Positions 1 through 56,295 of a DNA stretch of 56,295 nt are shown piece after piece (the stretch's first letter is position 1; the number at the start of each line of letters is the position of its first letter). The translations under genes were made by a program, and so were the position numbers. This DNA comes from a virus. Location of the stretch: positions 1 to 56,295 of IMG/VR virus record IMGVR_UViG_3300050821_007905; one strand, 5' to 3'. The notes beneath the pieces are model-generated. The model was not told the origin of the DNA, did not search any database, and saw only the letters and a program-made list of their open reading frames with translations.

Positions 1-2
1 AG

Positions 3-251
3 ACCGTCGAGTTCGGATCGCTGCTGATCCGCCTCGCCGTCTTCCGCGGCTGGACGCTCACCGAGACCCCGCTGTTCGCCGGCACCAGACGGCTCTACAC
101 GCTCACCCGCGGCGCCGACATGGTCGGCCCGCTCGAGGGCGCCCGTCTCGCCGACGTCGCATGCGACCTCTTCCTCCAGGCGATGGAGCGCGACTCCCCG
201 AGCACACGGAGGACCATTCCCAGTGTCAGCGCTCCCTCAGGTCGCCGATGA
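3..251 (+). CDS. 5'-truncated protein of unknown function
   Basis: The window opens inside a rightward reading frame that stays open from base 3 to the TGA at 249-251, giving the last 82 residues of a protein. The piece has an aliphatic start, a GADMVGPLEGARL segment and a Ser/Arg-rich tail. I do not recognise the family. It overlaps the next gene (GTG at 223) and has the G+C-rich third positions of the genes that follow, so it is likely real. Confidence 0.55.
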   Translation, partial: TVEFGSLLIRLAVFRGWTLTETPLFAGTRRLYTLTRGADMVGPLEGARLADVACDLFLQAMERDSPSTRRTIPSVSAPSGRR

Positions 252-792
252 GCGGCCACTCGCGCCAGGCGTCACCAGCCACAGCTCACGGTCGGTCTAC
301 GACATCCGCGACGTTCCCGCCTTCTGCCGGCGGATCCTCGACACCGAGCTCAAGCGGCGAGGCCAGTCGTTCCAGTCGGGCACGTTCAGCTACGAGGACG
401 CGCTCGGCGATCTCGTCTGCGAGGTGTACCGGCTAGCAGGGCGATACGACCCCGAGCGCACCAACAGCTTCCGCCTCTATGCCACCTTCAAGCTCAGCAA
501 CCACACCGTCCCGGACATCGGCCGCAAGGTCCTCGGCCGAAACGGCAACCGGGCCGCTGAGCTTGCACACGCCGAGGTCGATGACCGAGCTGATTCGGGA
601 CGTCGACCCTGGGATTCTTCCCCCGAGGACTCGTCTGATCTCCTCGCATGTGGGAACCGCGATGGAGCAGGGCTGGAAGCCGATCGAGTTGGCACAGAAC
701 CTTGGCGTAGCGCCGTCGTTTCTCTCCGAGCTCATCGCCGAACTACGAACGGTGCTCGGGTTCGTGAACGGGGTCTTCCCGACACATTCTGA
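223..792 (+). CDS. sigma-70 region-2-like phage protein (start well supported, end uncertain)
   Basis: GTG start with a GGAGG ribosome binding site at 208-212. Residues about 30-105 resemble the sigma-like proteins found near phage terminases: a helical segment around SYEDALGDLV, then RYDPER and SFRLYA, the type of sequence seen in sigma region 2. A C-terminal DNA-binding region 4 is absent from this frame. The last 60 or so residues overlap the next gene by 212 bases, whereas most neighbours overlap by 4, and their composition looks like a shadow of the other frame. Either the protein really ends here or a +1 shift near the C5 run at 620-624 joins it to the HTH that opens the next frame. It could be a phage sigma factor, but that is inference. 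Confidence 0.55.
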   Translation: MSALPQVADERPLAPGVTSHSSRSVYDIRDVPAFCRRILDTELKRRGQSFQSGTFSYEDALGDLVCEVYRLAGRYDPERTNSFRLYATFKLSNHTVPDIGRKVLGRNGNRAAELAHAEVDDRADSGRRPWDSSPEDSSDLLACGNRDGAGLEADRVGTEPWRSAVVSLRAHRRTTNGARVRERGLPDTF

Positions 793-1459
793 CGACGAGT
801 ACCGTGCGCTTCTCGAGAGTGTCGCCGAGCAGGGCGTGGTCTGCGCGATCGTCGTCGACGAACGAGGCGTGATCGATGGCCACGCCCGCTTGCGTGCGTG
901 CAAGGAGCTGGCGCACATCGCGGAGTTAGCTGCCGAGCTACCTGAGTGGGAGACGACGGTGGAGGCTGCGCGTACAGACAGGGGCGAGGCTGTCGAGTTG
1001 TACGGCCGCGAGCGTGTACGTGATTGCGAGTACCTCGCCTCGTTCGACGCCGATGTGCTCGCCCGCGCGCGCGTCGTCGAGCCGCCCGTCGACCGGCGCA
1101 AAGGCTTGTCCGAGAGTGAGCGGCGGGCGCTCGCGATCACGCTGAACGCGCACCGCCGACACTTGAACCGCGGCGACCTGCGCCTGCTGATCGAGGTCGA
1201 GATCATGCGCGACGGCGGCCGGAGCAACGCGGCGATCGCGCGGCTCGTCGGCTGTACGCCTCAGTGGGTCGGCCAGGTGCGCGAGCAGCTCGTCGAGGAC
1301 GAGGCTCGGTTCAAGTCTCAACTTGAGGTTGAGTCGAAAGTGCTTTCGGTCCCGTGGCGCCCGGTAGTCGAGCTGGACTGTCCGCACTGCAAGGGGCACC
1401 TCGCGCTCGAGCGCGCTGGCAGAGACTTCCGGCTCGAGCTCGCGGCGGGTGCGGCGTGA
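581..1459 (+). CDS. HTH / ParB-like nuclease-domain protein with C-terminal CxxC
   Basis: From the ATG at 581 the protein has 292 residues. Residues about 15-60 form an HTH-like segment (WKPIELAQNLGVAPSFLSELI). Residues about 68-110 look like a ParB/sulfiredoxin-type domain, with the motif VIDGHARLRA preceded by EYRALLESVAEQG. Next come SESERRALAITLNAHRRHL, typical of ParB-like phage proteins, and a second HTH (NAAIARLVGCTPQWVGQVREQL). The C-terminus carries CPHC. ParB-like phage proteins of this type often bind DNA next to terminase genes. The N-terminal HTH looks like sigma region 4, which is why a frame shift from the preceding gene is considered. An upstream in-frame start at 479 is possible but looks like shadow coding. 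Confidence 0.7.
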   Translation: MTELIRDVDPGILPPRTRLISSHVGTAMEQGWKPIELAQNLGVAPSFLSELIAELRTVLGFVNGVFPTHSDDEYRALLESVAEQGVVCAIVVDERGVIDGHARLRACKELAHIAELAAELPEWETTVEAARTDRGEAVELYGRERVRDCEYLASFDADVLARARVVEPPVDRRKGLSESERRALAITLNAHRRHLNRGDLRLLIEVEIMRDGGRSNAAIARLVGCTPQWVGQVREQLVEDEARFKSQLEVESKVLSVPWRPVVELDCPHCKGHLALERAGRDFRLELAAGAA

Positions 1460-1788
1460 GCCTTGTCGTTGCAGCGCAGATGCTCGTCGACGGGAAGCGC
1501 GCGTGGCGTCGTCCTAGGACAGATCTGAGGTTCGCCGGGCAGATCGGTGAGATCGCTGGACTAAGCGCCAAGACGGGCATCGCGATCCGCTTTCATCGCT
1601 CGCACATCGTGTCCGAGGTGTTGGGCTCGCGTTGGTCGATGCAATGCCAGTCTTGCGGTGAGACGAAGCACGGACGCTTCTGGCTGCCGCGCGTGATGCC
1701 CAACCCGGCCCCGCTGGAAGCCCTGTTCCTTGACTTCGCGCGCGAGCACCTCGACAAGGGCTGTCGCGTCTACGGTCTGAAGGACTAG
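1456..1788 (+). CDS. hypothetical protein with a CxxC pair
   Basis: GTG start overlapping the previous stop as GTGA, 110 residues. The middle has CQSCGE followed by basic and aromatic residues, which may bind zinc with other ligands. It sits just before the small terminase gene, where small DNA-binding or HNH-like proteins are common, but no HNH motif is visible. Function unknown. Confidence 0.6.
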   Translation: MSLVVAAQMLVDGKRAWRRPRTDLRFAGQIGEIAGLSAKTGIAIRFHRSHIVSEVLGSRWSMQCQSCGETKHGRFWLPRVMPNPAPLEALFLDFAREHLDKGCRVYGLKD

Positions 1789-1799
1789 GCGAACGCGGC

Positions 1800-2375
1800 G
1801 TGGCCGCTGCCAAGCTGACCGACAAGCAGCGCGCGTTCGTCGAGGCCTACTTCGCCTGCGGATTCAACGCGACCAAGGCCGCGATCATGGCTGGCTACGC
1901 CGAGAAGAGCGCTGCCCAGCAGGGCTACCAGCTCCTTCAGATTCCTTCAGTGCGCGCGGCGATCGACGAGCGCTTCCTAGCCTTGGCTGACGACGCCGAG
2001 CAGATGCGCCGGCTGCTCGTCCGCGAGCTCGTCTCGATCCTGTCCTCCGACCTTGCCGGGCTCGTCGAGTGGGATGACAAGGGGATGCGGCTCGTGCCGT
2101 CCGCGGAGCTGACGCCGGAGCAGGCCTCGTCGCTGAAGGAAGTCTCGATGGTGATCCACGAGTACGAGTACGAGCATGAGCACCGGCCGTCGTTGCACAA
2201 GGTGACGCGGACGAAGATCGGTCAGCACGACAAGGTGCGGGCGGCTGATCTGCTCGCGCGCCTGCACGGCCTGTTGAAGGACAAGGTGGAGCTCTCAGGC
2301 AACGTCGGCATCACGCTTGATCGTTTGCACGAGTTGGCCGCGGCTGCTCGGGAACGGCGTGAACGAGACTCTTGA
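1800..2375 (+). CDS. terS: terminase small subunit
   Basis: GTG start, 191 residues. The N-terminus (LTDKQRAFVEAYF, then NATKAAIMAGYAEKSAAQQG) is the classic start of the Terminase_2 small subunit family, an HTH that recognises the packaging site. The middle is charged and the C-terminus (LDRLHELAAAARERRERDS) is helical, as expected for the oligomerising and TerL-binding part. The length is usual for the family. It overlaps the large subunit gene by 17 bases, which fixes the pair as an operon. Confidence 0.9.
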   Translation: MAAAKLTDKQRAFVEAYFACGFNATKAAIMAGYAEKSAAQQGYQLLQIPSVRAAIDERFLALADDAEQMRRLLVRELVSILSSDLAGLVEWDDKGMRLVPSAELTPEQASSLKEVSMVIHEYEYEHEHRPSLHKVTRTKIGQHDKVRAADLLARLHGLLKDKVELSGNVGITLDRLHELAAAARERRERDS

Positions 2376-3879
2376 CGACGAGGTCGCTGCCGAAGACTTC
2401 CTCGAGCAGGTACGAGCCGACCCGGTCTGGTTCTGCCGGAACGTCCTCCACTTCGAGCCGTGGAGCAAGCAGCGCGAGATCCTCGAGAGCGTCCGCGACC
2501 ATGACGCGACCGCGGTCCGCTCCGGTCACGGCGTCGGGAAGACGGCGGTGGCAGCGTCGGCGATCCTCTGGTTCCTGACCGCGTTCGGGCCCGAGGCGTT
2601 GTGCGTGACGACGGCGCCGACGTGGCGGCAGGTCCGCGACCTGCTCTGGCGCGAGGTCGCGAAGGCCGTCAAGCGCTCCGACGGGTTCTTCCACGGCCAC
2701 CTGACCGACACGCGCCTCGACTTCGCGCCCGAGTGGTACGCGGTCGGCTTGTCGACGAACCAGCCGGAGAACTTCCAGGGCTACCACGCGCCGCACCTGC
2801 TCTTCGTCGGCGACGAGGCCTCCGGCATCCGGCAGCCGATCTTCGAGGCCGCCGAAGGCTTCCTCACGAGCATCGGCGCGAAGACGCTGCTGATCGGCAA
2901 CCCGACCCAGATCGGCGGCGAGTTCCACTCCGCCTTCCATGGTGCGCGGTCGCTCTACAACACGATCCACGTGTCGGCGTTCGACACGCCGGCGTTCACG
3001 GGTGAGCCGGTGTCGGAGCAGGTCGCGCGCGTTCTGCCTTCGGCGGAGTGGGTGCGGCGAATGAAGACGAAGTACCGCGTCGCCGACAACGACGAGCGCG
3101 GCGGCAAAGGCACGAAGCTGCATCCGGTGTACGAGGTGCGCGTGATCGGCCAGTTCCCGTCGCAGGGCGAGCGCGCGGTGGTGCCGATGTTCGAGGTGGA
3201 GGCGGCGCAGGCGCGCGAGGTCGAGCTCGACGACGAATCATCGTGGCCGCGCGTCGTGTCGTGCGACCCGGCCAGGTTCGGTGACGACGAGACCGTGATC
3301 GCGCTCCGCCAGGGCAACCACGTCCGCATCCTCGAGGTACGGCAGGGGCAGGACACGATGGAGACCGTCGGCGCGCTCCTGATCGCCGCGCGGGACGCTG
3401 TCAGCGACAAGTACGGCAAGCCGGCGATCGTCGTCGACGAGATCGGCATCGGCGGCGGCATCATCGACCGGCTCAAGGAGGTCGCCGAGTTCCGCGTCGT
3501 CGCCTACAACGCATCCGCGTCGCCGGCTGAGGCGAACACCGGAGTCGGCGGCTACCCAAACGCGCGCTCCGAGCTGTGGTTCGAGTTCGCGAACGACTGG
3601 CTGCCCGAGCTCGACCTCGACACCGACGAGGATCTCCTCTCTGACCTGTGCGCGCCCGAGTACAAGATCGACTCGCAAGGGCGCCTCGTCGTCGAGCCAA
3701 AAGAGGAGACGAAGAAGCGTCTCGGCCGTTCACCGGACAGGGCGGACGCGGTGATGATGGCGTTCTGCCGTGCGGTGGCGGCTGGCATGAACGTGCGGCT
3801 GCCGACGGGTCCGCCGCCGCCGGGTGGCGTGTCGCGGTGGCAGGGGATGGGCGGGTCGGGCGGGTCGAAGTGGCGCTAG
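2359..3879 (+). CDS. terL: terminase large subunit (packaging ATPase/nuclease)
   Basis: Start taken as GTG 2359; the earlier TTG at 2317 would give extra residues that look like TerS shadow. About 506 residues. ATPase: Walker A SGHGVGKT near residue 55; Walker B with catalytic acid in LLFVGDEAS near 148; coupling region around LIGNPTQ. RNase H-like nuclease: SCDPARFGDDE near residue 300, VVDEIGIGGG near 357 and SPDRADAVMMAF near 460, which supply the three acidic positions. It cuts and pumps phage DNA into the prohead through the portal encoded at 14.2 kb. The ten-kilobase separation between terL and portal is unusual. Confidence 0.95.
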   Translation: MNETLDDEVAAEDFLEQVRADPVWFCRNVLHFEPWSKQREILESVRDHDATAVRSGHGVGKTAVAASAILWFLTAFGPEALCVTTAPTWRQVRDLLWREVAKAVKRSDGFFHGHLTDTRLDFAPEWYAVGLSTNQPENFQGYHAPHLLFVGDEASGIRQPIFEAAEGFLTSIGAKTLLIGNPTQIGGEFHSAFHGARSLYNTIHVSAFDTPAFTGEPVSEQVARVLPSAEWVRRMKTKYRVADNDERGGKGTKLHPVYEVRVIGQFPSQGERAVVPMFEVEAAQAREVELDDESSWPRVVSCDPARFGDDETVIALRQGNHVRILEVRQGQDTMETVGALLIAARDAVSDKYGKPAIVVDEIGIGGGIIDRLKEVAEFRVVAYNASASPAEANTGVGGYPNARSELWFEFANDWLPELDLDTDEDLLSDLCAPEYKIDSQGRLVVEPKEETKKRLGRSPDRADAVMMAFCRAVAAGMNVRLPTGPPPPGGVSRWQGMGGSGGSKWR

Positions 3880-4088
3880 TCGTTCCGGAACAGCCAGTCG
3901 CGGACGCGGTTGTCGAACTCGCCTAGGTCTGCAGCTTCCATCTCCGCCACTTGCAGCTCCATGCCCAAACGCGTCATCTGTGAGCACGCTCGCTCAGTGA
4001 TCTCGCGAAACTCGGCGAAGGTCTCCACGAGGTAGCGAGCGTAGGACAGTGCGTCGTCGTTGTTCGGCAGTGCGTCGTCGTCGTTCAT
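3876..4088 (-). CDS. small acidic protein on the opposite strand (possible moron)
   Basis: ATG at 4088, 70 residues, acidic N-terminus (MNDDDALPNNDDALSYARYL) and a helical remainder with no known motif. It converges on terL with a four-base overlap of the ends. A host-like -10 TATTCT lies eight bases before the ATG and no ribosome binding site is visible, fitting a leaderless mRNA. Isolated orientation and its own promoter are what a moron expressed in the lysogen would show. Function unknown. Confidence 0.55.
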   Translation of the reverse strand: MNDDDALPNNDDALSYARYLVETFAEFREITERACSQMTRLGMELQVAEMEAADLGEFDNRVRDWLFRND

Positions 4089-4096
4089 CGCGACGA

Positions 4097-4102
4097 AGAA
4101 TA
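4097..4102 (-). promoter_or_regulatory. TANNNT -10 element (TATTCT) of the leftward gene at 4088
   Basis: On the minus strand TATTCT is followed by eight bases and then ATG. There is no space for a leader, so the transcript would start at or near the start codon. No convincing -35 box. Confidence 0.45.
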
Positions 4103-4106
4103 GTCC

Positions 4107-4112
4107 CGATAC
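4107..4112 (+). promoter_or_regulatory. CGATA-class late promoter (CGATAC, 9 bases to GTG 4121)
   Basis: CGATAC with nine bases between GATA and the GTG at 4121; no ribosome binding site. First clear member of the repeated motif described in the findings. Confidence 0.5.
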
Positions 4113-4120
4113 CTGGGCGC

Positions 4121-4192
4121 GTGACAACCGCCGCAGCGATCTTCCTGCTCGCCATCGTGGCCCTCGTCTGGATGGGCGACCGGCGGCCATGA
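4121..4192 (+). CDS. 23-residue membrane peptide
   Basis: GTG start placed exactly nine bases after the CGATA motif. The peptide is one hydrophobic helix (AAAIFLLAIVALVWMGD) with a short basic end, and its TGA overlaps the next ATG as ATGA. The start position, the overlap and the composition together make it credible despite its size. Role unknown; single-span phage peptides are often linked to lysis or superinfection effects, but nothing here shows that. Confidence 0.5.
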   Translation: MTTAAAIFLLAIVALVWMGDRRP

Positions 4193-4473
4193 GCAAGTGG
4201 GTGTGGGGCTACTCGATCTGGGGCGGTAAGTGGCTGCTCGTCGACTTCCTCGTCTACGAGCTGCTCGGCTTCTTCGGCGTTGCGCCGTGGCCGACGCTCA
4301 GCGAGACGATCTGGCACGTCACCCGCACCTACCCGTGGACCGTTGAGCCGATCTTCGCGACGATCGTCTTCCTCACCGTCCACTTCCTCTACCACCGGCC
4401 GATCCTGATCTCGATCGCGTTCGGGCTGATCGTCGCCTACGGCGCGCACACGCTCGACCGCGCGCTCCCGTAG
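4189..4473 (+). CDS. membrane protein of unknown function
   Basis: ATG in ATGA overlap with the preceding peptide, 94 residues. Two or three hydrophobic segments are visible: WLLVDFLVYELLGFFGV, EPIFATIVFLTVHFLYH and LISIAFGLIVAYG. Many Trp/Tyr/Phe residues sit at likely membrane interfaces. Together with the 23-residue peptide it forms a short membrane-protein unit after terL. Unknown function. Confidence 0.65.
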   Translation: MSKWVWGYSIWGGKWLLVDFLVYELLGFFGVAPWPTLSETIWHVTRTYPWTVEPIFATIVFLTVHFLYHRPILISIAFGLIVAYGAHTLDRALP

Positions 4474-4479
4474 CGATAC
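4474..4479 (+). promoter_or_regulatory. CGATA-class late promoter (CGATAC, 9 bases to ATG 4488)
   Basis: CGATAC directly after the stop codon of the previous gene, nine bases between GATA and the ATG at 4488, no ribosome binding site. Confidence 0.55.
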
Positions 4480-4487
4480 GAGCGGGC

Positions 4488-4766
4488 ATGATCGTCGCGC
4501 CTCCGCCCGTCACCGCGAAGAGTCTCGCCGCACGCATTGACCGCGAAGACCGGGCGAAGGGCGCTCCCGGCTCCCACACCGTCTGCAAGCCTTGGCCTGG
4601 ACTGCCGGGCCGGTTCGACTGCTTCGTCGATCTCGGCAAGCCGAACATCCACGGCGTCCAGTGCGTCCGCGCGATGTTCTTCGTCGCTGGCGGCTTCGTG
4701 CGAGTGGATCTCCGGACGATGGTCTACCCGCCATGTCCGGCCAAGGCGTCCGGGCCGCCCGCGTAG
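4488..4766 (+). CDS. hypothetical protein
   Basis: ATG chosen because of the CGATA motif; 92 residues. Contains four cysteines (TVCKPW, FDCFVD, VQCVRA, PPCPAK) and a hydrophobic-aromatic core. No known motif. The spaced cysteines might bind metal or form disulfides. Confidence 0.6.
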   Translation: MIVAPPPVTAKSLAARIDREDRAKGAPGSHTVCKPWPGLPGRFDCFVDLGKPNIHGVQCVRAMFFVAGGFVRVDLRTMVYPPCPAKASGPPA

Positions 4767-4782
4767 CCGAGACGCGCAGCCG

Positions 4783-4788
4783 CGATAC
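4783..4788 (+). promoter_or_regulatory. CGATA-class promoter with a leader
   Basis: CGATAC lies 46 bases before the ATG at 4834. Unlike the leaderless cases, this gene has a good GGAGG site at 4824-4828, so a leader of about 35 bases is expected. The contrast supports the reading of CGATA as a -10 box rather than a translation signal. Confidence 0.5.
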
Positions 4789-4833
4789 GCACCGCCGCTT
4801 CACCACATCGAACCACCGACGACGGAGGCACCC

Positions 4834-5211
4834 ATGACCGGCATCGCGAAGGCAGCGGTCGAAGCGTACGAGCCGATCCAGGCACGCGAGCAGGAGCACC
4901 AGCTCAAGATCCGCGACGAGCGCAAGAAGCGCGCCGAGGGACACTTCGCCCGCGTCTTCGGCGAGCACCAGGAGGCGACCGTCGAAGGCGTCGAGATCGT
5001 CTTCACGATCGACAAGAAGCACCGGCTCGCGTACACCGGCAACCTGCGCGAGAAGAAGAAGCTGGTCGGCCCCGGGTGGGCGTACCTCGAGAAGTGCGCC
5101 GGCTGCAAGCAGGAGCAGCCCGTCGCGTTCGTGCAGACGCTCGCCGACCTCGGCCGCATCCTCACCAACGGCACCCCGGAATGGGAGTGCCCGACCTGCA
5201 ACCCGGCGTGA
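4834..5211 (+). CDS. zinc-finger-like hypothetical protein
   Basis: ATG preceded by GGAGG five bases upstream; 125 residues. The N-terminal half is charged and helical (QAREQEHQLKIRDERKKRA). The C-terminal part has CAGC and CPTC about 40 residues apart, a likely zinc ribbon. It lies at the head of the sugar-related block and overlaps the next gene as GTGA. Function unknown. Confidence 0.65.
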   Translation: MTGIAKAAVEAYEPIQAREQEHQLKIRDERKKRAEGHFARVFGEHQEATVEGVEIVFTIDKKHRLAYTGNLREKKKLVGPGWAYLEKCAGCKQEQPVAFVQTLADLGRILTNGTPEWECPTCNPA

Positions 5212-5801
5212 GGGTCGTCGTTCCTTATGTCGGCGAGGTGCATCCCGACACGCTTGCCGGGGTCGACGGGTGGCCTGGCGGTGTCAGCTACCACGACGTC
5301 AGCGGCTCCGACACCGCATACGCCGAGCTGCTCCGCGAGCTGTGGCGCGAGCAGGAAGGTTTCTGCATCGTCGAGGGTGACGTCGTCCCGCTGCCGTGGA
5401 CGCTCGCCGAGTTCGCGGTCTGCCCCGAGCCGTATTGCGCTGCGCCGTACGCGCTCGAGGCGTTCGTCGGGGTCGCCCTTGGATGCACGCGCTTCTCGTC
5501 GCTCTTTCTCCGCTGCTATCCCGACGCGGCCGAGATCGCCGCGCGGATCCCTTCGCCCTTCGGTGAGCCTGGCCACTGGCGGCAGCTCGACGTGTGGCTG
5601 CAGGGCGCGGTCCTTCGCGACGAGTACGGATGGCAGCCGCACGCGCACGCCGAGGTGATGCACCGCAACCCAGCGCGGGAGTTGTCGCCGGCGGCGCAGG
5701 GGCTGCCGGTACGCACGCGAGTGGAGGGGCGCATGTACCTCGAGCCCGGGACCGTCGACAGGATCGCCGCCGATCTCGCCGGTTCGGCATCCGAGAGATA
5801 A
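5208..5801 (+). CDS. glycosyltransferase-like protein
   Basis: GTG in GTGA overlap, 197 residues. Begins with a short strand (RVVVPYVG), followed by helical ELLRELWREQ and then FCIVEGDVVPLPW, a position that matches the acidic nucleotide-sugar site of GT-A proteins. The LGCTRFSS segment and the aromatic C-terminal half fit phage glycosyltransferases of this size. No strict DxD is seen, so the call rests on order and context among other transferases. Confidence 0.5.
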   Translation: MRVVVPYVGEVHPDTLAGVDGWPGGVSYHDVSGSDTAYAELLRELWREQEGFCIVEGDVVPLPWTLAEFAVCPEPYCAAPYALEAFVGVALGCTRFSSLFLRCYPDAAEIAARIPSPFGEPGHWRQLDVWLQGAVLRDEYGWQPHAHAEVMHRNPARELSPAAQGLPVRTRVEGRMYLEPGTVDRIAADLAGSASER

Positions 5802-5810
5802 GCGACCGTG

Positions 5811-6425
5811 ATGGCCACGTTGACCGTGATCACGCCGACGAAGGGCAGGCCCAGCCTGTCCGCCACGATCGCCTCGGTAACGCCGCAGCTCGAGCACGGC
5901 GACGAGCTGATAGTCGTCGCGGATCTCGCGCACGGGCCGCATCCGTACGCGCGTGGCCTCTGCCGGTTGGCCCAGGACGGCTGCAGAGGGAAGGTCGTCT
6001 ACGCCGAGCTCGCCGTCGAGGGAAGCCAGTATGGGAACGCGCAGCGCGACTTCGGATTGAAGCTCGCCGGCGGCAGCCATCTCGCGTTTCTCGACGACGA
6101 CGACGTCTGGACCGACGACGCCGGCGCTCTGATCCACGAGGCGATCGACCTTCAGCCGCACTACGTCCACGTGTTCAAGGCCGAGTGGGGGCCCGGTCAT
6201 CACGCGCACGGCACGATCCTCTGGAAGGAGCCGCACTTCGTCGAGGGGCAGATCGGGACGCCGATGGTCGTGTGGCCGCGTCACCACGCGATGCCTCGGT
6301 GGATGGACTCGAACGAGCGCGGCGTCGTCTCTGACTTCGGCTGGATGAGCGCGGCGCTCGGCGCGACTCGGATCGGGTGGCATCCGCGGATCGTCGCGAC
6401 CGTGCGACCGGAGGCTCAGGCGTGA
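5811..6425 (+). CDS. family 2 glycosyltransferase
   Basis: Start ATG 5811 (GTG 5808 also possible); a weaker AGATAA at 5796-5801 precedes it. 204 residues. GT-A fold signature: TLTVITPTKGRP at the N-terminus, then AQRDFGLKLAGGSHLAFLDDDD, where the DDDD run supplies the metal and nucleotide-sugar binding acids. It is predicted to move a sugar from a nucleotide donor to an unknown acceptor in the host cytoplasm. Confidence 0.75.
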   Translation: MATLTVITPTKGRPSLSATIASVTPQLEHGDELIVVADLAHGPHPYARGLCRLAQDGCRGKVVYAELAVEGSQYGNAQRDFGLKLAGGSHLAFLDDDDVWTDDAGALIHEAIDLQPHYVHVFKAEWGPGHHAHGTILWKEPHFVEGQIGTPMVVWPRHHAMPRWMDSNERGVVSDFGWMSAALGATRIGWHPRIVATVRPEAQA

Positions 6426-6862
6426 CCTGCTCGGTCGACGGATGCGAGAATCCGGTCGCCACAAGCGGCCAGTGCTCGAAGCACTACATGCGCGGCTACC
6501 GCGCGACGAAGAAGCGTCTGCCCAGGAAACGGCGGAGCAGCATTCCCCTCGTCGAGCTCTGGGACAACGACGGCCGCGCACACGTCGCGTTCGAGACCGC
6601 GAGGGCGACCTTCTGCCTGCGTCCGCTCGACGCGCTGACCGACACGCCGACAGTGGTCGAGGGCTCGTGCGCACGTTGCGAAGCCGGGCGTCACACCGTC
6701 CCCTACATCCGCAGCCGCGAGCAGCTCGCGTACCTGACTCGCCTCTCGAACGCTGCGATCCATAGCAAGGTGCTGGAAGAGGAAGGTCTTGTCGCCGTCC
6801 TCATGCTCGCCGAGAAGAGGATCGTCGTTCCGCCCTACCGAGAGAAGCGGGCCGTCGCATGA
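6422..6862 (+). CDS. zinc-finger-like protein with a CxxxxC...CxxH cluster
   Basis: GTG in GTGA overlap, 146 residues. The N-terminus has CSVDGCENPV followed by GQCSKHYMRGY, a compact C-C-C-H zinc site seen in many phage HNH-like and DNA-binding proteins. Later CLRP and CARCEAG add cysteines. There is no HNH catalytic histidine pair, so nuclease activity cannot be claimed. Confidence 0.6.
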   Translation: MTCSVDGCENPVATSGQCSKHYMRGYRATKKRLPRKRRSSIPLVELWDNDGRAHVAFETARATFCLRPLDALTDTPTVVEGSCARCEAGRHTVPYIRSREQLAYLTRLSNAAIHSKVLEEEGLVAVLMLAEKRIVVPPYREKRAVA

Positions 6863-7488
6863 CCTGGCAGATCCTCATCGCCTCGGTCTACTCGCGGACA
6901 CGCGCGCTCGACAGTCTGCTCGCCCGCCTCTCCAAGCAAGCGTCTCCGTTCGCTGGCGAGGTCGGCATCCTCGTCGACCGTGACGACTGCGATCAGCCGG
7001 TGGGCGTGAAGCGAACGCGACTCGTGCAGGCGGCCACCGCCGAGCATGTCTGCTTCGTGGACGACGATGACGACGTGCGCGACGACTACATCGCCCAAAT
7101 CATGTACCTGCTCACGGGCGACCCCGACTACGTCGGCTTCCGGGTTGCGTACTCGATCGACGGCGCGCGCCAGAAGGACGCGATCCACAAGCTCGGCCAG
7201 CCGTGGAGCGAGACCGAGGACGCGTACCTGCGCGGCATCTCGCATCTCAACCCGATCCGGCGCGAGGCTGCCCTTGCCGGGCTTCCATTCCGTGACGGCT
7301 TCGGCGAGGACCACGAGTGGTCGGAGAAGGTGGAGGCGTCAGGGCTCGTGAAGGTGGGTGCGTACATCGACGAGTGTCTGTACCACTACCGCTATTCGTC
7401 CCAGGGGTCGCTGTTCAAGGCGGGGCCGCAGCGGGTCGGGAGCGATCCGGGGCTGCCGTCGTATCCGTTCGTGGAGGTGCTCGCGTGA
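6859..7488 (+). CDS. family 2 glycosyltransferase, paralogue A
   Basis: ATG in ATGA overlap, 209 residues. Begins TWQILIASVYSRT, then FAGEVGILVDRDDC, VGVKRTRLVQAATAEHVCFVDDDDD and SHLNPIRREAAL. The acidic run is the GT-A metal site. Strongly similar along its length to the gene at 8511, so one arose from the other by duplication with two genes and a transferase now between them. Confidence 0.8.
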   Translation: MTWQILIASVYSRTRALDSLLARLSKQASPFAGEVGILVDRDDCDQPVGVKRTRLVQAATAEHVCFVDDDDDVRDDYIAQIMYLLTGDPDYVGFRVAYSIDGARQKDAIHKLGQPWSETEDAYLRGISHLNPIRREAALAGLPFRDGFGEDHEWSEKVEASGLVKVGAYIDECLYHYRYSSQGSLFKAGPQRVGSDPGLPSYPFVEVLA

Positions 7489-7628
7489 CGCGCGTGATCT
7501 TCGTCGCAGTCCGTGAGCCTCGGTACGCCGTGCCCGGCTACTTCAAGCCCGGCGACCTCGTGCTCGACCCGTTCGGCTACATCCCCGACCAGGCGGGCGT
7601 CACCGTGATCCGGATCGGACGCAAGTGA
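7485..7628 (+). CDS. small hypothetical protein
   Basis: GTG in GTGA overlap with the transferase, 47 residues, with a basic beta-rich pattern (RVIFVAVREPRYAVPGYF ... AGVTVIRIGRK). It overlaps the next start as GTGA. Nothing recognisable, but tight coupling on both sides supports it. Confidence 0.5.
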   Translation: MTRVIFVAVREPRYAVPGYFKPGDLVLDPFGYIPDQAGVTVIRIGRK

Positions 7629-7834
7629 AGCCGCGGCGCATCGTCGTCTGCCTCGTGATCGGCGCGGTCGTGGGTTGGTTCGGCGTGCGACCCGGTCATC
7701 CCGAGAACGGCGTCGTGGCAGGCTTGCTGACCGCGCTGCTGGTGGCGCTGTTCTTCGTCTACCACGGCTACACCGAAGCGCTCGCCCGCGACCTCGAGAT
7801 CAATCCGCACCTGTACCAGAGGCGCCGCAAGTGA
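7625..7834 (+). CDS. small membrane protein
   Basis: GTG start, 69 residues with two membrane spans (IVVCLVIGAVVGWFGV and VVAGLLTALLVALFFVYHG) and charged tails. Its end overlaps the next transferase by four bases. It could anchor or assist the glycosyltransferases at the membrane, but only context suggests that. Confidence 0.6.
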   Translation: MKPRRIVVCLVIGAVVGWFGVRPGHPENGVVAGLLTALLVALFFVYHGYTEALARDLEINPHLYQRRRK

Positions 7835-8514
7835 TCTCGATCCTCTGCCCCTCTCGCGGCCGCCCGCGCGCGTTCGCCAGCATGGTCCACAGCGCCTACG
7901 CCAACGCGCACGACCCCGACCAGGTCGAGATCGTCTGCTACCTCGACGAAGACGACCCGCAACGCGACGGCTACACCGGAGCGAATGACCTTCAGCGCGT
8001 CCGCTTCCTCACCGGCCGCCGCATCGTCCTCTCCGACATGTGGAATCAGTGCAGCCAGGCTGCCGGCGGCGACATCCTCATGCACTGCGGCGACGACATC
8101 CGCTTCCGCACGCCCGACTGGGACACACTCGTCACCGACGCGCACGCGCGCTACCCCGACGGGATCGCGGTCGTGCATGGCGAAGACGGCACCTTCCACG
8201 ACGGCCACGGCACCCACTGCTTCCTCACCCGCCGCTGGGTCGAAACGGTCGGCTACTTCACACCACCATGGTTCGTGTCGGACTTCGCCGACACGTGGCT
8301 GAACGAGCTCGCCGACACGATCGGCCGGCGGATCTTCCTGCCCGACCTGTTCACCGAGCATCTGCATCCCGAATACGGGCTGAGCCCCAGGGACGAGACG
8401 CTCACCGATCGGTACGAGCGCCATCACGCTGAACGGCCCGACCTGCTGTACGCGGAGCTCGCGCCGCGCAGGGTTGAGGACGCGGAGAAGCTGCGGGCGG
8501 CGATGCTGCCGTGA
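7831..8514 (+). CDS. glycosyltransferase-like protein (GT-A fold)
   Basis: GTG in GTGA overlap, 227 residues. ISILCPSRGRP is a family 2 start; later VEIVCYLDEDDP and GGDILMHCGDDIRF carry acidic motifs typical of the nucleotide-sugar site; a conserved-looking FFTPPWF-like stretch (YFTPPWFVSDFAD) follows. It belongs to the same accessory block as the two MTWQILIAS paralogues but is not closely similar to them. Confidence 0.7.
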   Translation: MISILCPSRGRPRAFASMVHSAYANAHDPDQVEIVCYLDEDDPQRDGYTGANDLQRVRFLTGRRIVLSDMWNQCSQAAGGDILMHCGDDIRFRTPDWDTLVTDAHARYPDGIAVVHGEDGTFHDGHGTHCFLTRRWVETVGYFTPPWFVSDFADTWLNELADTIGRRIFLPDLFTEHLHPEYGLSPRDETLTDRYERHHAERPDLLYAELAPRRVEDAEKLRAAMLP

Positions 8515-9179
8515 CCTGGCAAATCCTGATCGCGTCGACGTGGGTGCGCACCGGGAAGCTCGACGCGCTCCTCTCCCATCTTGCGCCACAGATCGAGCCG
8601 TACGCGGGCGAGGTTGGTGTGCTGATCGCGCGCGACGACTGCACGGAGCCGATCGGCGACAAGCGGACCAGTCTCGTCGAGGCAGCGACGGCGGAGTACG
8701 TGTCATTCCTCGACGACGACGACTGGGTGCCCGACAACTTCATCGAACGCATCGTGGACGCGCTCGCGTCGAAGCCTGACTACGTCGGCTGGCGGATGCA
8801 GGTCATCCACGACGGCCGCCCGTTGAAGCCGACGTTCCACTCGCTCCGCTACCAGGGCTGGGACGAGGACGAGCACGGCTTCTACCGCAACGTGTCCCAC
8901 CTGAATCCGATCCGCCGCGAGCTCGCGCTGCTCGGGCTGCCGTTCCCGAGCCGGTACCCGGAGGACGGCGAGTGGGCGGCGAAGGTCTGGCAGACAGGCC
9001 AGGTCGAGCGTGAGGTGTTCATCGACGAGCCGATGTACGAGTACCGCACCGGTTCGGGCGTGTCGCTGCACGACCCGTCGGTGGAACGGCACGCGGAGTG
9101 GTCGCCGCTGCCGTTCTACGACTTTGTGTCGCATCTCGCCAGCAACGGCGCGGTCGTGCGCGACTCGGAGTACGTGTAG
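8511..9179 (+). CDS. family 2 glycosyltransferase, paralogue B
   Basis: GTG in GTGA overlap, 222 residues. Same plan as the gene at 6859: TWQILIAS start, YAGEVGVLIARDDC, DKRTSLVEAATAEYVSFLDDDDW and SHLNPIRRELALLGLPF. The DDDD run is the probable metal site. Differences are concentrated in the C-terminal acceptor half, so the two copies may act on different acceptors. Confidence 0.8.
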   Translation: MTWQILIASTWVRTGKLDALLSHLAPQIEPYAGEVGVLIARDDCTEPIGDKRTSLVEAATAEYVSFLDDDDWVPDNFIERIVDALASKPDYVGWRMQVIHDGRPLKPTFHSLRYQGWDEDEHGFYRNVSHLNPIRRELALLGLPFPSRYPEDGEWAAKVWQTGQVEREVFIDEPMYEYRTGSGVSLHDPSVERHAEWSPLPFYDFVSHLASNGAVVRDSEYV

Positions 9180-10225
9180 TGCGCATCGGCTGGATCGGAC
9201 TTGGCAAGCTCGGCCTGCCGATCGCGGCAGAGATCGCGAAGACGCACACCGTCTACGGCAACGAGACCTTCTGCGGCGACGACCTCGAACCGATCAAGCC
9301 GGACAGCAGCCCGCTCATGCTCGCGGGCAAGACCGCTCTGCTCGACTGCGACCTGATCTTCGTCGCCGTCCAGACGCCGCACGGGCCTAAGTACGAGGGC
9401 GTAACGCGTCTGCCGGAGACGCGCGCCGACTTCGACTACCGCTACCTGACCGAGGCGGTGCGCTCGCTCGCCTCCGCCGGGGAGAAGCGGCCGCCTCTCG
9501 TCATCATCTCAACGGTCCTGCCGGGCACGATCGAACGGGAGATCCTGCCGCTCTGGGACGGGCCCGTGATCTTCAACCCGTTCTTCATCGCGATGGGCAG
9601 CGAGGTCGCGGACTTCCTCGACCCGGAGTTCGTGCTGCTCGGCGTCGACCATCGTGTGCCCACTGAGCTGATCGAGCTTTACCGGTCACTCGGCGTCGAG
9701 GCGCCCGCTCTCATCACGGGCTACCGCGAGGCCGAGCTCGCGAAGATGGCCTACAACACCTTCATCGGCCTGAAGATCGCCTACGCGAACACGATCGGCG
9801 AGCTGTGCGCACGGCTCGGCATCGACGCGACCGCCGTCCTGAACATTGTGCGGGCGGGGAAGAAGCGGATCACGTCGCCGGCGTACATGTCGGCCGGGAT
9901 GGGCGATGGCGGCCCCTGCCATCCGCGCGACAACATCGCGCTCTCGTGGCTTGCCCGTGAGACGGGGATGAGCTTCGACCTGTTCGACGCCGTCATGCGG
10001 CAGCGCGAGAACCACGCGGAGTGGCAGGCGGATCTAATACTGGACGCATCGTTTCGCGTGCCGCTTGACGATCCCGACGGCTTCGAGCAATACCTGCCGG
10101 TAACGGTGCTCGGCCGCGCCTACAAGGACGGCACCGAGATCGAGACCGGGTCGCCCGGGCTGCTCATCGCGGAACTGCTGCGCGAGCGCGGCGTCGAGTT
10201 CGAGCACGCGAGCGACCTGCCGTGA
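9179..10225 (+). CDS. nucleotide-sugar dehydrogenase (UDP-glucose 6-dehydrogenase family)
   Basis: GTG at 9179 shares its G with the preceding TAG. 348 residues. NAD-binding Rossmann motif GLGKLGLP at residues about 7-14; VAVQTPHG; STVLPGTIERE; the central helix AELAKMAYNTFIGLKIAYANTIGEL, which carries the family's lysine and asparagine; and GGPCHPRDN near residue 245 with the catalytic cysteine. The C-terminal substrate domain ends in VLGRAYKDGTEIETGSP. The family oxidises UDP-sugars to UDP-uronic acids. Here it would supply the neighbouring glycosyltransferases with an acidic sugar donor. Confidence 0.85.
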   Translation: MRIGWIGLGKLGLPIAAEIAKTHTVYGNETFCGDDLEPIKPDSSPLMLAGKTALLDCDLIFVAVQTPHGPKYEGVTRLPETRADFDYRYLTEAVRSLASAGEKRPPLVIISTVLPGTIEREILPLWDGPVIFNPFFIAMGSEVADFLDPEFVLLGVDHRVPTELIELYRSLGVEAPALITGYREAELAKMAYNTFIGLKIAYANTIGELCARLGIDATAVLNIVRAGKKRITSPAYMSAGMGDGGPCHPRDNIALSWLARETGMSFDLFDAVMRQRENHAEWQADLILDASFRVPLDDPDGFEQYLPVTVLGRAYKDGTEIETGSPGLLIAELLRERGVEFEHASDLP

Positions 10226-10914
10226 CCGTCTACGTCCCGAACCTTCACGCGGCGTTCCCGCACACCGACCCGATCATCATCAACGGCATGCCGACCGTCA
10301 CCGACCGCGACTTCAACCCCGGCTGCGGCTACATCAGCGACGAGGAAGCAGCGATCATCTACCAGACCGCCCAAGCCTTCCCGGGCACGTGGGTTGAGGT
10401 CGGCGCGCACACCGGCTGGTCCGGCGCGCACATCGCACTGGGTGCGGGCGAGCTCGTCGCGCTCGAGCCGATGTTCTACCAGGTCGGCTTCTTCAGGCGG
10501 GCCCGCGAGAACTGGGGGCGCGCCGGCGTCTGGGACAGGGTGCTCCCGATCGCGTACGGGTCGGATCGGTACTTCGCCGAGGGCGGGGCGTCCGACGTCG
10601 TCTTCTCGGGTGCGTTCATCGACGGCGACCACGAGCCCGGGATGCCGCTGCAGGATGCGCGTCTCGTGCTGCCGAGGATGAGCGAGCGGTGCTGCGTCGC
10701 GTTCCACGATTTCGTAGGGCCGCCGGTGCGTGAGGCGGTGACGTGGCTCGTGCGCGAGCAGGGGTTCCGGTTCCGCGTCTACGACACGATGGGGATGCTC
10801 GCCGTCTGCTGGCGCGGCGACTTCGCGCCGGTCGAGCACGCGGGCGATCCGGGTCGGGACTGGCAGGCGTTGCGGGAGCAGCACGTCGACTTCGACTACG
10901 CGGGCGAGACGTGA
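10222..10914 (+). CDS. class I SAM-dependent methyltransferase
   Basis: GTG in GTGA overlap, 230 residues. The SAM-binding strand-loop reads WVEVGAHTGWSGA (motif I), followed by LVALEP with the acidic residue at the end of strand 2 and GAFIDGDHEPG as a motif like that of Methyltransf_24 proteins. The acceptor may be a sugar or a small molecule. It sits between the dehydrogenase and a second methyltransferase, so modification of the transferred sugar is the simplest reading. Confidence 0.75.
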   Translation: MTVYVPNLHAAFPHTDPIIINGMPTVTDRDFNPGCGYISDEEAAIIYQTAQAFPGTWVEVGAHTGWSGAHIALGAGELVALEPMFYQVGFFRRARENWGRAGVWDRVLPIAYGSDRYFAEGGASDVVFSGAFIDGDHEPGMPLQDARLVLPRMSERCCVAFHDFVGPPVREAVTWLVREQGFRFRVYDTMGMLAVCWRGDFAPVEHAGDPGRDWQALREQHVDFDYAGET

Positions 10915-11264
10915 CCGACTACCGCTCGCTAAGCGACCGCGAACTTCGTCAGCTCCAACAGGACGCCGAGCAGGCCGAGCACGAGCCCGAGCTGCGCGCC
11001 GAAGAGAAGGCGGCCGGTTCGCCCGATTGGGACACCGTCGACTACATGACGTTGCTTCGACGCTCGATCGCGCGCTTCAACGAAGCCCGCCGGCCGGACG
11101 ATCTCCGGAAGGCTCACCAGCTCGCAATCGCTGACCCCGAGTCGCTCAGCACGGATGCGCTTCACTGGGCGGTTTTCGACGCGGAGACGCGTGAGCGGCG
11201 CATTCGGGAGCTCGAGGCGCGCGACCGGCGGGCGAATCGCAGGGGACTGTTGTCGTGGCGCTGA
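10911..11264 (+). CDS. charged helical hypothetical protein
   Basis: GTG in GTGA overlap, 117 residues, rich in Glu/Arg/Gln, with likely coiled-coil stretches (SDRELRQLQQDAEQAE and RERRIRELEARDRR). It overlaps the following methyltransferase by ten bases. No motif recognised. Confidence 0.6.
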   Translation: MTDYRSLSDRELRQLQQDAEQAEHEPELRAEEKAAGSPDWDTVDYMTLLRRSIARFNEARRPDDLRKAHQLAIADPESLSTDALHWAVFDAETRERRIRELEARDRRANRRGLLSWR

Positions 11265-11863
11265 CCGACTGGTCCCAGTCCGGCGAAGAGGCGATGATCC
11301 TTCCGTGGGCCGTCCGTCACGGTCAGGGCCGGTGGCTCGACATCGGAGCCGCCGACGGCAGCAGCGCGAGCAACACGCACGCGCTCGCCCTCGAAGGCTG
11401 GCCCGGCGTCGCCGTCGAACCAGCCGCCGGCTACTTCGCCCACCTCGCCAACCTCTATGCCGACCGGCCCGACGTCGAATGCGTCCAGGCGGCCGTGGTC
11501 ACCGAGCCCGCCCCCCTCGTCCGCTTCTACCTCTCCGATGATCTTGTCTCGACCACCGACGAGGCGCACGTCAAGACGTGGGGGAAGATCGCGACATTCA
11601 ACGCGCTGTACGTCGGAGCGGTGACCGTTGCAGAATTGCTCTCCTGCTTTCCCGGTCCGTACGACTTCGCGTCGATCGACACCGAAGGCACGAGCGTCGA
11701 ACTGTGGGACGAGCTGCGCCGGCTGGACGCGTTCGCGCCGGGCGCGCTAGCGGTGATCGAGGCTGAGGATGGCGGCGAGCGCTGGCAGATCCAGCGGGCG
11801 TGCCTGGACGGGTGGGCGCGCGTCGGCGTGACGCCGAACAACGTGCTCTTGGAGCGGCTGTGA
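11255..11863 (+). CDS. FkbM-like methyltransferase
   Basis: GTG start, 202 residues. The order is that of the FkbM family: EEAMILPWAV, RWLDIGAADGSSAS as the SAM loop, GVAVEPAAGYFAHL with the acid that binds the ribose, and DFASIDTEG as the family's second signature. FkbM proteins methylate sugar hydroxyls and similar groups. It would act together with the transferases in this block. Confidence 0.8.
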   Translation: MALTDWSQSGEEAMILPWAVRHGQGRWLDIGAADGSSASNTHALALEGWPGVAVEPAAGYFAHLANLYADRPDVECVQAAVVTEPAPLVRFYLSDDLVSTTDEAHVKTWGKIATFNALYVGAVTVAELLSCFPGPYDFASIDTEGTSVELWDELRRLDAFAPGALAVIEAEDGGERWQIQRACLDGWARVGVTPNNVLLERL

Positions 11864-12012
11864 TCTCCGGCGGCGGCGATTGGCGTCTCACTGGAGGCCC
11901 GGTCTGCCCCGACCTTCTTCGCTACGACCAGATCGGTGCGGCGGATGGTTTTCGCGGCCGCGTCGTACGCGCGTTCTTCTGGCTGATGCGTCTCTGGCCT
12001 ACTCCCGGGTAG
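11860..12012 (+). CDS. small hypothetical protein
   Basis: GTG in GTGA overlap, 50 residues with aromatic C-terminus (VVRAFFWLMRLWPTPG). No domain seen. It is kept because the overlap and codon pattern match its neighbours. Confidence 0.4.
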   Translation: MISGGGDWRLTGGPVCPDLLRYDQIGAADGFRGRVVRAFFWLMRLWPTPG

Positions 12013-12015
12013 CCC

Positions 12016-12021
12016 CGATAG
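12016..12021 (+). promoter_or_regulatory. CGATA-class late promoter (CGATAG, 8 bases to GTG 12029)
   Basis: CGATAG with eight bases between GATA and the GTG at 12029, in a 16-base gap and with no ribosome binding site. Confidence 0.5.
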
Positions 12022-12028
12022 CGGGGGC

Positions 12029-12253
12029 GTGCGCTTCCCCGCCGCCTGCCACATCGTCACCTGCTTCCCCTGCGGCTACCGCGAAGCCATCCGGCCAGGA
12101 GCCGCCTACCCGCCCTGCTGCCCGAACTGCGGCAGCGGCCTCGAGCGGTACGAGACCGCGATCAACGACCGCGCAGAGTGGCGCGACGTCGCAAGGCCCG
12201 GGCACACACGGAAGGTCGAACGGCCGCGGCTCGTGATCGGGGCGCCCGCGTGA
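12029..12253 (+). CDS. small zinc-binding protein
   Basis: The GTG is placed by the CGATA motif; 74 residues. Cysteines in CFPCGYREA and PPCCPNCGSG form two CxxC knuckles, a probable rubredoxin-like or zinc-ribbon fold. Small phage zinc ribbons can bind nucleic acid, but no partner is shown. Confidence 0.6.
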   Translation: MRFPAACHIVTCFPCGYREAIRPGAAYPPCCPNCGSGLERYETAINDRAEWRDVARPGHTRKVERPRLVIGAPA

Positions 12254-12405
12254 GCACCGAGGCGCAGCCGATCTGCCTGCAGCACGACTTCGTCGCGCAC
12301 GGCTTCCACTGGCGGCGAGGCGAGAGGTTCCAGTACCGCGTGTGGGCCGCGCTCAAGCTCATCAGCGCCACCTCGGCGCGACTCTACTTCGAGACGACGT
12401 CGTGA
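12250..12405 (+). CDS. small hypothetical protein
   Basis: GTG in GTGA overlap on both sides, 51 residues. Has HGFHWRRGERFQYRVWAAL, no known motif. Confidence 0.45.
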   Translation: MSTEAQPICLQHDFVAHGFHWRRGERFQYRVWAALKLISATSARLYFETTS

Positions 12406-13076
12406 TCCGGCGCGCGATCTGCAACGTCGCCGTCGGCGCCTGGTACCCGGAAGGGCAGGACCGCCTCTTCTACAGCCTCGAAGATCGCGACGAGAACGCG
12501 ACGCGTCTCTTCTGGCGCGACGAGTACCCGCCCGGCGCGCGCGCCCACCAGGACTCCCTCTACGGCTTCAAGGTGTACGCGCTCCTCCGCGCGCGCGAGC
12601 TCGGCCACCAGCAAGCGCTCTGGCTCGACGCGTCCTGCTGGCTGGTCAAGCCGCTCAACGACATCTGGGCGCGCCTCGACGAGGACGGCTACTACTTCGA
12701 GCCCGACGGCAACACCGTCGGCCCCTGGACAGGGGACCGCTGCCACGAGCTGCTCGGCCTCACCCGCGACGAGACGATGTGCATGCCGCTCTTCGAGGGA
12801 AAAAGCTTCGGCCTCGACTTCCGCGACGAGACCGCCAACGCGTGGCTCGACGAGATGCACCGGCTTGAGCAGGAGGGCGCGTTCTTCGGGTCGCTGACGA
12901 ACCATCAGGGTGAGGTGTCGAGTGATCCGCGCTGTCTCGGCCACCGCGGCGACATCAGCGTCGGTTCGCCGTTGATCGACTCGTTCGGGATGCGGCTGCA
13001 GACGGTCAAGCGGGTCTGGTTCCCGTCGAACGGTGGGGCGCCGGATCACGTGTGCCTGATGGCGCAGGGCATGTGA
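12402..13076 (+). CDS. glycosyltransferase-like protein
   Basis: GTG in GTGA overlap, 224 residues. The central sequence ALWLDASCWLVKPLNDIW resembles the region of small phage and capsule glycosyltransferases where a DxD-like site sits after a hydrophobic strand; SLYGFKVYALLRAREL precedes it and YYFEPDGNTVGPW follows. The strict DxD is replaced by DAS. It is most simply another transferase of the block, with moderate confidence. Confidence 0.55.
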   Translation: MIRRAICNVAVGAWYPEGQDRLFYSLEDRDENATRLFWRDEYPPGARAHQDSLYGFKVYALLRARELGHQQALWLDASCWLVKPLNDIWARLDEDGYYFEPDGNTVGPWTGDRCHELLGLTRDETMCMPLFEGKSFGLDFRDETANAWLDEMHRLEQEGAFFGSLTNHQGEVSSDPRCLGHRGDISVGSPLIDSFGMRLQTVKRVWFPSNGGAPDHVCLMAQGM

Positions 13077-13486
13077 TGGCCGCGCCTCCTCCTCACGACG
13101 GCCCGTGCAAGCGATGCGGCGGCGACGAGGACGTCACCGCGCTCGGACGCTACCGCGGACTGTGCGCGACGTGCCGGCCGATCGTCGCTGAAGAACAGAA
13201 GGCCGCACGGGCACGGCGCGAGCCCGAGCAGCCGCCGAGACTCGACGACGACTCGGACGACGGGATCGAGGGCGAGCTCCGCGCGAGGGCGTCGCAGCGC
13301 GGCAAGCTGAGGATCGTCTGCCAGGAGCTCGTTGGGAAGGCGGATGCCCTCGAGGAAGCGATCGAGGAACGCGCGGCCGCGCGGATCCATGCGCAGAGCG
13401 CCCTCCACGAGTTCAAGGAGGCGCTGCAGCTCGTCGGCCGGGTCGCGCAGTCGCTCGTCAACGCGCGCGCGGAGACGTCAGAGTGA
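13073..13486 (+). CDS. zinc-ribbon protein with helical C-terminal half
   Basis: GTG 13073 in GTGA overlap (ATG at 13076 is an alternative); 137 residues. N-terminal CKRCGGDED ... CATCRP is a two-knuckle zinc ribbon. The rest is helical and charged (KADALEEAIEERAAARI). Function unknown. Confidence 0.6.
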   Translation: MMAAPPPHDGPCKRCGGDEDVTALGRYRGLCATCRPIVAEEQKAARARREPEQPPRLDDDSDDGIEGELRARASQRGKLRIVCQELVGKADALEEAIEERAAARIHAQSALHEFKEALQLVGRVAQSLVNARAETSE

Positions 13487-14184
13487 AGCGCGTCGTCATC
13501 GCGGTACCGACGATCCCCGAACGCCGCGAGCGTCACGCAGGCGTCGAAGCGTTCTGGCGCGACCGTACCCCCGAACACCACGTCGACGTCGTCTTCTCCG
13601 AGGCAGGGAAGTCGTGGGGCGCCGGCCTGAACGACGTCTACCAGCAGGTCAAGGCGGATCCGCCCGACTTCTTCGTTTGCGGCAGCGACGACATGGTGCC
13701 CGCCGACGAACGGTGGCTGCCGAGCGCCGAGCTCTGGATGGAGAGGGCCTGCTACGTCTGTCCGCGTGTCGACGACCCGCGGTTCGTGAACTATGGCAGC
13801 GCTGACGGGCCGCACGTGCGCGTGGAGGACGGCGCACCGGGCGACATGAGCACGTTCCCGATCCTCCGAGGCGACTGGCTCGAGCTCGCGTTCCCGCTAC
13901 CCGACGACCTGCACTACTTCGCCGACTCGCTGATCGCCGCACGCATCTACAAGGCAGGGATCCGTGCGGTCGCGGTGCCGAGCTGCCGCATCATCCACCT
14001 GCACGCGCCCGAAGGCCGCGGCGCAGGCTACGGGTCCGAGAACACGCGGCTGTACATCGACACGGTCCGGTACACGCGTGCGCTCGAGGCTGAGGGCATC
14101 GACCGCGCGACGCTGCCGAACGGGATCCGTGGCGGCATGTGGGAGCCGCACTTCATCGAGATCGGCACCCTGGCAGGCGCATAG
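13483..14184 (+). CDS. glycosyltransferase-like protein
   Basis: GTG in GTGA overlap, 233 residues. RVVIAVPTIPERRE is a typical family 2 start; FFVCGSDDMVPADERW contains the acidic motif; HYFADSLIAARIYKAGIRAVAVP resembles the acceptor-side helix and strand of such enzymes. It closes the accessory block just before the portal gene. Confidence 0.65.
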   Translation: MKRVVIAVPTIPERRERHAGVEAFWRDRTPEHHVDVVFSEAGKSWGAGLNDVYQQVKADPPDFFVCGSDDMVPADERWLPSAELWMERACYVCPRVDDPRFVNYGSADGPHVRVEDGAPGDMSTFPILRGDWLELAFPLPDDLHYFADSLIAARIYKAGIRAVAVPSCRIIHLHAPEGRGAGYGSENTRLYIDTVRYTRALEAEGIDRATLPNGIRGGMWEPHFIEIGTLAGA

Positions 14185-14187
14185 CCG

Positions 14188-14193
14188 CGATAG
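14188..14193 (+). promoter_or_regulatory. CGATA-class late promoter of the portal gene (9 bases to GTG 14202)
   Basis: CGATAG, nine bases between GATA and the GTG at 14202, no ribosome binding site. It follows the stop of the last sugar-block gene and would let the head genes be transcribed apart from the accessory genes. Confidence 0.6.
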
Positions 14194-14201
14194 CCCGCCT
14201 C

Positions 14202-15587
14202 GTGGCCGACAGCGACGAGACGAGCGTCAGCACGAGCACCTTCGCCGGCGGCATCACGTACGGCCTCGGCCCGATGAGCCGCGCCGCGATCGCGAAGGCA
14301 GGCTCGACCCGCATCAGCCCCTACGACGAGATCGGCCGCACCGGCCTCCGCCAGTGGGGCGGCTACGTCCTCGAGGAATGGCTGTCGGAGCTGCAGGGCC
14401 GCCGCGGCGCCGAGATGTACCGCGAGATGTCCGACCAGGACCCCGTCATCGGGGCGATCCTCTTCGCCTGCGAGATGCTCGTCCGCAAGGTGACGTGGTG
14501 GGTCGAGCCCGCCTCAACCGCGCAGCCCGACCTGCAGGCGAAGATCTTCGCGGAGGAGTGCCTGTTCGAGGACATGACGATGTCCTGGAACGACACCATC
14601 AGCGAGATCATGTCGATGCTGCCCTACGGGTACTGCGTCACAGAGATCCTCTACAAGAAGCGCGGCGGCGACGTCGTCGACCCGACCCGCCAGTCGAAGT
14701 TCACCGACGGACGGGTCGGGCTGCGCGAGCTCGCGATCCGCTCGCAGGACTCGCTGCTGCGCTGGGAGTTCGACGACTACGGGCGCGTGCTGGCGATGGT
14801 CCAGCAGCCGCCGCCGACGTACGCGACGTACACGATCCCGCTCGAGAAGGCGCTGCTGTTCCGGACGAAGGTCCACAAGGCCAACCCTGAAGGCCGGTCG
14901 ATCCTGCGGAACGCGGTCCGGCCGTACTACTTCCTGAAGAACCTCCAGAACATCGAGGGCATCGGGGTCGAGCGCGACCTCGCCGGCTACCCGGTGTTGA
15001 CGCCGCCCGAGGGCGTCGACATCTGGAACACGAAGGACCCGGCGATGGCGCAGCTGCTGCAGAACGCGCAGGCGTTCGTGTCGCAGGTGCGCCGCGACGA
15101 GCTCGAGGGCGTCGTGAAGCCGCACGGGTGGACGTTCGAGCTGCTGACCAGCGGCGGCCGCCGGGCATTCGACACGAACGCGATCATCGGCCGGTACGAG
15201 CAGCGGATCGCGACGAGCGTGCTCGCCGACATGGTGCTGCTCGGCCAGGACAAGGTGGGGAGCTACGCGCTGGCCGGGGCGAAGAAGGATCTCTTCTCGG
15301 CCGCACTGGAGTCGTTTCTCGATCAGATCGCGAGCGTGTTCAACACGTTCTGCATCCCACGGTTGATGAAGCTGAACGGCTTCCAGGGGCTGACGGACTG
15401 GCCGAAGCTGACGCACGGCGCGGTCGAGGACGTCGATCTGGCGACGATCGCGGAGCTGCTGACGGCGATGGGTGCTGCGGGCGCGCCGGTGTTCGCTGGT
15501 GACGCGGAGGACAAGTTGATGAACGCGCTGCTCGACAAGATGGGGTTGCCGTCGGTGACGGCGGACGACACGTCGGAGGGCGAGTGA
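14202..15587 (+). CDS. portal protein
   Basis: GTG placed by the CGATA motif; 461 residues. Features: YREMSDQDPVIGAILFACEMLVRKVTWWVEPA near residues 70-105, LPYGYCVTEILYKKR near 140, then a long body with RRAFDTNAIIGRYEQRIATSVLADMVLLGQ. This order matches portal proteins of the DUF935/Mu gp29-like type used by many actinophages. The portal forms the ring through which TerL packages DNA and to which the connectors bind. Confidence 0.85.
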   Translation: MADSDETSVSTSTFAGGITYGLGPMSRAAIAKAGSTRISPYDEIGRTGLRQWGGYVLEEWLSELQGRRGAEMYREMSDQDPVIGAILFACEMLVRKVTWWVEPASTAQPDLQAKIFAEECLFEDMTMSWNDTISEIMSMLPYGYCVTEILYKKRGGDVVDPTRQSKFTDGRVGLRELAIRSQDSLLRWEFDDYGRVLAMVQQPPPTYATYTIPLEKALLFRTKVHKANPEGRSILRNAVRPYYFLKNLQNIEGIGVERDLAGYPVLTPPEGVDIWNTKDPAMAQLLQNAQAFVSQVRRDELEGVVKPHGWTFELLTSGGRRAFDTNAIIGRYEQRIATSVLADMVLLGQDKVGSYALAGAKKDLFSAALESFLDQIASVFNTFCIPRLMKLNGFQGLTDWPKLTHGAVEDVDLATIAELLTAMGAAGAPVFAGDAEDKLMNALLDKMGLPSVTADDTSEGE

Positions 15588-15709
15588 CGCGTCGGCTGCT
15601 TCGACTCGGCCTCGTCGCGAGCGTTGCTCTCGTCGCCGGCGCCGCGCTCGCGGTGTGGGGCGTTGGCCGCAGCATCGACCGTGCCGTCACGCAGATCTTC
15701 GGCGGCTAG
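15584..15709 (+). CDS. 41-residue membrane peptide
   Basis: GTG in GTGA overlap with the portal gene. One hydrophobic helix (LVASVALVAGAALAVWGVG) follows a basic start (TRRLLRLG), then a short tail. TAGTG overlaps the next start. Function unknown. Confidence 0.5.
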   Translation: MTRRLLRLGLVASVALVAGAALAVWGVGRSIDRAVTQIFGG

Positions 15710-16017
15710 TGCCTACGACGTGCTTCATGGTCGAACGCGTCATGGACGCGTTCGAGGATGGGGGCGGCGAGCGTGTCGGCGCGATAATGTGGCGCACGCA
15801 CGACCGCGACGAGCACGATGCTGCCCCGCGGCCGTTCCCGCACCTCGGCGTGATGACGCCGGCGGGACTCATCTGCCTCGACTGCCCGGAGACTGATCCG
15901 CCGTACGGCTACTGGACGCGCACGGGCGAACCGCCGCTCGTCTCGGTCACGCCGAGCCTCAACGTGAACAAGGAGCAGTGGCACGGCTGGCTGACGAACG
16001 GGGTGCTCACGCCGTGA
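15709..16017 (+). CDS. hypothetical phage protein with WHGWLTNG end
   Basis: Start taken as GTG 15709, which shares its G with the preceding TAG; ATG 15727 would also work. About 102 residues. It has ICLDCPE in the middle and ends PSLNVNKEQWHGWLTNG, a conserved-looking tail of small phage proteins whose role is unknown. Confidence 0.6.
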   Translation: MPTTCFMVERVMDAFEDGGGERVGAIMWRTHDRDEHDAAPRPFPHLGVMTPAGLICLDCPETDPPYGYWTRTGEPPLVSVTPSLNVNKEQWHGWLTNGVLTP

Positions 16018-16523
16018 GCCGCGTGTTCACCGATCCCATGGTGCAAGCGGCGAACGATGCGGGCTGCATCTTCTATAGCGACCCGGCGACGCTGACGCCA
16101 GGGATGATCGACCCGCTGCTGCGCGACGCGGTAGCGAAGATCAACGCGAGCGGCTGGGTCTGGACGGCTGAATCGTGCCAAGGTCACCCCGACTTCGGTC
16201 TCGTCGACGTCCACACGGCCTGGGAGCACAACACGAGGCCGATGCTGCGGCTCGTCTGCCGCGCCGATCACGCGGGCTCCATGCTCGTCGCGCTCACGCG
16301 CTCCGCCTGCGACCCCATCACCGACGTGCTTACGCCGATCGAGGAAGAGACGGACTTGCGCCTGTCGCGGTATCCGCAGGGGCTCGAGCTGTGGCCGAAC
16401 GAGCGTCGCAACGGCTGGTATGAGGTGCTCGCCTACTTCCAGGCCGGCAACGTCGCCATGCGAGATCTCGGCTGTCTGCGATTTGCCCGGTTCGCGGCTC
16501 TCGTCTGCAAGGAGAAGCCTTGA
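16014..16523 (+). CDS. hypothetical protein
   Basis: GTG in GTGA overlap, 169 residues. It has WVWTAESCQGHPD and several histidine/cysteine positions that could bind a metal, then a mixed alpha/beta sequence. I do not recognise it. It precedes a peptidase-like gene in the same small island between portal and the gpF-like gene. Confidence 0.6.
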   Translation: MSRVFTDPMVQAANDAGCIFYSDPATLTPGMIDPLLRDAVAKINASGWVWTAESCQGHPDFGLVDVHTAWEHNTRPMLRLVCRADHAGSMLVALTRSACDPITDVLTPIEEETDLRLSRYPQGLELWPNERRNGWYEVLAYFQAGNVAMRDLGCLRFARFAALVCKEKP

Positions 16524-17092
16524 TCCCGGTCGAGCAGCGCGCGAGCTTCGACTGCATGACAGCGTGCCTCGCCTCGATCTTCGAGGTGCCGTACGAGGAC
16601 GCGCCCGTGCTCGCCGACCCTGAGACGTGCGAGCCCGTCGACCAGTGGCTGCGCGTGATGACGCTCTGGTTGCACGATCGCGGCTTCCACCCGCAGAACT
16701 TCACGCTCACGGCCCACCAGATCGAACACCACGGCGAGTCGCCGCAGCACTCGCCCTGGCACTGGCCGACCTTCTGGATGGCAGGCGTGAAGTCGCCCCG
16801 CTACGAGGAGAACGGCGAGCCCGGGCTGCATTGCGTCGTGATGCAGGGCAACGATCTCGTCTGGGATCCGCACCCGCAACGCGAGATGGGGCACCTCGGC
16901 TTCTGGGACGCGGACGTCTTCCTGCCGATCGATCCCGCGCAACTCGTCGCGCGCGCGGCGCTCGTCGATGCCGACCAGGCGGCATCGGTGGCGCACGACT
17001 TCATCTGGGATCGCGGAGTCAGCCGCGAGAAGGCGAGCGAAGCGATCTGGACGATCCACCGTGCGCTGCGACCGAGGGAGCGGACGTCGTGA
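16520..17092 (+). CDS. papain/C39-fold cysteine peptidase-like protein
   Basis: TTG start with AAGGAG five bases upstream, 190 residues. Near the N-terminus FDCMTACLASIFEVPYED has the position and surroundings of a C39/papain-like nucleophile cysteine. GLHCVVMQGNDLVWDPHPQ supplies a histidine and a following Asp that complete the expected Cys-His-Asp triad. Such phage proteins may cut peptide or isopeptide bonds or be inactive relatives. The substrate cannot be deduced from sequence. Confidence 0.6.
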   Translation: MIPVEQRASFDCMTACLASIFEVPYEDAPVLADPETCEPVDQWLRVMTLWLHDRGFHPQNFTLTAHQIEHHGESPQHSPWHWPTFWMAGVKSPRYEENGEPGLHCVVMQGNDLVWDPHPQREMGHLGFWDADVFLPIDPAQLVARAALVDADQAASVAHDFIWDRGVSREKASEAIWTIHRALRPRERTS

Positions 17093-17445
17093 CGATCGCG
17101 CCGCGCGCGAAGCCGCGCTACGTGCGCTCGGGCAACGTCATCGACGAGATCCGGACGATCGCCCAAGAGCACGGCTACGCAATCGCCGTTCACGGGTCGC
17201 TGCGCCGAGAGCGTGACATCGACCTGATCGCTGCGCCGTGGGTAAAGGACGCGCATGCGCCGCGGACGCTGATGCGGGCGATCAACAAGCTGCCGTACCT
17301 CTCGCGCGTCGTCGCGCACGACCGCGACCGGCCGAAGCCGCACGGCCGCTTCGGGTTCGTCTGGATCATCACCCACCGTGCAGCCGACTGCCCGTCGTAC
17401 GTCGACCTCTCCGTCATGCCTCGCCTGCAGGGACCGTTCGCGTGA
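17089..17445 (+). CDS. minimal nucleotidyltransferase-like protein
   Basis: GTG in GTGA overlap, 118 residues. IAVHGSLRRERDIDLIAAPW matches the core hGS...DxD signature of the polymerase beta nucleotidyltransferase fold (the two Asp in DID would bind metal), although the spacing between GS and DID is short, as in some minimal types. A third acid may be the Asp of SYVDLSV. Possible role: transfer of a nucleotide to protein, RNA or a drug. It is not paired with an obvious HEPN antitoxin-type gene. Confidence 0.55.
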   Translation: MTIAPRAKPRYVRSGNVIDEIRTIAQEHGYAIAVHGSLRRERDIDLIAAPWVKDAHAPRTLMRAINKLPYLSRVVAHDRDRPKPHGRFGFVWIITHRAADCPSYVDLSVMPRLQGPFA

Positions 17446-18284
17446 CCCGCACCTACCTGGCGAAGGAGGCGTCGCCCGAGCAGCTCTCGTGGCGCGCCCG
17501 CATCGCCGCAAGCGAGCAGCCGCTCCGCCAATCGTTCCTGGCCTGGGTCGCCGAAATCCAAGCCGCAGTCACCGACACCGCGATCGCGCATGCCATCCTC
17601 ACTCGCGGCAGCCAGGCCTTCGACCACATCATCCACGCGATCGAGTTCCAGCCCGTCCTCGGAGTCGTCGCCGGCGCCGAGGCGACACGCGAGTTCGACC
17701 GGCTCACCACCGACCTCAAGACGGCAGTCCGCTTGAGCTTCAACCTGCACGACCCGAACTTCGACCAAGCCGTCCGCGACCACCAGGCGCGCCTCGTCCG
17801 CGAGGTCACGCAGGAGACGCGGAGGGCGATCGCCAACATGATCGAGCGCGGCTACCGCAACGGCATGCACCCCTACGACGTCGCCCCGACAATCCGGGAG
17901 GCGGTCGGGCTCACGTCACGGCAGGGCCAGGCCGTGTTGAACTACGCGGACGCGCTGACGAAGAAGGGCGCGGCGCCGTCGACGGTCGCTGACAGGTCGC
18001 TCGGGTATGCGCGACGGATGCGCACGCGGCGCGCGCAGACGATCGCGCGCACCGAGACCGCCCGGGCCGCGGTGATGGGGAGGCTGCAGTCGTACGACCA
18101 GGCGGCCGCCGCCGACCTCTTCGACCCGCAGACGGCCGAACTCGAGTGGTCGTCGGTGCAGGACGACCCGAACGAGATCTGCGCGACCCTCGACGGCGAA
18201 CGCGTCCCGTACGGCGAGGACTTCGCAGAGGGATACCCGCCCGTGCATCCGATGTGCAGGTGCTCGGTGTTCCTCGTGCTCTAG
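17442..18284 (+). CDS. minor head protein, Mu gpF / SPP1 gp7 family
   Basis: GTG in GTGA overlap, 280 residues. Helical N-terminal region, then TRRAQTIARTETARAA and LEWSSVQDDPNEIC, ending with YPPVHPMCRCSVFLV. That C-terminal HPxCRC signature is the hallmark of Phage_Mu_F proteins, minor head proteins that sit with the portal inside the prohead. Its position after the portal is usual for the family; the four-gene island in between is not. Confidence 0.85.
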   Translation: MTRTYLAKEASPEQLSWRARIAASEQPLRQSFLAWVAEIQAAVTDTAIAHAILTRGSQAFDHIIHAIEFQPVLGVVAGAEATREFDRLTTDLKTAVRLSFNLHDPNFDQAVRDHQARLVREVTQETRRAIANMIERGYRNGMHPYDVAPTIREAVGLTSRQGQAVLNYADALTKKGAAPSTVADRSLGYARRMRTRRAQTIARTETARAAVMGRLQSYDQAAAADLFDPQTAELEWSSVQDDPNEICATLDGERVPYGEDFAEGYPPVHPMCRCSVFLVL

Positions 18285-18291
18285 CGGCAGC

Positions 18292-18297
18292 CGATAG
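18292..18297 (+). promoter_or_regulatory. CGATA-class late promoter (CGATAG, 9 bases to GTG 18306)
   Basis: CGATAG with nine bases between GATA and GTG at 18306, no ribosome binding site, in a 21-base gap. Confidence 0.6.
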
Positions 18298-18305
18298 TCG
18301 CACCC

Positions 18306-20261
18306 GTGGCAGGCACCCTCTACCTGATCCGGCACGGTGCCACGAAGCTCAACGAGGGCCCGAACCGCGAAGACCGGATCCGCGGCTGGCTCAACCCGCC
18401 ACTCATCCAGGCTGGGAAAGACCAGGCGGCCGCCGACGCGAAGAAGCTCGCCGACTCCGGCATCACACGCATCTACTCGAGCGACCTGCAGCGCGCGGCC
18501 GACACCGCCAAGACGATCGCTGCCGCGCTCGACGTGCCCGTCCAAGACTCGATCGACTTTCGCCCCTGGAACCTCGGCGACCTCCAAGGCGACCCGGCGA
18601 AAGAGGTGGCGTCGAAGCTCCGCTACTACGCCGAGCATCCCGACGAGAAGGTGCCGGGCGGCGAGTCGTTCAGCGACTTCACGAGTCGCTACTTGTCCGC
18701 GTTCAAGCCGCTCTACAAGCGCACCCAGGACGGGGAGACGCTCGCGATCGTCACGCACTACCGCAACGTGAAGCTCACGCAGGCCTACCTCAAGGGCGGC
18801 CAGGGGATCGATCTCGACCAGTTCTTCACCGACGACCTGAAGCCCGGCGACATCATCGCCCTCAGCGGCGGCAAGTGGACGGACGTGAAGAAGGCCGAGG
18901 CGGCGACGGTCTCGTTGCGCCGGCGCGGCTACCCCGAGCTCGTCCGCAAGGCCGATCCGGTCGCGGCCGGCATCGCCGTAAGGGCGGCGGACACGGGGCG
19001 TGTGCTGATGCTGCAGCGGTCGATCAGCGACCCCACCGATCCGGCGGCGGGCAAGTGGGAGTTCCCCGGCGGCTGCCTCGAGAACGGCGAGACGCCAGAC
19101 GACGGGGCGGTGCGTGAGTGGGAGGAAGAGACCGGCACGCAGCTCCCCGACGGCCACTACGCCGGCTGCTGGCAGAGCGGCGTCTACCACGGCTGCGTGT
19201 ACGTCATCCCGCACGAGAGCGATGTGCCGCTCAACCTCGACTCTGACGACCGCGCTGTCACGAACCCCGACGATCCCGACGGCGACGACTGCGAAGTGCT
19301 CGCATGGTGGCCACCCACGCAGGCGCGCGCGAACCCGGGACTCCGCACCGAAGTGCAAGGCGCGGACTGGACGCTGATCGCGCAGGCGGTCCCCGACGCC
19401 GTCTTCAAGGCGTCGCTTCGGAAGTACCCGGAGCTCGTCGCGAAAGACTCACCGACGTCGACCGACGTTCACGTCGACGCGCCGATGGGCGACATCTCGA
19501 GCGCCGACCTCGACGACAACGGCAAGAAGAAGCGCAAGCCGTTGAAGGTCGCCGACACCGACGTGCAGGTGCTCAAGGTCGACGACGAGAAGCGGATCGT
19601 CTACGGGATCGTCCTCGAGCCCGACGTCGAGGACTCCCAGGGCGACGTCGTCTCGAAGGAAGACGTCGAGCTCGCGGCGCACCGGTTCCTGTACCAGTCG
19701 GCGCCGATCGGGATCCAGCACGGCGCGATGGCGCCCGACAGCGTCAGGCCGGTGGAGAGCTACATCGCGCCGGCCGACTTCGAGCTCGGCGGCCAGGTCG
19801 TCAAGGCGGGCACGTGGGTGCTCGCGACGCACGTTCCCGACGAGCAGTTGTGGCAGGCCGTGAAGAAGGATGGGTTCGGGTCGTACTCGGTCGCCGGCAG
19901 CGGCAAGCGTGGTCCGCTCGAGCGAGTCACGAAGGAAGCTGCCTTGCCTTCGCCGCAGCCGATCATCCATCACACGCACGTCCACATCGACAAGGACGCG
20001 ATCCAGGTGGGCTCTCCGGTCGTTCACGCCCATCACGACATCCACGTGGCTCCGTCTCCTGCTCCGGTCGTCCACAACCACGTTGATGTGGCTGCCCCCG
20101 TTGTTCATGCCCACAGCGACGTTCACGTGCCCGAGCAGGCTGCCCCGGTCGTCAACGTCGAGAATCACGTTGAGGCGCCGAAGCCCGAGAAGGCTCCGAC
20201 GCGCACCGTCGACTTCAAGCGGAACGGGATGGGGCAGATCACCGGGGCGAAGGTGCAGTAG
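18306..20261 (+). CDS. fusion: histidine phosphatase - Nudix hydrolase - XkdF-like domain - His-rich tail
   Basis: GTG placed by the CGATA motif; 651 residues in one open frame. Residues 1-195: histidine phosphatase with LIRHGAT (His10 nucleophile), SSDLQRAADTA and IVTHYRNV. Residues about 215-345: Nudix hydrolase with FPGGCLENGETPDDGAVREW then EEETG, complete with the catalytic glutamates of the Nudix box. Residues about 425-545: VYGIVLEPDVEDSQGD, AHRFLYQSAPIG and FGSYSVAG, the pattern of the XkdF domain found next to capsid genes in PBSX-like phages. Residues 552-620: His-rich repeats. XkdF is usually linked with head assembly; two hydrolases in front of it are unexpected. Confidence 0.75.
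   Translation: MAGTLYLIRHGATKLNEGPNREDRIRGWLNPPLIQAGKDQAAADAKKLADSGITRIYSSDLQRAADTAKTIAAALDVPVQDSIDFRPWNLGDLQGDPAKEVASKLRYYAEHPDEKVPGGESFSDFTSRYLSAFKPLYKRTQDGETLAIVTHYRNVKLTQAYLKGGQGIDLDQFFTDDLKPGDIIALSGGKWTDVKKAEAATVSLRRRGYPELVRKADPVAAGIAVRAADTGRVLMLQRSISDPTDPAAGKWEFPGGCLENGETPDDGAVREWEEETGTQLPDGHYAGCWQSGVYHGCVYVIPHESDVPLNLDSDDRAVTNPDDPDGDDCEVLAWWPPTQARANPGLRTEVQGADWTLIAQAVPDAVFKASLRKYPELVAKDSPTSTDVHVDAPMGDISSADLDDNGKKKRKPLKVADTDVQVLKVDDEKRIVYGIVLEPDVEDSQGDVVSKEDVELAAHRFLYQSAPIGIQHGAMAPDSVRPVESYIAPADFELGGQVVKAGTWVLATHVPDEQLWQAVKKDGFGSYSVAGSGKRGPLERVTKEAALPSPQPIIHHTHVHIDKDAIQVGSPVVHAHHDIHVAPSPAPVVHNHVDVAAPVVHAHSDVHVPEQAAPVVNVENHVEAPKPEKAPTRTVDFKRNGMGQITGAKVQ
19963..20190 (+). repeat. His-rich protein repeats at the end of the fusion protein
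   Basis: Three to four degenerate copies of a 15-18 residue unit (variants of APVVHAHSDVHV) with many His on alternating positions, as in a beta-strand or beta-helix fibre. The DNA here uses more T-ending codons than its surroundings. Could bind metal or form an elongated stalk. Confidence 0.55.
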
Positions 20262-21574
20262 TGGCTGACGCGTACGTTGGCGTTCTTGAGTCGAGCGATC
20301 CGGCTGCGAAGCAGGTCGACAACGAGACGAACGTCATCGGCGGCGCGACGCGCTACCGGCAGCGTGTCCGCGTCTACCAGGGGGACGGGAGTGGTGATCC
20401 GACGAATCCTTGGGCGTTCCGGCTGAGCGACGGCACCCACTACATCGACCCGCGCGACCGCAACTGGACGATCGGGGAGACGGTCGCCGTAAGCGCGGCG
20501 GCGCTGCCGCTACCGACCGGTGCGTCGACCGAAACGACGCTCGCCGCCGTCAATGCGAAGCTCGGCGGCACCCTCACGGTCGACGCGTCGGGGCACACCG
20601 TGCCGGTCAGCGGCACCTTCTGGCAGGCCACTCAGCCGATCAGTCTTGCGTCGCTTCCGGCGCTCGCGCCTGGTTCTGCGGTGATCGGCCATGTGATCGT
20701 TGACAGTGCCCCGACGACGGCTGTTACAGGCACGTTTTGGCAGGCGACGCAGCCGGTGAGTCTCGCGGCGGCGGTCGATGTTTCGGATCGTTCGGCGCGT
20801 CTGGTGGGCCATGTCACGGTGGACAACGCGACACTCGCAGTGACGGAGTCGGGAACGTGGAACGTCAACGCGACCCTCGGCGCGGAGACGACGAAGGTGA
20901 TCGGCACCGTCAACCAGGGAACCTCGCCGTGGGTGGTGCAAGCCGCAGGCGACGTCGCATCCGGCGCAACCGATTCCGGCAACCCCGCCAAGATCGGAGC
21001 CGTCTACAACCAGCCCGACACGAACACCGTCAGCAACGGCCAGCGCGTCAACCTGCAAGCCGACAACCGAGGCCACCTGAAAGTCGTGCTCTGGCAGCGG
21101 GACGGCGCCAACGAGATCGGCACCGTCAACGCCATCAACGATTCGCAGACGACTTCGCTCGGCGTGTTCGGCGTGATCGCCGCCCCGATGCTCTACAACG
21201 GCACGAACCTCGACCGGCAACGCTCCGCCAGCATCGGGGACGGGGCTGGCGCGACCGGACTGGCAGCGGTTTCTTCCTACCTGAACAACGGCACGACGTT
21301 CGACCGCGCCCCCGGCGACAAGACCAACGGCGCATACGTGCAGACGAAGGCAGAGGTTGCGACCGCGGCCCTACTCGGATCGCTCCCCTCGGTGCTCAAG
21401 AGCGTGGCCGGTTACGACGGCAGCTACGTCCGCCCCCTCCGAGCCGATACCACCGGGGCGCTCGTCTCATCGAACGATCTCGTCGCCCCGCTCGCGGACA
21501 TGGTGATCGAGATGCGGATGGTGCGGCGCGGCATCGAGATCCTGATCGGCGAAGAAATCGACCCGGAGGAGTAG
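20261..21574 (+). CDS. structural protein with GTFWQATQP repeats
   Basis: GTG shares its G with the previous TAG, 437 residues. Two copies of GTFWQATQPxSLA near residues 120-175 and a related TWNVNATLG later, in Ser/Thr/Val-rich beta sequence, then QRVNLQADNRGHLKVVLW. Repeats of this kind occur in phage particle proteins of unknown place, often head fibres or decoration. The C-terminus is helical and acidic (EIRMVRRGIEILIGEE-like). Confidence 0.65.
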   Translation: MADAYVGVLESSDPAAKQVDNETNVIGGATRYRQRVRVYQGDGSGDPTNPWAFRLSDGTHYIDPRDRNWTIGETVAVSAAALPLPTGASTETTLAAVNAKLGGTLTVDASGHTVPVSGTFWQATQPISLASLPALAPGSAVIGHVIVDSAPTTAVTGTFWQATQPVSLAAAVDVSDRSARLVGHVTVDNATLAVTESGTWNVNATLGAETTKVIGTVNQGTSPWVVQAAGDVASGATDSGNPAKIGAVYNQPDTNTVSNGQRVNLQADNRGHLKVVLWQRDGANEIGTVNAINDSQTTSLGVFGVIAAPMLYNGTNLDRQRSASIGDGAGATGLAAVSSYLNNGTTFDRAPGDKTNGAYVQTKAEVATAALLGSLPSVLKSVAGYDGSYVRPLRADTTGALVSSNDLVAPLADMVIEMRMVRRGIEILIGEEIDPEE

Positions 21575-21580
21575 ACAGGC

Positions 21581-22237
21581 GTGAAGCTCGAAGCACAGGT
21601 TCTCTCCCGGTTCATCGCCAAGCAGTTCGGCCAGTCCGGCAACATTCAGCCGCGACTCACGAGCAATCAGAGCACGGCTGCCGCTCTCGTCGAGGCCCTG
21701 TTCATGGACATGAGCCGCGCGGGCCGCCGCTTCGTCGCGTCGCCAGGCGTGGTCGCGAACGCGCAAGCCCCCGTCCAAGACGTGCCGACGACCGCGGCAG
21801 CGTACGCGCTCTGGAACGGAGAGGCCGCGGGCGGCAAGACCTACGTCGTCGATGCCGTCTCGTGGTGGCAAGCATCAGGAACCGCAGGTGCAGGTGCCTC
21901 GTTGCTCGCGGGCGTCTCGAGCGTCGTCCAAGCCGCGGCCGTCGCGGCCGGCACGGGCACGGTCATCAAGTCTGCGTCCGGCTCGTCGCTCTCATCGAAG
22001 GCAACCCTTGGCGCGGCCGTCACCCTCTCCGGCGCTCCGGCGTGGATGGCCGTCTCCGGCAACCAGGAGCCCACCACGGCCGGTGTCGGATCGGGACAGC
22101 CGTTGCAGATCCTCTCCGGCCTGTTCATCGTTCCGCCCGGCTTCTGCCTCGGCCTGCATTTCCTCGCCCCGGCGGGCACCGCGTCTAAGTTCTCGGCCGC
22201 TCCGATGTGGCACGAGATCGAACTCGACCTCGAGTAG
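21581..22237 (+). CDS. probable structural protein
   Basis: GTG with GGAGGA at 21565-21570 about ten bases upstream; 218 residues. Low in charge, rich in Ala/Gly/Ser/Thr with Trp (VVDAVSWWQASG) and ending in FSAAPMWHEIELDLE, typical of particle proteins. It follows the repeat protein and probably joins it. Confidence 0.55.
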   Translation: MKLEAQVLSRFIAKQFGQSGNIQPRLTSNQSTAAALVEALFMDMSRAGRRFVASPGVVANAQAPVQDVPTTAAAYALWNGEAAGGKTYVVDAVSWWQASGTAGAGASLLAGVSSVVQAAAVAAGTGTVIKSASGSSLSSKATLGAAVTLSGAPAWMAVSGNQEPTTAGVGSGQPLQILSGLFIVPPGFCLGLHFLAPAGTASKFSAAPMWHEIELDLE

Positions 22238-22239
22238 CC

Positions 22240-22440
22240 GTGACGAACGCTCAGGCCGCCACCGTCGCGCATGACCTGATCGTTGCGGGCTACCAAGTCC
22301 ACGTCACCAGCGACAGCGGTGGAAACTGGACGGTGCTGACCCAATCGACGGACGGGTCGCTGACGAACGCCGCGACCGCGCAGGCCTTCGCAACCGCGCA
22401 CGGCGTCACCGCCGACGCTTCCCAGTTCACGCTCCTATGA
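22240..22440 (+). CDS. small structural-region protein
   Basis: GTG start, 66 residues: NAQAATVAHDLIVAGYQVHV and GGNWTVLTQSTDGSLTNAATA. A small alpha/beta pattern; overlaps the next ATG as ATGA. Unknown. Confidence 0.55.
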   Translation: MTNAQAATVAHDLIVAGYQVHVTSDSGGNWTVLTQSTDGSLTNAATAQAFATAHGVTADASQFTLL

Positions 22441-22604
22441 GCGACGAGGCGAAGCCTCCGAAGCCACCGGCGGGAGTCTTCCTCACCGTCGAGCAGGCGC
22501 AGCAGCTCCACGACTACCTCATGGAGCGGCCTTGCAAGGAAACGCTCGGCTGGGTGCTGCTGCTCCGAAACGCGCCCGCCGTCGCCCGAGCGCCCAGGCA
22601 GTAG
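22437..22604 (+). CDS. 55-residue hypothetical protein
   Basis: ATG in ATGA overlap. Proline-rich start (EAKPPKPPAG), then FLTVEQAQQLHDYLMERP. Too short for most gene callers, but overlap and codon use support it. Unknown. Confidence 0.5.
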   Translation: MSDEAKPPKPPAGVFLTVEQAQQLHDYLMERPCKETLGWVLLLRNAPAVARAPRQ

Positions 22605-22607
22605 CCG

Positions 22608-22766
22608 ATGGGACTGCTGCTCGACCTTCTGCCGCAGGAGGAGCGCGAGCACATCCTGAAGCTGCTCGCTGACGCCGGCGGCAACGGCAGCGGCCCCTAC
22701 ATCATCGACGACCTCGACGACGAAGCCGTCGCGCTGCTGCTGCTCGTCGCGCTCGAAACCGCCTAG
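22608..22766 (+). CDS. 52-residue acidic hypothetical protein
   Basis: ATG three bases after the previous stop. Leu-rich amphipathic start (MGLLLDLLPQEEREHILKLL), Gly-rich centre and acidic end (IIDDLDDEAVALLLLVALE). Unknown. Confidence 0.5.
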   Translation: MGLLLDLLPQEEREHILKLLADAGGNGSGPYIIDDLDDEAVALLLLVALETA

Positions 22767-22793
22767 CCGACAGAAAGCACACACGACGGCGGC

Positions 22794-22799
22794 CGATAG
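22794..22799 (+). promoter_or_regulatory. CGATA-class late promoter (CGATAG, 13 bases to ATG 22812)
   Basis: CGATAG ahead of the scaffold-like gene; 13 bases between GATA and ATG, so a leader of about four bases. A TTG lies at the usual nine-base distance but opens the wrong frame. Confidence 0.5.
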
Positions 22800-22811
22800 G
22801 TCGGGCCTTGA

Positions 22812-24008
22812 ATGGCTACCCGTCTCTCGGACATTCAGCCTGGGGAAGTTTCGCTCGTGAAGCGTGGTGCGAACCGGCGCCGCTTCCTGCTCGCGAAAGC
22901 CGACGGCGAGCTCGACGGTGTGATCGCCGACGTTCTCGCCGCCCCGTCCGCGCACGAGTCCGTGCTCCTCGACGCGGTACGGAAGACCGGCGGCGACGAG
23001 TCCGTCGAGAAGGCCGCAGCCGCGTTCGCTCGCGCAGGCGCGGCCCTCACGGACGCCTACGGCGACAACCTGCCCGACGAGGTCCGCAAGGCGATGGACA
23101 AGCAGACCGCCGACGACGGCGACGACCCAGACGACGGCGCGAACGGGTCCGACGACGACGAGACGATCGAGATGGCGAAAGCCGCCAACGACGTCGAGAG
23201 CCCCGTCTACAAGCGCGACGTCAGCGCCGCCGAACGGAAGCAGCTCGCTGCGAAAGGCAACGCGCTCCCCGACCTCTCCTACCCGATCGCATCCAAGGCC
23301 GACCTCGGCCCCGCGATCACCCTCGCACGATCAGGCCACGGCGACGTGACCGCAGCCAAAGCGCTGATCAAGCGTCGCGCAAAAGACCTGGGAGCCGAAG
23401 ACCAGCTCCCCGACGACTGGAACGTCAACAAGGAGGAAGGCATGACTGAGACCGCACAGGCCGTGCCGGTCAAGAAGGACGACGGCTCGTGGGATCTCAG
23501 CGCCGTCCCCGAAGATCAGCGCCCCGCCGTCGAGGCCGTCATCAAGGCCCAGGAAGACGAGCTCGCCGAGCTCCGCAAGGCAGCCGAGACCGAGGCGAGC
23601 AAGGCGGACGAGGCGATCAAGATCGCCAAGGCCGAGCAGGAGAAGCGCGAGACGCGCGAGTTCATCGCCAAGTCCGCATCGCTGCAGCACCTCGCGAAGG
23701 ACGACAGCGAGTTCGGCACCGTGCTCCGCGAGATCGCGAAGGCCGAAGAGGCCGGACACGTCTCCGAGGGCACCACCGAGAAGCTCGACACCGTCCTGAA
23801 GGCCGCCGACGAGCAGGTCTCCAAGGGCGACCTCTTCGCCGAGCAGGGCCGCGCAGGCCTCGGCGCCGGCGGTGACGCCGAGACGAAGGTCGAGGCGATC
23901 GCCAAGTCGCTCCGCGAAGCCGACTCGACGCTCACCGAAGAGCAGGCGTTCGCGAAGGCGCTCGAGCTCAACCCCGACCTGTACGCACAGATCCGGAAGG
24001 AGCAGTAG
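22812..24008 (+). CDS. capsid assembly protein with scaffold-like C-terminal half
   Basis: ATG start, 398 residues. N-terminal part: IQPGEVSLVKRGANRRRFLL, a motif common in proteins paired with XkdF or prohead genes, then an acidic low-complexity linker (DDGDDPDDGANGSDDDE). C-terminal half from about residue 211: helical, Glu/Lys/Ala-rich, free of Cys and Trp after its first residues, as in scaffold proteins. It lies just before decoration and capsid genes. No serine protease triad is clear, so cleavage activity is uncertain. Confidence 0.65.
   Translation: MATRLSDIQPGEVSLVKRGANRRRFLLAKADGELDGVIADVLAAPSAHESVLLDAVRKTGGDESVEKAAAAFARAGAALTDAYGDNLPDEVRKAMDKQTADDGDDPDDGANGSDDDETIEMAKAANDVESPVYKRDVSAAERKQLAAKGNALPDLSYPIASKADLGPAITLARSGHGDVTAAKALIKRRAKDLGAEDQLPDDWNVNKEEGMTETAQAVPVKKDDGSWDLSAVPEDQRPAVEAVIKAQEDELAELRKAAETEASKADEAIKIAKAEQEKRETREFIAKSASLQHLAKDDSEFGTVLREIAKAEEAGHVSEGTTEKLDTVLKAADEQVSKGDLFAEQGRAGLGAGGDAETKVEAIAKSLREADSTLTEEQAFAKALELNPDLYAQIRKEQ
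23442..24008 (+). CDS. nested scaffold protein from an internal start
   Basis: Inside the preceding gene and in the same frame an ATG at 23442 is preceded by AAGGAGGAAGG, one of the best ribosome binding sites of the window. Starting there gives 188 residues that are almost all helical and charged, matching a scaffold. The arrangement equals the C/Nu3 pair of lambda, where a scaffold is made from an internal start of a longer capsid-assembly gene. Whether both products are made is inference. Confidence 0.6.
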   Translation: MTETAQAVPVKKDDGSWDLSAVPEDQRPAVEAVIKAQEDELAELRKAAETEASKADEAIKIAKAEQEKRETREFIAKSASLQHLAKDDSEFGTVLREIAKAEEAGHVSEGTTEKLDTVLKAADEQVSKGDLFAEQGRAGLGAGGDAETKVEAIAKSLREADSTLTEEQAFAKALELNPDLYAQIRKEQ

Positions 24009-24010
24009 TC

Positions 24011-24418
24011 ATGGCTTACGAGATCAACGTCGGCCAGGACTTCACCTTCCCGGCGTCCGGCGACATGACGAACAACCAGTTCCTGTTCGCCGTCCTCAAC
24101 GGGTCGGGACAGGTCGCGGTCGCAGGCGCGAACGTGTCCGTGCTCGGCGTCATCCAGGACACCCCGTCCGCGTCGGGCCGCGCCGTCGACGTGCGCTGCT
24201 TCGGCGTCACGAAGGTCGTCCTCAACGGCACCGTCACCGTCAACGACAAGGTCGCCTCGGACGCGAGCGGGAAGGCTGTCAAGGCCACCGCAGCGTCGGT
24301 GTCGGCCGGCACACCTGAGCCCCTCGCCGGCTCCTATGTCGTGGGAATCGCACTGGAGTCCGGAGTCGCGGGCGACAAGCGGGCGATTCTCCTCACCCAC
24401 GCCGGCATCACCAACTAG
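24011..24418 (+). CDS. capsid decoration protein (DUF2190-like)
   Basis: ATG with AAGGAG eight bases upstream, 135 residues. Beta-rich sequence with VLGVIQDTPSASGRAVDVRC and AGSYVVGIALESGVAGD, the pattern of DUF2190 head decoration proteins that sit directly before the major capsid gene. Would bind the outside of the expanded capsid. Confidence 0.8.
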   Translation: MAYEINVGQDFTFPASGDMTNNQFLFAVLNGSGQVAVAGANVSVLGVIQDTPSASGRAVDVRCFGVTKVVLNGTVTVNDKVASDASGKAVKATAASVSAGTPEPLAGSYVVGIALESGVAGDKRAILLTHAGITN

Positions 24419-24441
24419 GCCGGAAGGAATAGGAGACCGAC

Positions 24442-25455
24442 ATGCCTCAGCCCACCCAGCAGGTCGTCCATGTAGACCGGCCGCTGACCAACATCAGCGT
24501 CGCCTACCTCCAGGACGACAACGACTACATCGCCGACAAAGTGTTCCCCGTCGTCCCGGTCCAGAAGCAGTCGGACCGGTACTTCGTGTACAACCGCGGC
24601 GACTTCTTCCGCGACGTCGCGCAGATCCGCGCTGCCGGAACCGAGTCGGCAGGCGGCGGCTACAACCTCGACAACACGCCGTCGTACTTCTGCGACGTCT
24701 ACGCCTACCACAAGGACGTCGACCCGCAGGTCCGCGCGAACTCGGATCAGCCGCTCGACGCCGACCGCGACGCGACGATCTGGGTCACGCAGATCCTCGC
24801 GATCAAGCGGGAGGTCGTGTTCCTCGCGAACTACTTCACGACCGGCAAGTGGACCGGGTCGACGACCGCCGGCGACATCACGCCCGGCACGAAGTGGGAC
24901 GTCACGAACTCGACGCCGATCGAGGACATCGAGGCGCAGCAGTTCTCGATCAAGAAGCTCACCGGCAAGTGGGCCAACCGGCTCGTGCTCGGCCCCAACG
25001 TGTACAAGGCGCTCAAGAACCACGACGAGTTCCTGCAGCGCATCAAGTACACGCAGCGGGGCGTCGTGACGCCGGACATCATGGCGTCGGTGCTCGCACC
25101 GCCGAACCAGCCGGAGGCGTCTTCGGCCGGCGACTTCAAGGTGCTCGTCGCAGCGGCGATCAAGAACACCGCGGCGGAAGGTCAGACGGACTCGATGGCG
25201 TTCGCCGCGACCGCCACCGACGCGCTCTTGACGTACGCGAACCCGAATCCGGGGATCCTCCAGGTGTCGGCCGGCTACATCTTCACCTGGGTCCCGATCG
25301 GCGGCTACATCGCGCGGATCAAGCAGATCGCGATGCCGTGGCTCGGCACCGACAACGACGGTCAGCCGACGATGCGCGTCGAGGGCGAGATGACCCTCGC
25401 GTGCAAGCAGGTCGCAACCGACGCAGGCGTCTACTTCAGCCTGGCGACCTCGTAG
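24442..25455 (+). CDS. major capsid protein
   Basis: ATG with AGGAG six bases upstream, 337 residues. Opens with LTNISVAYLQDDNDYIADKV then FPVVPVQKQSDRYFVYNRGD, the N-terminal pattern of a widespread group of tailed-phage capsid proteins. Later KWANRLVLGPNVYKALKNH and FLQRIKYTQRG are typical of HK97-fold P-domain and spine regions. Length and position after scaffold and decoration genes agree. The strongest ribosome binding and codon signals fit a highly expressed protein. Confidence 0.85.
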   Translation: MPQPTQQVVHVDRPLTNISVAYLQDDNDYIADKVFPVVPVQKQSDRYFVYNRGDFFRDVAQIRAAGTESAGGGYNLDNTPSYFCDVYAYHKDVDPQVRANSDQPLDADRDATIWVTQILAIKREVVFLANYFTTGKWTGSTTAGDITPGTKWDVTNSTPIEDIEAQQFSIKKLTGKWANRLVLGPNVYKALKNHDEFLQRIKYTQRGVVTPDIMASVLAPPNQPEASSAGDFKVLVAAAIKNTAAEGQTDSMAFAATATDALLTYANPNPGILQVSAGYIFTWVPIGGYIARIKQIAMPWLGTDNDGQPTMRVEGEMTLACKQVATDAGVYFSLATS

Positions 25456-25461
25456 GGATAC

Positions 25462-25710
25462 GTGGCCGCGGTCGCTGAGATCCGGTACGTCGCATTGAAG
25501 CCGCTCGCCCTCCAGACCACGGAGGGCGAGCGGCTCGAGCTCGCGCCCGGCGAAGAGATCCCGCCGCAGGAGGTGGGCCGCTGGGTCGAGATGGCGATCG
25601 AGGCCGGCAAGGTGTCCCCGATCGTCGCGTCCGCGTCGACGCTCACCGACGACGAGCTCCGTGCCGAGGCGGACGCTCGCGGCTACCGGCTCGTCCGCAA
25701 GAAGCCGTAG
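25462..25710 (+). CDS. small protein after the capsid gene
   Basis: GTG start six bases after the capsid stop, 82 residues: LELAPGEEIPPQEVGRWVEMA then a C-terminal TLTDDELRAEADARGYRLV that resembles a short Rho N-like or LEM/SAP-like helical unit. Similar small proteins often follow the capsid gene in siphoviruses; role unknown. Confidence 0.6.
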   Translation: MAAVAEIRYVALKPLALQTTEGERLELAPGEEIPPQEVGRWVEMAIEAGKVSPIVASASTLTDDELRAEADARGYRLVRKKP

Positions 25711-25713
25711 CCG

Positions 25714-26052
25714 ATGCCGGAGCAGGATCCCCTCAGCGCAGGGTTCTACGAGACCTCCGAAGCCGCCATCTCGCAAGGGGCCGCGGGGACGACGTCGATC
25801 GTCACCGGGGTCGCCGGCAAGAAGATCTACGTGACCGGCATCTTCCTCACCCTCGACGCGGCAGGAACCGTGAAGTTCACCGAGGTCGCCGGCGACCTGA
25901 CCGGCACGTTCAACATGGGCGGCGTCGCCGCTCCACCGCTCGCGCTCGAGGCCGACCACCCGATCTTCTGGACGACGACCCTAGGCGAGGACCTGAAGAT
26001 CACGACGGTGACCGGCAAGGCGCAGGGCAGCGTCAACTACTACATCGCCTAG
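25714..26052 (+). CDS. probable head structural protein
   Basis: ATG start, 112 residues, beta-rich and low in charge (GKKIYVTGIFLTLDAAG, LKITTVTGKAQGSVNYYIA). Looks like a particle protein such as a head fibre or decoration. No family recognised. Confidence 0.5.
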   Translation: MPEQDPLSAGFYETSEAAISQGAAGTTSIVTGVAGKKIYVTGIFLTLDAAGTVKFTEVAGDLTGTFNMGGVAAPPLALEADHPIFWTTTLGEDLKITTVTGKAQGSVNYYIA

Positions 26053-26067
26053 CCTCTCCGGGCGCGG

Positions 26068-26073
26068 CGATAC
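26068..26073 (+). promoter_or_regulatory. CGATA-class late promoter (CGATAC, 9 bases to GTG 26082)
   Basis: CGATAC, nine bases between GATA and GTG at 26082, no ribosome binding site. Starts the connector unit. Confidence 0.6.
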
Positions 26074-26081
26074 CCGCAGTC

Positions 26082-26543
26082 GTGGCCTGGAACTACACCG
26101 TCTCTGACCTCGCGACTTCGACCAAGGATCAGATCCGGCTCGAGATCGGCGACAACGTCGCAGGCCAGACGGTCACCCTGGCCGACGAGGAGATCAACCA
26201 GGCGATCGCGATGGAGAGCAACATGTGGGGCGCCGCCGCGCGCTGCTGCGAGATGCTCGCCACCCAGTTCCTCCGCATGGCAGACGTCAGGGTCGGTCGT
26301 GGTGGAACGACGCTCACCTACAGCGTCGCAGCGAAGCAGTATTGGGACAGGGCGAAGGCGCTCCGGTTGAAGGCGAACGGCACCGTGGCCCCGTGGGCCG
26401 GTGGCCGGCTCACCGACGACAAGATCTCGCTCGCGCAGGACACCGGGTCGGTGCAGCCGATCTTCACGAAGACGGTCGAGAACAACCCGTGGATCGGCGG
26501 GCAGACCTCCGACAGCACAAACGACGACCAAGACGACGCCTAG
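26082..26543 (+). CDS. head-tail connector (adaptor)
   Basis: GTG start, 153 residues. STKDQIRLEIGDN, LADEEINQAIAMESN and the helical run AAARCCEMLATQFLRMA are the pattern of gp6-like head-tail adaptors, helical proteins that bind the portal. The acidic disordered tail (SDSTNDDQDDA) is unusual. First of the usual adaptor, stopper, gp10-like, terminator series. Confidence 0.75.
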   Translation: MAWNYTVSDLATSTKDQIRLEIGDNVAGQTVTLADEEINQAIAMESNMWGAAARCCEMLATQFLRMADVRVGRGGTTLTYSVAAKQYWDRAKALRLKANGTVAPWAGGRLTDDKISLAQDTGSVQPIFTKTVENNPWIGGQTSDSTNDDQDDA

Positions 26544-26546
26544 CCC

Positions 26547-26906
26547 GTGGCGCTCGACAGCAACATCGCGGCGCTGCTCACCACCAGCGTCACCTGGACA
26601 CCGAAGACCGGTGTCGACAAGAACAACCGCGACACCTATGGGACGCCGGTCGTGCTCAAGTGCTACCCGGCCTACGGGGCCCGGATGCTGCAGAAGCGGG
26701 ACGGCACGGTCTACGCGTCGGCGCAGACGCTCTACTTCGACGCGAGCGACTCGCACGTGCAGAGCTTCCAGCTCGGCGACAAGTTCACGTCGGTCGGGAT
26801 CGCCGGCGGCCAGACATTGGAGGCGCAGGAGATCGCGTCGGTCACCTCTCCCGGGCCGAGCATCGGAGCTCCGGTCGCTGCGTGGCTCGTCGAGGTGTAC
26901 CTGTGA
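26547..26906 (+). CDS. head-tail stopper-like protein
   Basis: GTG start, 119 residues, beta-rich (VTWTPKTGVDKNNRDTYGTP, KFTSVGIAGGQTLEAQEIASV). Position between adaptor and gp10-like gene is that of the stopper (gp16/FII-like), whose small beta fold fits. Call by order rather than motif. Confidence 0.6.
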   Translation: MALDSNIAALLTTSVTWTPKTGVDKNNRDTYGTPVVLKCYPAYGARMLQKRDGTVYASAQTLYFDASDSHVQSFQLGDKFTSVGIAGGQTLEAQEIASVTSPGPSIGAPVAAWLVEVYL

Positions 26907-27283
26907 GCTTCACGGCGGCGGGAGAGGAGATCATTGCGGGCACGCTCGCCGGCCTTTACGAGGCGGGGACGAAGATCATGGCCGAGTCGCAGATCCTCGT
27001 CCCGGTCGAGACGGGCACGCTGAAGCGGTCAGGGACGGTCGAGGAGCCGGTGATCGACGGTGACTCGGCGACGGTGACGCTCGGCTACGGGTACGGCGAG
27101 CAGATCAACCCGAACAGCGGCGAGCCCGCCACCGGGTACGCGGTTTTCGTTCACGAGAACCTCGAGGCGCGCCACAGCCCGCCGACGCAGGCGAAGTTCC
27201 TCGAGCAGCCGGCCGCAGCTTTCGCCGGCGAGCTCGCACCGACGATCGAGGCCGCGATCAAGGCGCGCACGGGCCGCATCTAG
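26903..27283 (+). CDS. HK97 gp10-like tail/connector protein
   Basis: GTG in GTGA overlap, 126 residues. MAESQILVPVETGTLKRSG is the signature of the HK97 gp10 family, followed by beta strands (ATVTLGYGYGEQ), YAVFVHENLEARH, and KFLEQPAAAF at the end. The family joins tail to head and fits the gene order. Confidence 0.85.
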   Translation: MSFTAAGEEIIAGTLAGLYEAGTKIMAESQILVPVETGTLKRSGTVEEPVIDGDSATVTLGYGYGEQINPNSGEPATGYAVFVHENLEARHSPPTQAKFLEQPAAAFAGELAPTIEAAIKARTGRI

Positions 27284-27688
27284 ATGGCCGCGACGCCGCT
27301 CGACAGTCTCGCGCAGTACATCGCCGTCGACCTTGCGATCGGGGCGCTTGGCACGGTCGTGTTCGAGGACTCGATGCCCGACCAGCCCGACACGTGCATC
27401 GCGATCTACAACTCCGGCGGCGCCGCGCCCGCACTCACCTCGGGCGACGACACCGACTACCCGTCGTTCCAGCTTCGATCACGCGCCGCCGACGCCGACG
27501 TCGCACGCACCAACCTGATCACGATCTACCAGGCGCTCCACGCCGTCACCGAGACGGACATCCACGGCACGCACTTCAAGGTGATCGGCTACAAGCAGTC
27601 GAACCCGGTGCCGCTCGGGAAGGACGAGAAGCAGCGGTTCGAGTTCACGCAGAACCTTTTCGCGTTCGTGCGCGGCGTCACCCGCTGA
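27284..27688 (+). CDS. tail terminator / minor capsid-type protein
   Basis: ATG directly after the previous stop, 134 residues. LAQYIAVDLAIGALGTVVFEDSMPDQPDTC, then FQLRSRAADADVARTNLITIYQALH and RFEFTQNLFAFVR: the usual mixed alpha/beta layout of tail-terminator proteins. Its end overlaps a leftward gene by 11 bases. Confidence 0.75.
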   Translation: MAATPLDSLAQYIAVDLAIGALGTVVFEDSMPDQPDTCIAIYNSGGAAPALTSGDDTDYPSFQLRSRAADADVARTNLITIYQALHAVTETDIHGTHFKVIGYKQSNPVPLGKDEKQRFEFTQNLFAFVRGVTR

Positions 27689-27914
27689 GCGAGGCGGCGC
27701 ACGCTTCGCAGTCTTCCCAGAGGCTCACCGCGTGGATGCAGCGCACGTCGATGACGCCGTCGAGCACGGTCGTCTCGAGGCCGTCGCGGCCTCGGGCGCG
27801 CAGGCCCCATGTCGCGGCCGCTCGCGCTTCCTCCGCAGCCTCGTCGCTACCCGGGGAGTGGCGCCACGGGAGAGGCATCCACCCGAACTCGACCGCGAAA
27901 TCAGCTGCGTCCAC
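27678..27914 (-). CDS. moron gene A: 78-residue protein on the opposite strand
   Basis: GTG at 27914, three bases after the TAG of moron gene B. Contains an Ala/Glu-rich middle (DEAAEEARAAATWGL) and VIDVRCIHAVSLWEDCEACAA with three cysteines near the end. No known family. The convergent position inside the late operon marks it as an insertion. Confidence 0.5.
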   Translation of the reverse strand: MDAADFAVEFGWMPLPWRHSPGSDEAAEEARAAATWGLRARGRDGLETTVLDGVIDVRCIHAVSLWEDCEACAASLSG

Positions 27915-27917
27915 GAC

Positions 27918-28070
27918 CTACTTGCTGAGCCACGCGTAGAGGCGAGGCGAGCGCCGGAGTTGCCGATCGAGCCAGTAGACGAGGCGAGAGATGCCGAGCG
28001 CGTCGTCCAGCGCGCGCCTCAGATCGCTCAGCGCCGCGTCCAGTCGTTCGGCGTCCGGCCTTGAGTCCAC
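27918..28070 (-). CDS. moron gene B: 50-residue helical protein
   Basis: GTG at 28070, 50 residues: acidic-helical front (DAERLDAALSDLRRALDDAL) and a basic aromatic end (VYWLDRQLRRSPRLYAWLSK). TAGGAT lies six bases before the start and no ribosome binding site is seen. First gene of a two-gene leftward unit placed between the tail terminator and tail tube genes. Confidence 0.5.
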   Translation of the reverse strand: MDSRPDAERLDAALSDLRRALDDALGISRLVYWLDRQLRRSPRLYAWLSK

Positions 28071-28076
28071 GCCTGA

Positions 28077-28082
28077 ATCCTA
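28077..28082 (-). promoter_or_regulatory. TANNNT -10 element (TAGGAT) of the two-gene leftward cassette
   Basis: Minus-strand TAGGAT, six bases, GTG 28070. A possible weak -35 (TTGCCG) lies 14 bases upstream, closer than usual. Confidence 0.45.
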
Positions 28083-28107
28083 CGTCCGAACGCTGACGGC
28101 AACCGCC

Positions 28108-28113
28108 CGATAG
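28108..28113 (+). promoter_or_regulatory. CGATA-class late promoter restarting the tail genes
   Basis: CGATAG lies right after the leftward cassette and 45 bases before the tail tube GTG. Unlike most members it feeds a leader: an ATG at 28124 opens a nine-codon peptide whose last codons contain the AGGAGG site (28143-28148) used by the tail tube gene. Confidence 0.55.
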
Positions 28114-28156
28114 CCCCGCCCTGATGACCCCGATTTCGTCTCAGGAGGCTTAGGCC

Positions 28157-28555
28157 GTGGCCGCATCTGCAATCGCCGGTAAGGGAGGCAGCGTCAAGCT
28201 GAACACGACGCCGGTCACCACGGTCGCGCTGATCGACAAGTGGGACGGCACCCTCACCCAGGCGCTCTACGACCAGACCTCGCTCGGCGACTCGTGGACG
28301 AGCGACGTCGGCGGCCTCAAGGACCTCAAGGGCACGATCACCGGCAAGTGGGACGTCACGGCCGACACGGGCCAGACCGTCCTCCACAACGCGATCCTGA
28401 ACGGCGTCACGGTCGGCCTCAACCTGCTCGTGAACAACACCGACGGCTACGAGCTGACCGCGAACCTCGACACCTTCCAGACGAGCGACCCGGTCAACGG
28501 GCTCGTCACGTTCACCTGCACCTTCAAGAACTTCGGCCAGGTCTTCTTCCTGTAA
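28157..28555 (+). CDS. major tail tube protein
   Basis: GTG with AGGAGG eight bases upstream, 132 residues. Beta-rich with DKWDGTLTQALYDQTSLGDSW and LKGTITGKWDVTADTGQ, the layout of small siphovirus tail tube proteins; FTCTFKNFGQVFFL closes the last strand. Position before the frameshifted chaperone pair and the tape measure fits exactly. Highly expressed features: strong ribosome binding site and own promoter. Confidence 0.85.
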   Translation: MAASAIAGKGGSVKLNTTPVTTVALIDKWDGTLTQALYDQTSLGDSWTSDVGGLKDLKGTITGKWDVTADTGQTVLHNAILNGVTVGLNLLVNNTDGYELTANLDTFQTSDPVNGLVTFTCTFKNFGQVFFL

Positions 28556-28965
28556 TGGCCGACGCCGAGACGGGCATCTCGAGGGACGCGTTCCTCTCGC
28601 ACGCCGGCCAGCTCGCCGAGGAGCTCGTCGACGTGCCAGGCCTCGGGAAGGTGCTCTGCCGCGAGCTCACCGCGGGCCAGCAGCTGCAGGCGCAGGAGGC
28701 GCTCATCCCGGCGATGCAGGAGGACGGGAAGCCGAACCTCGCTCGCTACCAGCAGATGATCCTGCAGCTCGGCCTGATCGACCCGGCCGACGGCAAGCCG
28801 CTCCTCGACCTGGCGGGCGCGACCAGGGCGATGGAGCTCGGCGCGTCGAAGGTCGACGCTCTCGTCTCGGCGGTGCAGCGGCTCTCGGCGATGGGCGCCC
28901 CGGCCCTGGAGACGGCCGAAAAAAACTCCGCGACGATCAAGCGGTCTTCGACCGCTTCCGAGTAG
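28555..28965 (+). CDS. tail assembly chaperone, short product (G-like)
   Basis: ATG overlaps the previous TAA (TAATG), 136 residues. VPGLGKVLCRELTAGQQLQAQEALIP and MILQLGLIDPADGKPLLDLAGATRA have the layout of tail assembly chaperones, which bind the tape measure and recruit tail tube protein. Codons 122-124 (GAA AAA AAC at 28918-28926) form a slippery site for the longer product. Confidence 0.85.
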   Translation: MADAETGISRDAFLSHAGQLAEELVDVPGLGKVLCRELTAGQQLQAQEALIPAMQEDGKPNLARYQQMILQLGLIDPADGKPLLDLAGATRAMELGASKVDALVSAVQRLSAMGAPALETAEKNSATIKRSSTASE

Positions 28966-29105
28966 CCGAAGCGCAGGGCAAGAGCGTGCGCGAGATGCTC
29001 GCCACGACCGGCTCGTCCGAATACACCTACTGGCAGGCGTACCTGCGGCTGCGTGACGAGCAGCGGTTCGAGGAACTGAAGACGTTCGGGCTGGCGGGGC
29101 TCTGA
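28555..29105 (+). CDS. tail assembly chaperone, -1 frameshift product (GT-like)
   Basis: A backward slip at A AAA AAC (28920-28926) continues in the -1 frame to the TGA at 29103-29105, giving about 183 residues. The added part (KLRDDQAVFDRFRVAEAQG ... YTYWQAYLRLRDEQRFEEL) is helical, begins with no start codon of its own and ends one base before the tape measure GTG. Both frames have coding-like composition. This is the conserved G/GT plan of long-tailed phages. Confidence 0.85.
28920..28926 (+). promoter_or_regulatory. ribosomal -1 slippery heptamer A AAA AAC
   Basis: The zero frame reads GAA AAA AAC and the -1 frame AAA AAA, a canonical X XXY YYZ heptamer in a window where runs of seven A are otherwise rare. 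It lies 40 bases before the zero-frame stop. Confidence 0.85.
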
Positions 29106-29106
29106 G

Positions 29107-32100
29107 GTGGAGGTCGAGCGCCTCCAAGCGGTTCTCGAGGCGAGCGGTCTCGGCACGTTCCAGTCGGCGATGGCGCAGGCGGACCGCGTCACCGCGCAGA
29201 CGAAGGCGTCGCTCGCGGGGATGGGTGCGGCGTCGGCGGAGGCGACCGCGGCGACGAACAAGCTCGGCGGGGCGTCCCTTTACGCGGCTGATGCGCATCG
29301 CAAGCAGTCGGTGGCGTTGAAGGATGCGGAGCGGGAGGCGCGCGGCGGTATCGCCTCCTTCACGGGTCTGGGGCGCGCGATGTTCTTCGCGTCGAACGCA
29401 TTCCTCGGCGGCGCCCTCATCGGCGGGACCCTGAAGTCGATCGTCGACAAGACGCGCACGACGGAGCTAGCGATGGGGCAGCTCGAGAACGCGGTCAAGA
29501 ACACGCATCAGGCGTGGAACGCGTCGATCGACGAGACGCTGAAGAAGCAGGGCGACCTGTCGCAGTTCACGAAGTCCGACCTCGCCGGCGCCATGACGCG
29601 GTTCGTGCTCTCGACCGGCGACGTGACGAAGGCGGAGACGGAGCTGTCGGTCGCGACGAATCTCGCGCGCACCCGCAACGAGGATCTCGCGACCGCGACG
29701 CAGCAGGTGATCATGGCGGGCCTCGGCCACTCGACGGTGCTGCGCGGCCTCGGCGTCGCGATCCCGAAGGTGACGACGGCGACCGACGCGTTGAAGAACG
29801 AGCTCGCGAACTTGAAGGCCGCGCACGAGGCGCTGACGCCGTCGGAGCTCGCGCATGCGAACGCGATCGCGAAGGCCTCCGATCAGGCCGCGACTGGTGC
29901 TCTCGCGCTCGAGGTCTTGAAGCAGAAGGTGGCGAACGGTGACGCGTCGTTCTCGGCGTCGTCAGCGGGCGGCCTCGCGAGGTTCCATCGTTCGCTCGAG
30001 GAGCTGCAGGTGGCGATCGGGACTGTGCTTCTGCCTGACATCACGCAGGTGATCGACGAGTTGTCGGCGTGGATGGACAAGCTCAACCAGACCGGGCAGG
30101 CGCAGCGGGACGCGCGGGACGCGGCGCATGCGTTGCATGACGCCTTTGATCTGGTCAAGGGGATCGTCAACGCAGTCGATCAGGCGACCGGCGGCTTCAA
30201 GCAGACTCTCGAAGCACTCCTCGCGCTCAAGGCCGGCTCGATCATCCTCGGGTGGGCGCGCGCCCTGCAAGCGATGGCTGGCGCCGAGGGCGTAGCCGCC
30301 GTTACGGCCGCGGTGAGTGACGCCCAGGCATCCATGGTCGCGTGGAAAGAAGTCGGGGGCGGCGCGCTCCTCGCCGTCAAGACTGACGTCGCCGCGGTTG
30401 GCGGCGCCTCAGCCGTTGCTGCAGGAGAGGTGGCGGGCTTGCAGGCTGGGCTGCTCGGTCTTACTGGGGCGGGGCTTCTTGCTGGCCTCGGTGCGCTCGC
30501 CGCGAAGTTGGCTCAGGTCTCGAAACTCGCCCAGTACGGCTTCGGCGGCGTAAGCGACCAGATCACGCCGACCCAGAAGAACATCATCGGCCTGATGACC
30601 GGGAACGGTGCGAAAGATCTCGGCGGCGGCAACCTGGCGTGGAAGGGCGGCTACTACCACGTCGATCAGAGCGGGACGCTGAACAAGCTGCCCGGACCCC
30701 CCGGCGCCACTGGCCCCGGCAACTCCGGTAATGCCGCGAGCGGCTCACCGAACCGCTTTGCCTACCAGGGCGGCGCGGGCGGAAGCCTGGCCTCGACCGA
30801 CATTCAGTCGCTCCTGCTCAGCGCTGGTGCTTCGCCGAGGGAAGCCGCGTTCCTTACCGCGATCTCGGGCCGCGAAGACCCGAGCGGGCGCGTCAACGCT
30901 CTCAACAACAATCCCGGCACGGGCGACTACAGCGTCGGCCTCTTCCAGGTCAACTACTTCAAGAAGCTGATGGCCGAGCGGACGGCGAAGTACGGCTCGC
31001 CGGAAGCGCTCATGGCCGACCCGACGCTGCAAGCGAAGGCCGCGCTCGACATTCTGCGGACGAGCGGACCTGGCGCGTGGAGCACGAACACGCCCGCGAT
31101 TCAGGCTCTCCTCTCCGGTGGCGGCGGCGGAGGGGCCGGTAGCGCGGCGGCGTTCGCTGCAGCCAACGCGCGCCCGAAGCCGGTCAAGCCGACGATCATC
31201 CATGGCTCGGCACTCGTACCGGATTCGCTCCTCGACAGGCTCGCGTCGCAGCAGAGCCAGTTCAAGGCCGACACCTCGTTCGAGGGCGTCCTTACTGGCG
31301 CCGCGGCCGACGCGTACCGCACCACGCTGCGCAACGACCTCGCCGCGCAGACCAAGACGCTGCAGGCCGAAGCCGCCAGCCTGAAAGAGAAGCTCGAGAC
31401 CGCGAAGGGGAAGCAGGCGACCGCGATCCAGACCGAGCTCGACCACGTCAACGGCCAGATCACGAGCGTCAACCAGCTGATCGTCGACAACCTCAAGAAC
31501 CAGGTCACCGCCTTGCAGTCGAAGGTGCGCACGATCTTCTCGTCGGTGCAGTCGGAGATGGACACGGCGCTCGGGAACCTCTACTTCCAGAACGGCCTGA
31601 AGACGCCGTCGGAGGCGCTCCTCGCGTCGATGCAGGCGGCCGACACGAGTAGCTCGCTGCAGGACACGCTGTCGGCTGCGAAGGCGACGTTCGCAGCCGA
31701 CTCGGGGGTCCTCGCCAAGCGCGTCCTCGACGTCGCGACCGGCCAGATCACGAACGTCTACGACCCCCTCAACGCGCAGAAGCTCGCAGCCGATCAGAAG
31801 GCGATCGACCAGGCGCAGCGGATGATCGACGAGAACACCCTCTCGATCAAGGCCGCGCAGGAGCGCGCAAGCGCGGACACGAACTACGCGACCCAGGTTG
31901 GCATGCTGAACAAGGCGCTCGCCGACCTCGAGATCCGGATCGAGAACGGGACCGGGTCGATGGCCGACCTGCAAAGCATCGCGGCGAAGTTCGGGATCGT
32001 GATCGACGGTGTCACCGTCCCGTCCTTCACCGACCTCTCTTCGGCTGCCAAGACGCTGAAGGACGCACTCGGAGATCTCGCGACCTACATCGGCAAGATC

Positions 32101-32523
32101 ACCGGCGTCACGCCGCAGGTTCCCGCGACACCGCCGCCAGCGGGCGGCTCGATCTCGGCGGCGGTTCAGCGTGCGATCGCGAACATTCAGGCGGGCAACG
32201 GCTACGAAGGCGACCTGCGCGCGCTAGCGCAGGCAACGCACACGCCGATCCCGATGGCCGACGGAGGCATGGGCCGCGTCACAAGGCCGACCCTGTTCCT
32301 CGCCGGCGAGAACGGGGTTGAGGACTACGCGTTCTCAGGTGGCGGACGCAGCTTCGCCGGCGGGGGTGGGGGTGGAGGCGGGAGCGTCGCGGTTTACATC
32401 AACGTCAACGCGCTCGACCCGGCCGCGGTCAACTGGGACGCCGTCGGCGCCCAGGCGGCGAACGCGATCCACAAGCACCTGCTGATCAAGAGGCAAGCCA
32501 CCGGCGCGCTCGGCCTGAGCTAG
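29107..32523 (+). CDS. tape measure protein with embedded lysozyme-like domain
   Basis: GTG start, 1138 residues, the longest gene. N-terminal helices with many Ala/Thr, hydrophobic segments near residues 95-115 (FFASNAFLGGALIGG) and 370-470, long helical stretches, and a Gly/His end (KHLLIKRQ). Residues about 545-675 hold a lysozyme/transglycosylase-like domain: FLTAISGREDPSG with a candidate catalytic Glu, NNNPGTGDYSVGLFQVNYF, and a C-terminal helical part. At about 1.5 angstrom per residue the tail would be near 170 nm. The domain would help the tail tip pass the peptidoglycan on DNA entry. Confidence 0.9.
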   Translation: MEVERLQAVLEASGLGTFQSAMAQADRVTAQTKASLAGMGAASAEATAATNKLGGASLYAADAHRKQSVALKDAEREARGGIASFTGLGRAMFFASNAFLGGALIGGTLKSIVDKTRTTELAMGQLENAVKNTHQAWNASIDETLKKQGDLSQFTKSDLAGAMTRFVLSTGDVTKAETELSVATNLARTRNEDLATATQQVIMAGLGHSTVLRGLGVAIPKVTTATDALKNELANLKAAHEALTPSELAHANAIAKASDQAATGALALEVLKQKVANGDASFSASSAGGLARFHRSLEELQVAIGTVLLPDITQVIDELSAWMDKLNQTGQAQRDARDAAHALHDAFDLVKGIVNAVDQATGGFKQTLEALLALKAGSIILGWARALQAMAGAEGVAAVTAAVSDAQASMVAWKEVGGGALLAVKTDVAAVGGASAVAAGEVAGLQAGLLGLTGAGLLAGLGALAAKLAQVSKLAQYGFGGVSDQITPTQKNIIGLMTGNGAKDLGGGNLAWKGGYYHVDQSGTLNKLPGPPGATGPGNSGNAASGSPNRFAYQGGAGGSLASTDIQSLLLSAGASPREAAFLTAISGREDPSGRVNALNNNPGTGDYSVGLFQVNYFKKLMAERTAKYGSPEALMADPTLQAKAALDILRTSGPGAWSTNTPAIQALLSGGGGGGAGSAAAFAAANARPKPVKPTIIHGSALVPDSLLDRLASQQSQFKADTSFEGVLTGAAADAYRTTLRNDLAAQTKTLQAEAASLKEKLETAKGKQATAIQTELDHVNGQITSVNQLIVDNLKNQVTALQSKVRTIFSSVQSEMDTALGNLYFQNGLKTPSEALLASMQAADTSSSLQDTLSAAKATFAADSGVLAKRVLDVATGQITNVYDPLNAQKLAADQKAIDQAQRMIDENTLSIKAAQERASADTNYATQVGMLNKALADLEIRIENGTGSMADLQSIAAKFGIVIDGVTVPSFTDLSSAAKTLKDALGDLATYIGKITGVTPQVPATPPPAGGSISAAVQRAIANIQAGNGYEGDLRALAQATHTPIPMADGGMGRVTRPTLFLAGENGVEDYAFSGGGRSFAGGGGGGGGSVAVYINVNALDPAAVNWDAVGAQAANAIHKHLLIKRQATGALGLS

Positions 32524-32544
32524 CTATCAGCCAACTGGACGCCG

Positions 32545-32550
32545 CGATAG
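32545..32550 (+). promoter_or_regulatory. CGATA-class late promoter (CGATAG, 8 bases to GTG 32558)
   Basis: CGATAG, eight bases between GATA and GTG at 32558; gap of 34 bases after the tape measure gene, no ribosome binding site. Confidence 0.55.
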
Positions 32551-32557
32551 CCGGAGT

Positions 32558-33790
32558 GTGGCGCTCCCGCAAATAATCACGGAGATCGCCTGGGCAGCGA
32601 ACCCCGGCGACAGTTCGTACGTCTGGACGAACATCTCCAGCGACGTCAAGAGCGTCCAGTATTCGCGCGGCCGCAACGCGCAGCTCAACGTCATCCAGGC
32701 GGGAACGAGCGTCGTCACGCTCAAGAACCTCTCGCGCCAGTACGAGCCCGGCTACAGCGGCGGCAGCAACTACCCGAACGTTATCCCGATGAAGCCGATC
32801 CGTGTGCGCGCCGTCATCGGCGGCGTCTCGCACACCCTCTTCCAGCACTTCGTCTCTTCCTGGCCGATCACGCAGACCGGGGCGACGTATGCGGAAGCGC
32901 AGATCACCGGCGTCGACGGGTTCGAGATGCTGACGAACAACATCATCCCCGGATCGTCCTCGCCGTTCGCAGAAGAACTCTCCGGCACCCGCATCACCCA
33001 CGTCCTCAACGCCGTCTCGTGGTCATCGAGCCTGCGCAACATCTCGACGGGCAACACGAAAGCCCAGTCGTACACGTTCACCGACCTCGACAAGGTCAAC
33101 GCGCTCGCCCACATCCAGACGATCGTCCAGCTCGAGGCCGGCCTCTTCTTTATGGACGGCTCGGGCAACGCTGTCTTCCTCGACCGGACCACGCTCCAGG
33201 CGAGCCCTTACTCGGTCAGCCAGCTCACCATCTCCGACCGCAGCGCCGACGTGCCCGGGGTCGCAGCGGTCGCCTACGCCTCATCGAAGCCGTCCTACGA
33301 CAAGACGCTGATCGTCAACGACTGGCAGATCGTGCCGACCACGAACGCCGCCTACCCGTCTCTCGTTCTCGAGGAGTCGGTCGACTCGGCGTCGCAGACC
33401 TCCTACTTCCCGCGGCCCTCGCAGATCACCGTCCCGTTCATCTCCAATGGCGACGGTCTCTCTCTCGCTCAGTACCTCGTCTTCCAGTACAAGCAGCCGC
33501 TGCTCCGTCACGACAGCATCGTGATCAAGCCGGGTTCGGGAACGACCGCCTGGACGCACGTCGCGACGCGGGAGCTCGGCGACCGCATCACTGTCATCGC
33601 ACACCCTCCCGGTGGCGGGTCGGCTTACGACGTGGATGAGCGGATCCAGTGGATCAACGTGACGATCCCGACCGACGTGTCACAGACGACCTGCGAGTGG
33701 GCGACCTATCCGGCGTCGCTCGGGAACTTCCTGACGCTCGACGACGCGAACCTGGGGCAGCTCTCGGCCAACAACTGCTTCGCGTACTGA
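32558..33790 (+). CDS. minor tail protein (distal tail/baseplate type)
   Basis: GTG placed by the CGATA motif; 410 residues. Beta-rich with VWTNISSDVKSVQYSRGRN, a start often seen in minor tail proteins of actinophages after the tape measure, then LKNLSRQYEPGY, IQTIVQLEAGLFFMDGSG and a C-terminal CEWATYPASLGNFLTLDD. Likely part of the tail tip ring. Confidence 0.75.
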   Translation: MALPQIITEIAWAANPGDSSYVWTNISSDVKSVQYSRGRNAQLNVIQAGTSVVTLKNLSRQYEPGYSGGSNYPNVIPMKPIRVRAVIGGVSHTLFQHFVSSWPITQTGATYAEAQITGVDGFEMLTNNIIPGSSSPFAEELSGTRITHVLNAVSWSSSLRNISTGNTKAQSYTFTDLDKVNALAHIQTIVQLEAGLFFMDGSGNAVFLDRTTLQASPYSVSQLTISDRSADVPGVAAVAYASSKPSYDKTLIVNDWQIVPTTNAAYPSLVLEESVDSASQTSYFPRPSQITVPFISNGDGLSLAQYLVFQYKQPLLRHDSIVIKPGSGTTAWTHVATRELGDRITVIAHPPGGGSAYDVDERIQWINVTIPTDVSQTTCEWATYPASLGNFLTLDDANLGQLSANNCFAY

Positions 33791-33799
33791 CGGGGCACC

Positions 33800-33805
33800 C
33801 GATAG
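33800..33805 (+). promoter_or_regulatory. CGATA-class late promoter (CGATAG, 10 bases to ATG 33815)
   Basis: CGATAG, ten bases between GATA and ATG at 33815, no ribosome binding site. Confidence 0.55.
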
Positions 33806-33814
33806 CCGCACCGC

Positions 33815-34270
33815 ATGAGCGGCGTCATCCTCACGGCGGAACACTTCTACAGCCACCCGCGCGGAAACTGGCATCACTTGCCCGCATCCTTGTGGGCGTG
33901 GGAGAAGTACCCGATCCCCGACTGGCGCCGCGTGATGATCGGCGACCTTCCGAGGCTCGGCGAGACCGACGAGACCGTGACCGCGACCGTCGTCGTCAAT
34001 CACGGCCGCTGGTTCGTCCGCTGTCCGTTCTGCCACTCAGCGCAGATCGCAGCGAAGAGCGACCGGCGCTTCCTCTGCGCAGGGTACGACGGCTGCGCAA
34101 ACGTTCAGGTTGGCGGAGCGTTCGTCAACGTCGAATGGCCAGACGAAGCCGATGCGCTCGAGGAAGCACTCGTCGAGCGGCCCGACCCGGCGCGACGCCA
34201 CTGGCTCCCCGGGGAGACCGTGGAGAAGCTACGCAGCGAATGGGCCGCATTCGCGCTGGCGGCGGCATAG
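33815..34270 (+). CDS. zinc-knuckle protein in the tail module
   Basis: ATG placed by the CGATA motif, 151 residues. VRCPFCHSAQ followed by FLCAGYDGC forms a probable four-cysteine zinc site in the middle, and the C-terminal part is helical (ETVEKLRSEWAAFALA). A small zinc protein between a tail protein and a fibre-like protein is unusual; role unknown. Confidence 0.6.
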   Translation: MSGVILTAEHFYSHPRGNWHHLPASLWAWEKYPIPDWRRVMIGDLPRLGETDETVTATVVVNHGRWFVRCPFCHSAQIAAKSDRRFLCAGYDGCANVQVGGAFVNVEWPDEADALEEALVERPDPARRHWLPGETVEKLRSEWAAFALAAA

Positions 34271-34804
34271 GTGGCGCTCGACCTTCAGCACGCGTGGGCG
34301 GTCGGCGAGGTCGCCACCGCCTCGAACTTCAACGCGTACCTCGGGCCCCCGCCAGACCTGATCGACATCGACACACTCCCGACGGCGATCTCACAGGTCA
34401 ACTGGAACACCATGTTCGTAGACGCGAACACCGTCTACAACGGCTACAAGAAATCGACAGGCGCCCAAAACGCTGAAATCAACTGGGACGTCGTCCTCGC
34501 CGCAGGCACCTGGACGATCGAACTCACGTATGTCACGACTCCGGATGCGGGCATCTACACGGTGCAACTCTCAGCCGACGGCTCATCCTTCACGAGCGTC
34601 GGATCGGCTCCCTACAACGCCTCCGGATCAACCATCGACGCGTACACCGGCGGCACCGGCTACAACACGCGCCTAACCCTCGCCAGCATCACGATCGCAA
34701 CGACGGGGCGTTATCGCCTCAAACTATTGATGGCGACAAAGAATGCTTCGAGCACGAACTACTTCGCCTATCTGCAGCACGTGCAGCTGCGCAGAACGGC
34801 GTAA
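34271..34804 (+). CDS. tail fibre / receptor-binding-like protein
   Basis: GTG directly after the previous stop, 177 residues. HAWAVGEVATASNFNAYL is the short N-terminal motif common in small phage fibre proteins; the rest is a likely beta sandwich (WTIELTYVTTPDAGIYTVQ, RLTLASITIATTGRYRLKL). G+C drops and A/T-ending codons rise in this gene, as in exchangeable receptor-binding genes. Confidence 0.65.
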   Translation: MALDLQHAWAVGEVATASNFNAYLGPPPDLIDIDTLPTAISQVNWNTMFVDANTVYNGYKKSTGAQNAEINWDVVLAAGTWTIELTYVTTPDAGIYTVQLSADGSSFTSVGSAPYNASGSTIDAYTGGTGYNTRLTLASITIATTGRYRLKLLMATKNASSTNYFAYLQHVQLRRTA

Positions 34805-34822
34805 GTGACATCGTGGTCAGCC

Positions 34823-35506
34823 TTACGGCGTAGGCGCATAAGCGCCAGTCTGGTTCACCACATCGAGCCACGTCTGACGCGCCATGGCTGCCGCGATTGC
34901 AGTGTCAACCCCCTGCGAAGCGGCCTGCTGGAACGTCAGCCACGACGCGTCGCCCGCCTTCTCCAGGCGAGTCACGCGATCCGTTACCGCCTTGAGCTGT
35001 ACAGCCAGTGCGTTGATCTGATCCTGTAGCGACTGCTCAACAGGTGAAGCCGTCGTGACGGTCACGTAGGTGGTTGTCGCCGCGGGTTGCGTTCCGGCCG
35101 CTGGCTGCGTGACGGTCTGCGTGACGGTCGTAGTCACCGGGGGCGCGACGGGCGCGGTCGTCGTCGTTCCCGCATCGGTTGTGGTCGCGGGTGCCGTCGT
35201 AACCGCAGTCGTCGTCGCGGCAGTCGTCGCCGGAGCGGTGTAGTGCGCGTTCACGAACGAGTCGAGGTCAGCCTGGAACGTCGGGGAATCCACGCAAAGC
35301 TTGACCGTGGCCGCACCCGTTCCTGTCCATTGCACCCAGTACCACGCCGGGCAAGTCGAGAGAGAGATGTCGGTCGCATGGACGACGACGAAGCCTTGCG
35401 GCAGGCCGGTGACATCCCACGCCGACGCCGATGAAACGAGGAACCCGGCGGCCGCAACGCCGGCGAGCCCCATCGTCACGAGCAGGACTGCCAGCCTCAA
35501 CTTCAT
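34823..35506 (-). CDS. secreted Thr-rich protein on the opposite strand
   Basis: ATG at 35506, 227 residues. Signal peptide: KLRLAVLLVTMGLAGVAAAG then FLVSSASA with a likely cleavage after ASA. Residues about 30-85 form a domain with CPAWYWVQWTG and LCVDSPTFQADLDSFVNAH. A Thr/Ala/Pro linker of about 60 residues follows, then a coiled-coil-like end (LQDQINALAVQLKAVTDRVT). Its own promoter (TACTCT) and orientation mark it as a moron that may alter the lysogen's surface. The middle domain is shared with the next rightward gene. Confidence 0.65.
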   Translation of the reverse strand: MKLRLAVLLVTMGLAGVAAAGFLVSSASAWDVTGLPQGFVVVHATDISLSTCPAWYWVQWTGTGAATVKLCVDSPTFQADLDSFVNAHYTAPATTAATTTAVTTAPATTTDAGTTTTAPVAPPVTTTVTQTVTQPAAGTQPAATTTYVTVTTASPVEQSLQDQINALAVQLKAVTDRVTRLEKAGDASWLTFQQAASQGVDTAIAAAMARQTWLDVVNQTGAYAPTP

Positions 35507-35513
35507 GCCCAGC

Positions 35514-35519
35514 AGAGTA
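35514..35519 (-). promoter_or_regulatory. TANNNT -10 element (TACTCT) of the secreted protein gene
   Basis: Minus-strand TACTCT, seven bases, ATG 35506; no ribosome binding site. Confidence 0.5.
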
Positions 35520-35572
35520 CGCCGTTTGGCAACGGACCGCCAGCCGCCCACCGGATGCCGCACACCAAGCCC

Positions 35573-35578
35573 GATACC
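35573..35578 (+). promoter_or_regulatory. CGATA-class late promoter (CGATAC, 9 bases to ATG 35587)
   Basis: CGATAC, nine bases between GATA and ATG 35587. It overrules the longer in-frame start at 35431, which would run back through the divergent gene. Confidence 0.6.
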
Positions 35579-35586
35579 TCCACGCG

Positions 35587-36057
35587 ATGCCAGGCTGGAC
35601 GATCGAAACACTGCCCCCCGGCTTCACGGTCAGCCACGCAGTCGACAACTCGCTCGACACCGGCAAAGAGTGGTACTCGCTCCAGGCTTACGGCCGAAAC
35701 TCCGGGCGGCTCTGCATCGACTCCCCCACCTTCCAGGCCGACCTTGATACGTTCGTCGACGCGGCGATTCCTCCGCTCGTCAGGGCGACGAACCAGGGCA
35801 ACATCCTCCACCAGCGCAACCGCTGGCTCGCGCAGACCGACCCGTACGTGCTGCCGGTCCCGTCGCTTCCGGCCGACATGCCGCAGGACGTGCTCACCGC
35901 GATCAGCGACAAGAACAACCAGGCCGCGATCATGGCGTGGCGGCAGGCACTACGCGACTACCCCTTGACCGTCACCGACTGGGCGCGGCCGCCCGCGCTT
36001 CCGCCGCCGCCGCCGATCCCACTGCCCAGCGGGCGGCAGCTCATCATCGTCACCTAG
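35587..36057 (+). CDS. tail-module protein sharing a domain with the divergent secreted protein
   Basis: ATG placed by the CGATA motif, 156 residues. WTIETLPPGFTVSHAVD, EWYSLQAYGRNSG and LCIDSPTFQADLDTFVDAA match the divergent gene's domain almost motif for motif. Then a helical part and a proline run (PALPPPPPIPLPSG). It has no signal peptide, so it probably acts in the particle or cytoplasm, with the paralogue outside the cell. Confidence 0.6.
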   Translation: MPGWTIETLPPGFTVSHAVDNSLDTGKEWYSLQAYGRNSGRLCIDSPTFQADLDTFVDAAIPPLVRATNQGNILHQRNRWLAQTDPYVLPVPSLPADMPQDVLTAISDKNNQAAIMAWRQALRDYPLTVTDWARPPALPPPPPIPLPSGRQLIIVT

Positions 36058-36081
36058 GCTCAACCGGCGCGTCGGGTACGG

Positions 36082-36474
36082 CTACGCAGCGATCTGCTTA
36101 AGCTCGGAGCAGCGGGCCGCGAGTAGAGAGCGCGCTGCGTTCTCCTCGTCGGTCGTGGCTTTGCCGGCGCGAAGTCGATCGGCGAACTCGAGCGCGACGT
36201 CGGCCTGATCCGCCTTTACTCGCAGATGCGGCCGTACCTCCCGAAGAAAGGCGCTGGCGCTTCCCGGCCCGAACGTCAGCACCCAGCGGTCGTCCTCCTT
36301 TCGGCTGATGGATCCCCCGAACCGCTCGCGCATTAGATCGAGTGGGCGGCGATCCTTCTGGACGACGCTGAGGCAAAGACGCCACCGCACGCGTCCGGCC
36401 TGGCGCCCGGGGTAGATGCCGACGCATCCCTCGCCGTCGAAGAAGCCTGCTGCCCATATCAAGAACTCGTCCAT
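36082..36474 (-). CDS. LAGLIDADG-type homing endonuclease
   Basis: ATG at 36474, 130 residues. FLIWAAGFFDGEGCVGIYPG matches the LAGLIDADG helix and its acidic residues; DLMRERFGGSISRKEDDRW and VRPHLRVKADQADVALEFADRL follow the usual fold. Single motif, so it should work as a dimer. Free-standing between a tail gene and the lysis genes, with its own leaderless TAGACT promoter; such genes spread by cutting phages that lack them. Confidence 0.75.
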   Translation of the reverse strand: MDEFLIWAAGFFDGEGCVGIYPGRQAGRVRWRLCLSVVQKDRRPLDLMRERFGGSISRKEDDRWVLTFGPGSASAFLREVRPHLRVKADQADVALEFADRLRAGKATTDEENAARSLLAARCSELKQIAA

Positions 36475-36480
36475 GCGAAG

Positions 36481-36486
36481 AGTCTA
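36481..36486 (-). promoter_or_regulatory. TANNNT -10 element (TAGACT) of the homing endonuclease
   Basis: Minus-strand TAGACT, six bases, ATG 36474. It lies back to back with the CGATA motif at 36504. Confidence 0.5.
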
Positions 36487-36503
36487 GGTCAGGCCTAGGT
36501 CGC

Positions 36504-36509
36504 CGATAC
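36504..36509 (+). promoter_or_regulatory. CGATA-class late promoter (CGATAC, 8 bases to GTG 36517)
   Basis: CGATAC, eight bases between GATA and GTG at 36517, no ribosome binding site. Confidence 0.55.
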
Positions 36510-36516
36510 ACGGACG

Positions 36517-37152
36517 GTGAGCGATCCCGCGCCGAGCCTGCAAACGTTCACCCTCGACGAGCTCGCGCCGTTCACACACGAAGGCTGCTTCTCGCCGAGC
36601 TCGAGCGCCGACCACCGCCTCTTCTACGTCGGCCGGGACGACGTCCACGGCATCCTCGACTACCTACTCTCACGGATCACGCTCTCGTGCGTCGGCAACC
36701 AGTTCGGCTACGACGACGAGGCGCTCAACGCGCACGTCATGGCGGCCGCCGAGAACCCACTCGTGACGACGATCGTCACGCTCGACCGCTCTCAGGCCGG
36801 CGGCGTCCACGAGAAGACGATCCTCGCCTCCGACGCGGCCGCCGACCCGGTCGCGTTCAACGCGCACTTCGCGATCCTCGAATCGTCGACCGGCCAGATC
36901 AGTCACACGAAGGGATTCGTCCTCGACGGACGTGTTGGCTTCGAGGGGTCGACGAACTGGAGCACGTCCGGTGAGGGCACGTTTGTCACTGGCCAGGTTG
37001 CGCCCGGCGGTCCCGGCTACAAGGCGCAGAACAACACGCTGATGGTGTTCACCGACCCCGACACCGTCGCTCGCTTCCAGGCCGAGTTGATCGCCGAGCA
37101 CATGAGCGGACGCAAGGTCGTGTCGAAGCAACCTCCGATAGCCGCCACATGA
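36517..37152 (+). CDS. phospholipase D-like protein with one HKD motif
   Basis: GTG placed by the CGATA motif, 211 residues. SHTKGFVLDGRVGFEGSTNW is an HxK(x4)D motif with the usual Gly-Ser-Asn end, near residue 130. The N-terminal HEKTILASDA might be a degenerate first half. The PLD family cuts phosphodiesters in lipids or nucleic acids; one motif proteins act as dimers. Next to the endolysin a lysis or envelope role is possible, but nuclease activity is equally likely. Confidence 0.7.
   Translation: MSDPAPSLQTFTLDELAPFTHEGCFSPSSSADHRLFYVGRDDVHGILDYLLSRITLSCVGNQFGYDDEALNAHVMAAAENPLVTTIVTLDRSQAGGVHEKTILASDAAADPVAFNAHFAILESSTGQISHTKGFVLDGRVGFEGSTNWSTSGEGTFVTGQVAPGGPGYKAQNNTLMVFTDPDTVARFQAELIAEHMSGRKVVSKQPPIAAT
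37136..37141 (+). promoter_or_regulatory. CGATA-class late promoter inside the PLD gene (8 bases to ATG 37149)
   Basis: CGATAG within the last codons of the PLD-like gene, eight bases between GATA and the endolysin ATG. The motif is kept although it must also code for Pro-Ile-Ala. Confidence 0.55.
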
Positions 37153-37919
37153 GATTCGGCGTCGACTACTCCGGCACCCCGCCCAGCATCGACGCCCTCA
37201 AGAAGGAGAACGCCTCCTTCGTCTGCCGCTACCTCTCCACGCCCGGGAACCCGAAGAACATCAACCGCGCCGAGGCGCTACGGCTGCGCTCGAACGGTCT
37301 CGACGTCGTGCTCGTGTTCGAGACGACCGCGACCCGCGCGCTCGGCGGTGCATCGGCTGGCAAGCAGGACGCCAAGGCGGCGCGCGAGCAGGCGACGGCG
37401 TGCGGTGCCCCTGCCGGACAGGTGATCTACTTCGCCGTCGACTTCGACGCAAACGCGACCGAGCTGCGGCAGGTCAAGTCGTACCTCGCCGGCGCCGCAT
37501 CGGTGCTCGGCGCCGACAAGACCGGCGTCTACGGCGGTTACGCGGCCGTCAAGGCCGCACTCGACGCCGGCGTCTGCAAGTACGCCTGGCAGACCTACGC
37601 CTGGTCAGGCGGCAAGTGGGATCCGCGCGCGCACCTGCAGCAGTACGCGAACGCCCAGACGCTCGGCGGAGTGGAGGTCGATCACAACCATGCGGTCGCC
37701 GACGACTTCGGCCAATGGCCCGCGGTCGTTCGCAAGCCCGCCAAGCCTCCCGTCGCACCGAAGCCAGTCTCGAAGCCGCCGCTGCCGCCACCCGACGTCG
37801 TCACCGTGACCGGGCCCAAAGGCGGCCTCATCGCGCGCCGGCCGCTCAAGAAGATCGCCGCGCTCGTCGCGCCTCTCCTTCGCCGCTTCGGACGCATCAG
37901 CCTCAGGCGGGGACACTGA
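37149..37919 (+). CDS. endolysin, DUF1906 glycoside-hydrolase-like
   Basis: ATG in ATGA overlap, 256 residues. FGVDYSGTPPSIDALKKE, FVCRYLSTPGNPKNI, VIYFAVDFDAN, GVYGGYAAVKAAL and YAWQTYAWSGGKW are the strands of the DUF1906 (Rv2525c-like) TIM barrel used by actinophage endolysins. The C-terminal Pro-rich linker and basic end (RRPLKKIAALVAPLLRRFG) may bind the cell wall or membrane. No signal peptide, so it needs the holin-like neighbours. Confidence 0.8.
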   Translation: MRFGVDYSGTPPSIDALKKENASFVCRYLSTPGNPKNINRAEALRLRSNGLDVVLVFETTATRALGGASAGKQDAKAAREQATACGAPAGQVIYFAVDFDANATELRQVKSYLAGAASVLGADKTGVYGGYAAVKAALDAGVCKYAWQTYAWSGGKWDPRAHLQQYANAQTLGGVEVDHNHAVADDFGQWPAVVRKPAKPPVAPKPVSKPPLPPPDVVTVTGPKGGLIARRPLKKIAALVAPLLRRFGRISLRRGH

Positions 37920-37923
37920 CCAC

Positions 37924-38295
37924 ATGGCGGCACGCACGGCGCTCGGCCCACGCGTAGAGACGCTCGAGGGAGAGGTCGAAGCCCTCAAGAAGACGACCGC
38001 GCAACTCAAGCGCGACCAGTCCGCGACGCGGCGGCTCGTACGAGATCTCGCGAAGGTCGTCGACGGCATCCTGCCGAGCGTCACGAAAGAACTCGCCGCC
38101 CAGACCGAGACGATCGAGAACCACGTCGACGGCGCGGTCGAGCAGCTCCGCCAGTCCGTCTTTGCCTCGGTCGTCGACGTCGCCCGCCAATGGCCGGCAG
38201 CGGCGATCGTCGCCGTCACCGCCGTGCTCACTGTCGGTGCGGCGATCGTCGCCAACTGGATCCTCGCCGCCGAGCATCTGCCACACATCCACTGA
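37924..38295 (+). CDS. coiled-coil membrane protein of the lysis region
   Basis: ATG four bases after the endolysin gene, 123 residues. Long coiled coil (VETLEGEVEALKKTTAQL) followed by a C-terminal membrane span (AAAIVAVTAVLTVGAAIVA) and a short His tail. TGATG overlap with the next gene. Could be a holin partner or spanin-like anchor. Confidence 0.6.
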   Translation: MAARTALGPRVETLEGEVEALKKTTAQLKRDQSATRRLVRDLAKVVDGILPSVTKELAAQTETIENHVDGAVEQLRQSVFASVVDVARQWPAAAIVAVTAVLTVGAAIVANWILAAEHLPHIH

Positions 38296-38717
38296 TGTCG
38301 AGGCGAGCACGGCGCGCGCTCGAGCGGGTGGTCTACGGCTTCCTCGGCTGGTTCGAGTCGTTCAACTCGGTCTGGCAGACCACGATCGTCATCTTCGGCG
38401 GCTGGGCAATCGAAGCGTTCTTTCCCAGCGTTGACCGAGGCCACCTCGTCTTCCTGCTCGTCCTCTCCCTCTACGCAACGTTCACGCAGAACGGGCTCGC
38501 CCACGAGAACAAGCTCACCTCGGACAAGCTCGACCAAGCGCTCGTCGCGATCGACTCCGTCGTCGACGACGTCTACGTCGCAGCACAGACGCTCGTCCAG
38601 ATGGCCACCAACGAGACGCACATGCAGACAGCACTGGTCGCTCAAACGGAGGCGATCCTCGCGGCGCTCACCGAGGTCCGGTCGCACCTGGCGAAGCCGA
38701 AGCCGAAGCGGCGATAG
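38295..38717 (+). CDS. two-span membrane protein of the lysis region
   Basis: ATG in TGATG overlap, 140 residues. Basic N-terminus (SRRARRALERVV), spans near TTIVIFGGWAIEAFF and HLVFLLVLSLYATFT, then a helical cytoplasmic part (LTSDKLDQALVAIDSVVDD) and a basic tail (KPKPKRR). Resembles proteins annotated as holins or iron-permease-like in actinophages. Confidence 0.6.
   Translation: MSRRARRALERVVYGFLGWFESFNSVWQTTIVIFGGWAIEAFFPSVDRGHLVFLLVLSLYATFTQNGLAHENKLTSDKLDQALVAIDSVVDDVYVAAQTLVQMATNETHMQTALVAQTEAILAALTEVRSHLAKPKPKRR
38712..38717 (+). promoter_or_regulatory. CGATA-class promoter (CGATAG, 11 bases to GTG 38728)
   Basis: CGATAG whose TAG is also the stop codon of the previous gene; 11 bases to GTG 38728. 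Confidence 0.45.
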
Positions 38718-38727
38718 CCCCGGCGAC

Positions 38728-38799
38728 GTGTGGCGCTTCCTCCACCTCTGGCAGCAACTGCATTGGGCGTGGAAGCGCAAGCGACCCGGAAGGAAGTGA
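38728..38799 (+). CDS. 23-residue Trp- and Arg/Lys-rich peptide
   Basis: GTG start behind a CGATA motif. The peptide has four Trp and nine basic residues in 23 (WRFLHLWQQLHWAWKRKRPG), a strongly cationic amphipathic helix like membrane-active peptides. Ends in AGTGA before the next gene. A tiny lysis effector or internal antimicrobial-like peptide is possible; unproven. Confidence 0.4.
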   Translation: MWRFLHLWQQLHWAWKRKRPGRK

Positions 38800-38806
38800 T
38801 CCACCC

Positions 38807-39049
38807 GTGCTCCCCTCGAAGAAGACGCTCGTCGACATCGCCGAGCGAAGCCTTGCCACGTTCGCGCAGGCGTTCCTCGCCTCGGTGACGCTCGGCCACT
38901 CGGTCGTTCCTGCGATCACCGACCTTCGCGCGCTCGAGCTCGGCGCGATCGCCGGCGGGTACTCGGTCGGCAAGTACCTGCTCGTGAAGGCGAATGCGTA
39001 TCTCGCCAAGCCGGAGCCTGCGGCTATCCCGGAGCCCCCGAAGGTCTGA
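38807..39049 (+). CDS. holin-like protein
   Basis: GTG with a GGAAGGAAG site about ten bases upstream, 80 residues. ERSLATFAQAFLASVTLG and ALELGAIAGGYSVGKYLLV are the two helices of a small holin group of actinophages; the charged front and Pro/Lys end fit. Would control when the endolysin crosses the membrane. Confidence 0.7.
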   Translation: MLPSKKTLVDIAERSLATFAQAFLASVTLGHSVVPAITDLRALELGAIAGGYSVGKYLLVKANAYLAKPEPAAIPEPPKV

Positions 39050-39137
39050 CCAAGATGCTCGGCCGTCTTCCCGCACTCGTCCAATGCGCCGCGACGGCCG
39101 GGAGAGATTGCGGGGAGACGCGCCGGGCTATACGCCC

Positions 39138-39347
39138 ATGAGCGAGCAGACGTACGAGCAGGTGGAGGCGCCGAGGATGAGCGAGCGGGAGAAGGTCGAG
39201 TTCTGGCGCCTCGGAGAGCTCATCCGCTGCGGCTATCCCGTCCCCGTCGCAGAGAAGCTCGCGTGCAGTGATGCAGATCTGCATCGCGCAATCGAACTCG
39301 TCAAGGTCGGCTGCGAGCCCGCGCTCGCCGCGAAGATCCTGCTCTGA
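39138..39347 (+). CDS. small helical protein at the end of the rightward block
   Basis: ATG at 39138, 69 residues: EREKVEFWRLGELIRCGYP, then AEKLACSDADLHRAIELVKVG. Resembles short helical proteins of unknown role. Just upstream GGGCTATACGCCC (39125-39137) offers a small dyad. It ends at the base before the antitoxin gene. Confidence 0.55.
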   Translation: MSEQTYEQVEAPRMSEREKVEFWRLGELIRCGYPVPVAEKLACSDADLHRAIELVKVGCEPALAAKILL

Positions 39348-39665
39348 CTAGATCGGCTCAGCGAGGCTGCTGAACGTCGAGATCGAAACGGGCCCGTCGG
39401 CGAACACGGCCGTCACCTCGAGGTGGCCGCCGAGCGCCTCGACGTAGCTGCGCAGTGTCGAGACGTAGAGGTCGGTGCGCTGTTCGATCTTCGAGATGCC
39501 CGGCTGGGTCGTGTCGAGCGCAGCAGCGAGCTGCGTCTGCGTGAGGTCGCGAGCCTTGCGGAGCTCGGCGAGCGTGAGCTCGCGCTCCATCGCCTGCCGG
39601 TGCTCGCTGACCTTCCGCGGATCCGCCTTGTGCTTCAGATCCTTGAATGGGGTGTGCCCGGTCAT
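39348..39665 (-). CDS. antitoxin, HTH (HigA-like)
   Basis: ATG at 39665 in ATGA overlap with the toxin gene, 105 residues. An XRE-type HTH lies at about residues 35-80: LAELRKARDLTQTQLAAALD then TTQPGISKIEQRTDLYVSTL and YVEALGGHLEVT, a sequence order typical of HigA/MqsA-like antitoxins. Expected to bind the toxin and repress the pair's promoter. Confidence 0.8.
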   Translation of the reverse strand: MTGHTPFKDLKHKADPRKVSEHRQAMERELTLAELRKARDLTQTQLAAALDTTQPGISKIEQRTDLYVSTLRSYVEALGGHLEVTAVFADGPVSISTFSSLAEPI

Positions 39666-40024
39666 TCGATCAGTCCTTCCTTCCGAAGTTCGGTCAGGTG
39701 CTCGTCATAGAGACGCTCGGCCTGGGGCTTGCCGACGGCGTCGTACCACTCGTTCCAGCCCTGCTCGGCCTTGTCGGCGGCAACGAGCAAGATCGCTGCG
39801 CGCCGCGGGTCGAACACGAACAGCACTCTGATCGACGTTCCGAGGGGCCGTAGCTCTTTCAGGTTGTGGATGCTGCTGCCTGCTACCTCGCCGACGAGCG
39901 GACGCCCGAGCGAGGGGCCGCGCTGCTGGAGAAGCTCGACGGCGGCCATGATCGGTGCTTGCTCGCCTTCGCTGAGATCCTCGTACCAGTCGCGGAACTC
40001 GTCTGTGACTTCGACTTCCCACAT
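39662..40024 (-). CDS. toxin, RelE/HigB-like (Gp49-like)
   Basis: ATG at 40024, 120 residues. WEVEVTDEFRDWYEDLSEGEQ, GPSLGRPLVGEVAGSSIHNLKEL and IRVLFVFDPRRAAILLVAADK are the strands and helices of the RelE/HigB (phage Gp49-like) mRNA interferase fold; Arg and Lys in the last strands would be active. Toxin-first order with the antitoxin second is usual for HigBA. Probably expressed in the lysogen, for stability or phage exclusion. Confidence 0.8.
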   Translation of the reverse strand: MWEVEVTDEFRDWYEDLSEGEQAPIMAAVELLQQRGPSLGRPLVGEVAGSSIHNLKELRPLGTSIRVLFVFDPRRAAILLVAADKAEQGWNEWYDAVGKPQAERLYDEHLTELRKEGLIE

Positions 40025-40030
40025 GCCCCA

Positions 40031-40036
40031 ATAATA
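40031..40036 (-). promoter_or_regulatory. TANNNT -10 element (TATTAT) of the toxin-antitoxin operon
   Basis: Minus-strand TATTAT, six bases, ATG 40024: a leaderless start like the isolated genes of the late region. Confidence 0.55.
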
Positions 40037-40051
40037 CCCTACGGGGGATAT
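40034..40051. promoter_or_regulatory. probable antitoxin operator
   Basis: Imperfect inverted repeat (ATACCC, three bases, GGGGGATAT) overlapping the -10 box, in a locally A/T-rich spot. Fits self-repression by the HTH antitoxin. Confidence 0.4.
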
Positions 40052-40066
40052 GGAGTCAAGTGAATG

Positions 40067-40810
40067 TCAGGGGCGAGCGTACCTGCCTGATTCGCCGTAC
40101 TCCTTCAGCTTCGAGACGACGAGCCTGGGCGGGTTCCGGATCGCGGCGCCACCGTTCGTCATCTCCTCGAGCGCCGCATGCAACGCCGCCTCGGGAAGAC
40201 GGTACTTCCGCACGAGCGTCGCGACCGCGGCCGCAGTCCGCCGGTTCGCGCCTGGTACCGCTTCGAGGAACCAGCCGAGCGATCGCGTCGCCTGCTCTTG
40301 CTTTTCCTCAGTCTCTACATCTTCAGCCAGTCCCGACTGAACTGACTGAGCGGCTGAAGGTAGAGAAAGATCTGGATCACAAGAACCGTTCAGTCCGGGC
40401 CGAGCGTCGGTCGCTCGTCGGTCGCTCGTCGGTCGCTCGTCGGTCGCTTCGTCCTCGCCGGCTAGCAAGGGGGGGTCGGGGAACCTCGACCGTCCCCTGC
40501 GTAGACGCACGATCGTGCGCTGGTACGAGTCCCAGTTGCAGACCCTGAGGTAGTAGTGGCCGTCGACGCAGTAGAGCTCGCACATGCCTTCGCGTACGAG
40601 CTCGTTGAGTGCGTCCATCAGCTTCTCGTCCGTCCAGTCGCGGAGCGGGATGCAGTCGGCCCTGAGTTTGCGGAGGGACGCGTCGCGCCGTCCCCAGCTG
40701 TCTGTCGTCGGCGTCACGAGAATGCGCACGAAGAGGCACTCTGCGGCGTCACTGATGTTGTTCGCGGAGTCGCTTGAGATGAGCGATCCGGTGAGTACGC
40801 GGTCTGCCAT
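40067..40810 (-). CDS. replication initiation-like protein
   Basis: ATG at 40810 (the frame is open further upstream but reads as shadow), 247 residues. The first half (LISSDSANNISDAAECLFVRILVTPTTDSWGR and REGMCELYCVDGHYYLRVCNW) has the winged-helix layout of phage replisome organisers. Middle: Arg/Asp/Ser-rich low complexity made by an 11-bp repeat. C-terminal half: helical, with FLEAVPGANRRTAAAVATLVRKY, like DnaD-type loader-binding regions. Likely binds the origin and loads a host helicase. Confidence 0.6.
   Translation of the reverse strand: MADRVLTGSLISSDSANNISDAAECLFVRILVTPTTDSWGRRDASLRKLRADCIPLRDWTDEKLMDALNELVREGMCELYCVDGHYYLRVCNWDSYQRTIVRLRRGRSRFPDPPLLAGEDEATDERPTSDRRATDARPGLNGSCDPDLSLPSAAQSVQSGLAEDVETEEKQEQATRSLGWFLEAVPGANRRTAAAVATLVRKYRLPEAALHAALEEMTNGGAAIRNPPRLVVSKLKEYGESGRYARP
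40405..40448. repeat. four perfect 11-bp tandem repeats inside the replication gene
   Basis: CGTCGGTCGCT occurs four times in a row. As 11 is not a multiple of three, gain or loss of a unit would shift the reading frame of the replication protein. Confidence 0.8.
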
Positions 40811-40922
40811 GACTGTGTGGTTCAGGCCCCTTCGATGGGTGGGTGGGCAGGGTCGGGGTGGGCGGCTAGGGCCGCCCGGTGCCCCGGGGGAGGGCGTGCG
40901 CGCGAGCGGTGCGCGGCGCGCA
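40811..40922. other. 112-base intergenic gap with a hairpin, before the replication gene
   Basis: The longest gap of the leftward block. It contains a perfect GGGCGGC-TAGG-GCCGCCC hairpin (40860-40877) and G-rich runs (GGGTGGGTGGGC). No U run follows, so a simple terminator is doubtful; a terminator, a site for regulators or part of a replication origin are all possible. Confidence 0.45.
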
Positions 40923-41411
40923 TCAGAACGGGATCTCCTCGCGCCGTGTGAGCTCATCGGGCGCCATCTGCTGGCGCGCGGCTTCTTCGGTGATCGGCGT
41001 GAGGCAGAAGACGGCGCTGGGCGAGTACACCTCGATCGTGAACTCGTCCGGCGCGGCGAACTCGTGCTCCCCGTGGATGCCGATTGTGCGGGTGCTGCCT
41101 GCGTGCTGGTAGCCGCAGGTTGCGCACGTGCGCTGGTCGTTGAGGCAGTGGAGCTCGAGGAACGTGCGGTGGCCGATCTCGATCTCGCGGACGCGCGCGA
41201 TCCGGTTGCGGTGTCCCATGAGCTCGACCTCGGCCCACTGCTCGAACGACGAGCGTTCCTCTTCGCCTGAGCCGGCGATGCTCGCTGCGATCGTGAGCCG
41301 CAACGCGCGCAGCTCGTAGACGTACGCGGCACCGTCGCCGTTGTCGAGAAGCTCGTCTGTCCGGATCGCCGCGGCGTCGGCCCAGGTGAGCAGCTCGGCA
41401 CGTGTCGTCAC
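40923..41411 (-). CDS. hypothetical protein with Cys/His cluster
   Basis: GTG at 41411 in GTGA overlap, 162 residues. Helical N-terminal half, then LHCLNDQRTCATCGYQHAG, a likely zinc site, and AAPDEFTIEVYSPSAVFCLTP. Lies between replication and RuvC-like genes. Unknown function. Confidence 0.55.
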   Translation of the reverse strand: MTTRAELLTWADAAAIRTDELLDNGDGAAYVYELRALRLTIAASIAGSGEEERSSFEQWAEVELMGHRNRIARVREIEIGHRTFLELHCLNDQRTCATCGYQHAGSTRTIGIHGEHEFAAPDEFTIEVYSPSAVFCLTPITEEAARQQMAPDELTRREEIPF

Positions 41412-41752
41412 TTCGTGACCTTGACGTCGGTGACGATCAGCGACTTCGTCTGAACGACCGCGTCGACGTCGCCCTCGCTGTCGCGGCGGTGCGTGTTCTT
41501 CGAGCCCGCGCAGAACACGGTCACCTTCAGGTCGCGGTACTCGCCGGCGGCGAGGCCGTTGTACCACTCGACCTGTTTGCCATCGCCGCGCTCGAACTCG
41601 ACGCCGCCCGCGAACGCGATCTTCAGGACGGACGGGTCGGACTCGTCGATCGCGACGGCGACACGCGGGACGTCGAAGAGCTTGCCCTCTTCGGCGTCCT
41701 CGCCTTTCGTCGTGCCGTCGACTTTCGGCTTTTCTGGTGCGGTGACGCTCAT
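41408..41752 (-). CDS. hypothetical protein of the replication region
   Basis: ATG at 41752 in ATGA overlap, 114 residues. Beta-rich with DVPRVAVAIDESDPSVLKIAF and EYRDLKVTVFCAGSKN. The strand pattern could be an OB fold, which near replication genes might mean a single-strand binding protein, but no diagnostic motif is visible. Confidence 0.5.
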   Translation of the reverse strand: MSVTAPEKPKVDGTTKGEDAEEGKLFDVPRVAVAIDESDPSVLKIAFAGGVEFERGDGKQVEWYNGLAAGEYRDLKVTVFCAGSKNTHRRDSEGDVDAVVQTKSLIVTDVKVTK

Positions 41753-42249
41753 GCTGCCTTGCCTCCTTGGATCGCCTGGTTGTTGAGATCCCGTACGACG
41801 ACGGCGATGCCAAAGGCGTCGTACAAGTCTTGGGTGCGGCCGTCACCGTTGAAGCCGCGCGCGAGCGCGGCCTGCCGGATCAGGTACTTCCGCTCGTCGC
41901 TGAAGCGCGGCTGCTTGGCCCAGCCGGTGAAGAGCTTTTGCCACTCGCTCGGCGGGGTTGGCACCGCGGTCAGGTCCGGTGGCAGCTGCGCCGCGAACGC
42001 GCCGCAGATCAGGCCGAGTGCTTTCGCGACGTGCGCGTCGTGGCTGAACGGGTCCTCGAACCCGAGCAGCCAGACGCCCTTCTCTTCCCACCAGGAGCGC
42101 GCCGGCAGCCGCTGCTTGCAGCCGCGCGCCCGCTCGAACGGCGTCTTGCCGACCAGCGGGACGTGATGGAACGAATGCACCTCGTCCGAGTCGTCATCAA
42201 GCAGGACGATGTCGACGGCGTGCGAGCTCGAGTCGACGCCGGCGATCAC
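41749..42249 (-). CDS. RuvC-like nuclease
   Basis: GTG at 42249 in GTGA overlap, 166 residues. IAGVDSSSHAVDIVLLDDD gives the first acidic residue on strand 1 of a RuvC/RNase H fold; GVWLLGFEDPFSHDAHVAKALG the second region with Glu; DLYDAFGIAVVVRDL the C-terminal helix with Asp. Expected to resolve Holliday junctions or branched DNA before packaging. Confidence 0.7.
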   Translation of the reverse strand: MIAGVDSSSHAVDIVLLDDDSDEVHSFHHVPLVGKTPFERARGCKQRLPARSWWEEKGVWLLGFEDPFSHDAHVAKALGLICGAFAAQLPPDLTAVPTPPSEWQKLFTGWAKQPRFSDERKYLIRQAALARGFNGDGRTQDLYDAFGIAVVVRDLNNQAIQGGKAA

Positions 42250-42419
42250 GCAGCTTCCTCTCTGGCTCGAGCTTCGGCTTCGCGGATCAGCCGGTCAGCC
42301 TCGGCGAAGTGCTCATCGCGCTGTGCGCCGCTGTGGTAGTAGCGCGGCCTCTTCAGGCCCTTTCCCTTGAACTCGGGCGGCACGTGCTGACGCTTTCTCG
42401 GGCGGTTGCGGCGCGGCAT
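42246..42419 (-). CDS. small basic protein
   Basis: ATG at 42419, overlapping stops on both sides, 57 residues: basic front (PRRNRPRKRQH) and helical charged end (DRLIREAEARAREEAA). Could bind DNA. Unknown. Confidence 0.5.
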   Translation of the reverse strand: MPRRNRPRKRQHVPPEFKGKGLKRPRYYHSGAQRDEHFAEADRLIREAEARAREEAA

Positions 42420-44188
42420 CAGCGGATCGCCTCCTCGAACTCCGGTGCGATGCGACGTGGCCCCTTCTCGACGAGGCCGAGCTTGCGGAGCTTGGAGAGG
42501 ATCACGCCCATCGTTGACGCCTCCGGCGAGTAGCCCGTCCGCGCGCAGAGCTCTTCGTGGCTGAGCGGGTCGGGGTACGCGTCGACGAGCGCGAGCAGGA
42601 CGCGGCGCATGCCGTCGCCCATCCGCGGGTGCTGCAGCCACTGCTGGAGGAGGGCGTCCCCGGTGGGGCGTTCGCGTACGCCGCCGGCGGCAGCGAGACC
42701 TTCCGCTGTTGCCCGGATCGGCTGGCCGGGTTCGACGAGGCCCGCCTGCCGCAGTCTCGCGAGGATCACGCCGATCGTTGACGCCTTCGCGGAGTAGCCG
42801 GCGAGGAACGCGAGCTCGTTCTGCGTGCGCCCCTCGGGATACTCGGCGAGCACCTCGAGCACGGTGCGCTCGCCCTTGCCGAGCGTTGTGTCCGGATCGG
42901 CCACGGCGGAGGGGCGTCGCGGTGACGGCGCCGGTGCTGGACGGCGCGGCGGCGCGGCAGGGCGAGACGCTGCCGCTGCAGGCTTCGGCGGTGGCGCGGC
43001 GTGCTCGGAGTCGAGGTGCTCGACGAGCCGGCGGATTCCCTCGGCGATCGGGTTCGTTGCCGTCCGGATCGCGTTCACTGCGGTTGTGAGCTCGAGCAGC
43101 TGGTTGCCGTTCAGCACGGGCACCTCGATGCGCTCGATCTCCGCGGGGCGCGCCTCGAGCTCGCGGATCCGCGCGAGCCGCTCGTCGCTCTCGCGCTGCA
43201 GCTCCTCGACCTTCGGCTCGGCACCCTGTCTCCGCTCGAGCTCGCGGATCCGCTTGCGCAGCTCCGCGGGATCATTCTCTCGCGCGCGCTCGACGGTCGC
43301 CCGGATCGCCGCACCCAACGCGTCGACGTCGATCGGCTTCACGTCAGCAACGACAGCGGCCTCGCCGGGCTTCGGTGTCTGCGACGAGTCGAACGTGCGC
43401 GCCTTCCGGATCTTCACGCGCTGCAGCAGCCCACGCTCCGGCGTCCACACCCACGCCTCACCGGTCTCGAGCGACGGCAGCGACGGCAGCACGAGCTCGG
43501 AGCCCTCCGCCTGGGCGTGCTGCACCCAGCCCTCGATCGCCTTGCGGTCGCGCGGCCCGATCGTCCGCATCACGATCAGCGTGTCTGACTGGTCGAGCAC
43601 GTTCTTGTTCAGCGCCGCCGACCGTTGGGTGACGTAGAGCATCCCGATCCCGCGGCCGCGGCCACGCTTCGAGATCCGGTTCGCGGCGCCGACCATGCGC
43701 GGCACGTGCAACCCCTTCGGGTCCTGCGGCGCGAACTCGTCCGCCTCCTCGAGCACGAGCAGCAGCGGCGTCGGTGTCGCCTGCTTGAGCTTGTAGAGCT
43801 CTTCGAGCAGCTCGTACACGAACCGTTGCATCGCCCCGTTGGAGTCGAGGCCGGACACGTCGAGGACCATCGACTGTCCCGACTCCACGGCCGTCTGGGC
43901 GAGGAGCCTGCCGGCGGTCTCCTCGAGCGGCAGATCGCCGTGCATGCCGCCGAAGACGACGACGGGGTAGCCGGCCTTGGGCTTGCCGTCGGCGCCGGCG
44001 CGCAGCGACCACCAGTGGCCGATCGGGTCGAGGACGATGACCTGGACGCCGCCGTGGTCGAGCGTCTCCTCGACGATCACCTTCGCCGTGTTGCTCTTGC
44101 CAGCACCCTTCTTGGCGAGGATCGCCGTCGATTCGCCGGCGACGTCGACGGGCAGCTCGAGATCTCGTGCGATGCGTAGTCCGGTCAA
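42419..44188 (-). CDS. HerA/FtsK-like ATPase with two winged-helix repeats
   Basis: ATG at 44188 (the frame start), 589 residues. Residues about 25-33: Walker A AKKGAGKSN; VIVLDPIGHWWSLRAG; Walker B LLLVLEEADEFAPQD near 145; GIGMLYVTQRSAALNKN (arginine/sensor region); DTLIVMRTIGPRDRKAIEGW. This order is that of HerA-like DNA translocases. Residues about 320-390 are coiled coil, then a Pro/Ala linker and two similar winged helices, each with TQNELA/SHEELC then STIGVIL/STMGVIL. It may move DNA or ends during recombination or replication. Confidence 0.75.
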   Translation of the reverse strand: MTGLRIARDLELPVDVAGESTAILAKKGAGKSNTAKVIVEETLDHGGVQVIVLDPIGHWWSLRAGADGKPKAGYPVVVFGGMHGDLPLEETAGRLLAQTAVESGQSMVLDVSGLDSNGAMQRFVYELLEELYKLKQATPTPLLLVLEEADEFAPQDPKGLHVPRMVGAANRISKRGRGRGIGMLYVTQRSAALNKNVLDQSDTLIVMRTIGPRDRKAIEGWVQHAQAEGSELVLPSLPSLETGEAWVWTPERGLLQRVKIRKARTFDSSQTPKPGEAAVVADVKPIDVDALGAAIRATVERARENDPAELRKRIRELERRQGAEPKVEELQRESDERLARIRELEARPAEIERIEVPVLNGNQLLELTTAVNAIRTATNPIAEGIRRLVEHLDSEHAAPPPKPAAAASRPAAPPRRPAPAPSPRRPSAVADPDTTLGKGERTVLEVLAEYPEGRTQNELAFLAGYSAKASTIGVILARLRQAGLVEPGQPIRATAEGLAAAGGVRERPTGDALLQQWLQHPRMGDGMRRVLLALVDAYPDPLSHEELCARTGYSPEASTMGVILSKLRKLGLVEKGPRRIAPEFEEAIR

Positions 44189-44454
44189 GTCGTCTCCTCG
44201 GTCGCCAGGACGGTGTAGGTGCGGAGCGAGCCCGGGCTGAGGCCGAGTGCGCGGCCGAGCTGATCGGCCTCCTTGGCGGTCGCGACGATCCGGCCGCGCT
44301 CGATCTGCGAGATGAGGGCGCGATGGACTTCGGAGGCGGCTTCGAGATCGGCCAGCCGGAGTCCACGATCGAGCCGGAGCTCGCGGAGCGTGCGAAGCGG
44401 AGATCGACCGCGGGAGCGGTTATAACCGTCTTGCTTCCCGTCGATCGCGGTCAT
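44185..44454 (-). CDS. XRE-family HTH regulator
   Basis: ATG at 44454 in ATGA overlap, 89 residues. LRELRLDRGLRLADLEAASE, then HRALISQIERGRIVAT is a full XRE HTH, followed by KEADQLGRALGL. Could be a repressor or a Cro-like regulator; position inside the leftward block favours an early regulator. Confidence 0.7.
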   Translation of the reverse strand: MTAIDGKQDGYNRSRGRSPLRTLRELRLDRGLRLADLEAASEVHRALISQIERGRIVATAKEADQLGRALGLSPGSLRTYTVLATEETT

Positions 44455-45017
44455 CGCTGCTCCGCTTCAGCCACGGGATACCGCCAGAGCCAGAGCGTCT
44501 TGAGCCCGTTCGCTTCGTCGCTGTCGCGGCGCTTGTGCGACCAAGTGCCCCCCCCGGACGAGCCGGCGCGATCGGTGACCTTCGTCCAGCCGTCGAAGCG
44601 GTAGATGCGGCCTTCGTGGCGGTCGTTCTTCGAGTACGCGACCGCGGCGAGCGCGGACTGTCCGGCGCGCGGAGCGGGGCACGGCCACAGCGGCGCGGCG
44701 GCTTCACGCCAGAGCCGGAGCATGACGCGCGTCGCCCACTCGCACCCGGGCTGCGTGCAGAGGCGAGACAGCTCGACCGCCTCGGACTTCGGGTAGCCAG
44801 CCGAGGTCTCGCCGACGATCGACGAGCTCGTCGCGATCGAGATCGGTGTGCCGTTCAAGTCGAGCGCCCACGCGTCGTTCCTGAATGGCCGGTCGAGCGG
44901 GCCGAGGTAGTGCGCCCACTCGGCCAGGTAGGCGTCGGCTTCGTCGAGCGAGATCGGGACGAGACCGACGACGGGCTCGGCGAGCGTTCCGAGGCGGAGG
45001 GGGACGGCGACGGCCAT
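44451..45017 (-). CDS. XF1762-like protein (GNAT-like, possible DNA-modification relative)
   Basis: ATG at 45017, 188 residues. LDEADAYLAEWAHYLGP, AVELSRLCTQPGCEWATRVMLRLWREAA, AVAYSKNDRHEGRIYRFDGW and TLWLWRYPV match the order of the XF1762 family, common in actinophages and thought to have a GNAT-like fold. Related phage proteins such as Mom modify bases, so a role in hiding phage DNA from restriction is possible. This link is from memory of the families, not from a search. Confidence 0.7.
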   Translation of the reverse strand: MAVAVPLRLGTLAEPVVGLVPISLDEADAYLAEWAHYLGPLDRPFRNDAWALDLNGTPISIATSSSIVGETSAGYPKSEAVELSRLCTQPGCEWATRVMLRLWREAAAPLWPCPAPRAGQSALAAVAYSKNDRHEGRIYRFDGWTKVTDRAGSSGGGTWSHKRRDSDEANGLKTLWLWRYPVAEAEQR

Positions 45018-45296
45018 CTAGCGTTCGACCGTCCAGCGGTGCCCCTTAGGCACAGCCGTGCAGGAGCCGAGGTAGCGGCCGTCGCGTTCGTCGTTGACGG
45101 TGTCGCCGTGGCCGTTGTCAAAGCCGGGCTCCCCTCGTTCGGCGCGCCTGTACCAGCGGACGACGTGGAGGCCGTCGTCGTAGACGTCGACGCGCTCCAC
45201 GGTGACCCGCCGCTGCGAGGGGAGGATGAGGATCATGCCGGGACGGATCTCCTCGACGGGGATTGGTTCGCTGCGGACGACGAAGAGGTCGGTCAC
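45018..45296 (-). CDS. hypothetical protein
   Basis: GTG at 45296 in GTGA overlap, 92 residues. Beta-rich (EIRPGMILILPSQRRVTVERV) with HGDTVNDERDGRYLGS; resembles small SH3-like or OB-like folds. Ends next to the XF1762-like start. Unknown. Confidence 0.55.
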   Translation of the reverse strand: MTDLFVVRSEPIPVEEIRPGMILILPSQRRVTVERVDVYDDGLHVVRWYRRAERGEPGFDNGHGDTVNDERDGRYLGSCTAVPKGHRWTVER

Positions 45297-45664
45297 AGCC
45301 GCCACCATTCGTCGCTCTCGCCTGAGCCGACGGCGCGCACCTTGTCGAGTGCGCCGACAACTGCGTCGAGCCGCCGCTGTAGATCCTCGGCGTGAGCGAT
45401 CAGCTTGGCGCGGTCGGCGTCCTCGTTCCACCAGTAGAGGAGCCCCTCGCAGTGGGCCAGTGCGTCTTCGCTCCAGCCGAGGCCGGATGCTTCGCGCCAG
45501 CGGAGACCGCCGTACTGGACGAGCCGCGCGAGGTGTTCCTGGTCTTCCGTCGGCAACGCGAAGATCGCGCGCCGGATGACTTCGATGCGCGAGCCGTTGT
45601 AGCCGTGCGGGCCGAGCAGCTTGATCAGGTCGTCGATGCGCTGGTTGAGCACGACGTCGCTCAT
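45293..45664 (-). CDS. hypothetical helical protein
   Basis: ATG at 45664, 123 residues. RIDDLIKLLGPHGYNGSRIEVI and QEHLARLVQYGGLRWREASGL suggest several helices, and a coiled-coil run (KLIAHAEDLQRRLDAVVGAL) ends the protein. Unknown. Confidence 0.55.
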   Translation of the reverse strand: MSDVVLNQRIDDLIKLLGPHGYNGSRIEVIRRAIFALPTEDQEHLARLVQYGGLRWREASGLGWSEDALAHCEGLLYWWNEDADRAKLIAHAEDLQRRLDAVVGALDKVRAVGSGESDEWWRL

Positions 45665-46293
45665 GCGGCGATCGGTTCGTCCTTCTCGGCGACGTCGAGC
45701 CGCTCGTCGCAGCGCTCGCAGTAGCACGCTCCGGTTGACAGGGGATCGCCCGGGGCGTGGCCGCGCAGGCGACAGACGATCCGCTCAAGGCCTCCGGGGT
45801 GGAAGGACGCGCCGACGTGCAGCAGCGACCGCTCCCCGTCCTCGTTCGGCCAAGCGAAGCCGACGCCCGCATACGCCTCGAACCGCCAGGCGTGCGCCGT
45901 CAGTCCGATGCCGGGTAGCTCGGTGTCCGCTCTCCATCCGTAGTGGACGCGCCCGCTCAGCGAGAGGTTGATCCGCCACGACCAGCCGAGGCGCACGGTG
46001 AGGTCGCGGTTGCGCAGCGTGATCCACAGTGGCAGCCATTTCCGAGCCGCGGCCGTGATCTTCTCGGCGCGCAGGATCGCCGGGGCGTCGTCGTACCGTT
46101 TGCAGCGGCGACACCAGGAGTGGCCGCTCGGCAGGCCCCATTCCCAGTCGTGTCCTGTGAGCCCGCAGCGGAGGCGCGCGGCGATGGTCGTCATGCCGTT
46201 CTCCTTTCGGATCTGGAGGTCGCGTTGGCAGCCTGAGACGTGTGCGGGGGCACGTAGCCCTTCGCATTTCGGGCAGCGCGTGGGCTCGCTCAT
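45661..46293 (-). CDS. zinc-binding hypothetical protein
   Basis: ATG at 46293, 210 residues; the inner ATG at 46194 would drop the first zinc knuckle. Cysteine pairs CPKCEG, CGLTGHDWEW ... CRRCKRY, and CRLRGHAPGD ... CYCERCDE form three likely zinc sites, the last two sharing a C(x)GH plus CxxC plan. The middle is a beta-rich Trp-containing domain. Unknown role. Confidence 0.55.
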   Translation of the reverse strand: MSEPTRCPKCEGLRAPAHVSGCQRDLQIRKENGMTTIAARLRCGLTGHDWEWGLPSGHSWCRRCKRYDDAPAILRAEKITAAARKWLPLWITLRNRDLTVRLGWSWRINLSLSGRVHYGWRADTELPGIGLTAHAWRFEAYAGVGFAWPNEDGERSLLHVGASFHPGGLERIVCRLRGHAPGDPLSTGACYCERCDERLDVAEKDEPIAA

Positions 46294-46478
46294 GCCGTCC
46301 TCGATCGCGCGAGGTTGAGCCGACGCAGGCCCCTAAAAGGGCGAACCGTTGTCGAACCGTCGACGCGGAGGATGCGGACGTTGCGCGGCCCGCCGTGCGT
46401 TTCGCCGCGCCGCTTGAGGCCCCACTGCTTGAGCACGACGACGGGCTCACCGTGGAGGAGATAGAGGCGGCCGATCAC
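46290..46478 (-). CDS. small conserved-type phage protein
   Basis: GTG at 46478, 62 residues: GRLYLLHGEPVVVLKQWG, GGPRNVRILRVDGSTTVRPF then RGLRRL. The beta pattern and closing RPFRGLRRL recall small actinophage proteins I have seen without a known role. It lies divergent from a hidden rightward gene at 46496. Confidence 0.6.
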   Translation of the reverse strand: MIGRLYLLHGEPVVVLKQWGLKRRGETHGGPRNVRILRVDGSTTVRPFRGLRRLNLARSRTA

Positions 46479-46482
46479 GTCG

Positions 46483-46488
46483 TAGACT
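46483..46488 (+). promoter_or_regulatory. TANNNT -10 element (TAGACT) of a rightward gene in the leftward block
   Basis: TAGACT, seven bases, GTG at 46496. The only sign of a rightward start among the leftward genes. Confidence 0.5.
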
Positions 46489-46495
46489 CCTGCGC

Positions 46496-46675
46496 GTGCC
46501 GGTTTACCGCCTCGTGGACGCCGCTGGCGACTGGCTGGGGCAGACAGCGTTCGCCACCGAGATCCACGTCGGCGACGTGATCCACTGGCCGAAGACCGAA
46601 CGCATGCTCGTCACGGCGAGCGAGTACGACGTCGACGCTGACATTGCGGTGCTGACGGTCGAACAGGTCGAGTAG
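46496..46675 (+). CDS. 59-residue protein, rightward gene in the leftward block
   Basis: GTG seven bases after a TAGACT -10 box. 59 residues: PVYRLVDAAGDWLGQTAFAT, HVGDVIHWPKTERMLVTASE and an acidic beta end. Codon third positions are strongly G/C, unlike those of the minus-strand frame across the same bases. The sequence resembles small beta proteins common in actinophages. Being short it is easily missed. Confidence 0.6.
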   Translation: MPVYRLVDAAGDWLGQTAFATEIHVGDVIHWPKTERMLVTASEYDVDADIAVLTVEQVE

Positions 46676-46686
46676 ATACCAGGGGC

Positions 46687-46860
46687 TCACTTGCCGTCCT
46701 CGATGTGGATCTCGATGCGACGGCCACGCCACGAGTAGGTGCGGTACGTGTAGTTCCAGTCGCCGCAGCCGTCGCCTCGGCCCACGTAGCGGACGCCCGC
46801 GAGCGCGCCGAAAAGGCCTCCTGCGATGAAGGCGGCGAGCAACTTGAGCGTTGCTCTCAC
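46687..46860 (-). CDS. 57-residue membrane-anchored protein
   Basis: GTG at 46860. Hydrophobic front (RATLKLLAAFIAGGLFGALAG) then a short outer part (GCGDWNYTYRTYSWRGRRI). Could be an exported superinfection factor. Below the size most gene callers accept. Confidence 0.45.
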   Translation of the reverse strand: MRATLKLLAAFIAGGLFGALAGVRYVGRGDGCGDWNYTYRTYSWRGRRIEIHIEDGK

Positions 46861-46908
46861 GCTGGCACCGCGCTTCGGGGGAACTCGCGGATCCGGAGAG
46901 CGGCGGCG

Positions 46909-47454
46909 CTACGAGGCGCGCACGTACCGGCCCGTGTGGCCGCGCGCGTGGCGAATCTCGCCGCGTTCTTCACCGCGACGCGTGTGGCAGACCGTGCAGA
47001 CCGCCTCGACGTCGTAGTGATGCTCGGCCGCATAGCCGAGGTGATGGTCGTACTCGTGCCTGCGCTCGCCCTCGACGTAGACGTGGCCGCAGTCGGCGCA
47101 GGGCAACTCGTTCGGGTGCGGGATTTTCCCCGTGCGCACGAGCACGTTGATCCGCTGGCGAGCCTGTTCTGTGTCCCCGTCGCGGGGCGGATTCGGCGGT
47201 GGGCCGGGCGGACGCCGCTGATCGTCGGGGACCGGCTCGTACTTCTCGCGGCCACTGCGGTTCCGGCTCTCCTTGCAGGCGCGCGCGAGACCGTCGCTGC
47301 GCGAGCGGTCGACGTGGAACGCGTCGCGTGGGTGCCACGCGCGGCAGGCGAAGCACCAGCGCTCGCCGGCGGCGAGTCGGCGTTCGTACTCGTCGAGCGA
47401 GATCCCGATTCGTTGCGCTGCTTGCTTGCGGACGCCTGCTGCTGTTCCGGCCAT
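46909..47454 (-). CDS. HNH endonuclease
   Basis: ATG at 47454, 181 residues. RWCFACRAWHPRDAFHVDRSRSDGL is a recognition zinc knuckle; the HNH core has CADCGHVYV, EYDHHLGYAAEHHYDVEAV and CTVCHTRRG: the DHH pair with two CxxC knuckles. It may nick DNA as a mobile endonuclease or help packaging. The packaging role is less likely since terS/terL are far away. Confidence 0.75.
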   Translation of the reverse strand: MAGTAAGVRKQAAQRIGISLDEYERRLAAGERWCFACRAWHPRDAFHVDRSRSDGLARACKESRNRSGREKYEPVPDDQRRPPGPPPNPPRDGDTEQARQRINVLVRTGKIPHPNELPCADCGHVYVEGERRHEYDHHLGYAAEHHYDVEAVCTVCHTRRGEERGEIRHARGHTGRYVRAS

Positions 47455-47515
47455 CGGTTCGTATTGTCCACTGGATGGCGGACGGTCTCGTCGCACCACT
47501 GGATCGCGGTCGGCA

Positions 47516-47644
47516 TCAGTACCGCCGTCCTGTCGGGTCGTTGCGCTTCTTCGGCTTGCCTTGCCAGTCCCACGGCCACGACGACTCGAAGAACAGGAGC
47601 CAGATAACGGTGGCCCAGAAGATCGCGACGAGTGCGTCGACCAT
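47516..47644 (-). CDS. 42-residue membrane peptide
   Basis: ATG at 47644 in ATGA overlap. One membrane span (LVAIFWATVIWLLFF) followed by WPWDWQGKPKKRND, an aromatic then basic end. Unknown. Confidence 0.45.
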   Translation of the reverse strand: MVDALVAIFWATVIWLLFFESSWPWDWQGKPKKRNDPTGRRY

Positions 47645-48618
47645 CAGGCGGCCTCTGCCAGCGTCTCGACGCGCGCGAGGTCGTGGTGACTGCGGCAGTG
47701 CTCGCTGTCCTTACGCGCGAATTGACGGCAGCGCGTGCCGTTTGCGTTGCGTGACCGGCAGGGCTTCTTCTTCGGCTTCGACTTCGTCCCGTCGGTGCCG
47801 TACCGCGAGATTCCGATCTGCTCGCCCTTCGGCCGCAGCTGCAGCCCGAGCTTCCGCCACCCGTACAGGATCGACTGGTAGTAGCCCGAGTACGTTCCGG
47901 TCTCGCGTGTCGCCGCGAACCGTCGGGCGAGCTCGCCGATCGACAAGCCGGCGGTCTTGTAGACGACGTACGCCTGGCGGAGCTCGTGCTCGTTCAGCAA
48001 CCGCGGGCGGCCGCCACGCTTCGGCTCGACGCGATCGCGCGTCCGCAGTACGCCGTGGCGGCCCTTGTGGCCGACCTTCGGATTCTTCGACGCGCGCACG
48101 CGGAGCGCCTCGCCGGCGCAGCGGCGGCAGAGGTCGACGTTCCGGAACCGGCGGCCGCCGGCGCGCGCCGCACCTGGGCGCGTAACGAGCTTCTGCTTCG
48201 TCGCGTCCCAGATCACGTCTTGCTGCGAGGCCGGGTCGGGCCGGAAGAGGTCGAGCGGCCGGTAGCCGGTCTCGTCGGTGATCCGGCGGCCGCAGTCCTC
48301 GCAGTGAAGACCGATGCGTTCGCCGGCGAGCCTGCTGTGCCAGAGGTGCTCGAGGCCTGCGGCGACGAGGAACCTGTCGACGTCGCCGATGTCGATCGCG
48401 TCGCGCGCATACCAGCCGCGCGGGCTGACGAGCCCGGTGTGCGGCGAAGTCGACGTGAGGTCGCTGAGGCGCACGCGCCACGTGTCGGCCTTCTCGCCTG
48501 TTGCGGCGGCGAGGATCTCGTAGCCGCGCTGTGGCGACTCGAGCTCTGCGAGCCAGTCGTCGACGATCGCTCGGAACTCCGGGACAGAGACGAGCGTCCG
48601 GTCGGCTTCGACGATCAC
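47644..48618 (-). CDS. probable DNA-binding regulator A
   Basis: GTG at 48618 in GTGA overlap, 324 residues. Centre: CEDCGRRITDETG and LCRRCAGEALR as zinc sites; then RPRLLNEHELRQAYVVYKTAGL and SIGELARRFAATRETGTYSG, a resolvase/transposase-like HTH. C-terminal CRSRNANGTRCRQFARKDSE ends with HCRSHH. The same cysteine-histidine tail plan occurs in the gene at 48830. Confidence 0.55.
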   Translation of the reverse strand: MIVEADRTLVSVPEFRAIVDDWLAELESPQRGYEILAAATGEKADTWRVRLSDLTSTSPHTGLVSPRGWYARDAIDIGDVDRFLVAAGLEHLWHSRLAGERIGLHCEDCGRRITDETGYRPLDLFRPDPASQQDVIWDATKQKLVTRPGAARAGGRRFRNVDLCRRCAGEALRVRASKNPKVGHKGRHGVLRTRDRVEPKRGGRPRLLNEHELRQAYVVYKTAGLSIGELARRFAATRETGTYSGYYQSILYGWRKLGLQLRPKGEQIGISRYGTDGTKSKPKKKPCRSRNANGTRCRQFARKDSEHCRSHHDLARVETLAEAA

Positions 48619-48830
48619 GCGGCACCGATCTCGAGCTGCGCGCCGGGGTCTGTACTCTCCGCGGCGGCGATGCGCGGGGCGTGCAGGGTCATCGCGCGGT
48701 GTCCGCTCGGCCGTCGGCAGCTCTGGCCCGGCTCGGCCTTGCAGGTCGGGCAAGCGATCGACTTCGGGCACGTCGTCGCGGGGTCGTACTCGTCGCTGCC
48801 GCAATACGGGCAAGGATCAAGCTCGGCCAT
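48615..48830 (-). CDS. small zinc-finger protein
   Basis: ATG at 48830 in ATGA overlap, 71 residues. CPYCGSDEYDPATTCPK then CPTCKAEPGQSCRRPSGH: two zinc units, the second a motif common in actinobacterial phage DNA-binding proteins (CxxCxAxPGxxCxxxxGxxH). Confidence 0.65.
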   Translation of the reverse strand: MAELDPCPYCGSDEYDPATTCPKSIACPTCKAEPGQSCRRPSGHRAMTLHAPRIAAAESTDPGAQLEIGAA

Positions 48831-49957
48831 CAGGCTGCTACCTCCTCGTCGAGCGTGAGCTGCGCGACGGTGAGACCGAGAGGAGCGAGCAGCCGATCGG
48901 CGTTGGCGACGCTGAGCCGCTTCTTGCTGCCGTTCAGCAGTCGAGAGCACACCGAGCCGGGGACGCCGGTCTGGCGGTGCAGCGCGCCGGCCGCGCGCTC
49001 CTTCCGGCTGCGCGGAACGAGCAGCGGATCGAGGTGGGGGCGGATCAGCTCGAACTCGAGCGACGGCGCGCGCTTGATCCGCGACTGGATCTTCCTGATA
49101 TGCGCTGCGCGCTCATCAGCGAATCGGGGATCGTGGTGGTAGCAGTGCTCGCTGTCTTTCAACGGCCGTTGAGGGCAGGGATGCGGACGCGACCCGTCGA
49201 TCGTCGACGTCGTTCCAATGCAGTGCGTCGGTGCCTTCGCTCGGGAGAGCAGCTCCGCCTCGCGACTCGTGCGTAGCCGATAGCCGGAGGTCTTCCACGC
49301 GTACTCGAGCACGCTGCGAAACCGGACCGCGTCGACGTAGCCGAACCGCGCGTGGAGCCGCTGGCAGATCTCAGGCGACGAGAAGCCAGCCCCGTAGAGG
49401 CGGTAGAGCCGGTCGACGGTGCGGGCGTCGAGGCGGCGTTCGCCGTCGCGGTGGCCTCCGAAGCCGAGCAGGCGGCGGCCCTCGTTCGTGCGTTGGTGGC
49501 TCTCGGAGCGCGGCCGGATCGGCAGGCCTCGCTCGATGAACGCGCGGTGGATCGCATTCGCGCAGCTCTGCTGGTTTCGGAAACCCATCCGCTGCCAGAC
49601 GAGCTCGGCGAGCGCCCACATTCCGACGTGCTTCTCGACGTAGGTCTTGTGCAGCAGCTGCACGTGCGCGTCGGTGAACTGCGGTACCCGCCGGCGGTGA
49701 CGGCGCTTTGGCTTGGTTGCGACGATGAACTCGCCGTCGGTCGTGTAGACGAGATCTCCCTTCGGGGAACGGTCTCTGCAGACGGCGCAGAGCCGTCGCT
49801 GCCGTCGGAAGACCGGCCCGTACGCGTACACGAGTCCCTCGAGTCCGCACCTCGTCGGCGCGTCGATCGGCGCACCGACGAGCGGTCGCGACGGCAGATG
49901 CCAGAGCTCTTCCGACGTCGGGTGGAGCACGACGAGCGCGCCGTCTTGGGCGATCAC
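48830..49957 (-). CDS. probable DNA-binding regulator B with C-terminal XRE-like HTH
   Basis: GTG at 49957, 375 residues. LCAVCRDRSPKGD zinc knuckle; two repeated helical HTH-like parts (QLLHKTYVEKHVGMWALAEL and DRLYRLYGAGFSSPEICQRL); CPQRPLKDSEHCYHH tail-type motif; C-terminal SKKRLSVANADRLLAPLGL after a TGVPGSVCSRLLNG helix, an XRE-like HTH. Possibly an early regulator. Confidence 0.55.
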   Translation of the reverse strand: MIAQDGALVVLHPTSEELWHLPSRPLVGAPIDAPTRCGLEGLVYAYGPVFRRQRRLCAVCRDRSPKGDLVYTTDGEFIVATKPKRRHRRRVPQFTDAHVQLLHKTYVEKHVGMWALAELVWQRMGFRNQQSCANAIHRAFIERGLPIRPRSESHQRTNEGRRLLGFGGHRDGERRLDARTVDRLYRLYGAGFSSPEICQRLHARFGYVDAVRFRSVLEYAWKTSGYRLRTSREAELLSRAKAPTHCIGTTSTIDGSRPHPCPQRPLKDSEHCYHHDPRFADERAAHIRKIQSRIKRAPSLEFELIRPHLDPLLVPRSRKERAAGALHRQTGVPGSVCSRLLNGSKKRLSVANADRLLAPLGLTVAQLTLDEEVAA

Positions 49958-49961
49958 GTGG

Positions 49962-50354
49962 CTACCTCAGTCCGCACCCGGCCGCGGTCGCCCATTCGTG
50001 CCACGAGCCGTGATCGTCGTTCCACAGAAGCCAGGCGACATAGAGCTGCTGCGTCTTCGTCGCGTCGGCCGGCTCGCTCGTGTAGTGCAGGCCGTGTCGC
50101 CTGAGCGCTCGCGCCCACGTGCCGTAGAGGAACTGCATGCCGCCGCGGCTCGACGGGTTGCTCTTGTTGTGCCAGCCGAGCGGCCACGCTGCGACATCGC
50201 TCGGCGCGTCGTGTGCGGCTTCGTAGTGATGGATGCACATCGCCTGCTGCAGCCACCAGGCGGGCCAGGGTGCGCGTTGCGAGCGCGCGGACGATGCGAG
50301 TGAGAGTGCGGCGACGATCGCGGCCGCGGTGACAAGCATCCGGGCAACTTTCAT
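49962..50354 (-). CDS. secreted lysozyme-like (Rpf/transglycosylase-like) protein
   Basis: ATG at 50354 with a GGAGG site three bases upstream, 130 residues. Signal peptide KVARMLVTAAAIVAALSLAS ending ARS. Mature part: CIHHYEAAHDAP with a candidate catalytic Glu, NPSSRGGMQFLYGTWA and TKTQQLYVAWLLWNDD, WATAAGCGL: the layout of Rpf-like and small transglycosylase domains. Secretion by the host Sec system and position in the leftward block separate it from the tail lysozyme. Confidence 0.7.
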   Translation of the reverse strand: MKVARMLVTAAAIVAALSLASSARSQRAPWPAWWLQQAMCIHHYEAAHDAPSDVAAWPLGWHNKSNPSSRGGMQFLYGTWARALRRHGLHYTSEPADATKTQQLYVAWLLWNDDHGSWHEWATAAGCGLR

Positions 50355-50459
50355 AACCCTCCAGTTCGCGTTTCAGGCAGCCGGTCACGGCGCGGCTGGA
50401 GCGCCAGAGCAGGACGGCGGTGCGGGCGCTCACGCGCACAGCCCAGGTGAGAAAGACGG
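50355..50459 (-). other. gap with no convincing gene
   Basis: A frame from an ATG at 50463 encodes a basic-aromatic start (MTVFLTWAVRVSARTAVLLW) but runs without a stop through the next gene as shadow. A real but frame-broken small gene is possible. The ribosome binding site of the secreted lysozyme is here. Confidence 0.3.
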
Positions 50460-51878
50460 TCATGCGGCGATCGGCTCCTCGGCGCGCAGTTGGCGCGCGG
50501 TCTCCTCGAGGACGCACGCGACGTCGCGGCGCAGCTGTGGGTTCTCGAGCGCGCGGCCTTCGTCGACGGCGGCGAGCAGACGCTTCAGCGCCGTCTGGAC
50601 GCGACGCTCGAGCGGCGACTTCCGCGGCGCGTTGCCTCCACGCCGGCGACGCGACCGCAGCACGGACGGGTGCTCCGCCTGGCCGCGCAGCCACGCGAGC
50701 AGCAGCCCCGCGTAGTGAGCGCTCATCACGAGCTCGTCGGCCGCCTCGCCAGCTGTCAGGTCGGGCCGGTCGGCGAGCAGCGCGCGCAGCTGCGTCTCGA
50801 GCGGCTCGCGGCGCGACGGATCGTCAGGGGTGCGCAAGGCGAGCCGTGCGCGGCGGACGCTCATCGGTACGCCGTGCAGCTCGAACCCGATCGCGTAGCC
50901 GCGCTCGAGCAGCGCCTCGTCGTCGAAGCAGAGACGGCAGCTCGAGCACGTCGTGCCGTGATGGGTCTGCGCGGGGCAGGGAAGGATGGGGACGCTGGTG
51001 TCGGGCGCGTCCCCGCTCCCCGGCCGTTGGCCCGTCAACCGATCACCAGTCGTGATCGGGCTACCGGTGTTGCCGAGCCCGTGGGGGCGGCTCACGGAGG
51101 CTGTGCGGCAAGACGTCTCTAGTGCGCGCTCACCGGCTGCAGCGCCTTCGCTGCGTCGAGATCGCGGAGCGCGTTCGACAGCCGATCCGAGTGCGGCTGA
51201 ATCATCTCGTCCCCCGCCTCGATGTCGCTGTCGACCCACCGCTTCACCTCGCGCACTTCCTCCTCCGCCCGCGAGATCAGCTCCGCGGTCGTCAAGCCTT
51301 CCGTTGCCGGATCCATTCGCTTCCTCCTTCGTGGGTGTGTAGAGCCTGCGGCTCTCGAACTCCTCGACGACGATCGACGGCGCGTACCCGAGACCGGACG
51401 CTGTCCGGACACTGTCTGGTGTCTCGCACGACGCGAGCACGCTCACTCGTCCCCAGCTCGCCCGCGCAACTGTGCGCCAGGCGTGCGTGTACGTCCAGAC
51501 GGGGCCGCCGCCGCGCTCCATGTACCGCTCCGCGGCCGCGGCGACGATTCGGGCTGCTTCGTCGGTCGCGCAGTCGCCGACCGAGTGCAGCCTCAGCGGG
51601 CGTCCCTCAGGGACGCTCAGCGCGTCGATCGCGTCAGCCTCGGCGTGCGCGACGTCGAGCGCGGTCGCCTGCAGACGCGCGGCAGCTTCGTTCAGCGGCC
51701 GCGTGACGAACATGCCGAGCCGGCCCGTCTCGGCGTAGCAGCCACCGCCGTCGATGAAGGGGCAGTCGCCGGGACACGACGGCTGCGCCGCGTAGGTGAC
51801 GGCGCAATCGCCAACCTTCTCGTTGCCGCTGACCGCGCGCGCGACTGCGAGGTGCTCGTGGTCGGGCTTGAACGGCAT
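50460..51878 (-). CDS. Gp88/DUF7227-like phage protein interrupted by an in-frame segment
   Basis: ATG at 51878, one open frame of 472 residues. N-terminal part: KVGDCAVTYAAQPSCPGDCPF, GCYAE, LRLHSVGDCATDEAARIV, PVWTYTHAW and VSVLASCETPDSVRTA. After about residue 185 comes a 100-residue Gly/Arg/Ser stretch that reads as shadow, then LPCPAQTHHGTTCSSCRLCFDDE, the usual next motif of this family, and a helical end (LRALLADRPDLTAGEAADEL). The family is linked to metal-dependent functions only by its cysteines. Confidence 0.6.
   Translation of the reverse strand: MPFKPDHEHLAVARAVSGNEKVGDCAVTYAAQPSCPGDCPFIDGGGCYAETGRLGMFVTRPLNEAAARLQATALDVAHAEADAIDALSVPEGRPLRLHSVGDCATDEAARIVAAAAERYMERGGGPVWTYTHAWRTVARASWGRVSVLASCETPDSVRTASGLGYAPSIVVEEFESRRLYTPTKEEANGSGNGRLDDRGADLAGGGGSARGEAVGRQRHRGGGRDDSAALGSAVERAPRSRRSEGAAAGERALETSCRTASVSRPHGLGNTGSPITTGDRLTGQRPGSGDAPDTSVPILPCPAQTHHGTTCSSCRLCFDDEALLERGYAIGFELHGVPMSVRRARLALRTPDDPSRREPLETQLRALLADRPDLTAGEAADELVMSAHYAGLLLAWLRGQAEHPSVLRSRRRRGGNAPRKSPLERRVQTALKRLLAAVDEGRALENPQLRRDVACVLEETARQLRAEEPIAA
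51039..51059. repeat. perfect 8-bp hairpin inside the interrupting segment
   Basis: CCGATCAC, five bases, GTGATCGG. No U run. Marks the left part of the segment between the two conserved halves of the Gp88-like protein; could be an operator or a trace of insertion. Confidence 0.6.
51119..51316 (-). CDS. 65-residue nested protein
   Basis: ATG at 51316 with a strong AAGGAGGA site. Different frame from the surrounding gene. Acidic helical protein (EGLTTAELISRAEEEVREV ... LSNALRDLDAAKAL). Its codon pattern is more regular than that of the long frame here, so it is probably the true coding content of this segment. Confidence 0.6.
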   Translation of the reverse strand: MDPATEGLTTAELISRAEEEVREVKRWVDSDIEAGDEMIQPHSDRLSNALRDLDAAKALQPVSAH

Positions 51879-52156
51879 CAGGCGGCCGCTCCGAGCTCGT
51901 CGAACGCCGCCACGATCCGCGCCCGCACATCGAGCATCTCCGCGTGATCCTCAGGCTGAAGCAGCGAACGCGCGCGCAGCTCCCACGGCCACACGCCGTC
52001 GCTCTCGATCGCCCGCTCCATCAGCGCGAACTCGCGCGAGCTCATGTGCTCCTTGGCCCAGGCGAGCCACGCCTCGTCGTCGAAGATCCGCGGGTCGACG
52101 TGGAGGCTCTCGTCGACGCCGAGCTGCGGTACCTCGCGGCGGCGCAGACCGATCAC
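51878..52156 (-). CDS. hypothetical protein
   Basis: GTG at 52156, 92 residues. IFDDEAWLAWAKEHMSSREFA and ARIVAAFDELG; helical, acidic. ATGA-type overlap with the next gene. Unknown. Confidence 0.55.
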   Translation of the reverse strand: MIGLRRREVPQLGVDESLHVDPRIFDDEAWLAWAKEHMSSREFALMERAIESDGVWPWELRARSLLQPEDHAEMLDVRARIVAAFDELGAAA

Positions 52157-52320
52157 GCGGCCTCCTCGAGGGCGTGCTCGAGCCCGTCCGCGAGCGCCCG
52201 CACCGCGAGCTCGGCAGCGTCGTAGATCCGCCGCTCGAGCGTCCCCGGCAGGGTGTGCTCCTCGGCGAGCGCCTGGAGCTCGAGCGCCTCACGACGCAGG
52301 CTGTCGATCGCCTCTATCAG
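52153..52320 (-). CDS. 55-residue helical protein, probable CTG start
   Basis: The frame has an in-frame stop upstream and no ATG, GTG or TTG before its conserved-looking helix. A CTG at 52320 overlaps the integrase stop as CTGA, copying the ATGA/GTGA pattern of the block. Product: acidic helices (DSLRREALELQALAEEHTLP ... ADGLEHALEEAA). Rare start, so uncertain. Confidence 0.4.
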   Translation of the reverse strand: MIEAIDSLRREALELQALAEEHTLPGTLERRIYDAAELAVRALADGLEHALEEAA

Positions 52321-53471
52321 CGCCGCGTCTCCCGCCGGCCGCGCTCGCGAGCGCGCTCAAGCCGACGGGAGAGCGGTTCGAGCGCGGCTTGTGTGCCGCC
52401 ACCCGGCTCTACGACTGGAGTGTCAGCGGACGGAGGTTCGAATCCTCCCGCCCCCACTCCAGCCAAGGACTCAAACGGTTTCTCCGCAAATTGCGGCAAA
52501 CCGGCCTCGCCCTTGTCGTCAGCGTTGGCAACTCCCCACGACAGGTCGCGTACGCGCTCCATCGCGGTCTGCTTGTCCAGCTTCCTGAGGTAGGTCTCGG
52601 TCGTCTTCAGCGTCCGGTGGCCCATCAGCTCCTTGAGGGCCTCGACGTCGCCGGGGTTTCCCTCGAGGTAGAAGCACGCGAACGCCGCCCGGAGGGCATG
52701 CACGTGCGAGACGACGCCGGCGCGTGCGGCGACCCGCTTCACGACGCGCCAGATGATGCGGTCGTCGCGGACGTCGCCGGGCTTCGTCCGCTGCAGGAAC
52801 CCCTCGGGCGGGACGATGTAGTCGTAGCGCTCGTAGGCGCCGTCGGCCTCGGCGGTCTCGATCAGCGCGGCGAGCTCGCCCGGGACCGGCTTCCAGATCG
52901 TCTTGCCGCCCTTCTCGCGGAACCGCATGAGCAGCCGCTCGCGGTCGTAGTCGGTCGAGACCCGCAGCGACGCGACGGCGTGCCGGCGCGGGCCGAGGTA
53001 GGCGGGCACCGCGGGGGCGAGCTTCTCCGTCCACGTCTGGCCTGCGGCGAGGATCTTGCGGACGCCGGCCGGGTCGACGGTGACGACGTCGAGGTCTTCG
53101 GCCGGGATGCGGCGGGTGCGCTCGAGCCGGTCGATCGGGTTGGACGCGATCTTGTGGTTCTTGTAGAGCCACCGCAGGAACGAGGCGAGGTGCGCCTCCT
53201 TGCCGGCGATCGTGCCGGGCGCGAGGTTCGTCTTCGTTGCGAGGTACCGCCGCAGGTCGTCGGTGGTGATCTTGGAGACGTCCTGGTCGACGGGGAGCCG
53301 GTCGGCGAACTCGTAGAGCGTCCGCTCGTATTCGGGGATGGTGCGCTCCGACCATCTTCGGCGCCGGCAGTCGCCGATGAAGTCGTCGATCGCGCGATGT
53401 GTGGTGAGCATGACCCTGACTACCACGGTCGGGGCTGCGAAGTCGAGGGTGACCTGCTCGGGCGCCCTCAC
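52317..53471 (-). CDS. int: tyrosine integrase
   Basis: GTG at 53471 in GTGA overlap, 384 residues; ATG at 53411 is an alternative. N-terminal SAM-like core-binding domain (RTIPEYERTLYEFADRLP, APGTIAGKEAHLASFLRWL). Catalytic region: GPRRHAVASLRVSTDYD, REKGGKTIWKPVP, HALRAAFACFYLEGN near residue 257 (HxxR), LMGHRTLKTTETYLRKL near 293 with the nucleophile Tyr. The last 60 residues run through attP. Integrates the phage at a host tRNA or tmRNA gene. Confidence 0.9.
   Translation of the reverse strand: MRAPEQVTLDFAAPTVVVRVMLTTHRAIDDFIGDCRRRRWSERTIPEYERTLYEFADRLPVDQDVSKITTDDLRRYLATKTNLAPGTIAGKEAHLASFLRWLYKNHKIASNPIDRLERTRRIPAEDLDVVTVDPAGVRKILAAGQTWTEKLAPAVPAYLGPRRHAVASLRVSTDYDRERLLMRFREKGGKTIWKPVPGELAALIETAEADGAYERYDYIVPPEGFLQRTKPGDVRDDRIIWRVVKRVAARAGVVSHVHALRAAFACFYLEGNPGDVEALKELMGHRTLKTTETYLRKLDKQTAMERVRDLSWGVANADDKGEAGLPQFAEKPFESLAGVGAGGFEPPSADTPVVEPGGGTQAALEPLSRRLERARERGRRETRR
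52420..52461 (+). other. attP: attP core: 3' end of a tRNA- or tmRNA-like gene
   Basis: T-arm GGAGG-TTCGAAT-CCTCC (52432-52448) followed by CGCCCCC, a discriminator A and CTCCA. The matching 5' acceptor strand (GGGGGCG) is absent, so this is only the 3' end of a tRNA-type gene, as in an attachment site. It lies in the 3' end of the integrase gene, where reading the other strand gives GGFEPPSADTP, a typical by-product of a tRNA-end attP. Confidence 0.75.
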
Positions 53472-53779
53472 GAGCCGCCCCTGAGCAACACGCCTTCTTC
53501 GGCGAACTGTCCCACGGCTTCCTGGGCGCGGCGGATGCAGGTGGCGAGCGTGAAGCCGCCGCCTGAGCCTCCGTCCAGGTAGGCGAGCGTCGACGTCGGG
53601 ATGCCGTGCTCGTCGGGCTCGCCGATCGCGTGGATCTCGTACCACCAGCGCGACGTGCGCCCCGGCCAGGGCAGCCAGCGCGAACTCGCGGGCTCGATCT
53701 CGGCGTAGAACGTCTCGCCGTTCAGGCCGGGCGTCGGCTGTACGAGCAGGCCGCTGTGGGAAACAGTTCGCGCGCTCAC
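53468..53779 (-). CDS. hypothetical protein upstream of the integrase
   Basis: GTG at 53779, 103 residues. GETFYAEIEPASSRWLPWPG, then RTSRWWYEIHAIG, GGFTLATCIRRAQEAVGQFA. A mixed alpha/beta single domain; no motif known. It could be an excisionase only by place; there is no HTH. Confidence 0.55.
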   Translation of the reverse strand: MSARTVSHSGLLVQPTPGLNGETFYAEIEPASSRWLPWPGRTSRWWYEIHAIGEPDEHGIPTSTLAYLDGGSGGGFTLATCIRRAQEAVGQFAEEGVLLRGGS

Positions 53780-54009
53780 GTGCCGCTCCTGGCCGCGTCG
53801 AGACGGGCGAGCGCACGGCTTGCCTGCGCCCCGACCGAGTTAGCGATCTCCAGGCCGAGGAACGGCCGCGCGGCTTCGAGCACGTCGACGACGTCGAGCA
53901 GCGCCTCGTACTCGGTCATTGCACGCTTGCCGTCCTCAAGCGTCGGGAAGTCGTCGGCCTCGAACTCCTCGCCCGAGTGGACGCGCAGCACCTTCTCGAT
54001 GGCGGTCAT
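53776..54009 (-). CDS. small acidic helical protein
   Basis: ATG at 54009 in ATGA overlap, 77 residues: EADDFPTLEDGKRAMTEYEA, then LLDVVDVLEAARPF. Typical early phage protein of unknown role. Confidence 0.5.
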   Translation of the reverse strand: MTAIEKVLRVHSGEEFEADDFPTLEDGKRAMTEYEALLDVVDVLEAARPFLGLEIANSVGAQASRALARLDAARSGT

Positions 54010-54149
54010 GGCCTCGGCCCGAGGTGCTGTTCGATGTGCTCTCGCCACCAGCGGAGGTCGCGCACGCACGCGCGCAACATCTGCCGCATCAGCGGTTCGT
54101 CGCGGCGCAGCCAGAGCCGCCGGATCACGTTCTCGCCGAAGGAGCTCAT
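54006..54149 (-). CDS. 47-residue basic protein
   Basis: ATG at 54149. Arg-rich helix with Trp (NVIRRLWLRRDEPLMRQM, VRDLRWWREHIEQHL). Overlaps stops on both sides. Unknown; below usual size limits. Confidence 0.45.
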   Translation of the reverse strand: MSSFGENVIRRLWLRRDEPLMRQMLRACVRDLRWWREHIEQHLGPRP

Positions 54150-54307
54150 GGACGCGGCCTCGTGAACTCGATCGTCTTGCCGCTATGACGACGACGACGC
54201 TGCCGCCACCAGTGCGCGACCGCGTAGCCGCCGCCGGCGAGGAACACCGCGACCACGATCACGACCAGGCAACAGCCCGCGACGATCCAGTAGATGAGCG
54301 GCGGCAT
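54146..54307 (-). CDS. 53-residue membrane protein
   Basis: ATG at 54307. One span (IYWIVAGCCLVVIVVAVFLA) then a Trp/Arg stretch and a basic cytoplasmic tail. Unknown. Confidence 0.5.
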   Translation of the reverse strand: MPPLIYWIVAGCCLVVIVVAVFLAGGGYAVAHWWRQRRRRHSGKTIEFTRPRP

Positions 54308-54420
54308 CAGCGCGGCCTCTCTTCCGTCTCGCCGTCGAACAGATACCGCAGCAACGCAGCAGCACCGATCAACACGAGGCAGGCGACGAGGACGAGCACA
54401 GCAACGACCAGCCCGCTCAC
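54307..54420 (-). CDS. 37-residue membrane peptide
   Basis: GTG at 54420 in GTGA overlap. Span GLVVAVLVLVACLVLIGAAA, then RYLFDGETEERP. With the previous gene it makes a pair of single-span peptides. Confidence 0.45.
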   Translation of the reverse strand: MSGLVVAVLVLVACLVLIGAAALLRYLFDGETEERPR

Positions 54421-54617
54421 CGCTGCCGCCGTTCGCGCCACAGCTCGAGCGCCTGCTGAGCCACGTCCTCGAAGTCGACGATCTCGCGCAAACACTCCTC
54501 GAGCCGGAAACGCTCCGACGGCCTGGCGAGAACCTCCGCGTCATCGAGGGTCAGCTGGAAGTCGTCGAGGGTGAACCGCGCGATCGTCGCACGATCAAGA
54601 TGCGGGGTCGTGCTCAT
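54417..54617 (-). CDS. small acidic protein
   Basis: ATG at 54617, 66 residues: RATIARFTLDDFQLTLDDAE, then FRLEECLREIVDFEDVAQQA. Helical, acidic. Unknown. Confidence 0.5.
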   Translation of the reverse strand: MSTTPHLDRATIARFTLDDFQLTLDDAEVLARPSERFRLEECLREIVDFEDVAQQALELWRERRQR

Positions 54618-55111
54618 GCGACCACCAAAGCCGAGTCGATCAGTCCCGCGAGCTCGGCGCCAACATCCCAGAGGCCGAGCGCGCCCTTACAGGCGATCGT
54701 CTTGTCGAGCATCCGCACGTTCGCCAGACGCCAGGCGTACCGGCCCGGGGAGAAGTCGCCGAACGCGAGCTCGGTCTCACCCTCGATGTCCGCGAGGGCG
54801 TTCGCGGTCAGGTCTTCGCGAACCTCACCGGTCGGCAGGCAGTAGACGAGATCGCAGACCGCGACGACCGCTCCGCGCGGCAGCTCATGGTCGAGCTCGG
54901 CGCTGAAACCCGCGCCGGCCAGCGCTTGCCGGAACGGCTCGCGCCAGTAGAACTGGACGAGGCCAGCCGCACCACCAACCGGGGTGAGGCCCTTCGCGGC
55001 GTGGATTGCGAGTGGGCCGCGGTAGTCGGTCGACCAGGAGCGCGTCTCGAAGTGCTTCGCCCCGATCGCGACGAGCGTCGCAAAGGGCTGCGTAAGGGTC
55101 AGCGCCTTCAT
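54614..55111 (-). CDS. ASCH-domain protein
   Basis: ATG at 55111 (inner start chosen since MKALTLTQPF is the typical ASCH start), 165 residues. ALTLTQPFATLVAIGAKHFETR, STDYRGPLAIHAAKG, GAVVAVCDLVYC and FSPGRYAWRLANVR follow the ASCH/PUA-like beta barrel order. These proteins bind RNA or modified nucleobases; some cleave acetylcytidine. In phages they may act on modified nucleic acid. Confidence 0.8.
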   Translation of the reverse strand: MKALTLTQPFATLVAIGAKHFETRSWSTDYRGPLAIHAAKGLTPVGGAAGLVQFYWREPFRQALAGAGFSAELDHELPRGAVVAVCDLVYCLPTGEVREDLTANALADIEGETELAFGDFSPGRYAWRLANVRMLDKTIACKGALGLWDVGAELAGLIDSALVVA

Positions 55112-55398
55112 GCCGCCGCTCTTTTCTGACGCATCCACACGCCGTCACGGCGGCTGCGCACGAGCCCGTGCTTACGGAGGCTGATCAGGACGCGGAGGCC
55201 CGCGCTCTCGAGGTACTCGCGCGGGACACGCGTCGGGTCGCGGTGGCCGCGGTTGAGGAAGACGATTCGGCCGGCTTCACGTACGCGCACGCAGCCGTAG
55301 CGGTCGATGCGTGCGAGCACAGCCTGCTGGTTCGTCCCGAGACGCTTCGCCCGTGGGTGCGCCTTCGGCGGCTTGAAGAGCGGCAGTTGTGCGGTCAC
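55108..55398 (-). CDS. winged-helix-like protein
   Basis: GTG at 55398 in GTGA overlap, 96 residues. TNQQAVLARIDRYGCVRVRE, AGLRVLISLRKHGLVRSRRDGVW: a small winged helix with a beta wing. May bind DNA. Confidence 0.55.
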   Translation of the reverse strand: MTAQLPLFKPPKAHPRAKRLGTNQQAVLARIDRYGCVRVREAGRIVFLNRGHRDPTRVPREYLESAGLRVLISLRKHGLVRSRRDGVWMRQKRAAA

Positions 55399-56295
55399 GT
55401 CTGCACCGCCGGCGCGTAGTCGTCGGTGGCGAACGTCCAGGCGACCGCCTCGCGCGGCGTGCGCGACGTCGGCGGCACCCGCAGCCAGTAGTCCTTGAAG
55501 CCGCCGTCCGGCTCAGCAGTCGAGTTGACGACGGCGACCATCACGAGCGGCTCGTCGCCGGGCACGTCGAGCTCGTAGAGCACGCCGTACTCGTCGCTCG
55601 CACGCTTCTTCGCCTTCGCCTCGCGGATCAGCCGCTCGAACCCGAACCGTTCCATCATCACGCGCCGGATCTCGACGTTCGGCTCGGCGAGGATCTCGCG
55701 CGGCTTCAGCGTCTCGGGTGCCTCGATGATCTGCTGCGTGACGTGGATGCCGCGCCAGAACCAGTAGCTCCTGCCGCTCTCGTACTCAACTGCGGGGCCG
55801 TCCTCCCGGTGAAGCACACCGTCGAGCGAGTACATCGCCGGTGCCGGCACGAGCACGCCGCCGCTGTTGAAGACCCAGAACGCGCCGAGTCCCGCTTCGA
55901 CCGCGTCGACGAAGGGGATGCAGATGTCGCGGTACGCCCTGACGCGCTCGTCGTCGACGAGCTCTGCGATGAACGACCAATCGGCCGCGCCGAGAGCGAA
56001 GCTCGAGGCGCGGCTGTGCGTGTGCCATAACGCATCCCGCGCAGCCCGCGCATCCCGCGCATCCCGCGCAGCCCGCGCAGCCCGCGCAGCCCGCGCAGCC
56101 CGCGCAGCCCGCGCAGCCCGCGCAGCCCGCGCAGCCCGCGCATCCCGCGCATCCCGCGCATCCCGCGCATCCCGCGCAGCCCGCGCAGCCCGCGCATCCC
56201 GCGCATCCCACGCATCCCACGCATCCCACGCATCCCACGCATCCCACGCAGCCCGCGCAGCCCGCATGAGTTCGGCGTCGTCGATGGCCGACTCG
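55395..56295 (-). CDS. DUF6745-like protein, 5' end outside the window
   Basis: The frame is open to the window's right edge, so the start is not visible. The C-terminal 200 residues show [70 protein letters not shown] and [20 protein letters not shown], an order I recognise as DUF6745. Before it is a long (ARA/ARD/AWD) triplet run made by a 9-bp repeat. Family function unknown. Confidence 0.7.
56032..56265. repeat. 9-bp tandem repeat, about 26 copies
   Basis: Units are variants of GCAGCCCGC, GCATCCCGC and GCATCCCAC. Three reading frames give Ala-Arg-Ala/Asp, Met-Arg-Gly and Gly-Cys-Ala-type runs. Only the first belongs to a recognisable gene. Nine bases keep the frame, so copy number can vary freely. 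Confidence 0.85.

Follow-up and report, generated by a model that had tools for sequence, protein, structure and literature searches.

Between the large terminase subunit gene (terL) and the portal gene of a temperate tailed phage lies a coherent block of sugar-modification genes that encode glycosyltransferases, methyltransferases and a nucleotide-sugar dehydrogenase. The dehydrogenase and a partner transferase recur beside the head genes of unrelated phages and two of the transferases are akin to gp108 of mycobacteriophage Che8; we therefore read the block as an exchangeable cassette for virion glycosylation within the head gene module, a best reading that we consider probable, short of strongly so. 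The window analyzed is the whole stretch of 56,295 nucleotides, IMG/VR record IMGVR_UViG_3300050821_007905.

As the original prediction had placed it, the block (4834-14184) stands between the end of terL at 3879 and the GTG start of the portal gene at 14202, a boundary set by homology to annotated phage portals (Table 1). Its junctions, read directly, overlap by exactly 4 bp in 13 cases out of 18, which makes it tightly packed, with genes coupled in translation, and bears out the claim that most of its genes overlap by four bases. We counted four GT-A glycosyltransferases recognized by profile, a fifth by fold and two further probable ones, so that the earlier figure of about six was a fair count, as well as one nucleotide-sugar dehydrogenase and two methyltransferases, one of which gives only a weak FkbM match. 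These enzymes had also been anticipated, like the Zn/HNH-like and small membrane ORFs found among them. The small membrane-type protein encoded ahead of the block has a weak homolog at the contig edge of the relative L114. The block had moreover been credited with its own CGATA starts, which is wrong: 14 of the 19 plus-strand copies of this motif lie 8-11 nt ahead of a start codon, across late genes including that of the portal. CGATA is thus phage-wide and was rejected as a block-specific start signal.

Table 1. Genes of the terL-portal interval and its two boundaries.
Feature	Position	Strand	Evidence
Terminase large subunit, left boundary	2359..3879 (ORF opens 2317)	+	tblastn against annotated phage terminases
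Small membrane-type protein (94 aa) between terL and the block	4189..4473	+	one TM-like segment
Zinc-ribbon-like protein (CxxC...CxxC), block start	4834..5211	+	sequence
gt1, probable transferase	5208..5801	+	conserved in L114 and L122; no family match
gt2, GT2-family glycosyltransferase	5808..6425	+	PF00535 E 1e-5
HNH/zinc-finger-like protein	6422..6862	+	phrog_1271, phrog_5351, E 2e-4
gt3, GT2-type transferase, Che8 gp108 / phiAsp2 Pas33 family	6859..7488	+	phrog_14775 E 3e-34
Detached dehydrogenase C-terminal segment, 47 aa	7485..7628	+	HMM of dehydrogenase C-termini E 3.5e-13
Small two-TM protein, 69 aa	7625..7834	+	hydropathy
gt4, transferase recurring with the dehydrogenase	7831..8514	+	phrog_14945 E 5e-37
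gt5, GT2-type transferase, gt3 paralog	8511..9179	+	PF00535 E 2.5e-8; phrog_14775 E 1e-31
NDP-sugar dehydrogenase-like enzyme	9179..10225	+	PF00984 E 6e-22; PF03721; phrog_9148 E 3e-59
mt1, class I methyltransferase (Methyltransf_24)	10222..10914	+	PF13578 E 6e-9
fkbm, FkbM-like methyltransferase	11255..11863	+	TIGR01444 E 2e-7, weak, below cut-off
zn3, zinc-finger-like small protein, CGATA upstream	12029..12253	+	48% identity to L114 counterpart
gt6, GT-A glycosyltransferase identified by fold	12402..13076	+	AlphaFold2 model and structural matches
Zinc-finger / coiled-coil-like protein	13076..13486	+	weak phrog_15412, phrog_1035
gt7, probable glycosyltransferase adjoining the portal	13483..14184	+	L114 conservation; SDD motif
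Portal protein, right boundary	14202..15587	+	homology to annotated portals

By Pfam and PHROG profiles, transferases of the block fall in the GT2 and phage glycosyltransferase families: gt2, gt3 and gt5 match both PF00535 (gt2 and gt5 above the Pfam cut-off, gt3 just under it) and phrog_14775, and the PHROG matches are strong for gt3, gt4 and gt5. Structure prediction, one of the checks originally suggested, was run on gt6 and gt7. Profile searches gave no sequence family for gt6; its AlphaFold2 model (pLDDT 80.2) has a predicted GT-A fold, with a Foldseek match at E 3e-5 (prob 1.00), a Z of 12.2 to the GT6 enzyme BoGT6a (rmsd 3.4 over 180 residues) and a Z of 11.6 to a PBCV-1 capsid glycosyltransferase, the latter being a likeness of fold only. 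The model of gt7 (pLDDT 46.6) was too poor for a fold search, and its sequence carries an SDD motif with no family match. No Pfam match or family assignment was obtained for gt1. Judging from their sequences and conservation, gt1 and gt7 are probably transferases. Hydropathy revealed no TM segment in any transferase of the block, and a sequence search of solved structures with gt3 and fkbm returned nothing usable.

The usual terL-portal order is indeed broken here, as had been claimed, since only 54-580 bp separate the two genes in 10 portal relatives. Two other relatives, L114 and L122, carry glycosylation genes upstream of the portal with partly exchanged content. L114 keeps the order gt1-gt2-gt3-mt1-fkbm-zn3-gt6-gt7-portal, the dehydrogenase and gt4 being absent, at identities of 50% for gt1, 45% for gt2, 49% for mt1, 60% for fkbm, 48% for zn3, 64% for gt7 and 62% for the portal. 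L122 has a different glycosyltransferase and methyltransferase set within the 12.4 kb that lead from its probable terL to its portal; gt1 is 36% identical to its L122 counterpart. Adjacency of terL and portal in all relatives, named at the outset as evidence against the prediction, is thus not what we found, because these two relatives have blocks at the same slot. The block is a lineage-specific insertion with partly exchanged content, and its slot in the head module is fixed. The relatives were recovered by alignment-based searches and by a gt6 query; single-sequence viral scans with the portal, terL and gt7 gave no useful relatives, and the annotated phage collection held no close DNA relative over the block.

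The dehydrogenase possesses the N-terminal and central domains (PF03721, PF00984) of UDP-glucose and GDP-mannose 6-dehydrogenases together with the equivalents of catalytic Cys260, Lys204, Asn208, Asp264 and Thr118, and the catalytic Cys, Lys, Asn and Asp are invariant across the 108 homologs checked. A published survey of NDP-sugar dehydrogenases gives Pro140-Glu141 as invariant among the enzymes surveyed and Tyr10 as present in 98% of them (PMC4794789). In the phage enzyme, by contrast, Glu141 is replaced by F135 (Glu in 0/108 homologs), Tyr10 by K10 (Tyr in none of the 104 readable homolog rows) and Glu145 by Met (Glu lost in 106/108), the Arg327 equivalent is also lost, and the canonical GGSCFPKD is replaced by GG[GAPS]CHPRD. 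Its NCBIfam subfamily score is 150 bits, under the 189.8-bit cut-off. With at least 509 viral contigs versus 20 loci in 84,980 prokaryote genomes, the sequence places this enzyme in a virus-dominated subfamily, set apart by the missing Tyr10, Glu141 and Glu145. The methylated uronic acid originally proposed is thus not supported as stated, and a uronic acid product is unproven, since residues conserved in canonical uronate-forming enzymes are missing.

A complete one-chain C-terminal nucleotide-binding domain is missing from this enzyme, whose C-terminal strands are encoded by a separate 47-codon ORF upstream of gt4. BLAST matched this ORF to 43 loci, and it keeps the family motif of an HMM built from 57 dehydrogenase C-termini. 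As the detached tail was also found only in loci with a tailless dehydrogenase, these data suggest that the split dehydrogenase is a working two-part protein. The virus-dominated subfamily lacking canonical residues and the gene split in this phage are new here.

In unrelated phages the dehydrogenase and its partner gt4 are repeatedly placed next to genes for packaging or for the head. A gt4-type transferase occurs in 40 of 107 dehydrogenase loci and directly abuts the dehydrogenase in 18. Three phages with a different portal family (L005, L023, L027) have the dehydrogenase, a gt4-type transferase and a methyltransferase between terL and portal, while the cassette is downstream of a head gene in L006 and L007 and upstream of terL in L054, L062 and L063. 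terL lies no more than about 10 kb from the dehydrogenase in nine of the 12 records where it was found (4.3 expected, P 0.002, some of the records being related). A search for the SPP1-portal family across the dehydrogenase records gave no matches.

The original prediction left three acceptors for the sugar, namely phage DNA, particle proteins and the host surface, and this choice can now be narrowed. Particle proteins are the best supported, by the late head-gene position in several phages, the soluble GT-A enzymes and the Che8 gp108 kinship (E 4e-19 for gt3 and 9e-17 for gt5 in a small set, 30-33% identity). We propose that late in infection the soluble enzymes gt2-gt6, probably together with gt1 and gt7, would use nucleotide sugars to assemble a short glycan straight onto a protein of the particle. 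A nucleotide sugar oxidised at C6 would come from the dehydrogenase and be transferred by gt4, while the two methyltransferases would cap hydroxyls. In this scheme the particle acceptor, the activity and product of the split enzyme and the order of the sugars are inferred. No convincing Ser/Thr-rich C-terminal extension was seen on the major capsid or tail-tube proteins; other sites are possible. More tentatively, the dehydrogenases may form a distinct virus-dominated family oxidising the nucleotide-sugar C6 without releasing an ordinary uronic acid (giving for example an aldehyde, or a thioester handed to another nucleophile to yield an amide or ester), made as two separately encoded pieces in two phage lineages and feeding exchangeable particle glycans.

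One would also wonder whether the dehydrogenase is still an active NDP-sugar oxidase, the glycan being otherwise built from host sugars only. An inactive enzyme would fit the residues lost at the positions of Tyr10, Glu141, Glu145 and Arg327, the C-terminus that is no longer fused, and the block that L114 keeps without a dehydrogenase. The invariant catalytic residues and the motif-bearing tail restricted to tailless-enzyme loci nevertheless make it unlikely. In DNA hypermodification, known from T4-like phages and Bacillus phage SP-15, the sugars would be attached to the bases of the phage's own DNA. There is a precedent in gene 146 of SP-15, a UDP-glucose dehydrogenase thought to feed DNA-linked phosphoglucuronate (PMC5977210), and the block adjoins packaging genes. 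However, the SP-15 enzyme is canonical (NPEF, GGSCFPKD), and neither a thymidylate-synthase-type hydroxymethylase nor a C5 methylase was found in the window or in 12 related records (PF00303 and PF00145, positive controls detected), which argues against DNA modification. A search for TET/JBP dioxygenases gave no match, but neither did its positive control. With no C5 methylase or thymidylate-synthase-type enzyme found, DNA is a disfavoured acceptor, and we hold this explanation to be very improbable.

Other observations run against the virion reading: the transferase cluster of Che8 is outside its structural genes, the gp108 homology is limited to gt3 and gt5 at about 30%, a place among late genes is indirect evidence, small membrane ORFs are found within the block or close to it, and this is a temperate phage. 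The last two leave room for a modification of the host surface, in which the block would alter a glycan on infected cells or lysogens like gtr serotype-conversion operons. In line with this idea are the integrase, the membrane ORFs at 4189 and 7625, the GT2 transferases and the dehydrogenase homologs that share viral gene sets with the kinds of epimerases and aminotransferases used in polysaccharide synthesis. It appears rather doubtful to us, as the block runs in the direction of the late head genes and lies far away from the integrase region, partner cassettes reside in head modules of unrelated phages, and by hydropathy only we saw no flippase-like or multi-TM gene and no TM segment in any transferase.

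Few phages have, to our knowledge, been shown to glycosylate their particles. If virion glycosylation is the function of the block, phages would diversify the sugars of their coat in much the same way as bacteria do their O-antigens, on the basis of a dedicated slot with exchangeable transferases by the portal and of a virus-dominated dehydrogenase recurring with gt4. The signature GKLG / P[FY]FIAMG / GG[GAPS]CHPRD offers a handle for finding such cassettes in metagenomes, and the absent residues make the chemistry of the dehydrogenase directly testable.

Several parallels can be drawn with known systems. The phage dehydrogenase shares the PF03721 and PF00984 folds and the catalytic Cys, Lys, Asn, Asp and Thr of the UDP-glucose and GDP-mannose 6-dehydrogenases, but differs from them by its missing Tyr10, Glu141 and Glu145, its separately encoded C-terminus and its NCBIfam score. 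Like the SP-15 phosphoglucuronate pathway, the block associates a phage dehydrogenase with transferases, whereas the canonical enzyme and the hydroxymethyluridylate synthase of SP-15 (PMC5977210) are not seen in this phage. With gtr operons it has in common glycosyltransferases borne by a temperate phage, but neither a flippase-like gene nor, by hydropathy, a membrane-anchored transferase. In the cluster F mycobacteriophage Che8, whose capsids are described as glycan-bearing in PMC11256854, citing Freeman 2023, virion glycosylation at the C-termini of capsid and tail-tube subunits is associated with the three-glycosyltransferase cluster 108-110, at the right end of the genome and without dehydrogenase, whereas the block is larger and lies between terL and portal; the two share the gp108 homologs gt3 and gt5, several transferases and a methyltransferase function. 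Finally, Pas33-Pas35 of the Actinoplanes phage phiAsp2, whose role is putative, are placed downstream of tail genes without a dehydrogenase, but Pas33 matches gt3 and gt5, and Pas34 joins a gt4-like domain to a methyltransferase.

A run of small genes on a single strand lies between the end of terL (3879) and the GTG start of the portal gene (14202), and from position 4834 to 14184 these genes overlap by 4 bp at 13 of 18 junctions. Among the identified and candidate transferase genes, numbered gt1 to gt7 in order, gt2, gt3, gt4 and gt5 were recognized by profile search, as were a dehydrogenase and two methyltransferases, mt1 and fkbm. The sugar-modification block placed here by the original prediction is real and more than a chance arrangement. 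Although gt6 matched no sequence family, its predicted structure (model built from six homologs, pLDDT 80) has a GT-A fold. Its nearest structures are BoGT6a (Z 12.2, with an rmsd of 3.4 over 180 residues) and, at Z 11.6, the PBCV-1 capsid glycosyltransferase. The conserved genes gt1 and gt7 are candidate transferases, the predicted model of gt7 being too poor to use.

Features of the block and examples of the CGATA motif
Feature	Position	Strand	Evidence
NDP-sugar dehydrogenase	9179-10225	+	Profile searches
Class I methyltransferase (mt1)	10222-10914	+	Profile searches
FkbM-like methyltransferase (fkbm)	11255-11863	+	Profile searches
Dehydrogenase C-terminal strands (47-codon ORF)	7485-7628	+	HMM of 57 dehydrogenase C-termini, E 3.5e-13
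CGATA copies (examples)	4474, 12016, 14188, 18292, 26068, 32545, 37136, 38712	+	Sequence motif

The record (56,295 bases) belongs to a high-GC tailed phage encoding small and large terminase, portal, MuF-like protein, protease, scaffold, major head protein, tail genes and lysin, with a tyrosine integrase on the opposite strand. None of 50,697 annotated phages is a close DNA relative; weak nucleotide similarity is confined to short terminase stretches and the portal, the latter resembling Arthrobacter and Microbacterium phages. A Ser/Thr-rich protein with repeated SGTFWQATQPVSL motifs, possibly a decoration protein, lies between the protease and head genes (20261-21574), a very strong AT skew (0.43) spans the gene upstream of the scaffold (23001-24000), and 26 copies of the nine-base tandem repeat CGCAGCCCG lie within the 5' part of the minus-strand DUF6745 gene at the record end (56031-56265).

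The spacing from terL to portal measures 54-580 bp across ten portal relatives. The related record L114 (portal 62% identical), whose contig covers the portal side of the block with the terL end beyond it, carries directly before its portal gt1, gt2, gt3/gt5, mt1, fkbm, the zinc-finger-like gene zn3, gt6 and gt7, in the window order and at 45-64% identity. This block lacks the dehydrogenase, gt4 and the 47-codon ORF; in their place it has HNH genes, other methyltransferases and a gene resembling RNA ligase. A second relative, L122 (portal 57% identical), has 12.4 kb between a probable terL and the portal, a stretch with homologs of gt1 and gt2, two methyltransferases and additional transferases of the GT2 and GT6 types. 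The block is thus an insertion whose content can be exchanged: the slot stays in place and the genes within it change.

The dehydrogenase was compared with solved enzymes and a family survey, and its residues were counted over 108 homologs. The catalytic Cys, Lys, Asn, Asp and Thr are all kept. Glu141, which the survey (PMC4794789) describes as belonging to an invariant Pro-Glu, is replaced by F, Y, Q, A, S or L and is Glu in none of the homologs, and the Glu145 position is Met in 106. Tyr10, credited there with thioester hydrolysis, is Lys, or Arg in two; at the Arg327 position the residue varies, being most often Thr, Val, Ala or Asp. In four homologs (L010, L012, L013, L046) a NadE-like ammonia-dependent synthetase gene abuts the dehydrogenase, which suggests amidated sugars in these phages. 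Such a neighbour would be in keeping with a carboxylate that becomes amidated, and it cautions against assuming that no uronate forms.

The chain ends at 348 residues, short of the final strands of its C-terminal domain, which form the separate 47-codon ORF. Of all the loci only four, the window, L005, L023 and L027, have this tail as a detached piece; all four have a tailless enzyme, and the tail always lies just ahead of gt4, to which it is fused in the latter three. As other phages have a dehydrogenase with its tail followed by gt4, the split seems to stem from a rearrangement that stranded the tail before gt4, and we infer that the two pieces function together.

Relatives of the dehydrogenase were found by alignment-based search in at least 509 viral contigs and in only 20 loci of 84,980 prokaryote genomes, a rough ratio because IMG/VR is redundant and the search patterns differed slightly. 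A gt4-family transferase lies nearby in 40 of 107 loci (abutting in 18). The cassette sits between terL (phrog_38 in L005) and a portal of a different family (phrog_776) in L005, L023 and L027, downstream of a head protein in L006 and L007, and upstream of terL in L054, L062 and L063. Of the 12 records in which terL was located, 9 have it no more than about 10 kb from the dehydrogenase (4.3 expected; P 0.002, somewhat optimistic because three of the records are related). Larger phages also carry the dehydrogenase away from terL, so this link is a tendency and no rule. In L115-L119, gt6, gt4-like and gt5-like transferases occur together and no dehydrogenase was detected; the trio thus also travels alone. 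Immediately upstream of the dehydrogenase, several phages encode proteins that, by sequence, are radical-SAM-like with B12-type N-terminal regions (L006 8547-10004, L007 8805-9977).

CGATA is the 5-mer most strongly linked to start codons across the genome: 14 of 19 plus-strand copies lie 8-11 nt ahead of one, and it is rare elsewhere. L114 places it identically at portal and zn3, and 6 of its 10 copies show start-codon placement. Its role may be that of a signal specific to the phage, either a -10 element or a leaderless start. Being genome-wide and also present at the portal, it is not the block's own signal, as had been proposed; the outline of the earlier interpretation stands without this point, and its uronic acid product is unproven.

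We consider virion glycosylation the probable role of the block, because in several unrelated phages such cassettes sit among the late head genes, because its transferases are soluble and because gt3 and gt5 are homologs of gp108, a transferase of the cluster F mycobacteriophage Che8. Glycans have been reported on the Che8 capsid (PMC11256854). The C-termini of the capsid and tail-tube proteins, inspected for acceptor features, were unremarkable. Modification of the host surface would suit a temperate phage, but it seems rather unlikely: the block showed neither a flippase-like gene nor a membrane transferase. A role in DNA modification has a precedent in the Bacillus phage SP-15, where a phage UDP-glucose dehydrogenase appears able to serve DNA (PMC5977210); here the usual partner genes, for a C5 methylase or a thymidylate-synthase-type hydroxymethylase, were not found in the window or in 12 related records, and we regard it as highly improbable. 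Glycan cassettes of phages are in themselves already known. What is new is the exchangeable slot between terL and portal, together with a dehydrogenase that is divergent, split and found mainly in viruses.
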